Shown here: piece after piece, positions 1 to 43,579 of the stretch
Position numbering within the stretch: the stretch's first letter is position 1
How the letters are laid out: each line of letters opens with the position of its first letter
Source of the DNA: a virus
Length of the DNA stretch: 43,579 nucleotides
IMG/VR virus record: IMGVR_UViG_3300036715_000447
Coordinates: 1 to 43,579 of that record
Reading direction: 5' to 3' (one strand)
The notes under the pieces: generated by a model
What the model saw: only the letters and a program-made list of their open reading frames with translations
What the model was told of the DNA's origin: nothing
Databases searched by the model: none
Made by a program: the position numbers and the translations under genes

Positions 1-1066
1 CCCAGAACTTGCTTGTCTTGGCTTTTGCTATGCAACGCTGTATTGTTTCAAGATTGCTATTAACATAGCGGATTTTCTGCGCATTAGGGCACTTTTCAAG
101 CAGTTTCCTGTATCTATCTGCACTGGAAAAGTTACTTTTGTCCAGGTAGAAGATATCTAGTACTTGCACAGCTTTGCGCTCTTTTGCGAGCAAAGGAGGC
201 TCACCTTCAAACTTGGGCTCAGTCGCGCCCGGAACCGTATAAGTTAGACCCATAGACATTTGGAACTCTGACCCAAAGTGGTGCACGTATGGAGCATCTT
301 TTGGATGCGGTACCCAAGAGAAGTCAATAGCAGATGCGTCGACTTCTTCTGGTATACTCCAGTTCGTCCTGCTCTCTGACAGTGTAACAATAGGAAACTC
401 TACAAACTTCTCCTCGGTTGCACCCGGTACTATGTACTTAACAGTGGGCATGATAGTGCCTGGGTAATGTTGGTTACCGAATATGTAAATGTAGGGCGGA
501 TCTTGTGGGTCAGGAACCCACGAGTAATCAAACATGGCCACCGGATACAATGACTGCCAGTTTGTATAATCGTAACACAAGATAGCTTGCATTTCCATGT
601 ACTTTGTTTCCATCGCACCTGGTACTTTGTATTCCGCTGTGGGCATCTTAGTGCCAGGGAACCATTGATTGCCAAACACATAATTGTACGGCGGGTCCTT
701 AGGATGTGGGACCCATGAGAAGTCAAAAAGGTCTTCGCGAATGGGATAATGGATAGTCCAGTTATCCCTACTAGGCAACGTGCATACTATTTCAGTATGG
801 AAGTTCCATTCGTAGTTTGCAAGAGTGTCTTTGTTTGCAAAGTACACGCCACCATACTCATACCATTGCGATGGCCATACGTGCACATGATGAGATTCCC
901 AAGGCGCGGGTTGCCATTCGAAATCAAAATTTGTATAGTTATTGTGTCCGTCTAGGAACCAAAAGAACTTAGTACGTGATTGCTTTGCAGCATCTTCTAA
1001 GTTAGTTGCTTGTTTTTCGAACGGGAATAGGTTTGGTTTTTGATTTGTGTAAAATACGTCGAACAT
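1..1066 (-). CDS. Repeat protein with glycosyltransferase-like modules (3' end cut by window)
   Basis: The frame is open from an ATG at 1066 to the left window edge, giving at least 355 residues with no stop, so the C-terminus is missing. Residues 1-46 hold DVFYTN, an A-x-K-Q-S-R-T stretch and FFWFLDGHNN, which resembles the strand and DxD region of the glycosyltransferase-like protein at 14775-15662. Four tandem units follow, starting near residues 47, 114, 179 and 247 (65-68 residues apart), with the pattern F-D-[FY]-S-W-V-P-[HD]-P-x-D-P-P-Y, FGNQ, PGT and VPGA. After unit four a second module begins (DIFYLDKSNFSSADR, then A-K-A-K-T-S-K-F-W) and runs off the window. It lies 15 nt downstream of the DUF2061 gene and is last in the visible operon. 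A role in glycan or surface modification is inferred. I recognise the repeat style from marine phages but know of no proven function. Confidence 0.8.
   Translation of the reverse strand, partial: MFDVFYTNQKPNLFPFEKQATNLEDAAKQSRTKFFWFLDGHNNYTNFDFEWQPAPWESHHVHVWPSQWYEYGGVYFANKDTLANYEWNFHTEIVCTLPSRDNWTIHYPIREDLFDFSWVPHPKDPPYNYVFGNQWFPGTKMPTAEYKVPGAMETKYMEMQAILCYDYTNWQSLYPVAMFDYSWVPDPQDPPYIYIFGNQHYPGTIMPTVKYIVPGATEEKFVEFPIVTLSESRTNWSIPEEVDASAIDFSWVPHPKDAPYVHHFGSEFQMSMGLTYTVPGATEPKFEGEPPLLAKERKAVQVLDIFYLDKSNFSSADRYRKLLEKCPNAQKIRYVNSNLETIQRCIAKAKTSKFW
211..928 (-). repeat. Four ~66-residue coding repeats (FDFSWVPHP...FGNQ...VPGA)
   Basis: Within the gene at the left edge, four related units start at about nt 928, 727, 532 and 328. 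Units two and three are the closest to each other. Unit one is the most divergent (F-D-F-E-W-Q-P-A-P), and unit four has lost part of the FGNQ/PGT block. This is intragenic protein repetition, not a DNA-level direct repeat. Confidence 0.75.
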
Positions 1067-1081
1067 TTACTATTGTAACAT

Positions 1082-1285
1082 TTATTCTCTGCCCCAGTCA
1101 ACCTTATCCCATGCTCTTTCGTGCAACCAATACAAAACGGTGTTGAAGGTTAACTGTATGATGGCTATTGTGCTAGATGTTGATAAGTTACCTAATATGG
1201 CATACGATATGGCAAAGGTTGCACCGCTGCCGCATATGCGCCAGCTAATTGTTTTGATTAACGAGCGGCGTGGTGACTCATGCAT
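1082..1285 (-). CDS. DUF2061 family small membrane protein
   Basis: A 67-residue protein starting M-H-E-S-P-R-R-S-L-I-K and ending LHERAWDKVDWGRE. These blocks (R-R-S-L-x-K-x-x-S-W-R near the N-terminus, Y-x-L-H-E-R-x-W near the C-terminus) are the hallmark of DUF2061. Two hydrophobic segments (about residues 20-33 and 38-54) predict a two-helix inner-membrane protein. I chose the ATG at 1285, which overlaps the end of the APS-kinase-like gene by 8 nt. An in-frame ATG at 1309 would add eight atypical residues and a 32-nt overlap. DUF2061 genes are known to sit next to, or be fused with, cysC-type kinases in bacteria, so the pairing here supports both calls. The biochemical role of the family is not established. 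Confidence 0.85.
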   Translation of the reverse strand: MHESPRRSLIKTISWRICGSGATFAISYAILGNLSTSSTIAIIQLTFNTVLYWLHERAWDKVDWGRE

Positions 1286-1703
1286 ACGAATTATACAGTA
1301 TGCGATCAATTACAGTTTCGGCCCACCATTTAGAGTCTTGATGAGTTACTCGCACATCATACTTAGACGGTGGTATAAAGGCTTTGTTCGTGTCTTCAAA
1401 CCTACTCTCTTTGATGGTGTCTACCCATACGGTAATATCAGCATCTATATTAGTACGCATTACAGGCAAAGGGCACACCATGTCAATTATGATTATGCTC
1501 TTACCAGAATCATCTGCAAGTTTGCGCATACGTGTACTTTGGCGAATACGACCTTCTTCGCTAAAGTCCCAATCGTCATATTCCTTGCGAACTGTATCAG
1601 CATTAAGCCATAGCAGTCCTGTCCTGAATCGTAGCCCTGCTACCACCTCTTGCGCCAGCGTAGTTTTACCGGAACCAGGTAGGCCCATTATTAGTACTAT
1701 CAC
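1278..1703 (-). CDS. APS-kinase-like (CysC-like) P-loop protein
   Basis: A 141-residue P-loop protein. Walker A is GLPGSGKT at residues 7-14. LNADTVR (33-39) and DFSEEGRIRQSTR (46-58) match the L-D-G-D-x-V-R and F-S-x-x-x-R-x-x-x-x-x-R blocks of adenylylsulfate kinases, and DMVCPLPVMR (74-83) aligns with the S-P-F-x-x-x-R region. It is shorter than bacterial CysC (about 200 residues), so the core fold is present but the C-terminal part is reduced. APS kinase makes PAPS, the sulfate donor for sulfated glycans. With no sulfurylase or sulfotransferase in view, it could instead be a related small-molecule or sugar kinase. Its ATG overlaps the carbamoyltransferase stop by 4 nt and its own stop overlaps DUF2061, so the three are translationally coupled. 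Confidence 0.75.
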   Translation of the reverse strand: MIVLIMGLPGSGKTTLAQEVVAGLRFRTGLLWLNADTVRKEYDDWDFSEEGRIRQSTRMRKLADDSGKSIIIIDMVCPLPVMRTNIDADITVWVDTIKESRFEDTNKAFIPPSKYDVRVTHQDSKWWAETVIDRILYNSYA

Positions 1704-3190
1704 GAAAACACCTTTACACTGTATTGTTTTTCGAATCGTTGTGCATCGTATATGTCATTGACAATTGGTTCACCACGAATGTTCAAGCTTGTGTTAAGCA
1801 GCATAGGGCAGCCAGTAACTGCGTACCATGCATCTAGCAATTCACGAATGCCCGACGCACAGTTTTTAGGTACAGTTTGCACACGGCTAGTACCGTCGGC
1901 GTGAACAATGGCAGGGAATTTATGCGGGTAGCGGCACATCGCAACCACTTGCATATACGGTGACAATGGTAAGTTATGCGGCATGTCAAAGTATTGGTTG
2001 ACATGTTCCTCGAGGATAACAGGTGCAAACGGACGAAACTTTTGACGCTGCTTGATTTCATTGACTCTGTCTTTGATGTCGTCACCGCGCGGATCTGCAA
2101 GCAAGCTTCTGTTGCCAAGTGCTCGCGGGCCAAATTCTGCCTGTCCACTTGCAACACCAACAATTTGTTCTTCTAGTAGCGTATGCAGCAACTTAGCAGT
2201 AGGATATGGGCCAATGATACTGTTTCCCAAGTAAGGATGTTGCCAGTTTAATTTCTTACCGTATGTCAATGCCGCGGCACCTAAGCTACTACCTGCGTCA
2301 CCTGGGTTAGGCATGATCCATGTGTTAGTAAAATACTTACCAAGATTGCGGTTAGCTAAACAGTTAAGTGCGACACCGCCCATGTACACTAAGTTGCCCG
2401 AGTAATTGAAGTTCGCTGCAATTTCCATTACACGGTAGATAAGCTTTTCAACTAATGCCTGTGCACTAGCAGCTAGATCGTACTTGTCAAACTGCATTGC
2501 GTAGTCACGATGGAAACCTGTATGCAAGTTAGACTTCATTACTAGATTCCGTGCATCTTGTACCAAGTCTTGTTCCAGCATTCCTTTAAGTTGCGAGTTG
2601 CCGTAAGCAGCCATGCCCATAAGAATGTATTCTTCGTCTAGTGGTCGTAAGCCCACCTCTTGCGTCATTGCAGTGTAAAACAATCCAATGCTGTGCGGGT
2701 ACTTTTGTCCCCATAGCTTCTTATACTTTGCTTTGCCGTGCTTGTCGTAATGTGCACCGTAGATACTAATCGTGTCAAACTCACCAATGGCATCAATGAC
2801 TACCACTGTAGCTTTATCATAGGGGCTGGTTTGGAATCCTGCGGCAGCATGAGACAGGTGATGGTTCCAAACAGATGTACTACCCAGGAAAGAATCAAAC
2901 TGTGCGCCTAGCTGTGTGCGCAATACTTGATTCAGTGTGAGTTTATCCCACTCAACTCCTTGTCCAGAATATAGCTGGCGCAGTTGCTTAACGAATGGTC
3001 GTTCGTAATACGCAATGTGGTCTACATTGTAGTATGCAAGAACATTGGCAATGTCAGGGCAAAGATTGGGATCGCTCTTTTGTTTAGAGTAACGCTCGCT
3101 GTGCGATGCATACAAAATGCTCCCATCGTCCTTAATGACGCTCAATCCCGCGTCATGAAATCCTGCTGATATTCCTACTGTGCATCCCAT
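1700..3190 (-). CDS. Carbamoyltransferase (NodU/TobZ/CmcH type)
   Basis: A 496-residue protein with both halves of the family. The N-terminal Kae1-like domain starts VGISAGFHDAGLSVI (H12), has A-S-H-S-E-R (about 28-33), HHLSHAAAGF (H110, H111, H114) and VIDAIGEFDT with the D-x-x-G-E motif (about 132-138). The C-terminal YrdC-like domain contains EFGPRALGNRSLLADPR, followed by the R-Q-x-F-R-P-F-A-P block. Family members use carbamoyl phosphate and ATP to O-carbamoylate sugars or antibiotics (NodU on Nod factor, TobZ on tobramycin). All visible metal-ligand histidines and the GPRALGNRS loop are kept, so it is probably active. It overlaps the SGNH hydrolase by 16 nt upstream and the APS-kinase-like gene by 4 nt downstream. 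The substrate is unknown but is probably a sugar made or attached by this operon. Confidence 0.93.
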   Translation of the reverse strand: MGCTVGISAGFHDAGLSVIKDDGSILYASHSERYSKQKSDPNLCPDIANVLAYYNVDHIAYYERPFVKQLRQLYSGQGVEWDKLTLNQVLRTQLGAQFDSFLGSTSVWNHHLSHAAAGFQTSPYDKATVVVIDAIGEFDTISIYGAHYDKHGKAKYKKLWGQKYPHSIGLFYTAMTQEVGLRPLDEEYILMGMAAYGNSQLKGMLEQDLVQDARNLVMKSNLHTGFHRDYAMQFDKYDLAASAQALVEKLIYRVMEIAANFNYSGNLVYMGGVALNCLANRNLGKYFTNTWIMPNPGDAGSSLGAAALTYGKKLNWQHPYLGNSIIGPYPTAKLLHTLLEEQIVGVASGQAEFGPRALGNRSLLADPRGDDIKDRVNEIKQRQKFRPFAPVILEEHVNQYFDMPHNLPLSPYMQVVAMCRYPHKFPAIVHADGTSRVQTVPKNCASGIRELLDAWYAVTGCPMLLNTSLNIRGEPIVNDIYDAQRFEKQYSVKVFS

Positions 3191-3828
3191 TTGAATTCCT
3201 TAATTTTCGATATGACTTTGTCTGCTACTATCCTATGCCCAGCATCTAAGAAGTGCCCATTCGGACCTTGTTTGCAGCCATATGTCCATTCGGCCATTCC
3301 GTTACCAGGATCTATAAAGTGAGTAATGTCTATCTGCTTGCGCAATTCACTGTAGCTAAATTTGAATTTATTTTTGTAGTATTCGTTACCTGCGACTGGT
3401 GTCATTAAATATCTTATATTGTTGACCTTTAAGTATGACTGAAGTACTATAATATCTATTAGATATTGCTCGTAAATGTATTCATCACAGTGATAACGAT
3501 TGATATATTTCGTTAATTCTTTCCGCCAAGGATGATGTGTCCACTTACCTGCATACCCAGGCCATGTGTCAAATATGCCATCTTCGTCGGCAAACTCAAT
3601 CCTTCCCGGTGAAGTCCATCCTATAATAACCAAGTCGGATGGTTCCATGCTACTTAAATTTTCTATGGTTTTTCTGACTATACTTTTATTGCCTGCCCCT
3701 GGCGCGCCTGCATTAGTAATCTCACATTTGAATTCATTCGCGACTAAGTGAGGCCAGGCGGTATTGCGGTCAGATAGTTCTTCGCCATAAGTAAAGCTGT
3801 CTCCGACAGCTAATATGTGTTTTATCAT
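3175..3828 (-). CDS. SGNH/GDSL-family hydrolase (putative esterase)
   Basis: A 217-residue cytoplasmic-type protein with no signal peptide. Block I is AVGDSFTYGEEL (nucleophile S11), block II is NAGAPGAGN with G41, and block V is D195-A-G-H198, giving the Ser/Asp/His triad. Block III is degenerate: the usual G-x-N-D is replaced by GWTSPGR, and whether another residue fills the oxyanion role is unclear. SGNH enzymes commonly remove or transfer acyl groups on sugars and are frequent in polysaccharide-modification loci, which fits the adjoining carbamoyltransferase. It starts 4 nt inside the end of the 33-residue microprotein gene. Its DNA is visibly more AT-rich than the carbamoyltransferase gene, which hints at a separate origin. 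Confidence 0.82.
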   Translation of the reverse strand: MIKHILAVGDSFTYGEELSDRNTAWPHLVANEFKCEITNAGAPGAGNKSIVRKTIENLSSMEPSDLVIIGWTSPGRIEFADEDGIFDTWPGYAGKWTHHPWRKELTKYINRYHCDEYIYEQYLIDIIVLQSYLKVNNIRYLMTPVAGNEYYKNKFKFSYSELRKQIDITHFIDPGNGMAEWTYGCKQGPNGHFLDAGHRIVADKVISKIKEFKWDAQ

Positions 3829-3926
3829 TTATAGATAAATGGATCTCGTTTGCGTAACTCTTTAAGTTTTTTACGGTAACGGATCTCTAATTTGATTCTG
3901 TTGTAAAGTGTTTTTAACCAGTTCAT
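3825..3926 (-). CDS. 33-residue basic microprotein (RKRDPFIYK C-terminus)
   Basis: A small ORF, ATG at 3926 and TGA at 3827-3825, coding M-N-W-L-K-T-L-Y-N-R at its start and K-E-L-R-K-R-D-P-F-I-Y-K at its end. It fills the gap between the 358-residue gene (3 nt upstream) and the SGNH gene, whose ATG it overlaps in an ATGA arrangement. It has 12 Lys or Arg residues out of 33, an amphipathic-helix-like body and a distinctive C-terminus ending in D-P-F-I-Y-K. I recall similar tiny ORFs with this ending in other marine T4-like phages, but have not checked this by search. Its function is unknown. An adaptor or nucleic-acid- or membrane-binding peptide is possible. Confidence 0.7.
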   Translation of the reverse strand: MNWLKTLYNRIKLEIRYRKKLKELRKRDPFIYK

Positions 3927-3929
3927 ATT

Positions 3930-5006
3930 TTATTTAAGCAATTTAATTTGCTGCTCCATGTAATCTTTATCTTCCCATTTATACCGATATCCGCAATATT
4001 GTTCGTTTGTTTCGATACTACGCACATTTAAATGTCTGCCTAACTTCTTCCATACCCGGCGGTGTCGTTCTGTTTCAAAAGTACGACGAAGATCAACTTG
4101 TCCTACTTGCGGGTGCCCAATAGTTAACGACTTGTCGTCAGGGTTAAATCCATTATGTACTAACCATTCACGGAAACGATTAAGTTCTTCTTTCATGTAA
4201 GTGAACTTAAATGGATTATTGGCCCATTCTATGTCAAAGTCCCCAGCAGCTTCTGTCTGCGAACGCATCGTCGTCGTAACTAACTTGTCTATATCGCGGC
4301 CTTCATCCTGAAATACTTCCCAATGGTGCTTACCCACTGCTTTATTTACTCCCACATAAACTGCGCCCTGTGGTCTGCAAATTGTATCTATACCAAATAA
4401 TTCGTAGTCCTCTTCATCTAGTACAAAACGTGGTGCATTAAGCCAGCACATTAGTTGAGATGGTCTACGCCATTCGGGGGCGTGCTCATTTTTACGCATA
4501 CTCAAAACTAGCGATTCATATTCGTGACATAGTAGATTTAATTGTCGTATATGCCAACGAGTAGCATGGTCAGCCTTATCATAAAACGGCGACATTGACC
4601 CGCTCACGCCCTGCAAGTCTTCGAAATAACGGTGCAACCAATTCATTTTATCATGAACTATTTTGCAGCCAGGGAGATCGTCACCTACGGCTCCGGTAGT
4701 TATTGTGTTCGCTACAGTAAAGCTATCGTTGATAACGTATCCCAGGTTTGCTGCATTGATCGCTGCGATAGACTCGTTCATTCTATCGCACAGAAATACT
4801 GCATTGCGTTTGGATTCTGTAAATCCAACAAAGCAATAGTTTTTTTCTAGGTGATAATCATTTTCCAATAGATGATTTAATGCCTTAAGCCACTTTCGAC
4901 TTAACGAGTTATCAAACACATCTATGTATACTTTCAGTTCGTGCCCATCATCCGCAGTGAGCACCATTTCGATTTCATCTAACTTCGATTGATTCCCACC
5001 ACTCAT
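3930..5006 (-). CDS. Conserved phage protein of unknown function in radical SAM operon
   Basis: A 358-residue protein with no motif I can tie to an enzyme family. It has no signal peptide or transmembrane segment. It is rich in Trp, Tyr and His. Blocks that look conserved include DNSLSRKWLKALNHLL near residue 30, FVGFTESKRN near 60, F-x-x-L-Q-G-V-S-G-S near 130, H-E-Y-E-x-L near 160 and a charged, aromatic C-terminus (YRYKWEDKDYM). It overlaps the first base pairs of its partner, the radical SAM gene at 4975-6285, by 32 nt and precedes the microprotein by 3 nt. It may be an accessory or substrate-binding protein for the neighbouring radical SAM enzyme. A new enzyme fold is equally possible. 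Confidence 0.8.
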   Translation of the reverse strand: MSGGNQSKLDEIEMVLTADDGHELKVYIDVFDNSLSRKWLKALNHLLENDYHLEKNYCFVGFTESKRNAVFLCDRMNESIAAINAANLGYVINDSFTVANTITTGAVGDDLPGCKIVHDKMNWLHRYFEDLQGVSGSMSPFYDKADHATRWHIRQLNLLCHEYESLVLSMRKNEHAPEWRRPSQLMCWLNAPRFVLDEEDYELFGIDTICRPQGAVYVGVNKAVGKHHWEVFQDEGRDIDKLVTTTMRSQTEAAGDFDIEWANNPFKFTYMKEELNRFREWLVHNGFNPDDKSLTIGHPQVGQVDLRRTFETERHRRVWKKLGRHLNVRSIETNEQYCGYRYKWEDKDYMEQQIKLLK

Positions 5007-6285
5007 ATGATTCCTTGCGTTGTTTTAAAATGTCTGACATAGTGTACTTATCATCCCTGATTTGCTCCAATTGTAAAATGCGCCGTTTTCCTGCTTGCTG
5101 TGCAAGCTTGTAAGAATCAGGCCATTGTTCATCGAATGTAGGGCGATTTTTAAGTTGGGTTAGGATATCAAACATTTCACCTGGTGAAATGTCAGCGAGA
5201 ATTTCGTCTACCCATGGATGCAATATGTGCCGCGGCATTGCTAACGGACTCATCATTATGTCTGGACCAAAGCTGAATACTACTTTGGCCAGTACGTCTA
5301 TTCCTTCTTGTTTGGCAAGGTCAAGAATGTTTCTACACTCGGTGAGACCCGGGAGGGTAAGAGTGAAATCGAGTCTAACTTGTCTACGGTCACGTCGGAT
5401 TCCCTCCGACCCCCTAAGATTTTCAAGCCATTGATCGTAGCGGAGGCCTGTTCTAATGTATTCTCCAGTTTTACCCGTTCCGTCAATGCTCGCACATATC
5501 TGCCAATCCCTAAGATTAGCCAGAATATCTGTATAAAGATTATCACCTTTAAACTTAACTCGAGATAGATTAGTATTGTATCGCGCATAAACTTTAGGTC
5601 CATCTCCGAGCTCAATTATTCTTTTCATATAACGCCAATGTTGCTCATACATTAACGGTTCGCCCCCGACCCAGTAGACTTCCTCTACTCTATGTTCCTC
5701 TACTGCGTCGCTAAATTCTTTCTCAATCTGTGTATCTTGGAACTTACTAATCTCTGCCCTAACACTGGGAATCATCCAGTTGTTCTTTGTGTTAGTTAAA
5801 TCTATCATGTTATTTTGTCGCTGTTCGCTTTCCCACGAACTGCTCAACATATCGCCGCACATTCTGCATTTAAAGTTGCACAGATTACTGAAGCGATAGT
5901 CCCAGCTAACTGGTTTAGCGGTAGTGTATCCCGTTTCATCAGTTGCTGCCATAACACTATCATACTTATGCCCAAAGAGCTGATTAAAATAACTACGGTA
6001 AACTGATGTGTTTAGCATTTTGCTATTACATACCTCGCACTCTGGCAAAGTTTCGCCCGCCATCATCCGTCTGCGCACATCTTTCATGTGCTCGCTATTC
6101 CAATGCTCTTCTAAGGTTACCGGAATATATTTACCCGTGCCTGCACTTACGTCGATGTATTGTTCAAAGTTTTGTGCTGGCTCCCGTGACGCACAACACA
6201 TTCTTCGCTCCGTTATAGGAGAAACATAGGTGTGGGTATAAGGCGCCATGCAAAAATTAGGTTTATCTTTTGGTATATTATGCAT
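4975..6285 (-). CDS. Radical SAM protein 7 of the array (CC-type N-terminal twitch)
   Basis: A 436-residue protein. The radical SAM cluster motif is C136-N-F-K-C140-R-M-C143, followed by L-S-S-S-W. The glycine-rich SAM-binding motif is WVGGEPL. Upstream of the core lies a second cysteine set, C12 (FCMAPY), C30-C31 (R-M-C-C-A-S) and C83-x-x-C86, typical of an N-terminal twitch or auxiliary Fe-S region. It is more divergent than its paralogues: FCMAPY replaces the usual [FL]-C-x-L-P-W. It starts 8 nt inside the end of the GT10-like gene and runs 32 nt into the 358-residue gene. The product is presumably a SAM-dependent radical enzyme acting on a sugar, peptide or nucleotide. The substrate is unknown. 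Confidence 0.9.
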   Translation of the reverse strand: MHNIPKDKPNFCMAPYTHTYVSPITERRMCCASREPAQNFEQYIDVSAGTGKYIPVTLEEHWNSEHMKDVRRRMMAGETLPECEVCNSKMLNTSVYRSYFNQLFGHKYDSVMAATDETGYTTAKPVSWDYRFSNLCNFKCRMCGDMLSSSWESEQRQNNMIDLTNTKNNWMIPSVRAEISKFQDTQIEKEFSDAVEEHRVEEVYWVGGEPLMYEQHWRYMKRIIELGDGPKVYARYNTNLSRVKFKGDNLYTDILANLRDWQICASIDGTGKTGEYIRTGLRYDQWLENLRGSEGIRRDRRQVRLDFTLTLPGLTECRNILDLAKQEGIDVLAKVVFSFGPDIMMSPLAMPRHILHPWVDEILADISPGEMFDILTQLKNRPTFDEQWPDSYKLAQQAGKRRILQLEQIRDDKYTMSDILKQRKESYEWWESIEVR

Positions 6286-7174
6286 GTGCTATTTCTAACA
6301 TTGGGTATATTATTTCTTCGGTAAAACGTTTGGTTACTAGTTCTTTATTAAAGAACAAATTGTGGTTGTACTCTAGCTTTTCTAATGTGAGTACATCGTA
6401 GGGAACTTTGTCAAAGTTTTTAACGTTGTTTATAATGACTTTTAACTTTTCACTTAAATCATCTATTAAGTCATATGACTCGTCAAATAAGTTACCGAAC
6501 GATTCAAATCCAAGACTCCTCAGAAAAGCCAAGTTTCCTTGATGCGCAAAAGTCATAAATGGATGGTAAAAAGCTATTGGCTTAAATGATTTTTCTGTAG
6601 TCAGTCCGACTGTTGGTTTATTAGTAGCGTAAGTCTCGACTACCATACTAAAATATGTATCATCATACCAAATCGGATTCATGAACCTCTGCCATTCGGG
6701 ATTACTTTTCTCGCTATCACCGGGCAATTGCACCCCATTGTAACTATAAACAAAATCATCTAATAAGCTACTTAGTGCACCTATGATCAATGACCGATGG
6801 CGTTTTATTATGTTCATCGGCATAAATGCCAACTTTTTATATGTTTTATTAGGTATATACCTGTCGTAACCTAAACTTGAATACCACAATGATTCATTGT
6901 ACCAGAAAAATGCCTCATTGCTAATGACATTGTAATCCGTAGGAATCTGGGTCTCCCATAAATTGTCTACGATAATCTTCGCTGTATCTTCAAACTTTGA
7001 CACCCATTGCTTGTCTTTCGACATACAATTTACCGCATACAATGTATTTTTATCGTAAGTCATTGCATCATCGTATACTACAATATCAAAATACTGCTCG
7101 AATAATGGCTGCAAATATTTAGATTTAAAACTTGTATGTTCGTCAGGATGCAATACTAATTTAGGTTTCGCCAT
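6278..7174 (-). CDS. Putative glycosyltransferase, GT10/fucosyltransferase-like C-terminus
   Basis: A 298-residue protein. The C-terminal third contains TEKSFKP (193-199), HPF (204-206), LRSLGFESF (218-226) and FDESYD (230-235). This order (T-E-K-x-x-K-P, H-P-F, L-R-x-L-G-F, D-E-S-Y-D) is the nucleotide-sugar-binding pattern of fucosyltransferase-type GT-B enzymes and their viral relatives. The N-terminal part is divergent, as expected for the acceptor domain. It is the only non-radical-SAM gene between array members, overlapping radical SAM 6 by 19 nt and radical SAM 7 by 8 nt, so it is made together with them. It is very AT-rich: positions 6301-6360 contain 16 G+C of 60. The exact sugar is not predictable. 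Confidence 0.72.
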   Translation of the reverse strand: MAKPKLVLHPDEHTSFKSKYLQPLFEQYFDIVVYDDAMTYDKNTLYAVNCMSKDKQWVSKFEDTAKIIVDNLWETQIPTDYNVISNEAFFWYNESLWYSSLGYDRYIPNKTYKKLAFMPMNIIKRHRSLIIGALSSLLDDFVYSYNGVQLPGDSEKSNPEWQRFMNPIWYDDTYFSMVVETYATNKPTVGLTTEKSFKPIAFYHPFMTFAHQGNLAFLRSLGFESFGNLFDESYDLIDDLSEKLKVIINNVKNFDKVPYDVLTLEKLEYNHNLFFNKELVTKRFTEEIIYPMLEIAHA

Positions 7175-8418
7175 AGCTCGGGAAATGTTTCTTTAAATTG
7201 CGTTTTTCGTATTGTATCTAATTGTTTAGTAACTTGTAACATTGTAACTTGATTTGTTTTGTCTGTCTTCATACCGCCAAATGCTTTAACTAACTGCACT
7301 TGTAGATATCCAGGCAGGGTTGCCTCGTAGCGTTTATGTAATTCGTCCCTGTACTCTTGTGGAAGAATAGCAGGACTATAGTAAGCAGGGTCAGTTACAA
7401 AATTGTAGTGAATGTAATCGCCCTTGAAAAATTCAGCAAACTCGTCTAGCGAGTCGTAGTTAAGTGCAGAGATAGTCTGTGTTATGCTCACTTCTACATT
7501 AGATGCCTTTAGCTTTGCATAGTTAGACACTACGTCATCCCATTTAGTAGGATAGCGTATGTATGCGTTCTTCTCACCTACTGCATCAATGCTGCAAGAG
7601 ATACGCGCCTTCTTAAACGAAGCCCACAACCCGTATGCATACTCAGGTATGTTAGTCATGTTAATAGAATAGTTGAGCTCAATGTTCTTAGCACGGTCTG
7701 AGATTACTAAACTGCGCAGGAACTCCCAGTGCTTCTTAATCAGCGTCGGCTCGCCGCCGTTGATATAGATAACTTTCAAGTCGCTTGATAGCTGCTCAAG
7801 GTCGTTCCAGAATATATCAGACTCAGGCCAGTCTAACTCAAACACATTAGAGTTAGCGTAGCCGATTGGCCAAGTCGTAAAGCGATCCCTGTCCATCATC
7901 TGGTACTTGTCTTTAAGGAAGTCAAACTTCTCTGCAAGCTTTAGATAATCACTGCGCCATTGTGACGATGACAATGGGTTGCATGTAACGCAACGTAGGT
8001 TGCAGATGTTGCCAAGGCGCAGCTCAACAAACTCAATGCGTGGTGTAATAGATCCGTCTTCTTTTGTAATGCTGCGGGCAAGCTCTTCCGTCATCGTGGG
8101 GAAGTTGCGTGTTTCTCTGGTTCGCTTGCTTTCCAATCCCTTTTCCTCCTTACGGTAGCAGCCCTTGCATGGCTCAGGTTCTTCGCCCGCCAGCATCTGC
8201 TTACGCACATTGCAGAACGAATGACTATTCATCACATCATTCAGGTGATTATATTTCAAATTATAAAAGGAGGGTTGCCCGTCAAATATAGTTGGATCAG
8301 TTATGTCGTAGGACGCAGAGCGAAGGCCAGCGTGGTCAGCTTCGCAGCACAGTGTCACATACCCTGCAGGGTGCGAGGCAATGTGATTCCAAGGTAGTGG
8401 ACAAAATTTAGATGTCAT
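7156..8418 (-). CDS. Radical SAM protein 6 of the array (CC-type N-terminal twitch)
   Basis: A 420-residue protein starting M-T-S-K-F-C-P-L-P-W. The auxiliary cysteines are C6, C24-C25 and C84-x-x-C87 (CKGC), and the radical SAM core is C139-N-L-R-C143-V-T-C146 followed by N-P-L-S-S-S-Q-W. The SAM-binding glycine motif is NGGEPT. A further Cys at 69 is not shared by all paralogues. The order matches the group of N-terminal twitch radical SAM proteins common in marine phage genomes. It overlaps radical SAM 5 by 11 nt upstream and the GT10-like gene by 19 nt downstream. No SPASM-like cysteine set is seen at the C-terminus, so the second cluster, if any, is N-terminal. Confidence 0.92.
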   Translation of the reverse strand: MTSKFCPLPWNHIASHPAGYVTLCCEADHAGLRSASYDITDPTIFDGQPSFYNLKYNHLNDVMNSHSFCNVRKQMLAGEEPEPCKGCYRKEEKGLESKRTRETRNFPTMTEELARSITKEDGSITPRIEFVELRLGNICNLRCVTCNPLSSSQWRSDYLKLAEKFDFLKDKYQMMDRDRFTTWPIGYANSNVFELDWPESDIFWNDLEQLSSDLKVIYINGGEPTLIKKHWEFLRSLVISDRAKNIELNYSINMTNIPEYAYGLWASFKKARISCSIDAVGEKNAYIRYPTKWDDVVSNYAKLKASNVEVSITQTISALNYDSLDEFAEFFKGDYIHYNFVTDPAYYSPAILPQEYRDELHKRYEATLPGYLQVQLVKAFGGMKTDKTNQVTMLQVTKQLDTIRKTQFKETFPELWRNLN

Positions 8419-9619
8419 TGTATCCCATTAATATAGCTATCTCTTCGTGTGTAGTAACTAAGCTTTGCTTACGGTATTCATCTGTGCGTTTTACTTTAGC
8501 AATAAATGCTTTACCATCGCTACCGGGACCTGATTCGATAAAAGATATAAGTCTATCAATTTCAATGCGGTGCGCAGGAGTAAACGAGCCAGCTTTAAGC
8601 TTATCAATTACAGCACGTTTAGCATCTGCGGTAAGCATATCAATTCTAAACTCGCGTTCGCCGTGTAACATGTTAAAGTAGTCGTAGTCAAAGCCTTGTC
8701 TACTAACCCATTCACATAGTTCTTCCATGTAGTAGATGTTAAAAGCGTTAGCAGTCAGACATACTTGTGTCTTAATGTTAGGCATGTCTTTGCGCAGTGC
8801 ATTGGCTTTAGCAACAATCTGTTCTGCAATGTCCCAGTCTGCGCCATAACGCTCGTATTCAAAACGTTTTCCTACGTTGTCAATGCTAAACGCCAACTCA
8901 ACAGTTTTGAAGTGCTTCCAAATATCAAATGCTTCCTTGGGAAACACTGTAGCATTTGTATTGTAATGTATTTCAATGTTTTTAGCAAACCCTTCGGTTA
9001 CCGCAAACTGTAGAAGATCAAAGTGCTCTTGAATAAGCAATGGTTCGCCACCAGTAAATTCGAAGTAAACAATCTGTGGCAATAAGCCACGAAGGTCATC
9101 CCAAAAGTCTTCGCTCTCACGTGGCCATTGTCCTTGCTTTAAGAACGTGTACGCTAGATGGTTCTTTTTGTTTACATGCGGTGTGTATGCCAATTCTTCT
9201 TGTGCCCACTTAGATGACGACCAGCTGCCACAGATGCGGCACTTCAGGTTACAGATATTACCTAGCTTGAGGTCAATAAACTTGAGTTGGTCAGGTGTAT
9301 CATTTTCCCAATCTACTTCTTTGGCTAGCTCAGGTAAGCGCATAAACGTAGACATACGTTTGCTTTGGCGGCCCACTGCTTCTTCGTCCCAACATGTAGC
9401 ACAGCTCTTTGGCTGTTCGCCATTGCGGAATGCGCGGCGTAGACCTTGCATGTACTCGCTTTTATATATTGTGCTGAGTGGAGTATCCGTCAAGTTAAAG
9501 CGGGCGCCGGACTCGTTGGTAATCTCTTCTTTAAACATGCAGCAAGGTCGTGCCCCACCTGTTGGGCTTGTTTCGATGCTAACCCATGGTAGCATACATA
9601 GTGTCTTAGGAATTGTCAT
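8408..9619 (-). CDS. Radical SAM protein 5 of the array (CC-type N-terminal twitch)
   Basis: A 403-residue protein starting M-T-I-P-K-T-L-C-M-L-P-W. The auxiliary set is C8, C26-C27 and C73-x-x-C76 (CATC). The radical SAM core is C123-N-L-K-C127-R-I-C130 followed by S-S-S-K-W, and the glycine motif is TGGEPL. Between the cysteine pairs lies L-R-R-A-F-R-N-G-E-Q-P, the helix-turn that precedes the CxxC in all members. Compared with radical SAM 6 it is about 17 residues shorter. It overlaps radical SAM 4 by 14 nt. Reaction and substrate are unknown. Confidence 0.92.
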   Translation of the reverse strand: MTIPKTLCMLPWVSIETSPTGGARPCCMFKEEITNESGARFNLTDTPLSTIYKSEYMQGLRRAFRNGEQPKSCATCWDEEAVGRQSKRMSTFMRLPELAKEVDWENDTPDQLKFIDLKLGNICNLKCRICGSWSSSKWAQEELAYTPHVNKKNHLAYTFLKQGQWPRESEDFWDDLRGLLPQIVYFEFTGGEPLLIQEHFDLLQFAVTEGFAKNIEIHYNTNATVFPKEAFDIWKHFKTVELAFSIDNVGKRFEYERYGADWDIAEQIVAKANALRKDMPNIKTQVCLTANAFNIYYMEELCEWVSRQGFDYDYFNMLHGEREFRIDMLTADAKRAVIDKLKAGSFTPAHRIEIDRLISFIESGPGSDGKAFIAKVKRTDEYRKQSLVTTHEEIAILMGYNDI

Positions 9620-10937
9620 AGTTTTCTAATGTTTTCAGTTCTGTGAAGACGTTCCAGAAATCTTCGTTGCGCACGCCGTCAAGCAATGCAGTTTCTTTCT
9701 TAAAACGATCCCAGTGCTGTGAACCATCACTGCCGTTAATAAAGCTCAACATGCTACGGAATCCGTTAGTCGCACGGTTAAGGTCGTCTTGTGGCTCTAG
9801 CCATTTAATGTGTTCTTCGTACGCCGGAGTAATGACTTCGTCTTTAAACTTTTGCGGGAAGATGTCGGCACGGTACCAGTCTGGGCTTTGACAAATGTTT
9901 ACGTTCCAGTCCTTGGCTTTGATAAGCCCTGCATCTACCCATTCCTTATGGAAATCCAGCACATGCAATACGTTCATGCTGCTGACTGTGCTGCTTACAT
10001 AGAAGTCTACGTGAGGAACTTCTTCCATCATGCGTACACGGTTCTCTACAGTCTGTTCCCAATCTGTGCCTTTACGCATCAATTCACCACGTGCCCCAGA
10101 AGCATCTAGACTTGCGCCAACGCCAACTGATTTAAAATGTTTCCAATACTCAAATACATGCTTATCTTTAAACCGCATTTCGCTAAAGTTTGTGTTATAA
10201 AGGATACGTACATCTGTTTTACCTGCTTCGATTAACTTCTCGAGCAATGCGTAATGTTCCTTCATAATTAAAGGTTCACCGCCTGCAAAGTATACTTGCT
10301 CTAGATACGGAACGTGCTCTAGCATCTGTTCCTCGATTCCGCCATCTGTACCAGTGGTGTATTCAACTCGAGCCATCTCACGCCCTAATACGTCTGGCTT
10401 ACGTCCGTACAGTTTAACGTGGTCGTTGTACCATTGTGAACTAAAAATAGGACCGCACGAACGGCACTTCATGTTACACAGGTTAGAAAATCGTACATCC
10501 CAATAACGAATCTTAAACTCTGGGTGATAACCGTCTTCGTGTGTCTGCGCTACTTCTTTAACCATGTGCCCATAGTTGCGGTTAGCATCGTTACGCATAG
10601 AGAAGGCGCCGTGCTGCTCTTGTTCGTAGCACTTAGTACACTCAATGCACGGCTTGTCTGCAAGCATGTTGGTTCGCATTGTTTTGTATTTGTCTTGGTT
10701 CCATACTTCTCGCATCGTATGCTTGCGCAAGTCTCCGACAGGATGGAAGTATTCAGACAAGCAGCACGGGTAAGCACGGCCATCTGGGAAGGCATGCATG
10801 TGGGTCCACGGTAGCATACAGAATGTTTTACTTTCTGTCAGCTTGCTCCACTCTGCGTCGGTTAGTTCTTCCTTCTTAATGAAGAACGGTGCTTTGCCGT
10901 TGTAATCGTAATTATCGTCGTATACTTTTTTTGTCAT
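9606..10937 (-). CDS. Radical SAM protein 4 of the array (CC-type, extended N-terminus, extra Cys)
   Basis: A 443-residue protein with an N-terminal extension of about 30 residues (Y-D-D-N-Y-D-Y-N-G-K) not seen in the other CC-type members. The auxiliary set is C40, C58-C59 and a triple C97-x-x-C100-x-x-C103 (CIECTKC) instead of a simple CxxC, which could add a ligand. The radical SAM core is C154-N-M-K-C158-R-S-C161 and the glycine motif is AGGEPL. Its coding DNA is relatively GC-rich (33 G+C of 60 at 10561-10620). It overlaps radical SAM 3 by 4 nt (ATGA type) and radical SAM 5 by 14 nt. Confidence 0.92.
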   Translation of the reverse strand: MTKKVYDDNYDYNGKAPFFIKKEELTDAEWSKLTESKTFCMLPWTHMHAFPDGRAYPCCLSEYFHPVGDLRKHTMREVWNQDKYKTMRTNMLADKPCIECTKCYEQEQHGAFSMRNDANRNYGHMVKEVAQTHEDGYHPEFKIRYWDVRFSNLCNMKCRSCGPIFSSQWYNDHVKLYGRKPDVLGREMARVEYTTGTDGGIEEQMLEHVPYLEQVYFAGGEPLIMKEHYALLEKLIEAGKTDVRILYNTNFSEMRFKDKHVFEYWKHFKSVGVGASLDASGARGELMRKGTDWEQTVENRVRMMEEVPHVDFYVSSTVSSMNVLHVLDFHKEWVDAGLIKAKDWNVNICQSPDWYRADIFPQKFKDEVITPAYEEHIKWLEPQDDLNRATNGFRSMLSFINGSDGSQHWDRFKKETALLDGVRNEDFWNVFTELKTLENYDNS

Positions 10938-12283
10938 ATGCTATTGTACCATACTCCCAATCCAGGGAATGTCTTTCTAAAATCTTTATTACGGCGCACA
11001 TCGTATTGTTCGTGAAATGCTTTGAAATCTTTCTCTAGTACATTACGTTCGGCAGCACCTAAGTGTGGAGTCTTTACTACATCTAAATAATCAATAAGGC
11101 GTTGAACTTGATTGAGTTCCATTTCGCCTAAATGGGTGTTAGTATGGTTGTCGTCATACCAATCTTGAAGCTTTACTTTGTACATTCTGCGCAAGTTGTC
11201 AGGCAGGACTAGTGCACTTTGAAAGCTGGGGAATCGCATAATATTTAGCGAGAAATCAATCGCGTCGCGACCAAACTCTTGCTTCCATTGTACGATGATA
11301 TCTAGGAACTGTGGCAGCGATTCCAAGCACAGTGCATTGATTGTGTTCATTACGTGCAACCCGCGTAGCTTGCCGCTTTGCAATAGCTTCTCCACGTTGT
11401 TTGCCCATGCATCCCATTGTAAGCCATCACGTATGTATTCTGCGTGTTTACCTACAGACTCATTGCTTGTGTACAGATCAATCTGCACATCATCAAGAGC
11501 TTCCATAAGCTTGTCGAGATCTACTTTGTCGCCCAGGTTAGAGTTAATAGCAAGGCGGGTTTTGCTTGCGCCCTTATTCTCTTTGAACCATTCAATTAGC
11601 TTCCAAGTGTCGCCCGACATAAGCGGCTCACCGCCTGTAATGCGCAGTTCATCTAGTGTTGAGTGGAGGTCGCTTGCCCACCACTTATGGAACGCTTCCA
11701 CATAAGGATTATTTTCACCGAACTTATACAGTTGAGCACTATCGTGAGGATGAGTAAAGTGATTACGACCGTCGCTGACCAGTCCTGTGTAGGCACCGTT
11801 TTTCCGTATGTCATTAACCCAAGTGCTACTGAAAGCGGGATTGCAGTAAGAGCAAGCAAACTGACAAGTTCTATCAAATGCAATTTCCAAGGTTTTGAGG
11901 TTGATGTCAGTTGACGCAGGCGTGCTAAAAGCATATTGTAGATCCTTATCTTCATAAATGATTGTTTTGTAAACACGGTCGCTAATATTGTCACGACCAA
12001 TGTCCTCTATCTTCCAGCAATATTCACAACCAGAAGGGCGCTCTCCTTTTTGCATCTGCTCACGTTCCATTTTCTTCTTGGGCGTATTGTGCAGTGCTGC
12101 TGGATTAGCGATCACATCTTCAACTTCTACCTTGTGAGGCAACGGATGATGGCACGATGTTGTCATACCACTGCCAAGCCATATTGTTGCGTTGTACCAC
12201 TTTGCGCCGCAAAAGCTTTCGCTCTTGATATCAATTACACGGCGTTTGAATTGTAGATCTGTTTCGTTGGTTAGTCTTGTCAT
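10934..12283 (-). CDS. Radical SAM protein 3 of the array (variant C-x-H-P N-terminal motif)
   Basis: A 449-residue protein. The radical SAM core is C140-Q-F-A-C144-S-Y-C147 followed by N-P-A-F-S-S-T-W, and the glycine motif is TGGEPL. The N-terminal set differs from the CC type: C25 (F-C-G-A-K-W), then SC44-H-H-P-L-P-H in place of the CC pair, then N-P-A-A-L-H-N-T and C86-x-x-C89-W. The second cysteine is thus replaced by histidine-rich sequence. The same variant occurs only in radical SAM 1 (13394-14782), so the two form a subfamily. It overlaps radical SAM 2 by 4 nt and radical SAM 4 by 4 nt. Its function is probably distinct from the CC-type enzymes, but this is inference. Confidence 0.91.
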   Translation of the reverse strand: MTRLTNETDLQFKRRVIDIKSESFCGAKWYNATIWLGSGMTTSCHHPLPHKVEVEDVIANPAALHNTPKKKMEREQMQKGERPSGCEYCWKIEDIGRDNISDRVYKTIIYEDKDLQYAFSTPASTDINLKTLEIAFDRTCQFACSYCNPAFSSTWVNDIRKNGAYTGLVSDGRNHFTHPHDSAQLYKFGENNPYVEAFHKWWASDLHSTLDELRITGGEPLMSGDTWKLIEWFKENKGASKTRLAINSNLGDKVDLDKLMEALDDVQIDLYTSNESVGKHAEYIRDGLQWDAWANNVEKLLQSGKLRGLHVMNTINALCLESLPQFLDIIVQWKQEFGRDAIDFSLNIMRFPSFQSALVLPDNLRRMYKVKLQDWYDDNHTNTHLGEMELNQVQRLIDYLDVVKTPHLGAAERNVLEKDFKAFHEQYDVRRNKDFRKTFPGLGVWYNSI

Positions 12284-13410
12284 AATATATTGTATAAATG
12301 CAATGGTGTCGCGATGTTATGTCGTTCAGAAAACTCTATAACAAATCGTTCCAGTTCTTTGTAAAGCGTATGGTTGAATGTAACCGAATTCATTACTGTC
12401 AAAATTTGTTTGTTTCCTTCTGCAAACCCTAGTGTATCAATCATCTCTAATGTTGACGTTATGGCAGGTTTCAATTGCTCGGGCAAAGTTGCAAAACTTT
12501 GTATTTTCGGATTTACTACATAACTGAAACCCCAAATTAATCGCGAATGCAATTTTTTAAATTCTAAGACAACCGGAACAAGGTTTTCGATATCCCTTAT
12601 CGTAATGCTTGACATCAGCGATGCTATTTCAAAAGTTACATTAGGTGGTGCATTGTGCAATGCGTAAGTTATAGTGTTGATCAAATTAACATAATCGATT
12701 CCGAATCGAGTAAACTCTGCATTATCAGTCGTAGAATCTAAACTTACAGTAAGCGAAACTTTTTTAAATTTTCGAATATGGGCAAATAGTTTATCTATAG
12801 TAGCATTCGTACATTTAAAATTAGATGTAATTATAATGTGCGATGCCGACGATAACTTTAGAATCTCCCATAGTTGCTTATTAAGCAACGGTTCTCCTCC
12901 TATTAGGCATAACGTGTCCGGTTCATAGTGCTCTAGTAACCTCAGGTTCATTTCAGTCGTTTTACTCTTGGGGTCCACAGCGTAATGAAATCTATCAGCA
13001 AAAACAGGATAAATCTTTGTGTTTACGTCGTGTGCCCATTTACTGCTAAACTTTGGATTGCAGTATGTACATTGTAAGTTACACTCATTACCGAGATTAA
13101 TTTCTAATTTAGATGGTTGGCGATTGCCGGTTTGATAACTTTCAAAATTTGAGGTATTAAAAATCTGTAATGCATCTAAGCGTCGGCTTGTGTTACCCAC
13201 AGACTCTGTTGCCCAGCAATAGTCGCAACTAGGATCTCGAACACCTTGTAATAAATTTAACTGTTGGTCTTTTAATATGTTTCTTGCATTATCTATATTA
13301 GTAAATTTAATAGGCGTGGCTTTACAGCAAGCATACACATAATTAACCTGCGAATTCAATGTGATTTCGTCCCATTTAAGTGGACAAAAAGTGTCAGGAA
13401 TTGTTGGCAT
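12280..13410 (-). CDS. Radical SAM protein 2 of the array (CC-type N-terminal twitch, shortest)
   Basis: A 376-residue protein, the shortest array member, starting M-P-T-I-P-D-T-F-C-P-L-K-W. The auxiliary set is C9, C28-C29 and C62-x-x-C65-W. The radical SAM core is C110-N-L-Q-C114-T-Y-C117 followed by N-P-K-F-S-S-K-W, and the glycine motif is IGGEPL. The CxxCW-A-T-E-S-V-G stretch and NPKFSSKW resemble the C-x-H-P subfamily, while the CC pair follows the other group, so it looks intermediate. Its DNA is clearly more AT-rich than both neighbours (16 G+C of 60 at 12721-12780), which suggests later acquisition. It overlaps radical SAM 1 by 17 nt and radical SAM 3 by 4 nt. Confidence 0.91.
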   Translation of the reverse strand: MPTIPDTFCPLKWDEITLNSQVNYVYACCKATPIKFTNIDNARNILKDQQLNLLQGVRDPSCDYCWATESVGNTSRRLDALQIFNTSNFESYQTGNRQPSKLEINLGNECNLQCTYCNPKFSSKWAHDVNTKIYPVFADRFHYAVDPKSKTTEMNLRLLEHYEPDTLCLIGGEPLLNKQLWEILKLSSASHIIITSNFKCTNATIDKLFAHIRKFKKVSLTVSLDSTTDNAEFTRFGIDYVNLINTITYALHNAPPNVTFEIASLMSSITIRDIENLVPVVLEFKKLHSRLIWGFSYVVNPKIQSFATLPEQLKPAITSTLEMIDTLGFAEGNKQILTVMNSVTFNHTLYKELERFVIEFSERHNIATPLHLYNIL

Positions 13411-14782
13411 GATACCTACACTCTTTCCAGAATTCTAACATCTGCGGGAAGGTCTCTTCAAAGTTAGTACTACGGCGTTTATCGTGCTCGTTAAAGAATC
13501 GATAAAAGTCTGCACGTTGTTGCGTAATGTATTCCTTGGGAAGATTTTGCCCTTCTTTCATCCAGCCTATGTCTCTTCTGAGCCTTTGCACTTCGTAATC
13601 TTTAAATCCCTTAAATGGGAACTCAGGCGTTTCTAAATTCAATTCCATCCAGTCAGCTACTTGCTCTAGTATGCCCACATAAGCGGGAGGCAGGATCTGT
13701 AACGATTGCCACTTAGGCTGGCGCAGTATCGGAGTATCAAACCAGACACGTTGGTAGGTTGTACTGTGCTTGCGGCGCAATTCAAGTATCCATTCCAGGT
13801 AACGTTGCAACCCAATCACGCTAAGGTTGTTCATTGTGATAATGAATGTCAAACTATTGCGATACGGGATGTCAGTAAGGAAATGTTCTACGTTGTGCTC
13901 GACACGTCTGAAGTCCATACCGTGCCTAATGTACTCTGCATGTTCAGGTATGCCAGAATCCAAGCTAACGAACTGCATAAAGTGTTCGATTTGCGTGTTG
14001 CACAGTGCTTTTACATAGCTGTGGTACTTATCGTATAATGCAGTTTCTACGCTGAAGTTACTTGTCACATTCAGGTGCAAGTCTGGCTTAGGCAAAGCTA
14101 ACACATAGTCAAACACCTTGTACGTGTTCTTGTCCATGAGTGGCTCACCGCCTGTCATGCGGAAGTGCTTAAGGTGCGGGTACAGTGTTGGCCACCATTC
14201 CCAAAATGCGTCTACGTATGGATTGTGTTGTGAAGCAGGTATTGGACGATTTCGTCCAATAAAATGGCTAGCGTCATTGTGTATAGTACTAGTTGGGTAA
14301 CCACCCCAGCGGTCCACTTCTTGCCCCCACGATGAGCTAAATTGTGGACTACAATAGCTGCACTTGAGATTACAAGCGTGATTAAAATTAACCTCAACAT
14401 AACTTGGAATAACGTCATTTTCTTCTCCTGTACTATTACTTATTACATCAAAGTCAGAAGCTGCCCACGGTTCGCCGGAGCGGTAATGCCTATCGCTCAG
14501 TTGGTCATGCGCTTCAATATTCCAGCAATAAGAGCACTCTGCGGGCTTCTCATTCTTAAGCATAATGATGCGCTGTTCTTTTTTGTGCGTAGTGTTGTGC
14601 AGTGCACCTGGATTCTCTTTAAGAGGCGCAGGATCGATCTCGTGCAGTGGTGGGTGGTAGCAGGAGTTATTGAGACCTGTGGGAAGGTGTAAGCTTACTT
14701 GCTTCCATTTAGCTAGACACAATGCAGGGCCTAGTTTGGCCTTCATCTCGTCTGCTGCTGACATGAAATCTGATTTACTCAC
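13394..14782 (-). CDS. Radical SAM protein 1 of the array (variant C-x-H-P N-terminal motif)
   Basis: A 462-residue protein as called. The open frame reaches an ATG at 14851, but that would overlap the preceding glycosyltransferase by 77 nt. I prefer the GTG at 14782, which gives V/M-S-K-S-D-F-M and an 8-nt overlap. An ATG at 14764 is the alternative. In this numbering the cysteines are C22 (L-C-L-A-K-W), SC41-Y-H-P-P-L-H, C83-x-x-C86-W and the core C137-N-L-K-C141-S-Y-C144, followed by S-P-Q-F-S-S-S-W. The glycine motif is TGGEPL. With radical SAM 3 it shares the C-x-H-P motif and the N-P-x-A-L-H-N-T segment. It is the first radical SAM gene translated after the endonuclease insertion. Confidence 0.88.
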   Translation of the reverse strand: MSKSDFMSAADEMKAKLGPALCLAKWKQVSLHLPTGLNNSCYHPPLHEIDPAPLKENPGALHNTTHKKEQRIIMLKNEKPAECSYCWNIEAHDQLSDRHYRSGEPWAASDFDVISNSTGEENDVIPSYVEVNFNHACNLKCSYCSPQFSSSWGQEVDRWGGYPTSTIHNDASHFIGRNRPIPASQHNPYVDAFWEWWPTLYPHLKHFRMTGGEPLMDKNTYKVFDYVLALPKPDLHLNVTSNFSVETALYDKYHSYVKALCNTQIEHFMQFVSLDSGIPEHAEYIRHGMDFRRVEHNVEHFLTDIPYRNSLTFIITMNNLSVIGLQRYLEWILELRRKHSTTYQRVWFDTPILRQPKWQSLQILPPAYVGILEQVADWMELNLETPEFPFKGFKDYEVQRLRRDIGWMKEGQNLPKEYITQQRADFYRFFNEHDKRRSTNFEETFPQMLEFWKECRYHANNS

Positions 14783-15662
14783 GTGCCATAATCCCCGGGT
14801 CTTTGTACCCTGCTCTGTAATGGTGTTTAAAGAATTTGCTTTGCCCTGCATTCATGTCTAGAATAGGCAAACCTAGTCTGTTGCGCAATGCGTCGTCTAC
14901 TTCAATCGTCGTCACCTGCTGATCCCATTCTTCCCACAATGCCTTTAGCTTGGTAAAGTCTTGCACCTCTTTGTAATCCCAACCTGTGCACATTGTCATG
15001 TACGTACCTAGCCTTGCTCCTATCAATGCCCACTTTCCGTTCTCTGCATCTAGTCCCACGTTGTGCCAGATTGTGAGGTTGTCCATGTTACGCTGCACAA
15101 CGGCTTTGTTGAACTCTTCCAGTGTAGGTTTTTTGCCACGATTAAGAGACATCTTAACACCTTCCCTAAACCCAGCACGCCAGGCTTGAAACGGTGTACC
15201 GTTAGGGTACGTTGTAGAATAACAACCGCCCATAGCCCAGTACTTTGGGTCAAAGCAGAATTCGACATCAGTTTCATCGTTCCCGGTTGATGCTTCGTGC
15301 GTCTGCATATTCATGACAAAATCTTTTGTCCAGCAAGAGATGCCCCCGTTGCCGTACATTAATCCATTTACTTCGTTACGTGCTTTCCAACGAAACACGC
15401 TTTCGCGGTTGCTATCATCAATGCGTAACTGCATATTAAAGAAAGCAGGATCAGGTATGTTATCTCCATCAATAAGGATGAAGCGATCTGTGTCGGAAGC
15501 TTGGGCTGCTGCTTTGTGTGCGGCATCAGAGCCGTGAACCCCATCAACTCTCTTTGCCCACGGTACCATGTTTTGAAGTTTGATCCAAAACTCTTCTTTT
15601 TTAGGTTCATCATATGTCAAAAAAATTACGTCTAAGTCTGCGATACAAGTTAAATTATTCAT
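14775..15662 (-). CDS. Glycosyltransferase-like protein with D-G-D-N motif
   Basis: A 295-residue protein. The N-terminus reads L-D-V-I-F-L-T-Y-D-E-P, then W-A-K-R-V-D-G-V-H-G, A-A-H-K-A-A-A and RFILIDGDN with D65-G-D67, the metal/nucleotide-sugar motif of GT-A enzymes. Later blocks include W-K-A-R-N-E-V-N-G-L-x-Y-G-N-G-G and W-R-A-G-F-R-E-G-V-K. No membrane segment is present. I recognise this as a family seen in T4-like marine phages, but the donor and acceptor are unknown. Its ATG lies 24 nt from the oppositely oriented endonuclease gene, so its own expression depends on read-through across the insertion or on a promoter inside it. The pattern is related to the N-terminal module of the gene at the left window edge. 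Confidence 0.8.
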   Translation of the reverse strand: MNNLTCIADLDVIFLTYDEPKKEEFWIKLQNMVPWAKRVDGVHGSDAAHKAAAQASDTDRFILIDGDNIPDPAFFNMQLRIDDSNRESVFRWKARNEVNGLMYGNGGISCWTKDFVMNMQTHEASTGNDETDVEFCFDPKYWAMGGCYSTTYPNGTPFQAWRAGFREGVKMSLNRGKKPTLEEFNKAVVQRNMDNLTIWHNVGLDAENGKWALIGARLGTYMTMCTGWDYKEVQDFTKLKALWEEWDQQVTTIEVDDALRNRLGLPILDMNAGQSKFFKHHYRAGYKDPGIMARE

Positions 15663-15667
15663 AAATA
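15660..15667 (+). promoter_or_regulatory. T4-late-promoter-like octamer CATAAATA upstream of HNH gene
   Basis: CATAAATA differs at one base from the T4 late promoter TATAAATA. It is identical to octamers upstream of several structural genes on the other strand. It lies 19 nt before the endonuclease ATG, with a TAAGGA ribosome binding site at 15676-15681 in between, a sensible layout for a short late transcript leader. Function is inferred. Confidence 0.5.
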
Positions 15668-15686
15668 TAGTTAGTTAAGGAATTTT

Positions 15687-16583
15687 ATGTTTTTAGAAAA
15701 CAAATATACTAGTTGGTACTATAGCATAGTCAACACCGCAAAAGCAAGAGGTAATAGAAATAAGTACACCGAAAAACATCATATTATCCCGGAATCCTTT
15801 TTCGCAGCAAGTAAACGATCAAAATGCCCAGGCTCGCTATTAGGTAATCCAGGCGCAGCTAACAACATTGTTCGACTTTTACCAAGGGAACATTTTATAT
15901 GTCACATACTACTAACTAAAATGACAGTAGGTGAATTTCGGAAAAAGATGTTATTCGCAGTACTGGGAATGAAACGTGTCACTAAAACACAACAACGATA
16001 CATGAATTCTAGATTATACAGTACAGTTCGCACCCAAGCTAGTGTATTTTTCAGTGAGCTAAATGCTGGGCGCAAACATTCACTAGAAACGAGGGCTAAA
16101 GTATCAGCCGCTAGTAAACTTAGAAAGCATTCGGATGAGACTAAAGCCAAAATGTCAGCTGCGAGCAAAGGTAAACCGAAGTCAGATTCACAAATCAACA
16201 AAATGAAATTGTTGAAACATTCAGCAGAATCAAAAGCTAAAATGTCCGCTGCCAATAAAGGAAGAACTGCATCCAATGCGACAAAAGCCAAACAGTCAGC
16301 TGCAAGTTTAGGTAAACCAAAAACTAAAGTACACGCAGAAAATATATCAAAAGGCTTAACAGGACAATCTAAACCTCCTATGCCAGAATACCTAAAAAAA
16401 CAAATTTCCGAAAAACTCAAGGGCCGGAAATCAGCACGGAAAGGAACTAAAGGGCTAGTTAAACATTCTCCGGAAACAAAAGCTAAGATAGCTGAATCAA
16501 ATCGCAGGCGAGTAGTATCTGCAGAGACCAAAGCTAAAATAGCAGCAAGTTTAGCGAAAACTAGAGCATTAAAGAAACTTTAA
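15687..16583 (+). CDS. Free-standing HNH homing endonuclease with NUMOD3-type repeats
   Basis: The only credible plus-strand gene: 298 residues, strong RBS TAAGGA 5 nt before the ATG. The HNH nuclease core is EKHHIIPES (H31, H32), then NN at 59-60, then PREHFICHILLTKM (H69, H73), typical of phage group I-type and free-standing endonucleases. From about residue 129 on it carries short S-x-E-T-[KR]-A-K-[VM]-S-A-A-S-K-G-K repeats (near 132, 149, 180, 194, 261 and 279), matching NUMOD3 DNA-binding modules. The protein is very basic. It sits between two genes of a minus-strand operon: it diverges from the glycosyltransferase by 24 nt and overlaps the stop of the 119-residue gene by 3 nt in convergent orientation. 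This indicates a neat mobile insertion. The cleavage site is expected in a phage relative that lacks it. Confidence 0.92.
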   Translation: MFLENKYTSWYYSIVNTAKARGNRNKYTEKHHIIPESFFAASKRSKCPGSLLGNPGAANNIVRLLPREHFICHILLTKMTVGEFRKKMLFAVLGMKRVTKTQQRYMNSRLYSTVRTQASVFFSELNAGRKHSLETRAKVSAASKLRKHSDETKAKMSAASKGKPKSDSQINKMKLLKHSAESKAKMSAANKGRTASNATKAKQSAASLGKPKTKVHAENISKGLTGQSKPPMPEYLKKQISEKLKGRKSARKGTKGLVKHSPETKAKIAESNRRRVVSAETKAKIAASLAKTRALKKL

Positions 16584-16939
16584 GGTAAATTAGTTCTGTA
16601 CTCATAGTATTCGATATTTGGGTATGTTTCGTCTTGCTCAATAATCAAACCGGCATTGTTCTTTACTACAGGAAATCCTTTAGTAGACTTGCTTAATTGT
16701 ACACGAAAGCCAGGATCATTTTCAATCTTTTTGAGCTTGCCGTTAACTACAGTGTACCTAAAGTAGTTGTCGTAATCGTTTTTAGATACAACAATATACG
16801 TGCCGGGTTCGTGCGATTGCATGGAGCAACTAGTTATGTTGCCATCTACATCGTAGTAAATTCTGTATTCTATTGGTTCTACTTTAAACGGCTGAATGGC
16901 CGCTATAGCTTTGAGGAATTCTGATTCTGCATCAGTCAT
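16580..16939 (-). CDS. Conserved phage protein of unknown function (119 aa)
   Basis: A 119-residue acidic protein. Visible blocks are Y-R-I-Y-Y-D-V-D-G-N-I near residue 26, H-E-P-G-T-Y-I-V-V-S-K near 43 and V-V-N-G-K-L-K-K-I near 64. These look like a small beta-rich fold. I recall similar Y-R-x-Y-Y-D-x-D-G-N proteins from cyanophage-type genomes, often near glycosyltransferase genes, but this is memory and was not checked by a search. No membrane segment or catalytic motif is seen. The ATG overlaps the end of the upstream glycosyltransferase by 8 nt. Its stop codon overlaps that of the endonuclease gene on the other strand. Confidence 0.8.
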   Translation of the reverse strand: MTDAESEFLKAIAAIQPFKVEPIEYRIYYDVDGNITSCSMQSHEPGTYIVVSKNDYDNYFRYTVVNGKLKKIENDPGFRVQLSKSTKGFPVVKNNAGLIIEQDETYPNIEYYEYRTNLP

Positions 16940-17735
16940 TGTATTTATACTCTTTATCGTAGTAATGCACAGGGTGATATTGGTTTAGGTTATTGATACG
17001 AATCATGTTGCCGTCTGTTTCGGTCATCACGGTTTCAAATACAGAACGCTCATCAGCCCATCCTTGTACGCCTGGTTTAAGGTGCACAAAGTTAATGAAA
17101 TCCAATGGCAACGTATGTTGCTCTTTGCCCAATGCGTGGACAGCTAATGCATACAGCACGTCAGTCGACGGATAGTCTTCATCGCAGCCTATCAAACTGT
17201 TCTTTACTGCGTCCCAATTGTTGATAATTTTAAATGCAGTTTTGAAAAACTCCGCTGCCGTTTTACTGTATCTGAAGTACATTAAGCCATTGTACGTATC
17301 GGGCAGGTTATTGTCGTCAAACATCTTGCGGTACTTACGCACGTTAGAAGCATCACCCCTGTAGTCTTTGCAGCCTGTGGACAGCACAACGTCCTTAAGT
17401 CTAAATGCATGTAACCAATGATCAATACTGCGAGTAAACAGGAGATCGCTTTCGAGTTTAATTGTTTCCTTAAACGGGGTTAACGAAAATGCATACGGCT
17501 CAAGGGACATTGCTGGCATGTCTGTCTCGGGTAGTTCAACTACGTAGTCAAACACTTTTTCCATTGTAGCAGTTACTTCTTTAGATGTAGCTTTATCTAC
17601 AATGACCGCGTACCGATTATTCTTTTGCGTTGCTTTTATGTTCTTTGCTTGCATGTACGCAAGTCGCAAGTAATCTGTGTCTGCAGAGTTAATGGCAAAC
17701 GTTACATAGCCCAATTGTTCTTTGTGATCAAACAC
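16932..17735 (-). CDS. Glycosyltransferase-like protein with E-S-D motif
   Basis: A 267-residue protein starting at a GTG (17735) that has a strong GGAGG ribosome binding site six bases upstream. An ATG at 17759 exists but would overlap the previous gene by 32 nt and place that RBS inside the coding region. The N-terminus reads F-D-H-K-E-Q-L-G-Y-V-T-F-A-I-N. A stretch ETIKLESDLLF carries E95-S-D97 where its neighbour has D-T-D, so it looks like a diverged GT-A (GT8-like) fold. L-S-T-G-C-K-D-Y-R-G and D-E-D-Y-P-S-T-D-V follow. It is partly similar in layout to the protein at 17728-18549 and probably arose from the same family. The altered first acidic residue may mean a changed metal site. The substrate is unknown. 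Confidence 0.72.
   Translation of the reverse strand: MFDHKEQLGYVTFAINSADTDYLRLAYMQAKNIKATQKNNRYAVIVDKATSKEVTATMEKVFDYVVELPETDMPAMSLEPYAFSLTPFKETIKLESDLLFTRSIDHWLHAFRLKDVVLSTGCKDYRGDASNVRKYRKMFDDNNLPDTYNGLMYFRYSKTAAEFFKTAFKIINNWDAVKNSLIGCDEDYPSTDVLYALAVHALGKEQHTLPLDFINFVHLKPGVQGWADERSVFETVMTETDGNMIRINNLNQYHPVHYYDKEYKYND
16942..16949 (-). promoter_or_regulatory. Exact T4 late promoter octamer TATAAATA (possible)
   Basis: TATAAATAC on the minus strand matches the T4 late consensus exactly. It lies inside the last codons of the upstream glycosyltransferase gene and only 2 nt before the ATG of the 119-residue gene. A transcript starting from it would be almost leaderless for that gene but could feed the genes beyond. 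It may be chance, since it also encodes E-Y-K-Y-N. Confidence 0.3.
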
Positions 17736-18549
17736 ACATATCCTCCACAAATTTTGCAAAGTTATCGCTCTGCAAATAATCTTTATCCATTACGTGCACA
17801 CTTTGCTTTGGCATCATCACCGCTTTGTCTTTCATACGCACTGCAAGCATACTACCCTTAGTTTGTATGCTTTCTACTTGCTGCTCTAGCGTAAGCATTA
17901 CCCACGGTATTCCTTGATCTTCATTCAAGCTGTAGCCAGATATGATATTGTTAGCAATAGCAAAAGCGTAGTCATTTCGGTAACTACGACCGCCGACATT
18001 GTATAGTTTGCAGTAATAAGGGTAGTTACGTTGGACGCGACCAACCATATCAAAGAGTATTTCAGCTTTATCAGTTTTCCTAAATAGAACAACTGTAGCC
18101 CAAACGAATGGGAGTGAAGTAGTACCCATTTCTTCATTAGAAGGCCCATTTGTGTCCTTATTGTGATGCATTATTTTGTAGTCGAAGTCTGTCTCAAACA
18201 GTTTGAGCAAGCTGTCATCTAGCACTAGATAGTCAGTGTCTAGTAGTATTGTTTCTTCGTATGGAGAGAAAGCGTATGCTGTGTAACGATCAAAATTCTT
18301 CCACTGTACTTGCACATCACTTAAGTCTGTACGAAAGTTTCCGTCCTTTGCATCTACTCGATGTACGATATGAAAGTCAAACTTTGGGTCACCTGCCATG
18401 TCTGTCACTAATGTAACCGGTAGCTTCAGATATTTTTCAATTAGTCTCGCGGCGTTATCTGCAATGCCCACATAGTTTACAGTGGGCGAGTTGAATGCAA
18501 ACAATATTACGCCGCGCTTAGACCTTGCGGATTTGTTTGAGTTCTGCAT
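17728..18549 (-). CDS. Glycosyltransferase-like protein with D-T-D motif (GT8-like)
   Basis: A 273-residue protein. G-V-I-L-F-A-F-N at 13-20 is the first strand, L-P-V-T-L-V-T-D (43-50) the next, and FSPYEETILLDTDYLVLDD carries D104-T-D106, the DxD metal motif in the position expected for GT-A enzymes such as GT8. No signal peptide is present. Its start overlaps the 103-residue gene by 32 nt, and its stop overlaps the next glycosyltransferase-like gene by 8 nt. The P-[YF]-x-E-T-I-x-L-[DE]-[TS]-D pattern is shared with that neighbour, so the two are likely paralogues that may work as a pair. Sugar donor and acceptor are not predictable. Some phage annotations simply call such proteins hypothetical. 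Confidence 0.75.
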   Translation of the reverse strand: MQNSNKSARSKRGVILFAFNSPTVNYVGIADNAARLIEKYLKLPVTLVTDMAGDPKFDFHIVHRVDAKDGNFRTDLSDVQVQWKNFDRYTAYAFSPYEETILLDTDYLVLDDSLLKLFETDFDYKIMHHNKDTNGPSNEEMGTTSLPFVWATVVLFRKTDKAEILFDMVGRVQRNYPYYCKLYNVGGRSYRNDYAFAIANNIISGYSLNEDQGIPWVMLTLEQQVESIQTKGSMLAVRMKDKAVMMPKQSVHVMDKDYLQSDNFAKFVEDMCV

Positions 18550-18829
18550 GTTGTTGATGCCATGAGTTCATTACCTTTTGGTAATGTTGCTGTGCTGTGA
18601 CGAGAAAGACTTGTTTGTCCACTTCGATTGGATTTTGGTAAGCGTCTTCCAAAAACAATTCAGGTACAGGCCAAGTTGCTACAAACGCCAAAAGCTCTGG
18701 CGTGATTTTGAATAACCCGCCGTTGTGTGCAAAATGCAGATCAGTTTGAATCTTCTCTCGAAGTATCGTTTTGTTGACTTGGTAGTCAGTAGATTTTTTG
18801 ATTTGGTCTACAATTGGTTGAATAGTCAT
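18518..18829 (-). CDS. Small conserved phage protein of unknown function (103 aa)
   Basis: A 103-residue soluble, helical-looking protein. Features are K-I-T-P-E-L-L-A-F-V-A-T-W-P near residue 40, E-L-F-L-E-D-A-Y-x-N-P-I near 57 and H-Y-Q-K-V-M-N-S-W-H near 80. I recall related small proteins in marine T4-like phages, with no known role, but have not searched. It is the first gene after the hairpin at 18835-18866 and its ATG lies only 5 nt past that hairpin, with no clear Shine-Dalgarno sequence in between. Its end overlaps the next gene by 32 nt. It therefore heads the accessory operon. Confidence 0.78.
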   Translation of the reverse strand: MTIQPIVDQIKKSTDYQVNKTILREKIQTDLHFAHNGGLFKITPELLAFVATWPVPELFLEDAYQNPIEVDKQVFLVTAQQHYQKVMNSWHQQHAELKQIRKV

Positions 18830-18830
18830 A

Positions 18831-18866
18831 ATAAAAGGTGTTTACTAATTATATAGCAAACACCTT
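18831..18866 (-). terminator. Rho-independent terminator-like hairpin between virion and accessory modules
   Basis: On the minus strand, arm AAGGTGTTT (18866-18858), a 14-nt loop and the perfectly complementary arm AAACACCTT (18843-18835) are followed by TTATT, so the arm end and tail together read TTTTATT. The stem is 9 bp but only moderately GC-rich, so read-through is likely. It lies after the structural gene that stops at 18888 and just before the ATG at 18829, so it could reduce late transcription into the accessory operon or affect initiation of the first gene. Confidence 0.62.
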
Positions 18867-18887
18867 CTAGGGTCAATATTTTTGATA

Positions 18888-19748
18888 TTAAGCTACGGTA
18901 ACTGTGCCCCAGCTATTGCCCAAATATGTTGTTTCTGGCGCAACTACGTCAACGCGGTGATTAACAGTAACGTTCAAGCTATCGTTAATACCTTGCTGTG
19001 CCGCAGAAGTAAATTGCAATGTCAATGTAACGACGTTACCCGAAACAGACGCACCAATTACGGCAGAGTCACTAGTGTAAGCTGCGGTAGTGCTCGTAAC
19101 TTGAATAAAGTTTTGTTGTGACGCTGTCAAGTTAGCATAACCGAATGCTGTGTTGTTCGTGTTCAGTGTACCGCCAGTACCGATTCGACCACCGTTTGTT
19201 GCACGTCGGAATGTGTTTACCCCACCTAAGTTAGTACCGACCAAAGTTACGATAGCAGACGATCGAGCAGAAGCATCGCCGTTAGTAACGCTGGTAACTA
19301 CAAAGTTTAACTGTCCACCACATTGGAAGAATTTAGCTGCACTTGTGCCGAAAGTAATTGTTCTGTTGATGGTGTAACTCAGTGCGCTTGCGGTATTTGC
19401 ACTTGCAAAGTTAGGACTAAACACTGATCCAGTTGTTGTTCCTCCTTGTGTAGCAAACAAGTTGACATTGGTTACTGCGGTGTTAACACCGTTTGCCACT
19501 GATGCCAAATATGTAACAGTTGTACCGGCCGTGGGCAAAGTAATTGCCGCTGTGCCACTTTGGTGTGCTAGTGCATTGTTCAAAGCGCCGATTAAGGTTG
19601 ACCACTGTGCTGCTGTAACAGTGTTACCAGTTGCCAAAGCTGTAGTGACCGCAGTTTGGCCGTATGCTGTGCTCCACGTACCATTTAACGTAGTTGCTAA
19701 CGAGTTGTAATCTGTTGCAGCAATTGTGCCGCCTGATGCGTATGTCAT
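18888..19748 (-). CDS. Virion structural protein, repetitive Thr/Ala/Asn-rich
   Basis: A 286-residue protein rich in Thr, Ala, Ser, Val and Asn, with almost no Lys, typical of beta-rich phage fibre or decoration proteins. The N-terminus reads T-Y-A-S-G-G-T-I-A-A-T-D-Y-N-S-L, and a block A-Y-G-Q-T-A-V near 28 is followed by V-T-A-A-Q-W-S-T-L-I near 44. The C-terminal third has V-N-H-R-V-D-V-V-A-P-E-T-T-Y-L. No enzymatic motif is seen. It follows the long fibre-like gene by 16 nt, has a TAGGAT ribosome binding site and is last in the structural module before the terminator-like hairpin. The exact location in the virion is unknown. Confidence 0.75.
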   Translation of the reverse strand: MTYASGGTIAATDYNSLATTLNGTWSTAYGQTAVTTALATGNTVTAAQWSTLIGALNNALAHQSGTAAITLPTAGTTVTYLASVANGVNTAVTNVNLFATQGGTTTGSVFSPNFASANTASALSYTINRTITFGTSAAKFFQCGGQLNFVVTSVTNGDASARSSAIVTLVGTNLGGVNTFRRATNGGRIGTGGTLNTNNTAFGYANLTASQQNFIQVTSTTAAYTSDSAVIGASVSGNVVTLTLQFTSAAQQGINDSLNVTVNHRVDVVAPETTYLGNSWGTVTVA

Positions 19749-19764
19749 GTCTTAATCCTATATT

Positions 19765-21339
19765 TTAGTTATTTATTTTCACGATGGCTTCTATCAAAGA
19801 TAACTCATCCGATTCTTTATCCTGTAAGGCCCGCCCAATTACGTTCCAAGGGGTTATTTCTTCGTTGGTTCCTGCTCTTGCAATGCCGTTTCCTGCGCTG
19901 ACTAGTCGGTCACCTTTTCGAATAATCCCGATTACTTTGACGGGAACTCTACCACTTAGTGCGACGGGTGGATGAGTGGTGTCATCCCCGCTGCCTGCGT
20001 TCATTAAATAAGCTGCTTTAGTACTTATGACGCCAAACACTTTTTCGCTCAGATCCGCACTCGCAGCGGTTATTTCTGCGCTGCCACCGATCTCAACTAC
20101 TGTCCCTGCCTCATATTCTGCATCTGCTGCAAAGCGTTCGGCTAAGTCAGCGTACTTTGCTTGCATAGAAACGCCGTAAATATTAGCGAACCACGATGTA
20201 GTGCTTCCTAAATTTACCGCTGCATTCGCTGATGGAATTAATGCACCAGTAATAGTATTAGAGCCGTTACGGGCTAATGCTGTATTGTCTACGTAGAACT
20301 TGTTTGCAATGTCGTTTGAATTTAATGGAGAGGAGGTAACTTCTGCATGGCCTGATACCCCGTTCGCAGTAAACACAGGCAAACTTGTGCCCAGCTGGTT
20401 TATGTAAATACTAAGGTTTTTGCCCGACACAGTGTGGCGGACTCTTCCCGTGCCAGTTAGCGGGTCCACATCAATAACCACATCTCCGACTGTGCCGATT
20501 TTAATGCCGTCATTGCTTGCAGTTGACAACTGCACATTAGACGATGTTGTCACATCATTTCTAGCAAAGCTACTTGCAGAAACAATAGTATTGCCGACCA
20601 TTAAGTTCAATGCTACGTTTGCAGTTTGGAAATATTCTAATGTAGGTAAACCGGGATCTTGACTTAGTGTAAAACCTGGTTTAACAGTAGTGAACCCCGA
20701 TATAAGAGTGCCGGGAGTAAACTCGTCCTCTTTACTAAGGATGGCAATTAGCTTATCTTGAATGTAAAATTTAATTACTATTCGGGAAAGGCCGGTGTTA
20801 TCTAAGATAGTGTCAGGAGTCGCACCTGTTTGACCAGTGGTCGTGTTATTAACCGGGCCAATTGTAAGCCACCCGCCGTTACCAACTGCATTAGTGCCAG
20901 TTACTGCACCAGTGAACAGCTTTAATTGCCTATTAGCAGTGTCCCACCACAGGTCACCGACTACTGGTGCGTATGGTAGATACTTTGGCGTACCCACAGT
21001 GCCTGTTGCAGCATCAGTAATAGGATCAGCATTGTACATAGAGGACAATGATTTCCAAATTGCAGGATTGCCTGCTGCCGCTGCTGTGTTGACCTTCAAT
21101 ACTTTAGCACCAGAATCCCACCAGATTTGGCCTGGCAATGCAGATAACGGGCTTTTAGTATTTGCAAAATTTTCCAGCAAGTAAACAAAATTCTCATTGA
21201 GTAGTTTACCGTAACCAGGATAATTCTTACCAATTAACGATAAGCTAGTGGAGCCAGTATCAACTGTACCATCTTGCAGGCCAGCTGATCCTAATCCGGG
21301 GATTGAAGTTCCATTTGATAACGTTAGTGAATATGACAT
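19765..21339 (-). CDS. Tail-fibre-like protein with N-terminal attachment domain and YADLAE C-terminal domain
   Basis: A 524-residue protein. Residues ~30-75 (S-L-I-G-K-N-Y-P-G-Y-G, N-E-N-F-V-x-L-L-E-N-F, P-G-Q-I-W-W-D-S) match the N-terminal domain of the 138-residue protein at 21374-21790, suggesting a common virion-attachment module. The middle is a low-complexity beta-rich shaft. The C-terminal ~150 residues begin at KYADLAERFAADAEY and include A-L-S-G-R-V-P-V-K-V-I-G and R-K-G-D-R-L-V. This domain is shared with the fibre at 22607-23734 and is common on marine phage fibres, where a role in fibre maturation or trimer folding is plausible. It is preceded by a CATAAATA octamer. Confidence 0.85.
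   Translation of the reverse strand: MSYSLTLSNGTSIPGLGSAGLQDGTVDTGSTSLSLIGKNYPGYGKLLNENFVYLLENFANTKSPLSALPGQIWWDSGAKVLKVNTAAAAGNPAIWKSLSSMYNADPITDAATGTVGTPKYLPYAPVVGDLWWDTANRQLKLFTGAVTGTNAVGNGGWLTIGPVNNTTTGQTGATPDTILDNTGLSRIVIKFYIQDKLIAILSKEDEFTPGTLISGFTTVKPGFTLSQDPGLPTLEYFQTANVALNLMVGNTIVSASSFARNDVTTSSNVQLSTASNDGIKIGTVGDVVIDVDPLTGTGRVRHTVSGKNLSIYINQLGTSLPVFTANGVSGHAEVTSSPLNSNDIANKFYVDNTALARNGSNTITGALIPSANAAVNLGSTTSWFANIYGVSMQAKYADLAERFAADAEYEAGTVVEIGGSAEITAASADLSEKVFGVISTKAAYLMNAGSGDDTTHPPVALSGRVPVKVIGIIRKGDRLVSAGNGIARAGTNEEITPWNVIGRALQDKESDELSLIEAIVKINN
19770..19777 (-). promoter_or_regulatory. Late-promoter-like octamer AATAAATA
   Basis: AATAAATA on the minus strand, 21 nt before the ATG at 19748, with a TAGGAT ribosome binding site in between. 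It overlaps the last codons of the preceding gene (K-I-N-N-stop). It is similar to the CATAAATA octamers at 21345, 23758 and 40335. Confidence 0.4.
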
Positions 21340-21344
21340 ATCAG

Positions 21345-21352
21345 TATTTATG
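21345..21352 (-). promoter_or_regulatory. Late-promoter-like octamer CATAAATA
   Basis: CATAAATACTGAT on the minus strand lies in the 34-nt gap between the 138-residue gene and the ATG at 21339. Only 5 nt separate the octamer from the ATG, so a transcript would have little or no leader. The extended CATAAATACT matches the copy at 40335-40342. Confidence 0.4.
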
Positions 21353-21373
21353 CTAGAAAATTATGTATGTATA

Positions 21374-21790
21374 TTACCACGTTGTACTCAATGCAGTTCG
21401 TGTCCAAATATTAGTTGTTCCGGTATACGCCGCGGTGCATACATACAAATAAGAAGCATCAACTGCCATCATGCCAGGAATATCTCCCGACATACCTATA
21501 GGGCTAGTAGGTATTGATATCCGGGGACTAGTGTTGACCCACGCGGTACCATTATATATGTACAGCATTTTTGTGGTGCTATTCCACCACAACTGACCTT
21601 CTAACGGATTTGCCGGGGAATCAGCCGAACTAAAGTTTTCTGTCATGCGGACAAAGTTTTCGTTCTGGATTTCGCCGTAGTTAGTAACCTGCTTACCAAT
21701 TAAGGCAATGCCTGCATGGTAACGATCCACTGCGCCGTCAAGCACAGTAGCTAACAATGTCCCATTTGTTTGGTTAACTAAGTAGGCCAT
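21374..21790 (-). CDS. Short virion protein sharing the fibre N-terminal attachment domain
   Basis: A 138-residue protein. I-A-L-I-G-K-Q-V-T-N-Y-G, Q-N-E-N-F-V-R-M-T-E-N-F and P-L-E-G-Q-L-W-W-N-S align one-to-one with the N-terminal domain of the 524-residue fibre next to it. The rest (Y-I-Y-N-G-T-A-W-V-N, then M-A-V-D-A-S-Y-L-Y-V-C-T) is a short beta-rich tail of the kind seen in fibre tips. It may be a truncated fibre, a spacer or an adaptor competing for the same attachment site. The ribosome binding site AGGATAA precedes the ATG. It lies 6 nt after the 199-residue gene. Confidence 0.8.
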   Translation of the reverse strand: MAYLVNQTNGTLLATVLDGAVDRYHAGIALIGKQVTNYGEIQNENFVRMTENFSSADSPANPLEGQLWWNSTTKMLYIYNGTAWVNTSPRISIPTSPIGMSGDIPGMMAVDASYLYVCTAAYTGTTNIWTRTALSTTW

Positions 21791-21796
21791 TGTGTA

Positions 21797-22396
21797 TTAT
21801 CCTATGTACGATAGATTTGTGAGTGCTTGTATACGAATTGTGTAATCGATCTTAATCTTACGATTTAAAGATTTTTGCACCGGGTGGAATACAACGTGTG
21901 TAAGCATCTTACCTGCAGTGCTGAATAGACCTAGTTCGTCAAATACATATTGTTCGTTTAAATTTTGACTATTGTCAAAAGCTGCTTGGCCTGCGGGCTC
22001 GCCGTAGTCTAGTAACATTGTTACTAAAATGTCAGTGTATACTTTGCCAGGGATGTGGCGGATTTCCATCTTGTTATTAAGTGGATCTAAATTCTCTGCA
22101 CTTGTGCCATCAATAACTTTAGTGAATGTCTGATTATACAATGCAGCATTCTGGTTATTGGTATTAGTTGGCAAGTAGTTAATAACGCCGGTAGGGTCAA
22201 CAGATGTGCCACCGTTGCCTAGATTAATTGTCTTGATGAAGTTACCGCTTAAGTCAGCTAGACTGTACGCAATGGCCTCAGACATGTTTTCATAATGCAC
22301 GGCATTATCAACATCCCGTAATACAATAGTGTTCGCCGGATCAGTTACATCATATATGTCGACATGGCCATGTATTTTCATATTAATTTGATTCAT
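21797..22396 (-). CDS. Conserved T4-like virion structural protein (199 aa)
   Basis: A 199-residue protein with N-terminal blocks K-I-H-G-H-V-D-I-Y-D and N-A-V-H-Y-E-N-M-S-E-A-I, a central I-N-L-G-N-G-G, and R-H-I-P-G-K-V-Y-T-D-I near residue 112, then F-D-E-L-G-L-F. The pattern is familiar from marine T4-like phages as a virion-associated protein between baseplate and fibre genes. The exact role is unknown. It might be a baseplate or fibre connector. An AGGAAA ribosome binding site precedes the ATG. Its first residues resemble those of the tiny 47-residue protein upstream. Confidence 0.8.
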   Translation of the reverse strand: MNQINMKIHGHVDIYDVTDPANTIVLRDVDNAVHYENMSEAIAYSLADLSGNFIKTINLGNGGTSVDPTGVINYLPTNTNNQNAALYNQTFTKVIDGTSAENLDPLNNKMEIRHIPGKVYTDILVTMLLDYGEPAGQAAFDNSQNLNEQYVFDELGLFSTAGKMLTHVVFHPVQKSLNRKIKIDYTIRIQALTNLSYIG

Positions 22397-22469
22397 TTAG
22401 TTTCCTGGAGCCGCCTTTTCCGGTGCCAAATTTCTTAAGTTTATAACCCATGTGCTGTATATTAGGCAT
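22383..22469 (-). CDS. Possible 28-residue basic ORF
   Basis: ATG at 22469, TAA at 22385-22383. It codes M-P-N-I-Q-H-M-G-Y-K-L-K-K-F-G-T-G-K-G-G and ends S-R-K-L-N-E-S-N. It overlaps the 47-residue ORF by 8 nt and the 199-residue gene by 14 nt, so it tiles the only gap of more than 60 nt in this region. The codons look plausible, but the RBS is weak and the ORF is tiny. An internal ATG at 22451 is an alternative start. Confidence 0.35.
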   Translation of the reverse strand: MPNIQHMGYKLKKFGTGKGGSRKLNESN

Positions 22470-22605
22470 CGTTACTAGTCAAAAATACTTCGTTAGTCTC
22501 AGGATCGTAAATCTTGATGTGACCACGGATATTCAGCCCGCCTTGTTCGTCGGGCTGTTTTTCTTCTTGGATAGGCATAGGTTGTACAACCTCTTTCTCG
22601 TCCAT
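22462..22605 (-). CDS. 47-residue small ORF, truncated relative of the 199-residue structural protein
   Basis: ATG at 22605, one base after the TAA of the fibre gene, and TAA at 22464-22462. An acidic N-terminus (D-E-K-E-V-V-Q-P, E-E-K-Q-P-D-E-Q) is followed by L-N-I-R-G-H-I-K-I-Y-D-P-E-T-N-E-V. The G-H-x-x-I-Y-D block matches the start of the next structural protein (K-I-H-G-H-V-D-I-Y-D), but this ORF stops where the other continues N-A-V-H-Y-E-N. It may be an independent small virion protein or a decayed duplicate. The coding is too short for routine gene finders, but the position and similarity support it. Confidence 0.6.
   Translation of the reverse strand: MDEKEVVQPMPIQEEKQPDEQGGLNIRGHIKIYDPETNEVFLTSNDA
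22534..22568 (+). terminator. Plus-strand intrinsic-terminator-like hairpin inside the 47-residue ORF
   Basis: CAGCCCG (22534-22540), a 10-nt loop, CGGGCTG (22551-22557), then TTTTTCTTCTT. This is a perfect 7-bp GC-rich stem with a T-run, the right polarity for a transcript running on the plus strand, where no gene is nearby. On the minus strand the run of A precedes the stem, so it would not terminate the structural operon. It could stop antisense transcription or be a coincidence of codons. Confidence 0.4.
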
Positions 22606-22606
22606 T

Positions 22607-23734
22607 TTATAGGCGACCTACAACAACTTCAATGACACCGACGTCTGTGCTGTCGTAGTTAGCAAGTGCTTTACCAATTACAGAACCTAATTCTGGTCGA
22701 GATGCTGCTTGAGCAACACCAGGAATGCTAGATGTAACTAACATGTCGCCACGCTTGATTGTACCGACAACTTGGCAAGGAACACGACCAGTTAACGCTA
22801 CTTTAGCGACGAATTCAGCTTCTAAACCGTCGTTCATTAAGTGAGCTGGGCTAGTTGTAACTACGCCGGCAACTTTTACGCTACCAGTGCTTGTGGCCAT
22901 CGTAACTTCTGTCTTGTCACCAAAGCATAATACTGTACCAGGAGTATATGCTGCATCAGCTTCATAGCATTCTGCCAAGTCAGCGTAACGTGCAGTTGTC
23001 GCTTGACCATAAATTGTAGCAAAGTAGTTGCTTGGACCGCCCAAGTTCAATGTACCGTTTGATGTTGGCAAGAATGTTGCAGACATCGTGTAGTTAGTTG
23101 CGTTAACTGTGGTAGCGCCCAATGTAGTAAGTGTCAGACTAGATACGCTAACTGTACTAGCATTCAATGTACCAACTGTGGCAGTACCAGAGACAGACAA
23201 TCCAGTTAAAGTGCCCACGCTAGTGATTGCCGGTTGTGCTGCATTGGTAACCGTCGCAGCAGATCCTGTAACAGACCCGCTAATAGTATTAGTAACAGTT
23301 AGACTGCTCAATGTGCCGACGCTCGTAATTGCCGGTTGTGCCGGAGTAGCAATAGCACCGTACAAGGAAGTAGCGTGTACTGTGGCAGTTGCGTTGAAGT
23401 TGGTTGCATCGACGTTACCAGTAAACGTACTCGTCCCGGTAACTGCAAGATTATTGACAGTAAGATTTCCGGTAATTGTACCAGTAGTTGCATTAATACC
23501 AGTAACTTGTAGGGCCCCGTTAATTGTGCCGCCACCGTTAACCAGTAAAGAACCAGTAGTCATTTGGCCTGAAATATTTGCGCTTGTCGCTGTCAACGCA
23601 GGTAAAGCAGCCAAATAGCTCTTTAAGTTAGCGCCCGTAATACGTTGGGTAATACCAACAGTCTCAACCGGGATATTTGTATAATCTAGGATTGTGGAAA
23701 TCTCTGGTAAACCACTAATTGTAATCGTTGCCAT
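22607..23734 (-). CDS. Tail-fibre-like protein with QPAITSVGTL repeats and YADLAE C-terminal domain
   Basis: A 375-residue protein. The N-terminus (T-I-S-G-L-P-E-I) leads into a beta-rich shaft. The shaft holds two copies of A-Q-P-A-I-T-S-V-G-T-L (coded near 23345-23306 and 23242-23206), a repeat well known from phage fibre shafts. From TARYADLAECYEADAAY to the end it carries the same C-terminal domain as the fibre at 19765-21339, including A-L-T-G-R-V-P-C-Q-V-V-G and I-K-R-G-D-M-L-V. It is followed immediately by the 47-residue ORF and preceded by tandem late-promoter-like octamers and an AAGGCG ribosome binding site. It is probably a host-contacting fibre. Confidence 0.85.
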   Translation of the reverse strand: MATITISGLPEISTILDYTNIPVETVGITQRITGANLKSYLAALPALTATSANISGQMTTGSLLVNGGGTINGALQVTGINATTGTITGNLTVNNLAVTGTSTFTGNVDATNFNATATVHATSLYGAIATPAQPAITSVGTLSSLTVTNTISGSVTGSAATVTNAAQPAITSVGTLTGLSVSGTATVGTLNASTVSVSSLTLTTLGATTVNATNYTMSATFLPTSNGTLNLGGPSNYFATIYGQATTARYADLAECYEADAAYTPGTVLCFGDKTEVTMATSTGSVKVAGVVTTSPAHLMNDGLEAEFVAKVALTGRVPCQVVGTIKRGDMLVTSSIPGVAQAASRPELGSVIGKALANYDSTDVGVIEVVVGRL

Positions 23735-23757
23735 GTTAAAAACGCCTTAATATGTTA

Positions 23758-23773
23758 TATTTATGTATTTATT
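23758..23773 (-). promoter_or_regulatory. Tandem late-promoter-like octamers AATAAATA-CATAAATA
   Basis: On the minus strand two adjacent octamers, AATAAATA (23773-23766) and CATAAATA (23765-23758), lie in the 44-nt gap between the giant structural gene and the fibre ATG at 23734. About 23 nt separate the second one from the ATG, with an AAGGCG ribosome binding site between. Of all the copies in the window this one has the best promoter-like layout. Confidence 0.55.
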
Positions 23774-23778
23774 ACCGT

Positions 23779-26700
23779 TCAGATTTCGCCTCTGATAAAG
23801 CGGGCCTGCACAGTCGACGCCAGCATCAAGCCGCCGCCATCAGTAATTGCCCCTGCAGGAGGCGTCTCAGTGCCCACATAATCATTGGATGGTATGCCGC
23901 CCTCCCACGAAAATCCCAATGCTACTAGCGCAGGATCTGATTGCGGATTTACCCCGTCCATTGTCAATGTTTCCCAAACCATACCATTTAACGCAAAAGT
24001 TCCTGATCCTGTAGCTAACAGATTCTCCCAAATTCCCTCTACCGCAGCAGAAATAATTATTTCTGAGCCAACCAGAGGAGCTGCATTGATAAATCCAGGA
24101 GTCAATGGGTTTACACCAATTCGCACAAAGGTGATCTGGACTGGATTTATTCCTGTCACCACAAAGTTAGTAACAATCTTACCAGCTACTGTAACTTTTA
24201 CAGAATTTGGATAAATTGTGCTAATAGAACCAGTAGTAAACACTGTGGTTTCATTGTCACCTATGAATGTCTCTGGTGCACCCGGATCAGGTATAGTTGG
24301 AATATACGATGTATTAGGTATAGTTTGGTCACCGCCAGCATCTACAGCATACGAGCCTGCAGGGTGCAATGTTGCGCCGCCAGTCCCTTCTGCCGCACGA
24401 CGAATCTGTGTGAGAATCCTAGCACTGATATCAAATCCATAGAATGTAATCAACTCGCCGTTAATGAATACACGGCCAGGGGCGTCTAGTTCTACACTAG
24501 GATACGAGAACACAGAAATATCAGTTACGTGAATAACTGTATCAGTAATGTGTAAATCTTGCGACAATGTTGTCGTGTACTTAGGCATAATACGTGTATA
24601 CGATACGTTGCCGTTCATGTCATAAAAGTCTCTCCATCCCACTAAATCGTATGTATTTTGCGACAGGGTAGCAGTAGCTTGCACTGGTGCAATGTTAGAA
24701 CCAGTAACAACCAACGTTGGGTTTGCATCTATAGTTAAACCAGTACCACCGTTGTTAATAGTAAACGAAGTAATAGCGCCGTTGGCAGCAAGTACAGGAG
24801 TAACGTTTGCGTTGTTGATTCCGTTGATAGCTACATTGACCAACGTAATGCCGCTTACATCTACACCCTCTGATGCTTTTAACGCTAACGATTCTGCATT
24901 GTCGTAGCCGAAGCCCACGTCTTGCACTGTAATGCTGGTTATAGTGAATACGTTGGAATCAAAGCCCTTAGTGTTAGCTTGTAGAACTTGTATATCTAAT
25001 GTTTCATATACACGACCAGGCATCATTTCTTCCGGTGCATGAGACGAGAATGTATCGTAATATTGACCACCATCGATTAGAATAGTTTCAGGGCGTGTGC
25101 CTAGTGTAAGATCAGTATACTTCGACTGAATGGTCGAATCAACCTGGTTGCTTAGTTTGTCTAGCAATGTCTCTGGTGCAGATTCGATTAACTCGATCTG
25201 ATTGATCTTGTCACTTGACTCCCACGGGATAGAACCGTCAATAAATAAGCCTGTGTTCCAATCAATTCTAGGATCAGTGAACATAGCAATATCGTTTGTC
25301 GATTGCCACAAGTTACGTGCCTCTAGAGCGTTTACGTTGTCGACCCAATCACCAGGGATCACTTTAGCAGCAGCATCCTTATAGTAAGAGAACTCAAATT
25401 GGTCGCCATTACCGTCAGTTATAAATTCGCCTGTATCTGATGTCCAAGCGGATTGTATTGCACTATCAGCGTATCCAGTGCCAGTAACTCGTACACCGGG
25501 ATACTCTATGCCGTTAACTAACTGTGTCAACGACGCACCGGGCATACCTGTCAATGGCGAATAGAATCCTGTAATTCTATTGTTATTGTTTATTAGAACG
25601 TTGCCCTGATCAAGTTTTTCAAACTTAGTGTAATCGAAAACATCGTGCTGATCAGCGATAGGAATTACAAACTCGACAATTCTGAAATCACCGTCCACCA
25701 TTGTAAATCCACTGCCCGTTGCCCATACATCTTTTACAGTTGCAGGGGCTGCGGTAGTTTCGGGCACAATAGGCAAGTATATCTCGCCGTTGTATGCGAC
25801 TAGCTTGCCACTCTCCAACCATACTAATTCGCCACTGGTTGCAGTAGTGAATGTAACTTGTGCAGTTCCGCCAGTGTCCGTTCCTGCCATTATAAACTGA
25901 CCGTACTCATCTTGCCACAAGTATTGTTGTGCAGACGATATGGCAGACGTACCCAATGTTGCAGAGTATTCTGTGTTAGGTTGCCATTGTACTACGTCTG
26001 TACTGTAAGTAATACGATCAAACTTCAACTCAGTAGTAATACTACGAACTGTGTTATAGCTAGATGCTGCGTTAGACTTGAACTCGTTGCGCAATAACGG
26101 GACCAATACTGCGTCAGTGCCGTTACCATTAATAGTTATAGTAGGGATACTTGTATATCCACTGCCAGGGTTAATGATGCGTACTGTAGTGATAGATCCA
26201 CTTACAGGAGGATCCGCTTTAACAATCGCACCAGAGCCGCCACCGCCAGAGATAGTAATCAATGGTGTAGTTGTATAGCCCGACCCACCGTTAGATACAA
26301 GAATTTCCACTACCTTATAGGTGTGGTTGTTGTTCCAGTCTGCGTAGTTAGGATCAGTTGCTAAACGTTCTGCATCGTAATACTGTTCTCCGGACGGGGA
26401 ACGGTAGGTGTTAGTCGTTTCGTCGTAGTACGAAGGCAAGTCAAAGTCAGTTACACCTTGGTGCAAGTAATCAGTCGTGCTCTGCGTTGGCAAGTATTCG
26501 CGAATAATGGTGCGGTATGGCTTAACTTCGTTGATATAGTCTTCGTAGTAAGTTTGATTGTCCTTGATGTAGCTTGGGTATTGTGCTAACTCACGGATAT
26601 TGTGTGCAACCGACAAGAACGATGTCTTAAAGATCCAGTCCGGTGCAGATTGCTCTGTGTAAATGTAGTTAACTAGACTGAAGAATAGCTTGTTAAACTC

Positions 26701-29700
26701 AATTTGCAAGTCGGCAATAAAGATATCATCCACTACTGCACTGAAAACGTCACGAGTTTCGAGAATAGGGTTCTGGTCAAAGCGGATAGTGTCAAAGTTA
26801 TCGTTGTCGAAGCCCATGTTACCGGCTTCGAGATCGTACAATGTAGACGATATCCGAATCGTGCCGTCACCTGACGCTACTTTGTCTAAAGATCCGGTAT
26901 CAGACATACGGTAAATAGCAAACTTGCCATTGCCGTCATCTAGTACCTTAACTGTATTACCAGTTGTTATCGTTAGCTTGCTTACTAGTGGATAGTTAGC
27001 CACAGTGTAAGTAGTTTTAGCAGTCTTATCGTATGAAGAATCATACCAATCAATGTATTCAAAGTACAGACTAGTTAAATAACTCTGAATACGTGTTAAC
27101 GTCCATTCCGCTGCTGCCGCTGTCCATGTATATATTGTCCACAGTCCATCATAGTCAGTATCGTTATTAATCAATACTTTGTACCCGTCTGGCAAATTAG
27201 TTTTGATTATGTAACCTAACTCATTTTTAGTATCTAGTACCTTGTCGTATACACCTGTGCCGGCCTCTGGCTTAGGTTCACCGTTGAGCAACTTACTTAA
27301 ATCACGTAAGTTGGCTATAGGATATTGCGCAAATACGGTGTTAATGTATTTTACAAAGTTGGCAAGCGCAGTAGGGCGATCCACGAACATCGACTGACGT
27401 GGACGAATATCTATACCATAGCGCTCTGCTACGCCTAATTTAGGATCTGGGACAATGTGACCCGCAAAGTTAATACCTGCAAGGCTGTCCTGCAACTTAT
27501 CTACTATGCGTTGAGGAATTCCGACATTTGCATTTTCTTTAACTAGCTCATACTCAGTGTGTATGATGTTAGTGTTCTGCACCGGGGTATGGTCAATGTG
27601 CAATACCATTGCTTGACCGACAAGGTAACGGTTAACGTTAAATACGCTAACTGCATTGGGTGCAATGGCTGCAATATACGGGATTCCTTGATCTTTAGGG
27701 TTAGCTAAAATCTGCTGAATGGTGTAAACACTGTTTGTACGGTTAGTTACATTCACATCGACTGTAGTCTTATCGCTTACCCAGTAGTAATACTTGCTCT
27801 TGATAACGTTTGTTGACGAGTCAACATACATATGAGTTACATAGTATTCGTTATTAGTGCTCTTAGGTGTGCCATCACCGCCGTTCGCCGCGTAATCAGA
27901 CGGAATGTAATCAGATTCTACCCATTCGTACACTTTGAACACGCTGCCAGGGAATGTCGCGCCCCAATGCTTGTTCTTGTAGTCTAATGAGCCCTGCTCG
28001 TAGTTGATAAAGCGTACTTGGCTTAGGTCCCACCATGTCTTACCAACTTGCGCATTACTCCAGTGGTACGATATGCTAGATCCTGACTGACCGTTATTGT
28101 ACACTGCTGGATCTTGCTCAGACTTGTAGTCCAAGTCTTGATCTGCCGCACCCAATAGCTTACCTTTTGCAGGGTCAAACACATCTAATCTAGCTATAAT
28201 ATTCTTAGTGTTCTTGTTATAGATGAAAGACTTAGTAATACTTGCATAATCGACTTGCGGTGTTTCCGAACGAACAAGCTGCCAACCTCTGTAGTTGTCG
28301 ACATTGAAGAATTCCATTACTGTGCCGCCTGCATCAACTGCCAATGAGTCTTTTGTCACACCAACAAATATGGATTTACCCATAATCTCTACCGACGTAC
28401 CAAATCCCATGCCGCTATCCATGTTGGCAGGTTGCAAATCTTGCGTGTATTCAAATATCGATGGTGAATCAATATTTGCCATTGGGTTGTTGATTAAGTC
28501 AAATACATACACTGCACCACTATTAGGAACAGAGTGCATAAACGCTGTACTACCCGAATCAAACACCGTGGTCAACGAGTCGAAACTCATGTGCTCGATA
28601 GTAGTCGCACCGTAAGATGACACTGCCAATGTATTTTCGTCGTCGGATATGCTCATTGCAGTACCGAAGAATTCGTTAGCATTTGAACGAGGGTGTTTAA
28701 TCAACTGTGCTTGCGGATAGATATCTAAACCTAATGCAGTAAATGCGTTACCAGAATCTGGTAATACAGTAAATGTATCTACGCCCAATGCAGTAGAACT
28801 AATCTTTAACTTTCCATTCACATTACTTGCAGAGACTCCGGGGATTCCCGAACTGTTAATCTTGTCGATCACTCCGATCATTGTGCCATCAGTAAATATC
28901 ACATCAACGTCGTTGATACGAATACTGCTGTTAACTGCGACGACAGGGTTAATTACAGAACCAGTGATAGTGCTGTAAAGTTTAGCAGGATTGGTAAATT
29001 TATACACTGCGCCGCTAAAATAATCAGCAGTTTTGTATGCTGGTGCTCCTGCATACATAGACGACGAATCGTCACACATGATAACTGTGGTACCTAACTG
29101 TTGATTTGCAACAGGCGCATCGCCTGTTAAGGTTGAGATCTTAGTAAAGCTATTAGTTTCAATTGATACTGTCGAACCCGACACAGGCGTTGATAAGAAC
29201 TGTATGGTATTGTTGTAATGCACATACTCTGCATCTAATAATTGTTCAACTCCGTCGAGCAATACTTTATATACACTGCCAATGTTACGTTGCGTTGTGA
29301 ATGTGTTGGTTGTACCATGCGCGATAAAGTTTTCAACGCTGCGGTCGAATACATACGCTGCGCCGGCGTTAGTCAAACCGTTAACAGTGGCAGTATTAGC
29401 ACCAACGATAACTTTTCGACCACTTACGTCACAATCTAAGCTGATACCAAAGTTTTCGTTACTGCCCACTAAGGTAGTATGATAACGGTAACCACTGTGG
29501 TAAGATATAATAACTTCTTCTTGCGTTGCACTACCAAATGACAAGGTTGTCCCGCTGACTGTATAATCAACATACGGAATATAAACGTCTGCGCCAGTAA
29601 TTAATATATCAGGCGGCAATAGTAACTCATTTAGGGTATATGTAACTGTACCAATCGGTAGAGTGATAGTAGGATAAGTAATTGCACGTTCTGCCCACGA

Positions 29701-32700
29701 ATACGCATACACTTTGTTTGCCCCGGGTTCAGACACATATAACCAGTTTCCATCGCTAGACGACGTTAATGCGGTACCATATCCAAAGCCATCCGCTAAA
29801 TTAGGCGATGCCAATGCTTGCTGAATGGTAATGGCTGCACCGTTTTCAATCTTGTAAACGTATACTTGACCTTGTTTGTTATTGCTATTGCTTGCGCCAA
29901 CAATTAACGCACGATCATTTATATCCAATGATCCACCGAAGCCTTGCACACCTGTTGCACCGCTGGTATAGCTGCTATGCTGAACCCAGCTCGCATTTTC
30001 TACGTACGACCCACCATCTAAACGCACGAAGCTTGCAACCCGACCTGTCCCATTTGTAGGTGCACTAGCATACAAGAATTGCTTGCTCTTAGTTGCCTTA
30101 ACTACTTGGCCAAACAAATCATTCTTAGTGTATTCACTGATATTTAACGTTGTGGTAGTTGCGTATTTCCAGGGTTCACTGCGACGATACACACCCCATC
30201 CATCCGACGATGCATTATCTACCCAAATATTGTCGTTAGCAGTCCAACCGTAAAGTGGTTCCGCAGTTACAATATCAGCAACTGTTTGCAATCTGCTACT
30301 AGACAACTTTAACAATATGGCAGAATCATATATCACATTTGCTTTTTGCAATTCTGCATATCCCGTTTCTAATACAATAGCAAAATTTACATCATCTAAT
30401 GTGTCGTAAACTTGATAAAAACCATCATAAGAGGTTAATGTATCATCAACTGTATAGCTAAATCCCTTAAGCGCAATAATATCACCAGTGGATAACTTAT
30501 GTGCACCATCAGTGGTCACGATAGCAATATTATCCATGCTGTACGATAGAGAAAGCACCGGCACGCCTGTTTCAGACGCGCGATATACATTCCACTGACC
30601 GTTAAAATCTTTAGCGGTCCAAATAGTGTAACCTGTACCTATGTTAGCCAATGACCCAGACAAATCTCGGTAGTTCGCTAAGTCAAATATAGTTGCATCC
30701 ACATCATCTGTGTATGGGTAACCAGCCAGTGGCATAGTTATTTTGTCTGCACTCGACACATAAGTGTCAAACATAGCAGGTGTGTTATTCTTGGACTGCT
30801 TATATAAATCTGCAGGATAGTAAGCCAATGCACCGGCTACGGCAGTTTCGCCGTCGTTCATCATTTGAATCGCAGTAGGGTTTGATGTTACTGCTAAGTC
30901 ATTTAATATAACCTCGACGTACTGGTTGGATTCTGTGGCCCCATACTCACCAACGCGAACTGCCCATTCTTCGTATACATTGATAGAGGTAGGCGAGCCG
31001 TTGATCTCGGCAGACGACAATGCAGTGACTGCGTTAGAAGTACCTTTTTGTTTAATGTAGCCTTGGTAAAACTTAACTTGTGTCTCAGCTTCCATTAACA
31101 AATCAGTTAAGTAGCTGCGTTCACGGAATCCAGTTAGACCGTTACTGTAGAAGTTGATAGTGTCATTGAATGGTTGATTGTCAATGTCATACAATGACTC
31201 AAACGATTTTGCATTGTTTGCAAAGTTAGGCAATAGGCCAGTCTTAATCTGTGTTTGGTCAATTTGTTGCCATACCGAGGTGTTAAAATCTGTGGCTGCA
31301 ACCACATTTTCCAATGCAGTGTAATACAAGTTTTTATAGTTAACCAACTGACCTTTACGATAGTCTTTGCCAGATTGCCATTCGTCGTATACCGTGCTAT
31401 TGTAGATGAAACCAGGTGGGTTAAGCACACCTGTCCAATCAGCAGTTTTGTATCCCACAAACTTTAAGCGGAACTGGCGATTGCCCGTATCCGCAGAGTA
31501 AATGATGTCGTTGAATACTGTGGTGTTATCAAAGATAATAACGTGTTCGTATTGTACTAAGCTTAGTTCAGCCAATGCAATAGTCTGCCCAGCAAAGCTA
31601 GTAACCGTAAAGTCATTGTTAGTGCGTACTACCGTAAAGTTAGTTTTCTTAATAGCGGCAAAATTAGGATCTAATAGTTTAGATCCGTTCGGTGTGTTGA
31701 CTATCTCATCAACTACTGAATTGGTAGAGCTCACACGAAGTTTTTCATTTACTGGACTCAACACCAATACATTGCCCGGTGCCCAGCCTTGCTGCGCCCA
31801 AGTTAAGAATTCCTTAGAAGATAATACCCAATCTTTTTTAGCATTTAAATCGTAGTCAACGTCAATGAACACAAAGCCTTGACTTTGTAAATAACGCTGA
31901 TAGCTTACTAAGAAGTCAACCACTTGTTGAGACGTAGTAAACTCGTAACCGTAGCTAATCTTGCTTAGTAATGCAAAGTAATCTTTATAGATGATTGCAG
32001 TTGCTTTTCCTGCTTTTATCTCATACGCATTATTAGTTTGCTGTGACGGGATAATCGTGAAGTATGGATTGTTTAGATCGTAACCTGAGACTGTGTATCC
32101 GTTGGCACTTTTCTCTACAATAACCGCCGAATAAACAATCTTGCTTACTGGTACAGACTTGTTTAATATGATGTTGTAGTTTTCGTCAGGAATAACAATA
32201 CTGTTATTTGTAGACGATGGGCTACCTTGCTCGGCTAGAATCTTCGAGAACTTCTTGTCAGTGTAACCAGCTACTTTGTAGTTAAGCTGCACAGACACAT
32301 TCTTCAACGCTGTCCTAATCTTTGTTTGTGGGTCACCTATACCTAAGTTCTTTAAGTAATCAGAAATCCAGTTTACATAACCCGCACTGCGGATAACGCT
32401 ACCCGTAGTCGTGTCACCGTTGACTTCGATCGAAGTAGGGGTTAAGTGTTGGTTAGTGGATGATACGACATACTGCATCAATCCTTCATTCATATTATAA
32501 CGATCTACATTTGCATACAGACCAAAGTATTCAGACGGGTTAGTCAACGCCGCAGCGATTTGCACTGCAAATACATAGTCACTACTCTTGCGCCAGGCTG
32601 CTTCTACTGGGCCAATATCACCAACTGCAAAACTTGCATTGGCTTTAGTAGAGTCAAAGTCAAGCACTACGTACTTCTCTGGACTTAGTAAATTACCAGC

Positions 32701-35700
32701 GTCGTCAACAGGGATCAAACTTAGTAAGCCAGGACGGGCATACATAGAATCAATACCAGCACGATCACCTGCATGGATGTAACCTAAACTTAAGTCAGTC
32801 CATAGAGTTAAGTTACCACCAGTGTACGGTGCAGGTCCGTAGCGATCCTGCCACCAGGTTGGCTTAGCCGAGAAGCCAAGCATTTCCCAAGGGTGTGTAT
32901 GTGGGCGCATTGTATCGTACAGATACATGAAAATTGCACGCCAGCTACCTGGCAGGAATTCGCCGTCAATAGTGTCTTTAAAGTTCTTATAGTTCCATGT
33001 CCATGGATCATTGCTCTTAAAGAACTTGTTTGTGGTAAAGTCTAAACGGTTAGCCCCTGCCCACGACAAGAAGCTATTAGTTAGTACTTGATTGTACTCA
33101 GTACGGCTGTAGTCAGTAATACGGAACTTGCCAGGTGTATGCGATGAGTGCATACCCAACATGAACTTAGCCTTGATATTGTTGTAAATGCGTAGCTCTA
33201 ACTCTAATAGCAAATCGTCGCGATAGTCGTTAAACGCAGGTGTTAAGCTGCCATCGTGACCTTGAATAACATATATAGGTGTTAGATAGGTATTATCAAG
33301 ATACTTGTATGGTACAAACTTAGGGTATAAACCAAGCTTAGACGGAGTCTCAGGTACATAGTTGCCGTCGGTATTCGAATACTCTACAATAGACAATATA
33401 TCATTGTAGTTTAAGTTAAACGTATCTGCGATAGTAAAACTAGGTGTAGTTGTGTCAAACGTGTAATCACGATCTTTTGCTAGAAGTCCTTTAGTGGTTA
33501 CTCCGTCGGCAGTCCTGGTAATATACACTAGCACAGCCTTGTTACTTAATACAGTGTCATCAAAAATCTGGGTAAGTTGGTATGTCTTGACACGCGGATC
33601 AAGCACAGTGTAGTCAGGTAATACTGTCTTTGCGTCACCTTGAGGGACCATGTCAGAGTAGTACCAAGGGAATGTGCTGTTCTTGATTCCGTTGATTTGC
33701 TTAATTAGCATATCAGCAGTTGCAGGAATGTCTTCTAAATCAACCTCAGTAGTTGTAGACAATTCTAAGAATTTATTTTTAAACTTAGAGTATTCTCGTT
33801 GTGCTAACTTTATGGCATCAACAAAATTCATTTGCTGATCAACTAAGAACAACTCACTGTACAACACAGGTCCAGAATGCTTAAGAATGCTACCGCCCTG
33901 TGGCTTGATATTTAAATCGCGCAGATTGCTCGAACCAGGTACTGCACCGACTACATCTAAACTATTGTGATATAGAGTAATCAAGTGGTTACGCATTTGA
34001 CCGAGTGTTAACGTCGAGAAGTTTACATTTTCTGCATTGTTGTCGAGGTTAGATGGGACTTGATAGAACCCCATTTTGCTAACTGATGTACTGTAGATTA
34101 GTATGTCAACTGAATCATCTTTAGCCAGCAATGAAATATCAATAACTACGGCATAGCGAACGCCTACCTGTGTCATACCAAACATGTCAGACGCGACAAC
34201 TTTGCTGTTAACTAATACCTTAATATTAGGCACGGCTTCGTTAGGTTCAGGTAATATATCTACTTCGAACACATTGTTGATTCCGTCGGCAGTGTGAGAT
34301 ATAAGTTGATATTGTTTTGTATTTTCTGTAGCAGCTACCCAGCCGTTGTCGACATCGAAGCTATCTGCACTATTTGTTATATGCAATAACCCGTGATTAA
34401 TGGGTAATGTATGAGTTACAGGACCTATTAGGTACGAGAATGTATCAGAATCAAAGTTGTTTGCAAACTGAATATCCCCCACATTGTTAAATGAGCGGTA
34501 GCTTAACGGGAAACCTAATACTGTATCATTAGTGCCAGTACCTTCTTTGTACGAGAAAATCTTTGTACCCACAAAGTTAGTATTTGTGTAAGTAGATGCA
34601 TCACCAAAGCTTATGCCTGCGTTGTCAAACACATCAAACAAAGGCGATTGATTTGTGGTTAGCTTTTGCTTACTTGCTATCCAGGATTGGCCATTGTACC
34701 AAAATTCTTTTTCTGCGGTAGTATTAGTACGGGTAATAACTGCATCACCGGTAACTATAGTTGCATCGCTGGCTTCGGAAATTCGACCTATATAGGAATG
34801 TACTGCAGGATTGCTACTAATGTCTACAATGCTGAAATCGTAAATCTTGTTACGCACATTCAAACTTGAGTCATTGCTGAATATGACTCGGTTACCGTTA
34901 CGCAGAGTTATAGTTTGCCCATCAACTGTCACCACTAAAATGTCAGCTGAGCTAGTAGGCACTGTTTCTATTTGCGTATATGCGTTAGTGATAACAGTGT
35001 CTAATAGATCAATCGGCGCTTTGGCAACTGTCCCGTGATTGAACAGTTTAGTATTTTGCTGGAACTCAATGATAGGACGCTTTGCCGTTGCATTTTGATC
35101 CAAGAATAAAGCTGTGCCATTGAATTCTGCCACAAACTTAATAATGTCTGCGTGGAACCAACGATTGCTGCGAGACCACGCATTCATATCTGCAGATGCG
35201 TGGTTGACTGTTAGATAGTCGTGATCCACTGGTTGCAATGTAAGATTAAACATTGCATCAGTGCCGGTGCCGCCTGTTACTGCCACGGGATTAGTTGGTA
35301 GTGTTGTGTATTCACCACCATTGACTACCCGGAATCCGGTTACTGCACCAGTTGTCGATACTTCTGTCACCTGTAGTTGTGCAGCCGTGCGATATACACC
35401 GCCTTGCACTGTCAACAAATCGTGGACTACATATCCGGTGCCGCTGCTAATAGAAAGAACTGAGCTATCTGCCCAGCGTTCAACGGCAACCATGTCATTA
35501 AATGGTACAAGCTTAATTGCCTTGCCCACACCAGTGACATAATAGGTATTGTCAGCGTATGTGGCAGTTACTGAATTGTCAAAAGTAATCTTAAGACCAT
35601 TGGTAAATGGAACACCGTTAGGACTAGTATACGCTATCTTGCCTTCAATTGCGATAGCAGGATCTAAAATATCATCAACAGGTTGTACTAACTTGATAGT

Positions 35701-36972
35701 ACCAACTGCGGACGGATAAGTGCCGCTTTGGTAATATAGTGTATCTAAAGTAGATGTTGCGTTAGGCACAACCACATATTGATTGTAGTAATCAACATAA
35801 AATTCTTTAGTGGAATTGCTCGTACCGGATTTTACATAAACTTTTTCATTTACGTTTACAGCAAGTTGAGGGGATAAGTTGATGTATCCATCTTCATCGA
35901 CTGAAATAAGCCACGTAGATGAACGGGCCGATTCAACGACCATATCGCCCTCGGGTACAGTCATTGTCCACTGTAAGTAATCTATTCCATTGGAGGTTAA
36001 CAAGAAATTATTACCTACATTATCTAGTGCGCCTGACCGAGTCGTTGCTGCTGTCCAATCGTCATCGCTGTATAGAGAGTTAACAAAGATAAGAGTTTTG
36101 TTATGTATATTACCAGAAACTCCATCAAGCCCGCCAACAATTGCATTAAACTGATCTAAGCTAACTGCCTGGATGTCTTTGTAAGTCAATGTAGTTGCAT
36201 AGTCGACAGATGCTACTGTAGGGAAAGACAGATACTTTGTCTGTGTGTCTATCTGAGGAACCCTAAAAGTAACAGTACCCTCTGTTGCACCGTTGTTTTC
36301 GACACCATAGACATCGCGAGTCGAAACGTTTGTGCGCTGCGGGTCGCGGCCGGTAATACCCGGACGAGTCTGAATCCATAATGCAGAACCGCCGGCATCA
36401 ACGTTGAATTTATAAACTCCACCATATGCCAATGTTATATCGGCGTTAGCATTAGTGCTTGTACCGAAATAGTATGTATTATTGCCTGTGTTTAAATGGA
36501 CGTCCCAAGTGTACTCAAGAGGAGTGCCATTGGCAGAAACTGTAACTGCATCAGGACCGTTAGGCAACCAGTAGTACTGATTAAAGTTAACAAATTTGTC
36601 TAACTCAACAAGGCCCGAGTAGGAATAAACCTCATTGCTAAACAAGCGAGAATGGTTGCTTACATTGCCGCCGTAGTACGAGATCTTGTTTATCAAGTCA
36701 GGATACGATGCGTAAAAATCAGTTGTATTAGCTTGCGGATTATTAACTACAACACCAGGTTCAACTTGATAGTGCTGACGAGAAGCTGACGATTCAGCAA
36801 CGTAGCCATCGCCTGCTTTATATGTAGGGGCGAACTTTCTACCAATGTAACCAGATACTTTCTTGAAGTTCGGTTCGCTTGTTAGCTGGTCTAACGTAGC
36901 ATTCAGGAACTTTTGGTTCGTGTCAGTACGGAAGACTTCTGGTAGAAAATTGTGTGTCTTAAATGCGGCCAT
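23779..36972 (-). CDS. Giant virion structural protein (4397 aa), probable baseplate/tail component
   Basis: A single uninterrupted 4397-residue frame. The N-terminus (H-N-F-L-P-E-V-F-R-T-D-T-N, then K-F-V-N-F-N-Q-Y-Y-W-L-P-N-G-P-D) matches a large protein I recall directly after gp6 in marine T4-like phages. A Trp-rich block near residue 1360 (H-P-W-E-M-L-G-F, then W-W-Q-D-R-Y-G-P) also looks conserved. Residues ~2340-2890 hold about six FG-GAP/beta-propeller-like repeats (for example G-F-G-Y-G-T-A-L, then D-G-N-W-L-Y-V-S-E-P). Gly-rich G-G-x-G-Y-T-x-x-P blocks recur near 560, 3560-3610 and 4080. The C-terminus has V-F-I-N-G-E-L-I-T-F-Y-G and Q-I-R-R-A-A-E-G-T-G. It follows gp6 by 15 nt. It is likely a baseplate-associated or long fibre protein. 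Its place matches T4 gp7/gp8, but equivalence is unproven. Confidence 0.88.
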   Translation of the reverse strand: MAAFKTHNFLPEVFRTDTNQKFLNATLDQLTSEPNFKKVSGYIGRKFAPTYKAGDGYVAESSASRQHYQVEPGVVVNNPQANTTDFYASYPDLINKISYYGGNVSNHSRLFSNEVYSYSGLVELDKFVNFNQYYWLPNGPDAVTVSANGTPLEYTWDVHLNTGNNTYYFGTSTNANADITLAYGGVYKFNVDAGGSALWIQTRPGITGRDPQRTNVSTRDVYGVENNGATEGTVTFRVPQIDTQTKYLSFPTVASVDYATTLTYKDIQAVSLDQFNAIVGGLDGVSGNIHNKTLIFVNSLYSDDDWTAATTRSGALDNVGNNFLLTSNGIDYLQWTMTVPEGDMVVESARSSTWLISVDEDGYINLSPQLAVNVNEKVYVKSGTSNSTKEFYVDYYNQYVVVPNATSTLDTLYYQSGTYPSAVGTIKLVQPVDDILDPAIAIEGKIAYTSPNGVPFTNGLKITFDNSVTATYADNTYYVTGVGKAIKLVPFNDMVAVERWADSSVLSISSGTGYVVHDLLTVQGGVYRTAAQLQVTEVSTTGAVTGFRVVNGGEYTTLPTNPVAVTGGTGTDAMFNLTLQPVDHDYLTVNHASADMNAWSRSNRWFHADIIKFVAEFNGTALFLDQNATAKRPIIEFQQNTKLFNHGTVAKAPIDLLDTVITNAYTQIETVPTSSADILVVTVDGQTITLRNGNRVIFSNDSSLNVRNKIYDFSIVDISSNPAVHSYIGRISEASDATIVTGDAVITRTNTTAEKEFWYNGQSWIASKQKLTTNQSPLFDVFDNAGISFGDASTYTNTNFVGTKIFSYKEGTGTNDTVLGFPLSYRSFNNVGDIQFANNFDSDTFSYLIGPVTHTLPINHGLLHITNSADSFDVDNGWVAATENTKQYQLISHTADGINNVFEVDILPEPNEAVPNIKVLVNSKVVASDMFGMTQVGVRYAVVIDISLLAKDDSVDILIYSTSVSKMGFYQVPSNLDNNAENVNFSTLTLGQMRNHLITLYHNSLDVVGAVPGSSNLRDLNIKPQGGSILKHSGPVLYSELFLVDQQMNFVDAIKLAQREYSKFKNKFLELSTTTEVDLEDIPATADMLIKQINGIKNSTFPWYYSDMVPQGDAKTVLPDYTVLDPRVKTYQLTQIFDDTVLSNKAVLVYITRTADGVTTKGLLAKDRDYTFDTTTPSFTIADTFNLNYNDILSIVEYSNTDGNYVPETPSKLGLYPKFVPYKYLDNTYLTPIYVIQGHDGSLTPAFNDYRDDLLLELELRIYNNIKAKFMLGMHSSHTPGKFRITDYSRTEYNQVLTNSFLSWAGANRLDFTTNKFFKSNDPWTWNYKNFKDTIDGEFLPGSWRAIFMYLYDTMRPHTHPWEMLGFSAKPTWWQDRYGPAPYTGGNLTLWTDLSLGYIHAGDRAGIDSMYARPGLLSLIPVDDAGNLLSPEKYVVLDFDSTKANASFAVGDIGPVEAAWRKSSDYVFAVQIAAALTNPSEYFGLYANVDRYNMNEGLMQYVVSSTNQHLTPTSIEVNGDTTTGSVIRSAGYVNWISDYLKNLGIGDPQTKIRTALKNVSVQLNYKVAGYTDKKFSKILAEQGSPSSTNNSIVIPDENYNIILNKSVPVSKIVYSAVIVEKSANGYTVSGYDLNNPYFTIIPSQQTNNAYEIKAGKATAIIYKDYFALLSKISYGYEFTTSQQVVDFLVSYQRYLQSQGFVFIDVDYDLNAKKDWVLSSKEFLTWAQQGWAPGNVLVLSPVNEKLRVSSTNSVVDEIVNTPNGSKLLDPNFAAIKKTNFTVVRTNNDFTVTSFAGQTIALAELSLVQYEHVIIFDNTTVFNDIIYSADTGNRQFRLKFVGYKTADWTGVLNPPGFIYNSTVYDEWQSGKDYRKGQLVNYKNLYYTALENVVAATDFNTSVWQQIDQTQIKTGLLPNFANNAKSFESLYDIDNQPFNDTINFYSNGLTGFRERSYLTDLLMEAETQVKFYQGYIKQKGTSNAVTALSSAEINGSPTSINVYEEWAVRVGEYGATESNQYVEVILNDLAVTSNPTAIQMMNDGETAVAGALAYYPADLYKQSKNNTPAMFDTYVSSADKITMPLAGYPYTDDVDATIFDLANYRDLSGSLANIGTGYTIWTAKDFNGQWNVYRASETGVPVLSLSYSMDNIAIVTTDGAHKLSTGDIIALKGFSYTVDDTLTSYDGFYQVYDTLDDVNFAIVLETGYAELQKANVIYDSAILLKLSSSRLQTVADIVTAEPLYGWTANDNIWVDNASSDGWGVYRRSEPWKYATTTTLNISEYTKNDLFGQVVKATKSKQFLYASAPTNGTGRVASFVRLDGGSYVENASWVQHSSYTSGATGVQGFGGSLDINDRALIVGASNSNNKQGQVYVYKIENGAAITIQQALASPNLADGFGYGTALTSSSDGNWLYVSEPGANKVYAYSWAERAITYPTITLPIGTVTYTLNELLLPPDILITGADVYIPYVDYTVSGTTLSFGSATQEEVIISYHSGYRYHTTLVGSNENFGISLDCDVSGRKVIVGANTATVNGLTNAGAAYVFDRSVENFIAHGTTNTFTTQRNIGSVYKVLLDGVEQLLDAEYVHYNNTIQFLSTPVSGSTVSIETNSFTKISTLTGDAPVANQQLGTTVIMCDDSSSMYAGAPAYKTADYFSGAVYKFTNPAKLYSTITGSVINPVVAVNSSIRINDVDVIFTDGTMIGVIDKINSSGIPGVSASNVNGKLKISSTALGVDTFTVLPDSGNAFTALGLDIYPQAQLIKHPRSNANEFFGTAMSISDDENTLAVSSYGATTIEHMSFDSLTTVFDSGSTAFMHSVPNSGAVYVFDLINNPMANIDSPSIFEYTQDLQPANMDSGMGFGTSVEIMGKSIFVGVTKDSLAVDAGGTVMEFFNVDNYRGWQLVRSETPQVDYASITKSFIYNKNTKNIIARLDVFDPAKGKLLGAADQDLDYKSEQDPAVYNNGQSGSSISYHWSNAQVGKTWWDLSQVRFINYEQGSLDYKNKHWGATFPGSVFKVYEWVESDYIPSDYAANGGDGTPKSTNNEYYVTHMYVDSSTNVIKSKYYYWVSDKTTVDVNVTNRTNSVYTIQQILANPKDQGIPYIAAIAPNAVSVFNVNRYLVGQAMVLHIDHTPVQNTNIIHTEYELVKENANVGIPQRIVDKLQDSLAGINFAGHIVPDPKLGVAERYGIDIRPRQSMFVDRPTALANFVKYINTVFAQYPIANLRDLSKLLNGEPKPEAGTGVYDKVLDTKNELGYIIKTNLPDGYKVLINNDTDYDGLWTIYTWTAAAAEWTLTRIQSYLTSLYFEYIDWYDSSYDKTAKTTYTVANYPLVSKLTITTGNTVKVLDDGNGKFAIYRMSDTGSLDKVASGDGTIRISSTLYDLEAGNMGFDNDNFDTIRFDQNPILETRDVFSAVVDDIFIADLQIEFNKLFFSLVNYIYTEQSAPDWIFKTSFLSVAHNIRELAQYPSYIKDNQTYYEDYINEVKPYRTIIREYLPTQSTTDYLHQGVTDFDLPSYYDETTNTYRSPSGEQYYDAERLATDPNYADWNNNHTYKVVEILVSNGGSGYTTTPLITISGGGGSGAIVKADPPVSGSITTVRIINPGSGYTSIPTITINGNGTDAVLVPLLRNEFKSNAASSYNTVRSITTELKFDRITYSTDVVQWQPNTEYSATLGTSAISSAQQYLWQDEYGQFIMAGTDTGGTAQVTFTTATSGELVWLESGKLVAYNGEIYLPIVPETTAAPATVKDVWATGSGFTMVDGDFRIVEFVIPIADQHDVFDYTKFEKLDQGNVLINNNNRITGFYSPLTGMPGASLTQLVNGIEYPGVRVTGTGYADSAIQSAWTSDTGEFITDGNGDQFEFSYYKDAAAKVIPGDWVDNVNALEARNLWQSTNDIAMFTDPRIDWNTGLFIDGSIPWESSDKINQIELIESAPETLLDKLSNQVDSTIQSKYTDLTLGTRPETILIDGGQYYDTFSSHAPEEMMPGRVYETLDIQVLQANTKGFDSNVFTITSITVQDVGFGYDNAESLALKASEGVDVSGITLVNVAINGINNANVTPVLAANGAITSFTINNGGTGLTIDANPTLVVTGSNIAPVQATATLSQNTYDLVGWRDFYDMNGNVSYTRIMPKYTTTLSQDLHITDTVIHVTDISVFSYPSVELDAPGRVFINGELITFYGFDISARILTQIRRAAEGTGGATLHPAGSYAVDAGGDQTIPNTSYIPTIPDPGAPETFIGDNETTVFTTGSISTIYPNSVKVTVAGKIVTNFVVTGINPVQITFVRIGVNPLTPGFINAAPLVGSEIIISAAVEGIWENLLATGSGTFALNGMVWETLTMDGVNPQSDPALVALGFSWEGGIPSNDYVGTETPPAGAITDGGGLMLASTVQARFIRGEI
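28300..29960 (-). other. FG-GAP-like beta-propeller segment within the giant protein
   Basis: About six units of the type F-G-x-[SA]-[LV]...x-[IV]-[VI]-G-A...[GA]-x-[VA]-Y-[VK]-[YF]. Examples are GFGGSLDINDRALIVGASN, ANKVYAYSW, F-G-I-S-L-D-C-D-V-S-G-R-K-V-I-V-G-A, G-A-A-Y-V-F-D, FFGTAMSISDDENTLAVSS and M-G-F-G-T-S-V-E-I-M-G-K-S-I-F-V-G-V. D-x-[SD]-x-[DN] loops that could bind calcium are present in some units. The fold is inferred from pattern only. Confidence 0.55.
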
Positions 36973-36987
36973 TTATATTCTTAGATG

Positions 36988-39900
36988 TTATAGTGTATTT
37001 AACCCAGATAAAGACTGGTTTATTTGAGAAGCAGTGATCGCACTGATAATCTCAACGTTGTCAACTGTAGCGGCGCTAACTACAATTTCGTTTGCTTCTG
37101 CATTAATCTGGTATAGACCACCGAACGACGCAGTGCTGTCGCTTGGTACAATAATGATAGAAGAGATGTTTGGTACTAACTCAGTGTGCAAGTATGCACT
37201 TAGTTCCGAGAAGTAGAATGTCTCTCCAAAGTCCCAGTTATTGATATCAAAGTATTTGTTGATAGTTGCAATAACACGGCTCTTGACGTCGTTGTCAGAG
37301 ATAGTTACGTTAGTATTCTTCACGACCTTGAATGTGGCGCGTAAAATGCTTTCTGCCTTGTTACCAAAGATAGGCTTAAACTTAGCAGGGTTGTAAATGA
37401 TCGTGTCAGACAATGCTTTTAGATTCTCTAGCGAGCTAAATTGTGTGCGCAATTCTTCTGTCGTAGGCGCAACTGGTTGTTCAACTTTGCCCGACGAATC
37501 TTTGATCCAAGCTGCGTAGGCTGTATTGTATTCCTTGGTGAGGATGTACAAGTCCATAATGTTGTTAGGGCTCGGATCGATGCGACGGTTGCCAGGGCTA
37601 TTGTGGCGGTACTGAAAGTACAAGTCTTGGCGACCAGTCTTGGCAATGTAGTTAGTTGCTGCGGTTACTGTCCCGCTAGTTATCGTGTAAAAGGCTTTGT
37701 CTGTGTTAGCGTAGAATACTTGGCCTTCTGGGTACGATGCACCGTATAAAGCTATCTGTGCTTTAGTTTCATATTGCGTATTGATGACACCTGTCTTCAC
37801 TGCTGCATACTTAATGAAGTTATCGTAATCAACAACCTGTTCAAAGAATACATTAGTGTAGGATGTCGGAGCCACTAACGAATCAAAGTATGTAGGATCA
37901 TCAGGAATGCCGCCACTATTCGTGTCAGGGAAAGTTACTAATATTTTTTGTGTGTCTAAATAGCCATCTAGCTGTATTACATTGTTGTAAATATACCAAA
38001 TTTGATCAGTCACTAACGGATAGTTACTATCAGGCTGGCTGTTAACTTTTAATATCTTGATCTGATCACGGGCAGATGTACCATTGATACTGTCGTATAC
38101 TTTTACCTTAGGATCAAAATAGAATCGTGTTTCTAATTCGCTTTCGACGTAGTAATACATATTGCGTTGAGCAATAGTGTATTGTCCCGAGAAATATGTA
38201 AACGCCAACATCCAAGATGAATCATTTGTCGTGCCAGCAGTGGTAATATCAAACTTATTCAAGTTCAGGCTTGTTTCGTCAATTGTTTTCCAGGTCATTG
38301 CCGCAGTATCATAGCGCACACCAAAGTCCTTCTTAGATAAGATAAGATTAGTTAGTGTAGTGATAAAGTCAGTGGACCAATCATTTTTAAATACAGGGAT
38401 AATTTCGTACGCAATAGATAACGTCGGAATAACTTGACTTAGGATTACTGAGTTTGTTGTATTAGAATTGACTGATGCATAGATATACGTTTTATCTGTA
38501 GATAGCGTTGGTGTACCAGTTACTAACTTATTGTCCTTATCAAAGTATTGACCAACAGGAGGAGTAAACTTAATCAACGCACCAGCCTGAATGTAGTTAG
38601 CGTTGCCAGAGGCACCCTCGCCCACAGACATCAGTGATCCTGTGCTATTAGTAAAGAAGCCCGTGCTTGTCCCACTTGACTCTAATGTCATAGTAAATGT
38701 TGCAGCCGAATCTGTTTTGAAGGGAGTTGGCAATGCGCTGTAGTAATACAGATGCATCATTTCTTTAGTTGAGATTAATGGCAGTGCAGTATTATAGATT
38801 ACTTTCAATACTTCCGACGTGGTTGTATAGGTAAACGTAGTAGATGTATCGGCCATATTTCTATACAAAATACCGTCTTGCGCAAATATATTAGTGGACG
38901 AATACTTACCCGACACGTCGGTAACGTCAAGGTAGCGAGACACGCCAGAGCTAGTACGATTTACTGCTTTAACTTTAATGATATTTGAGAATGTTGTGTA
39001 AGGCAGGATGTTATAGTCCTCGCCAGTAATCATTCTGTTTTGTGTGTAGTATTGCTGTGGTGCTTTGGTACGGATGTCGTCCAACGATTCCGCTGCAGCG
39101 GAATTGGCCACAGTGTAGTTCAGGCTACAGTTAAGAGTTAATGTCTCAGTACGATTATTTCTAGAGATATAGTTCATAGTTATAGATATGGACTGCATCT
39201 CGTCAGGTGTTATTTTATAGTTTAAGCCGTTGCTTTGACGATACAATAACTTGAAGTTACCTTGGGGAATGTTTGCAAAAGAGCCGTCGCCAAATACTAA
39301 GTCGACCTGGTCATTGGCTTTAGTGTTTACTTGATATAAGTTACGTTCTTCGGTTTGGTTATACACAACGTTGATGCCGCCAATCGCAGGAACTTTCGTC
39401 CACTTAGTGTTTAACGTGCCGTCTGCGTTTAAATCGTACAACCACACATCGTTATTGTTTATGTCAGCAAAGTTGACATTCACTACTCGATTCGGTAACT
39501 TTTCAGAGATGGTAAATGGTAGTGCGTTCAAATCGCCTTGCTTAAAGTACACAAAGAATCCTGTGTTAATAGAACCGTTGCCTTGATTGTCGTTCTTGTA
39601 CAAAATATTGAATACTCCGGAAGGAGTAGGATCAACTTCGTACACATAGCTCTGGTTCTTTGAGGTAGCCGATACTACTTCAAAGTTCATATTGTTATTC
39701 TCAACCTTAGCAGAGAATTTAAAAATCGGAGTAATATTAGGCACAGTATTGATACCATATTCATCAGTTTGAATACTATTGATAGAGTTACTTGCTCCGG
39801 GTTTACCGACTACTTGAGTATTAACTAATGTCGCATTGACAATGGCAGTAAATTGCTCTAGCCAGTTTTCGTTAGACGCATCATTCCAAGCGATTGACAA

Positions 39901-40317
39901 GTTAGCTAAATTTAGTCCGTTACTGTCAGTGATGCTTTCTGACGTAGACACACCATTGATCTTTAAATAGCCACTTGCCGCAGTGTTACGCTTAGGATTG
40001 TAGCTGATTAAACGTGCTAACTTAAGCACGGAGTCACGGCGTTCTGCTGTATCAATGAAGTTTTCGCGAGCGTTTAAGTCAGTGCGGAATGCTAAAGACT
40101 GTCCCAAAAACGCTATCAAGTCGATAAGCGCAACGTACTCAGATGATTCAGTGAAGTCATTGAAGTCTTCGGGATAGTACGTGCGTAAGTAATCGATCAT
40201 CGATTTACGAAGAGTTTCGTAATCGTAGCTTTGGAAGTCAGCGTCTCGGAACGTCTGATATACTTTTGACCAATCCTGCTGGACCAAAAGATTTGATTGT
40301 CGTGTTGTTAATGCCAT
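36988..40317 (-). CDS. 6: Baseplate wedge protein gp6-like
   Basis: A 1109-residue protein. The first 120 residues carry the gp6 signature of marine T4-like phages: L-L-V-Q-Q-D-W-S-K-V-Y, Y-P-E-D-F-N-D-F-T-E-S-S-E-Y, I-D-L-I-A-F-L-G-Q-S-L-A-F-R, D-L-N-A-R-E-N-F-I-D-T-A and R-R-D-S-V-L-K-L-A-R-L. It is longer than T4 gp6 (660), as usual for marine relatives, with a long beta-rich insertion. gp6 forms the ring of heterodimers that ties the baseplate wedges together during tail assembly. It lies directly downstream of gp25 and upstream of the giant protein. A late-promoter-like octamer and a CAGGT ribosome binding site precede the ATG. Confidence 0.92.
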   Translation of the reverse strand: MALTTRQSNLLVQQDWSKVYQTFRDADFQSYDYETLRKSMIDYLRTYYPEDFNDFTESSEYVALIDLIAFLGQSLAFRTDLNARENFIDTAERRDSVLKLARLISYNPKRNTAASGYLKINGVSTSESITDSNGLNLANLSIAWNDASNENWLEQFTAIVNATLVNTQVVGKPGASNSINSIQTDEYGINTVPNITPIFKFSAKVENNNMNFEVVSATSKNQSYVYEVDPTPSGVFNILYKNDNQGNGSINTGFFVYFKQGDLNALPFTISEKLPNRVVNVNFADINNNDVWLYDLNADGTLNTKWTKVPAIGGINVVYNQTEERNLYQVNTKANDQVDLVFGDGSFANIPQGNFKLLYRQSNGLNYKITPDEMQSISITMNYISRNNRTETLTLNCSLNYTVANSAAAESLDDIRTKAPQQYYTQNRMITGEDYNILPYTTFSNIIKVKAVNRTSSGVSRYLDVTDVSGKYSSTNIFAQDGILYRNMADTSTTFTYTTTSEVLKVIYNTALPLISTKEMMHLYYYSALPTPFKTDSAATFTMTLESSGTSTGFFTNSTGSLMSVGEGASGNANYIQAGALIKFTPPVGQYFDKDNKLVTGTPTLSTDKTYIYASVNSNTTNSVILSQVIPTLSIAYEIIPVFKNDWSTDFITTLTNLILSKKDFGVRYDTAAMTWKTIDETSLNLNKFDITTAGTTNDSSWMLAFTYFSGQYTIAQRNMYYYVESELETRFYFDPKVKVYDSINGTSARDQIKILKVNSQPDSNYPLVTDQIWYIYNNVIQLDGYLDTQKILVTFPDTNSGGIPDDPTYFDSLVAPTSYTNVFFEQVVDYDNFIKYAAVKTGVINTQYETKAQIALYGASYPEGQVFYANTDKAFYTITSGTVTAATNYIAKTGRQDLYFQYRHNSPGNRRIDPSPNNIMDLYILTKEYNTAYAAWIKDSSGKVEQPVAPTTEELRTQFSSLENLKALSDTIIYNPAKFKPIFGNKAESILRATFKVVKNTNVTISDNDVKSRVIATINKYFDINNWDFGETFYFSELSAYLHTELVPNISSIIIVPSDSTASFGGLYQINAEANEIVVSAATVDNVEIISAITASQINQSLSGLNTL

Positions 40318-40334
40318 AATATACCTGTATCAAG

Positions 40335-40342
40335 TATTTATG
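40335..40342 (-). promoter_or_regulatory. Late-promoter-like octamer CATAAATA upstream of gp6
   Basis: CATAAATACTTGAT on the minus strand in the 42-nt gap between gp25 and gp6, 17 nt before the gp6 ATG, with a CAGGT ribosome binding site between. It is one base from the T4 late consensus TATAAATA and identical to the copies at 21345 and 23758. Confidence 0.5.
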
Positions 40343-40359
40343 GGATTTTTAATATGCTG

Positions 40360-40728
40360 TTATTTCACTGAGCGTGAATCACGGTCGAATGTAAAACTCA
40401 TCGCCGCAACTTGATTTGTGGGTTTGTACGTTAAGTGAACCTGAATTTGGAGCCCGTTTTGCTTCTCGGTGAGCACAACGTCATCGACTGTTATTCTAGG
40501 ATCATACCCAACTACGGTATTTACATCGTCGAGTATTGCTTTTTTAACCTCTGGAGTCATTGGCTCAAATAGCATGTTCCAAATGATGCTCCCAAACTGC
40601 GGGTTCATAAGCTTTTCGCCCTTACGAATCTGGAAGTGATTGAGCAAATCGCGTTTAACTAACTCAATGTCAGTTAACCGAAACTTCTTATTTTGACCCA
40701 GGGTAGATAATCCGCGATATGTAAGCAT
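40360..40728 (-). CDS. 25: Baseplate wedge protein gp25-like
   Basis: A 122-residue protein, close to T4 gp25 (132). The diagnostic block R-K-G-E-K-L-M-N-P-Q-F-G-S-I-I-W is at residues 35-50, followed by L-F-E-P-M-T. The C-terminal part is the usual amphipathic fold with D-P-R-I-T-V-D-D-V. gp25 is the core wedge protein that starts sheath polymerisation and is conserved in all contractile tails. It lies between the gp5-like hub and gp6. Its ATG is 7 nt after the hub stop codon, with AAAGGA upstream. Confidence 0.95.
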   Translation of the reverse strand: MLTYRGLSTLGQNKKFRLTDIELVKRDLLNHFQIRKGEKLMNPQFGSIIWNMLFEPMTPEVKKAILDDVNTVVGYDPRITVDDVVLTEKQNGLQIQVHLTYKPTNQVAAMSFTFDRDSRSVK

Positions 40729-40732
40729 CTAG

Positions 40733-40740
40733 TATTTATC
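40733..40740 (-). promoter_or_regulatory. Late-promoter-like octamer GATAAATA before gp25
   Basis: AAAGGATAAATACTAG on the minus strand immediately precedes the gp25 ATG and overlaps the hub gene stop codon. The ATAAATACT core is shared with the other copies, but only 4 nt separate it from the ATG, and AAAGGA within it may simply be the ribosome binding site. Confidence 0.3.
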
Positions 40741-43579
40741 CTTTAAACTGAATGTGCACTGGGTCATTGACCGGGAATGGGAACTCAAAGTTGTACTTAT
40801 CGAGTAGCCCAAACGATACAAGCTGCTGCAAGTCAAGCCGGCCTATGTCGTAAGCGATCCCGCGAACGTGAGGGCTATTTGGATTAGGCTTAGATGGCAT
40901 AGATATATTTCCGTAACCGGGCACATTAACAGTCCGATTAGTTGCACTTCCGCCCGCTGCGAGCCACCCGTTGTAAATCTTAGTCTGTTCCTCTAATGTG
41001 CGAACTGCCGACGAAAGCATAATCTTACGACCAGTTTTCTGTTTAAATTCGTCTGCCATCTGTTCAAATGCTGATCTAATAGACACGCTCAACATATTAT
41101 AGTGGGCAAGATCGCCCGACCCGTTAGTGAAGTTAATAACGCTTGCTGGATCAACCCCGCTAGGTGATTGATCACCTACTGTCGACGATTCAGTCACAGT
41201 TGCTGTACCAGATAATATAACTTCGTCCTCTGCAATACTCAACACGTCGATAGCATAACGTCCTTGGTTGTATGCCACATATGCAGGAGTACCCTGCTTG
41301 TTAGTTTGACTACCTTGAGTGCGCCATCTGGCGGCATTTGTTGTCGGGCCGCCTTCAAAGAAGCCATGATTGTCGCGAAGGAAGTACGCAACAGATAGCA
41401 TACCCGCAACCATACATGCATCATCACCAAATGTAATACCCCTGCGATTAGACAATTCAGAATAGTAATCGTGAAGGATTTGATCCATTACTTTTTCTTG
41501 CACTGCATGATTGTTTAACCAATCGATGATGTTAGTTATTCCGTCTTTACCTACCCATTTATCGACATTGTGTATGTCTTCTGCATCAGTCACATAACCA
41601 TAGTCTTTGAGTAGTTGCCCGTTAATCTGATAACGACCAATTCTATCTAGAGATGTATTATTTTTAGTGTAGTCTAAACCTGACTCTGCATAACCTATCT
41701 CAACCATTAATGCCTTAACTTGTTTAGTCAACAGCCCCGACGCAATTCCTGGCGAGATTGCCGACGGCGACGGAACTGTCGAAATAAACATATTTGACGT
41801 TGGCGACGGCGACTCTACTAACTTGCCAATCGCAGATGACGGTCCCGGATCTGTTTGTGTCGACGCAGTAGGTGTTCCGGCATTATTTACATATACCGGA
41901 ACTCCAGCGGTCGTGGGTGCACCAGCTCCATATTTTTTCAAATAATCGTTGTACCTTGCAGTTCTATCATCCAAGCCGTTAAGCCCGCCATTTACCAGGC
42001 GAGTAACTGCTTGTGTGTCTGCCCAGTTCAATGAATTGGTGCGACCCTTGTTTAACGTGAAGAAGAACCAATCCACTAACTTACAAGCATTAGCAGGATC
42101 TTCCGCAAGTTCCGGCTTATTAACTAGATCAAGCCCAGTGGCTTTTGCCGCCTGGGTATAGTTATATCGTCCGGTAATTTGTATGAATCCGCGGCCTTTA
42201 TAAAGTGGACCATCACCAGGTTCCGTGTTGCCTAATCGCTTACCAATCGACGTTCCTGGCTCATATTTTGCAAAGTACGCATCATTGCCTAATTCTTTAA
42301 CATACTTCCAACTGCCAGATTCGTGGGCACATTGACCCATGATAGAAGCAAGTTTCGTGTTATCAGTTATGCCAACGCCCTTTAAATATTGCTCTAACAA
42401 TGCCTCGTTAGTTAAGCCCTTAGGAAGTACCGGCTGGGTATATACCTTTGTAATCGTTTGTGGTTTACAATCGCTTGTCAACTTTTCCACAGGTGCTGGC
42501 GGCGGATCCATTAGTTTTTTATTTTTAATGGTTTTTCTAGGCCATGGTTCATGCGATGGTGCCACTGTGGTAACGCTTTCAAATACATTGGGTTTGGTTA
42601 CATAGATACCCTTGGTGGAATCTATCGTCGTGTCACTATGTTTATAAACAGTTAAATTAGTCACTGCGGTAACTGTGGGCGCGTCTGCAGGAGTAACTGT
42701 ATTCAAGTATATTTTTCCGCCCTTGAATGCTAGATCTCCGCTGGTTTTATAGCTACCAGTCGCGCCTTGTATCTTAATGTCGCCTGTACTAAGAATGCTC
42801 ATTGTGGCGCCTTGCACTTTGAAGTCCCCGGTACTAAGTAATCCCATAGTACCTGTGTGCAAAGTCATCGCAGTTGATTTTGATGTATGAGTTGCAGTCT
42901 GCGTATTGATAGATGTAGTAGCATTCATGTGGATACTAGCTTCGCTATTAAAGTTTATATCCTTCTTTGCATGTACGTTGAATTCGCCCTCAGTGCGAAG
43001 ATTCATGCCTCCTTGCGAATACATGTTTATGTGTCCGCCTTCAGTGAACTCTATCCAGGCAGTCCCATTAGCATTGGATATATATAAAACTTGCCCGTTG
43101 TTTAGATCACCGGGATACTTACTATCACTCATCAAAATTTGATGACCACCGGCTGTGCGCAACCTGATTAGTTGACTGTCCCCTTTGTAATCCCCGTCGT
43201 CCATGACAAACGAGTGCCCGCCTTTACGGGCCTTGATGTTAATATCCGAATCTTTAAGCTTATCTGCTTTTGCACGGTCAACGTAAGTAGGATCATCTGC
43301 AGGATCGTTAACAGGGCGGCCCGGAGTAGATATACCAAATACAGTAGACGGGCTCTCGCGCTGAGACGACGAAGTGATAGCACCACGAATCTTGTCTCTA
43401 TCTAAGCCTTGGTTAATCAATACATTAGCTTGGAACTCATGCACTGGTTTAGGATTTATAGAATACGATGCTGACAAGTTGCCAGGATCTTCTTCGTTGA
43501 ATTCAACTACTGGCCAGGCACTTGTCGCTTTGTCGTATTTAGATTGTAGTCCTGCGTTTGTTTTAGTGTTGTCCACTAC
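40736..43579 (-). CDS. 5: gp5-like baseplate hub/spike with GH19, lytic-transglycosylase-like and M15 peptidase domains (5' end cut by window)
   Basis: The frame is open to the right edge. The first possible start is a GTG at 43576, but the expected N-terminal OB-fold region is missing, so the gene continues beyond the window. At least 947 residues are visible, numbered here from that GTG. Residues ~110-300 form the gp5-type repetitive beta-helix (I-N-I-K-A-R-K-G-G-H, G-H-I-N-M-Y-S-Q-G-G-M-N-L-R, then S-T-G-D-[FI]-K units). Residues ~385-545 are GH19/chitinase-like (CAHESGSW with the catalytic Glu, Y-K-G-R-G-F-I-Q-I-T-G). Residues ~615-790 look like an SLT-type transglycosylase (G-Y-A-E-S-G-L-D, G-R-Y-Q-I). 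Residues ~840-946 are an M15/VanY-type peptidase (S-P-H-V-R-G-I-A-Y-D and D-P-V-H-I-Q). The spike would pierce the outer membrane and cut both glycan and peptide bonds of the wall. Confidence 0.9.
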   Translation of the reverse strand, partial: VVDNTKTNAGLQSKYDKATSAWPVVEFNEEDPGNLSASYSINPKPVHEFQANVLINQGLDRDKIRGAITSSSQRESPSTVFGISTPGRPVNDPADDPTYVDRAKADKLKDSDINIKARKGGHSFVMDDGDYKGDSQLIRLRTAGGHQILMSDSKYPGDLNNGQVLYISNANGTAWIEFTEGGHINMYSQGGMNLRTEGEFNVHAKKDINFNSEASIHMNATTSINTQTATHTSKSTAMTLHTGTMGLLSTGDFKVQGATMSILSTGDIKIQGATGSYKTSGDLAFKGGKIYLNTVTPADAPTVTAVTNLTVYKHSDTTIDSTKGIYVTKPNVFESVTTVAPSHEPWPRKTIKNKKLMDPPPAPVEKLTSDCKPQTITKVYTQPVLPKGLTNEALLEQYLKGVGITDNTKLASIMGQCAHESGSWKYVKELGNDAYFAKYEPGTSIGKRLGNTEPGDGPLYKGRGFIQITGRYNYTQAAKATGLDLVNKPELAEDPANACKLVDWFFFTLNKGRTNSLNWADTQAVTRLVNGGLNGLDDRTARYNDYLKKYGAGAPTTAGVPVYVNNAGTPTASTQTDPGPSSAIGKLVESPSPTSNMFISTVPSPSAISPGIASGLLTKQVKALMVEIGYAESGLDYTKNNTSLDRIGRYQINGQLLKDYGYVTDAEDIHNVDKWVGKDGITNIIDWLNNHAVQEKVMDQILHDYYSELSNRRGITFGDDACMVAGMLSVAYFLRDNHGFFEGGPTTNAARWRTQGSQTNKQGTPAYVAYNQGRYAIDVLSIAEDEVILSGTATVTESSTVGDQSPSGVDPASVINFTNGSGDLAHYNMLSVSIRSAFEQMADEFKQKTGRKIMLSSAVRTLEEQTKIYNGWLAAGGSATNRTVNVPGYGNISMPSKPNPNSPHVRGIAYDIGRLDLQQLVSFGLLDKYNFEFPFPVNDPVHIQFKG

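Follow-up and report, generated by a model that had tools for sequence, protein, structure and literature searches.

What seven different radical SAM genes are doing side by side in one virus is the question raised by the window, the whole stretch of 43,579 nucleotides analysed here (IMG/VR virus record IMGVR_UViG_3300036715_000447). They might serve one multi-step pathway, or they might be unrelated genes brought together as cargo.

Seven N-terminal twitch radical SAM genes in one operon

The open reading frames were re-read and, as the first-pass annotation had described, seven intact and diverged radical SAM genes were found in a single operon on the minus strand, in which the coordinates confirm overlaps of 4-19 nt between neighbouring frames (Table 1). 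Following its suggestion of an NCBIfam comparison, we used the model NF033640 (“twitch domain-containing radical SAM protein”, N_Twi_rSAM), with a curated cut-off of 170 bits on the full-length profile score. All seven proteins are above this cut-off, with scores of 185.8-389.9 bits, and a search of the whole contig gave exactly these seven matches and no others. NF033640, to which all seven belong, names a domain layout and not a function, and to our knowledge none of its members has an assigned substrate or product. CX3CX2C and GGEP are present in every one of the seven, and the second N-terminal cysteine set noticed before corresponds to four extra cysteines invariant in all of them (C40, C58, C100 and C103 in rS4 numbering). 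The identity of rS4 to the other six is 19-30%. Moreover, the twitch region of the family weakly matches the twitch domain of BtrN (E 0.011-0.05).

Table 1. Genes of the block and its tail-gene boundary, with positions in the window.
Gene	Position	Strand	Assignment	Evidence and occurrence
kin	1278..1703	-	Small P-loop kinase-like (APS kinase/AAA_33/zeta-toxin-like)	Pfam APS_kinase 5e-7; 36/96 deduplicated relatives
CarbT	1700..3190	-	NodU/TobZ-type O-carbamoyltransferase, core	Pfam Carbam_trans_C 3.7e-51, Carbam_trans_N 1.4e-32
SGNH	3175..3828	-	GDSL/DUF6071-like hydrolase or acyl transferase, variable cassette	Pfam DUF6071 1e-7; differs among relatives
U358	3930..5006	-	Uncharacterised core protein	Close coupling to rS1
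rS1	4975..6285	-	N-twitch radical SAM, core	NF033640 282 bits; cluster Cys retained 82/82; own clade
GTx	6278..7174	-	Cassette protein of no recognised family	Recurs in variable slots
rS2	7156..8418	-	N-twitch radical SAM, optional	NF033640 348.7 bits; best match for 3/96 relatives only
rS3	8408..9619	-	N-twitch radical SAM, core	NF033640 346.7 bits; 101/103 loci; rS4 fusion in two phages
rS4	9606..10937	-	N-twitch radical SAM, core	NF033640 389.9 bits; 103/103 loci
rS5	10934..12283	-	N-twitch radical SAM, core	NF033640 291.8 bits; 103/103 loci
rS6	12280..13410	-	N-twitch radical SAM, optional	NF033640 185.8 bits; 9/96 relatives; not in nearest relative L008
rS7	13394..14782	-	N-twitch radical SAM, core	NF033640 299.8 bits; 103/103 loci; GTG start, alternative ATG 14851
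GT2	14775..15662	-	Putative GT-A-fold nucleotide-sugar enzyme, core	Invariant DGDN motif
U119	16580..16939	-	Small conserved protein	Alignment and synteny
GT3	16932..17759	-	GT8-like (glycogenin-like) putative glycosyltransferase, core	
GT4	17728..18549	-	GT3 homologue, putative glycosyltransferase, core	Invariant D104/D106
U103	18518..18829	-	Small conserved protein, tail-gene boundary	81/96 loci; alignment

Five of the genes form an ordered core

Core genes were counted among 103 distinct viral loci carrying the neighbouring gene GT2, and a second count used 96 deduplicated loci or relatives. Within the first set, rS7, rS5 and rS4 occur in all loci, rS3 in 101 and rS1 in 89, and the order rS7-rS5-rS4-rS3-rS1 is not broken in any of them. 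Both loci without rS3 are cut before this gene, and an edge check placed the gap at or near the locus end in 12 of the 14 loci without detected rS1. The seven cluster cysteines and GGEP are all retained across about 80-100 orthologues of each gene, dN/dS values of 0.02-0.12 indicate purifying selection on these genes, and rS4 and rS3 form one fused protein in two related phages. The five core genes therefore do not present the picture of scattered unrelated cargo, lost cysteines and relaxed selection that had been set against a joint pathway; fixed order, co-occurrence, cysteine retention, purifying selection and the fusion all speak for such a pathway. Seven coupled steps, as first proposed, are nevertheless too many, because rS6 and rS2 are rare (9/96 and 3/96, respectively). 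These two are optional cassettes and behave like cargo.

In the tree, rS1, rS3, rS4, rS5 and rS7 make up five separate supported orthologue clades across phages. The rS4 clade also includes two MAG sequences, rS2 is placed with other lineages, and rS1 and rS5/rS6/rS7 are long-branched phage lineages without close cellular members. On this tree, tandem duplication was rejected as the origin of the seven; of their earlier description as highly diverged paralogues, family membership and divergence hold, whereas a tandem series does not. The trees of the core genes are only partly congruent (Spearman 0.19-0.85), and alleles have therefore probably been exchanged.

Single N-twitch genes are also scattered across the same genomes, with 7-16 per contig, and together with the cargo-like rS2 and rS6 they would fit a piling up of unrelated, moron-like genes in a hypervariable region. 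However, the order and presence of five genes in 103 loci (save two without rS3 and 14 without rS1), the rS4-rS3 fusion and purifying selection leave this explanation disfavoured for the core genes, and we give it hardly any credence.

A different product, of the viperin kind (a modified nucleotide or another small molecule with an effect on the host or competing phages), is suggested by the PDB sequences, among which viperins are the top matches of the family profile (E ~1e-8), and by a weak match to the prokaryotic viperin model. This match is limited to the generic radical SAM core, with the N-terminal twitch region outside it, and NF038283 scores, where matched, are 20.7-31.6 bits versus an equivalog cut-off of 180 bits; membership of the seven proteins in this family was rejected on score. 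Moreover, one nucleotide analogue needs no five obligatory different enzymes plus glycosyltransferases, so that a product of this kind is very improbable.

Partner genes of the core

CarbT contains both domains of the NodU/TobZ O-carbamoyltransferase superfamily, the same two as NodU, TobZ and the novobiocin enzyme, and was found in 15/15 large phage contigs. It is closest to enzymes of sugars and natural products (novobiocin carbamoyltransferase, 1.7e-47, and TobZ, ~1e-34, in PDB), while its 132 bits against the NodU equivalog model are far below the 1000-bit cut-off. The assignments of GT2, GT3 and GT4 are weak, and we refer to them as putative glycosyltransferases. GT2 gave weak GT-A matches in a fold search (HddC, prob 0.96-0.97, TM ~0.3), and one orthologue weakly matched Glycos_transf_2 (E 0.016). 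The GT3 profile matched glycogenin-1 with E 7.5e-5, covering the N-terminal part only; GT3 and GT4 aligned to each other in hhalign (probability 98.8%, E 5.5e-17), and neither had a meaningful Pfam match. GTx had been called fucosyltransferase-like, a label that finds no support for GT10 or any other fucosyltransferase family, as neither the protein nor a 19-member alignment had a detectable homologue in Pfam, PHROG or PDB sequence searches; the GTx-like family accounts for 132 of 489 inserted ORFs. U358 is separated from rS1 by inserts in just 2/91 loci. Its AlphaFold model (pLDDT 87.9) had no significant match in a fold search against PDB, and only phage relatives were found in BFVD. Tail-fibre-like genes and U286/U103 directly adjoin the operon in most loci.

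A carbamoyltransferase with glycosyltransferases and radical SAMs might also act on hydroxymethylated bases of DNA. According to MetaGPA, a phage carbamoyltransferase of the CarbT superfamily carbamoylates 5-hydroxymethylcytosine (PMC8670742); dCMP deaminase-like genes lie near the block in 20 loci, and the position of solitary radical SAMs beside apparent replication genes would agree with such a role. However, dCMP hydroxymethylation has been linked to Asp (Asp177) in a thymidylate synthase homologue (PMC8670742), whereas the thymidylate synthases of 8/8 related phage genomes, enzymes from relatives and not from the window, have the canonical PFN (Asn177), by which carbamoylation of 5hmC in DNA is disfavoured. 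In addition, six of the 15 contigs, which may be fragments and all of which carry the carbamoyltransferase, have no PF00303 match, CarbT is just 24% identical to the 5hmC carbamoyltransferase, and the block is located with tail genes. DNA hypermodification is improbable on these grounds, although 5hmU-based chemistry is conceivable.

Variable cassettes between core genes

Cassettes of modifying enzymes are exchanged at preferred junctions between the core genes and comprise SGNH hydrolases, epimerases/dehydratases, extra radical SAMs, MetK, nucleosidases and SufT. Their proteins include GDP-mannose-4,6-dehydratase-like (4e-48) and AMP-binding ones and, in relatives, galE/rmlB-like, MetK, MTAN-like and SufT-like ones; MTAN is confined to the rS3|rS1 slot (8 cases). 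In single-linkage clustering of the inserts, cluster 0 mixes SGNH and radical SAM inserts, and its size was therefore not used as a family count.

Distribution and relatives

The block, beside tail genes, appears to be carried by hundreds of large uncultured aquatic phages, and one scan gave at least 599 confirmed viral relatives of rS5. By tblastn, no relative of rS5 or GT2 was detected among 50,697 phage records and none of U358 in the phage collection, where rS4 had distant relatives only (in Vibrio phages K566/K567 and in a single marine virus known from one cell); no cultured representative of the block was found. Solitary N-twitch radical SAMs in the same genomes adjoin apparent replication genes. 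The distant cellular homologues have no single shared gene context among the neighbourhoods looked at, and not all of them lie in glycan loci: as read from sequence, one in Paenibacillus is apparently among acyl-carrier/ketosynthase-like genes and several others stand alone. The Jettenia relative, of the rS4 clade, is flanked by GT2-family genes and lies beside Wzm/Wzt exporter genes.

A proposed glycan pathway

With moderate confidence, we regard the block as a single pathway for the synthesis and tailoring of a glycan at the surface of virion or host, maintained across a broad range of large uncultured phages related to T4. The product had been left as a modified glycan, peptide or nucleotide, and we infer a glycan substrate from the partner genes; given a conserved block of five radical enzymes with sugar-transfer genes, the outcome is probably a heavily modified sugar coat on phage or host. 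This reading is favoured by gene order and co-occurrence, the cysteines and GGEP, dN/dS, the fusion, the clades, the glycosyltransferase-like genes, CarbT, the cassettes, the Jettenia context and the BtrN match. Against it count the mixed cellular contexts, the weak glycosyltransferase assignments, the matchless GTx and U358, the solitary replication-side relatives and the partly congruent trees.

Sugar radical SAM enzymes of the BtrN, NeoN and AprD4 types carry out dehydrogenation, epimerisation or deoxygenation. In the proposed pathway, the glycosyltransferase-like enzymes would initiate or lengthen a glycan; its acceptor would be the tail/fibre proteins whose genes lie immediately upstream, or else a glycan of the host surface. 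Every radical SAM would generate a 5'-deoxyadenosyl radical and take H from one sugar carbon, and the N-terminal auxiliary cluster may pass an electron, with one of these three reactions as the result; the carbamoyltransferase would afterwards cap a hydroxyl. Cassettes with SGNH, epimerase/dehydratase, AMP ligase and extra radical SAM genes could diversify the product, and in some relatives MetK would supply SAM, the nucleosidase clear 5'-deoxyadenosine and SufT help Fe-S cluster loading. The decoration, on virion or host surface and presumably under diversifying selection, may serve receptor use, superinfection exclusion or shielding. More tentatively, and at somewhat less than even chances, the five obligatory radical SAMs would act in turn on one sugar or glycosylated tail-protein residue and convert it into an unseen, cassette-diversified decoration, which would be new viral biosynthetic machinery.

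The radical SAMs could instead modify a phage protein directly, in a RiPP-like manner on tail or baseplate side chains, followed by glycosyltransferases on the same protein. The adjoining tail-fibre-like genes and U286/U103 are in line with this, SPASM/twitch radical SAMs are widely peptide maturases (weak superfamily-level matches to such models were obtained), and glycogenin, the GT8 relative, is an enzyme that glycosylates a protein. On the other hand, a Pfam scan found no RRE/PqqD domain in the seven radical SAMs, no short, conserved ORF resembling a precursor stood out among the clustered neighbours (a non-exhaustive coverage of short ORFs), and the carbamoyltransferase, epimerase and dehydratase partners are better suited to sugars. 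We consider direct protein modification unlikely, while keeping it in view.

Comparison with known systems and significance

Multiple radical SAM genes were known earlier in T4-like marine phages: the T4-like environmental virus TARA_ERS488813_N000010 has 12 in one genome, with paaD, grx and an A-type carrier (PMC5332604). Relatives of our block likewise have PaaD/SufT-like and MetK cassettes besides many radical SAM genes; by its description, however, that genome was reported as a gene count and Fe-S metabolism, without a conserved glycosyltransferase operon. Pelagimyophages carry radical SAM cassettes with glycosyltransferases in a host-recognition cluster (PMC7029224), and they resemble the present phages as T4-like viruses with a hypervariable region by the tail genes. 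As described, the radical SAMs there are variable additions, whereas five of ours belong to an ordered core that does not vary and also includes a carbamoyltransferase and U358. In the papers that we found, the conserved block is not described. As an analogue in mode of action we take BtrN (PDB 4m7t), a dehydrogenase of the twitch radical SAM type from aminocyclitol biosynthesis, which has an auxiliary-cluster twitch domain and a sugar-like substrate; its twitch domain is C-terminal, in contrast to the N-terminal one of NF033640 proteins, and the similarity is weak (E 0.01-0.05).

Where phage radical SAM genes had been counted and reported as gene lists, they now fall into a single ordered pathway, deeply conserved and present on hundreds of viral contigs. 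The block offers a concrete starting point for finding the function of NF033640, a family named by domain layout alone, and a new chemistry on the virion or the host surface is predicted from it. Should tails or hosts be decorated by phages with carbamoylated sugars modified by radical chemistry, the consequences for aquatic microbes would concern receptor recognition, superinfection exclusion and the evasion of defence.

The seven radical SAM genes of the window

In the first-pass annotation, the window was described as carrying seven tandem radical SAM genes that suggest a multi-step pathway, with a fucosyltransferase-like gene among them. We confirmed the seven genes (rS1-rS7), all on the minus strand between 4975 and 14782 and, as claimed, with overlaps of 4-19 nt between adjoining genes. 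Each of them exceeds the curated cut-off for the NCBIfam family NF033640 (twitch domain-containing radical SAM protein), and a search of the entire 43.6 kb viral record for this family found no others. The CX3CX2C motif, GGEP and four N-terminal cysteines are invariant across rS1-rS7, and Pfam assigns a SPASM-type cluster domain to the N-terminus of rS2, rS3 and rS4. Pfam and PDB sequence searches revealed no homology behind the fucosyltransferase label of GTx.

Coordinates of the radical SAM series, the rS4-rS3 fusions and a cassette enzyme
Feature	Location	Strand	Description
rS1	4975-6285	-	radical SAM
GTx	6278-7174		sole non-radical-SAM gene within the series
rS2	7156-8418	-	radical SAM
rS3	8408-9619	-	radical SAM
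rS4	9606-10937	-	radical SAM
rS5	10934-12283	-	radical SAM
rS6	12280-13410	-	radical SAM
rS7	13394-14782	-	radical SAM; in-frame ATG at 14851
rS4-rS3 fusion	L089:11344-13884		846 residues; both seven-cysteine sets and both GGEP intact
rS4-rS3 fusion	L092:13265-15790		841 residues; both seven-cysteine sets and both GGEP intact
B12-binding-domain radical SAM	L256:8075-9577		cassette within the block

Conservation of the block across phages

IMG/VR scans yielded 40 loci with rS4 as anchor, at least 599 confirmed relatives with rS5 and 409 with GT2 (putative GT-A-fold enzyme). The gene order in relatives is tail-fibre-like genes, U103, GT4, GT3, U119, GT2, rS7, rS5, rS4, rS3, rS1, U358, CarbT and (kin), where U103, U119 and U358 are uncharacterised conserved proteins, GT3 and GT4 putative GT8-like glycosyltransferases, CarbT an O-carbamoyltransferase and kin a small kinase-like protein. 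Among 103 distinct loci that include GT2 and a further 9.5 kb or more past it, which come from rS4/rS5-anchored and GT2/GT4-anchored scans and are therefore partly selected by a radical SAM query, rS7, rS5 and rS4 are present in all 103, rS3 in 101 and rS1 in 89, and the core order is unbroken throughout. Both absences of rS3 fall at a locus end; rS1 is missing within about 1.9 kb of a locus end in 12 of 14 cases, and the other two loci have 3.3 kb left with no rS1 detected. Of 96 deduplicated loci, only 9 have rS6 and 3 have rS2, and L008, the nearest relative, is without rS6, so the pathway core comprises five radical SAM enzymes. The proposal of a joint pathway is supported for this fixed-order core, but its number of seven is not.

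The large contigs known for this phage group, 137-374 kb long, contain 7-16 N-twitch matches each, with the surplus copies scattered; a carbamoyltransferase of the NodU type is present on 15 of 15. Solitary N-twitch genes occur singly in the same genomes (L207-L226) and adjoin UvsX-, gp32-, gp46/47- and UvsW-like genes (named by reading), with frequent SDR, cytidylyltransferase-like or SGNH (GDSL-type hydrolase or acyl transferase) neighbours. L129, 7.6 kb long and entitled Flavobacterium MAG, has rS4-, rS1- and rS5-like genes in a different arrangement; it probably comes from a phage and was placed in a bacterial bin.

A T4-like marine virus with 12 radical SAM genes (PMC5332604) and radical SAM cassettes together with glycosyltransferases in pelagimyophages (PMC7029224) have already been noted. 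In the open-licence literature we found no paper on the five enzymes as an ordered core, on their constant partner genes or on the cassette slots; such a description may exist elsewhere.

Cassettes and insertion slots

Inserts were surveyed in 143 distinct operons. They are frequent at GT2/rS7 (84/133), rS7/rS5 (80/139), rS3/rS1 (56/102) and U358/CarbT (44/82), and scarce at rS5/rS4 (14/130), rS4/rS3 (19/119) and rS1/U358 (2/91). The inserts include GTx-like and SGNH proteins, 57 additional N-twitch radical SAMs, an epimerase/GDP-mannose-dehydratase-like protein, an AMP-binding enzyme and a B12-binding radical SAM, which a protein of L129 (2326-3810) resembles. Another cassette family (L080:18551-19579, L267:10049-11098) reads as amidinotransferase-like from its 'PLEEVIVG'-like N-terminus and has no match in Pfam or NCBIfam. 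In the window, a NUMOD3-containing, HNH-like homing-endonuclease-type gene (15687-16583, plus strand, opposite to the block) lies between U119 and GT2, which are adjacent or overlapping without it in relatives such as L008.

MetK supplies SAM, MTA/SAH nucleosidase removes 5'-deoxyadenosine and SufT/PaaD serves Fe-S maturation. Matches to MetK (above cut-off), the nucleosidase and SufT/PaaD (both below cut-off) lie in or beside the block, and these proteins fit radical SAM metabolism.

Selection, fusion and descent

Loss of cluster cysteines, part of what the first-pass annotation would have taken as evidence against a joint pathway, is not seen in the core: all of them, together with GGEP, are retained in 82-102 aligned orthologues of each of the five proteins (window counted). 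Between the window and L008, dN/dS is 0.024-0.121 for the six radical SAM genes common to both. In two related phages rS4 and rS3 are joined as a single protein of 841-846 residues (dN 0.047, dS 1.19) in which the motif sets of both halves are intact. The fusion supports a functional link of rS4 with rS3.

In a tree of 97 family members (quick method, no bootstrap), rS1, rS3, rS4, rS5 and rS7 each form one well-supported clade across phages; rS4 is placed among cellular relatives, rS5, rS6 and rS7 belong to one phage lineage, and rS2 is separate. Judged by these separate clades, the block is an assembly of distinct old lineages and not the product of recent tandem duplication. The core genes correlate moderately with one another in their pairwise distances (0.19-0.85), suggesting an exchange of alleles under a constant gene order.

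Some members are extended at the N-terminus. The rS7 of L067 (6957-8873) has 180 extra residues like a free-standing cassette family ('FYPGAGG'), and the rS4 of L079, L096, L114, L121 and L124 has about 140, resembling by eye those of a solitary radical SAM (L218:3921-5345). Vibrio phage K566 (L128:14980-19382; 255 kb genome) has three annotated radical SAM genes of a distant NF033640 lineage and is a possible laboratory entry point.

Partner genes and proposed function

The GT3 profile matches glycogenin-1, a GT8 enzyme, at 7.5e-5, and GT4 is a homologue of GT3. GT2 has an invariant DGDN motif, and the top fold matches of its AlphaFold model (pLDDT 77), all weak, are GT-A nucleotidyl- and glycosyltransferases. 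U358 gives a confident structure model for which no counterpart was found in the PDB; its relatives are all from phages, including Agrobacterium phage Atu_ph07, which is also among the closest cultured relatives by baseplate wedge protein (35.5% identity). The tail/baseplate region of the window contains one ORF of 4397 residues (23779-36972, minus strand).

CarbT has both carbamoyltransferase domains, and its closest PDB enzymes are those of novobiocin, GdmN and TobZ. Carbamoylation of DNA, as in MetaGPA (PMC8670742), was tested as its role and is disfavoured: Asn177 (PFN) in thymidylate synthase is linked to unmodified DNA in that study, the enzyme has this residue in each of eight related phages, and CarbT is 24% identical to the carbamoyltransferase characterised there. 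Uracil-based DNA modification may be another route. Viperin-like chemistry is disfavoured for the radical SAM proteins, which score below the membership cut-off of the viperin model.

Inside the rS4 clade, a Candidatus Jettenia relative is flanked by family-2 glycosyltransferases and adjoins Wzm/Wzt-type exporter genes, which supports sugars as the substrate. Because distant cellular relatives have mixed gene contexts, the glycan role is one that we infer; that the radical SAM enzymes modify proteins directly is a less likely alternative. Most likely, the block builds a glycan and tailors it on the surface of the virion or the host. Sugars would be laid down by the GT-like enzymes, the radical SAM enzymes would alter single sugar carbons while auxiliary clusters accept or donate an electron, and CarbT together with the cassette enzymes would cap the product and vary it.
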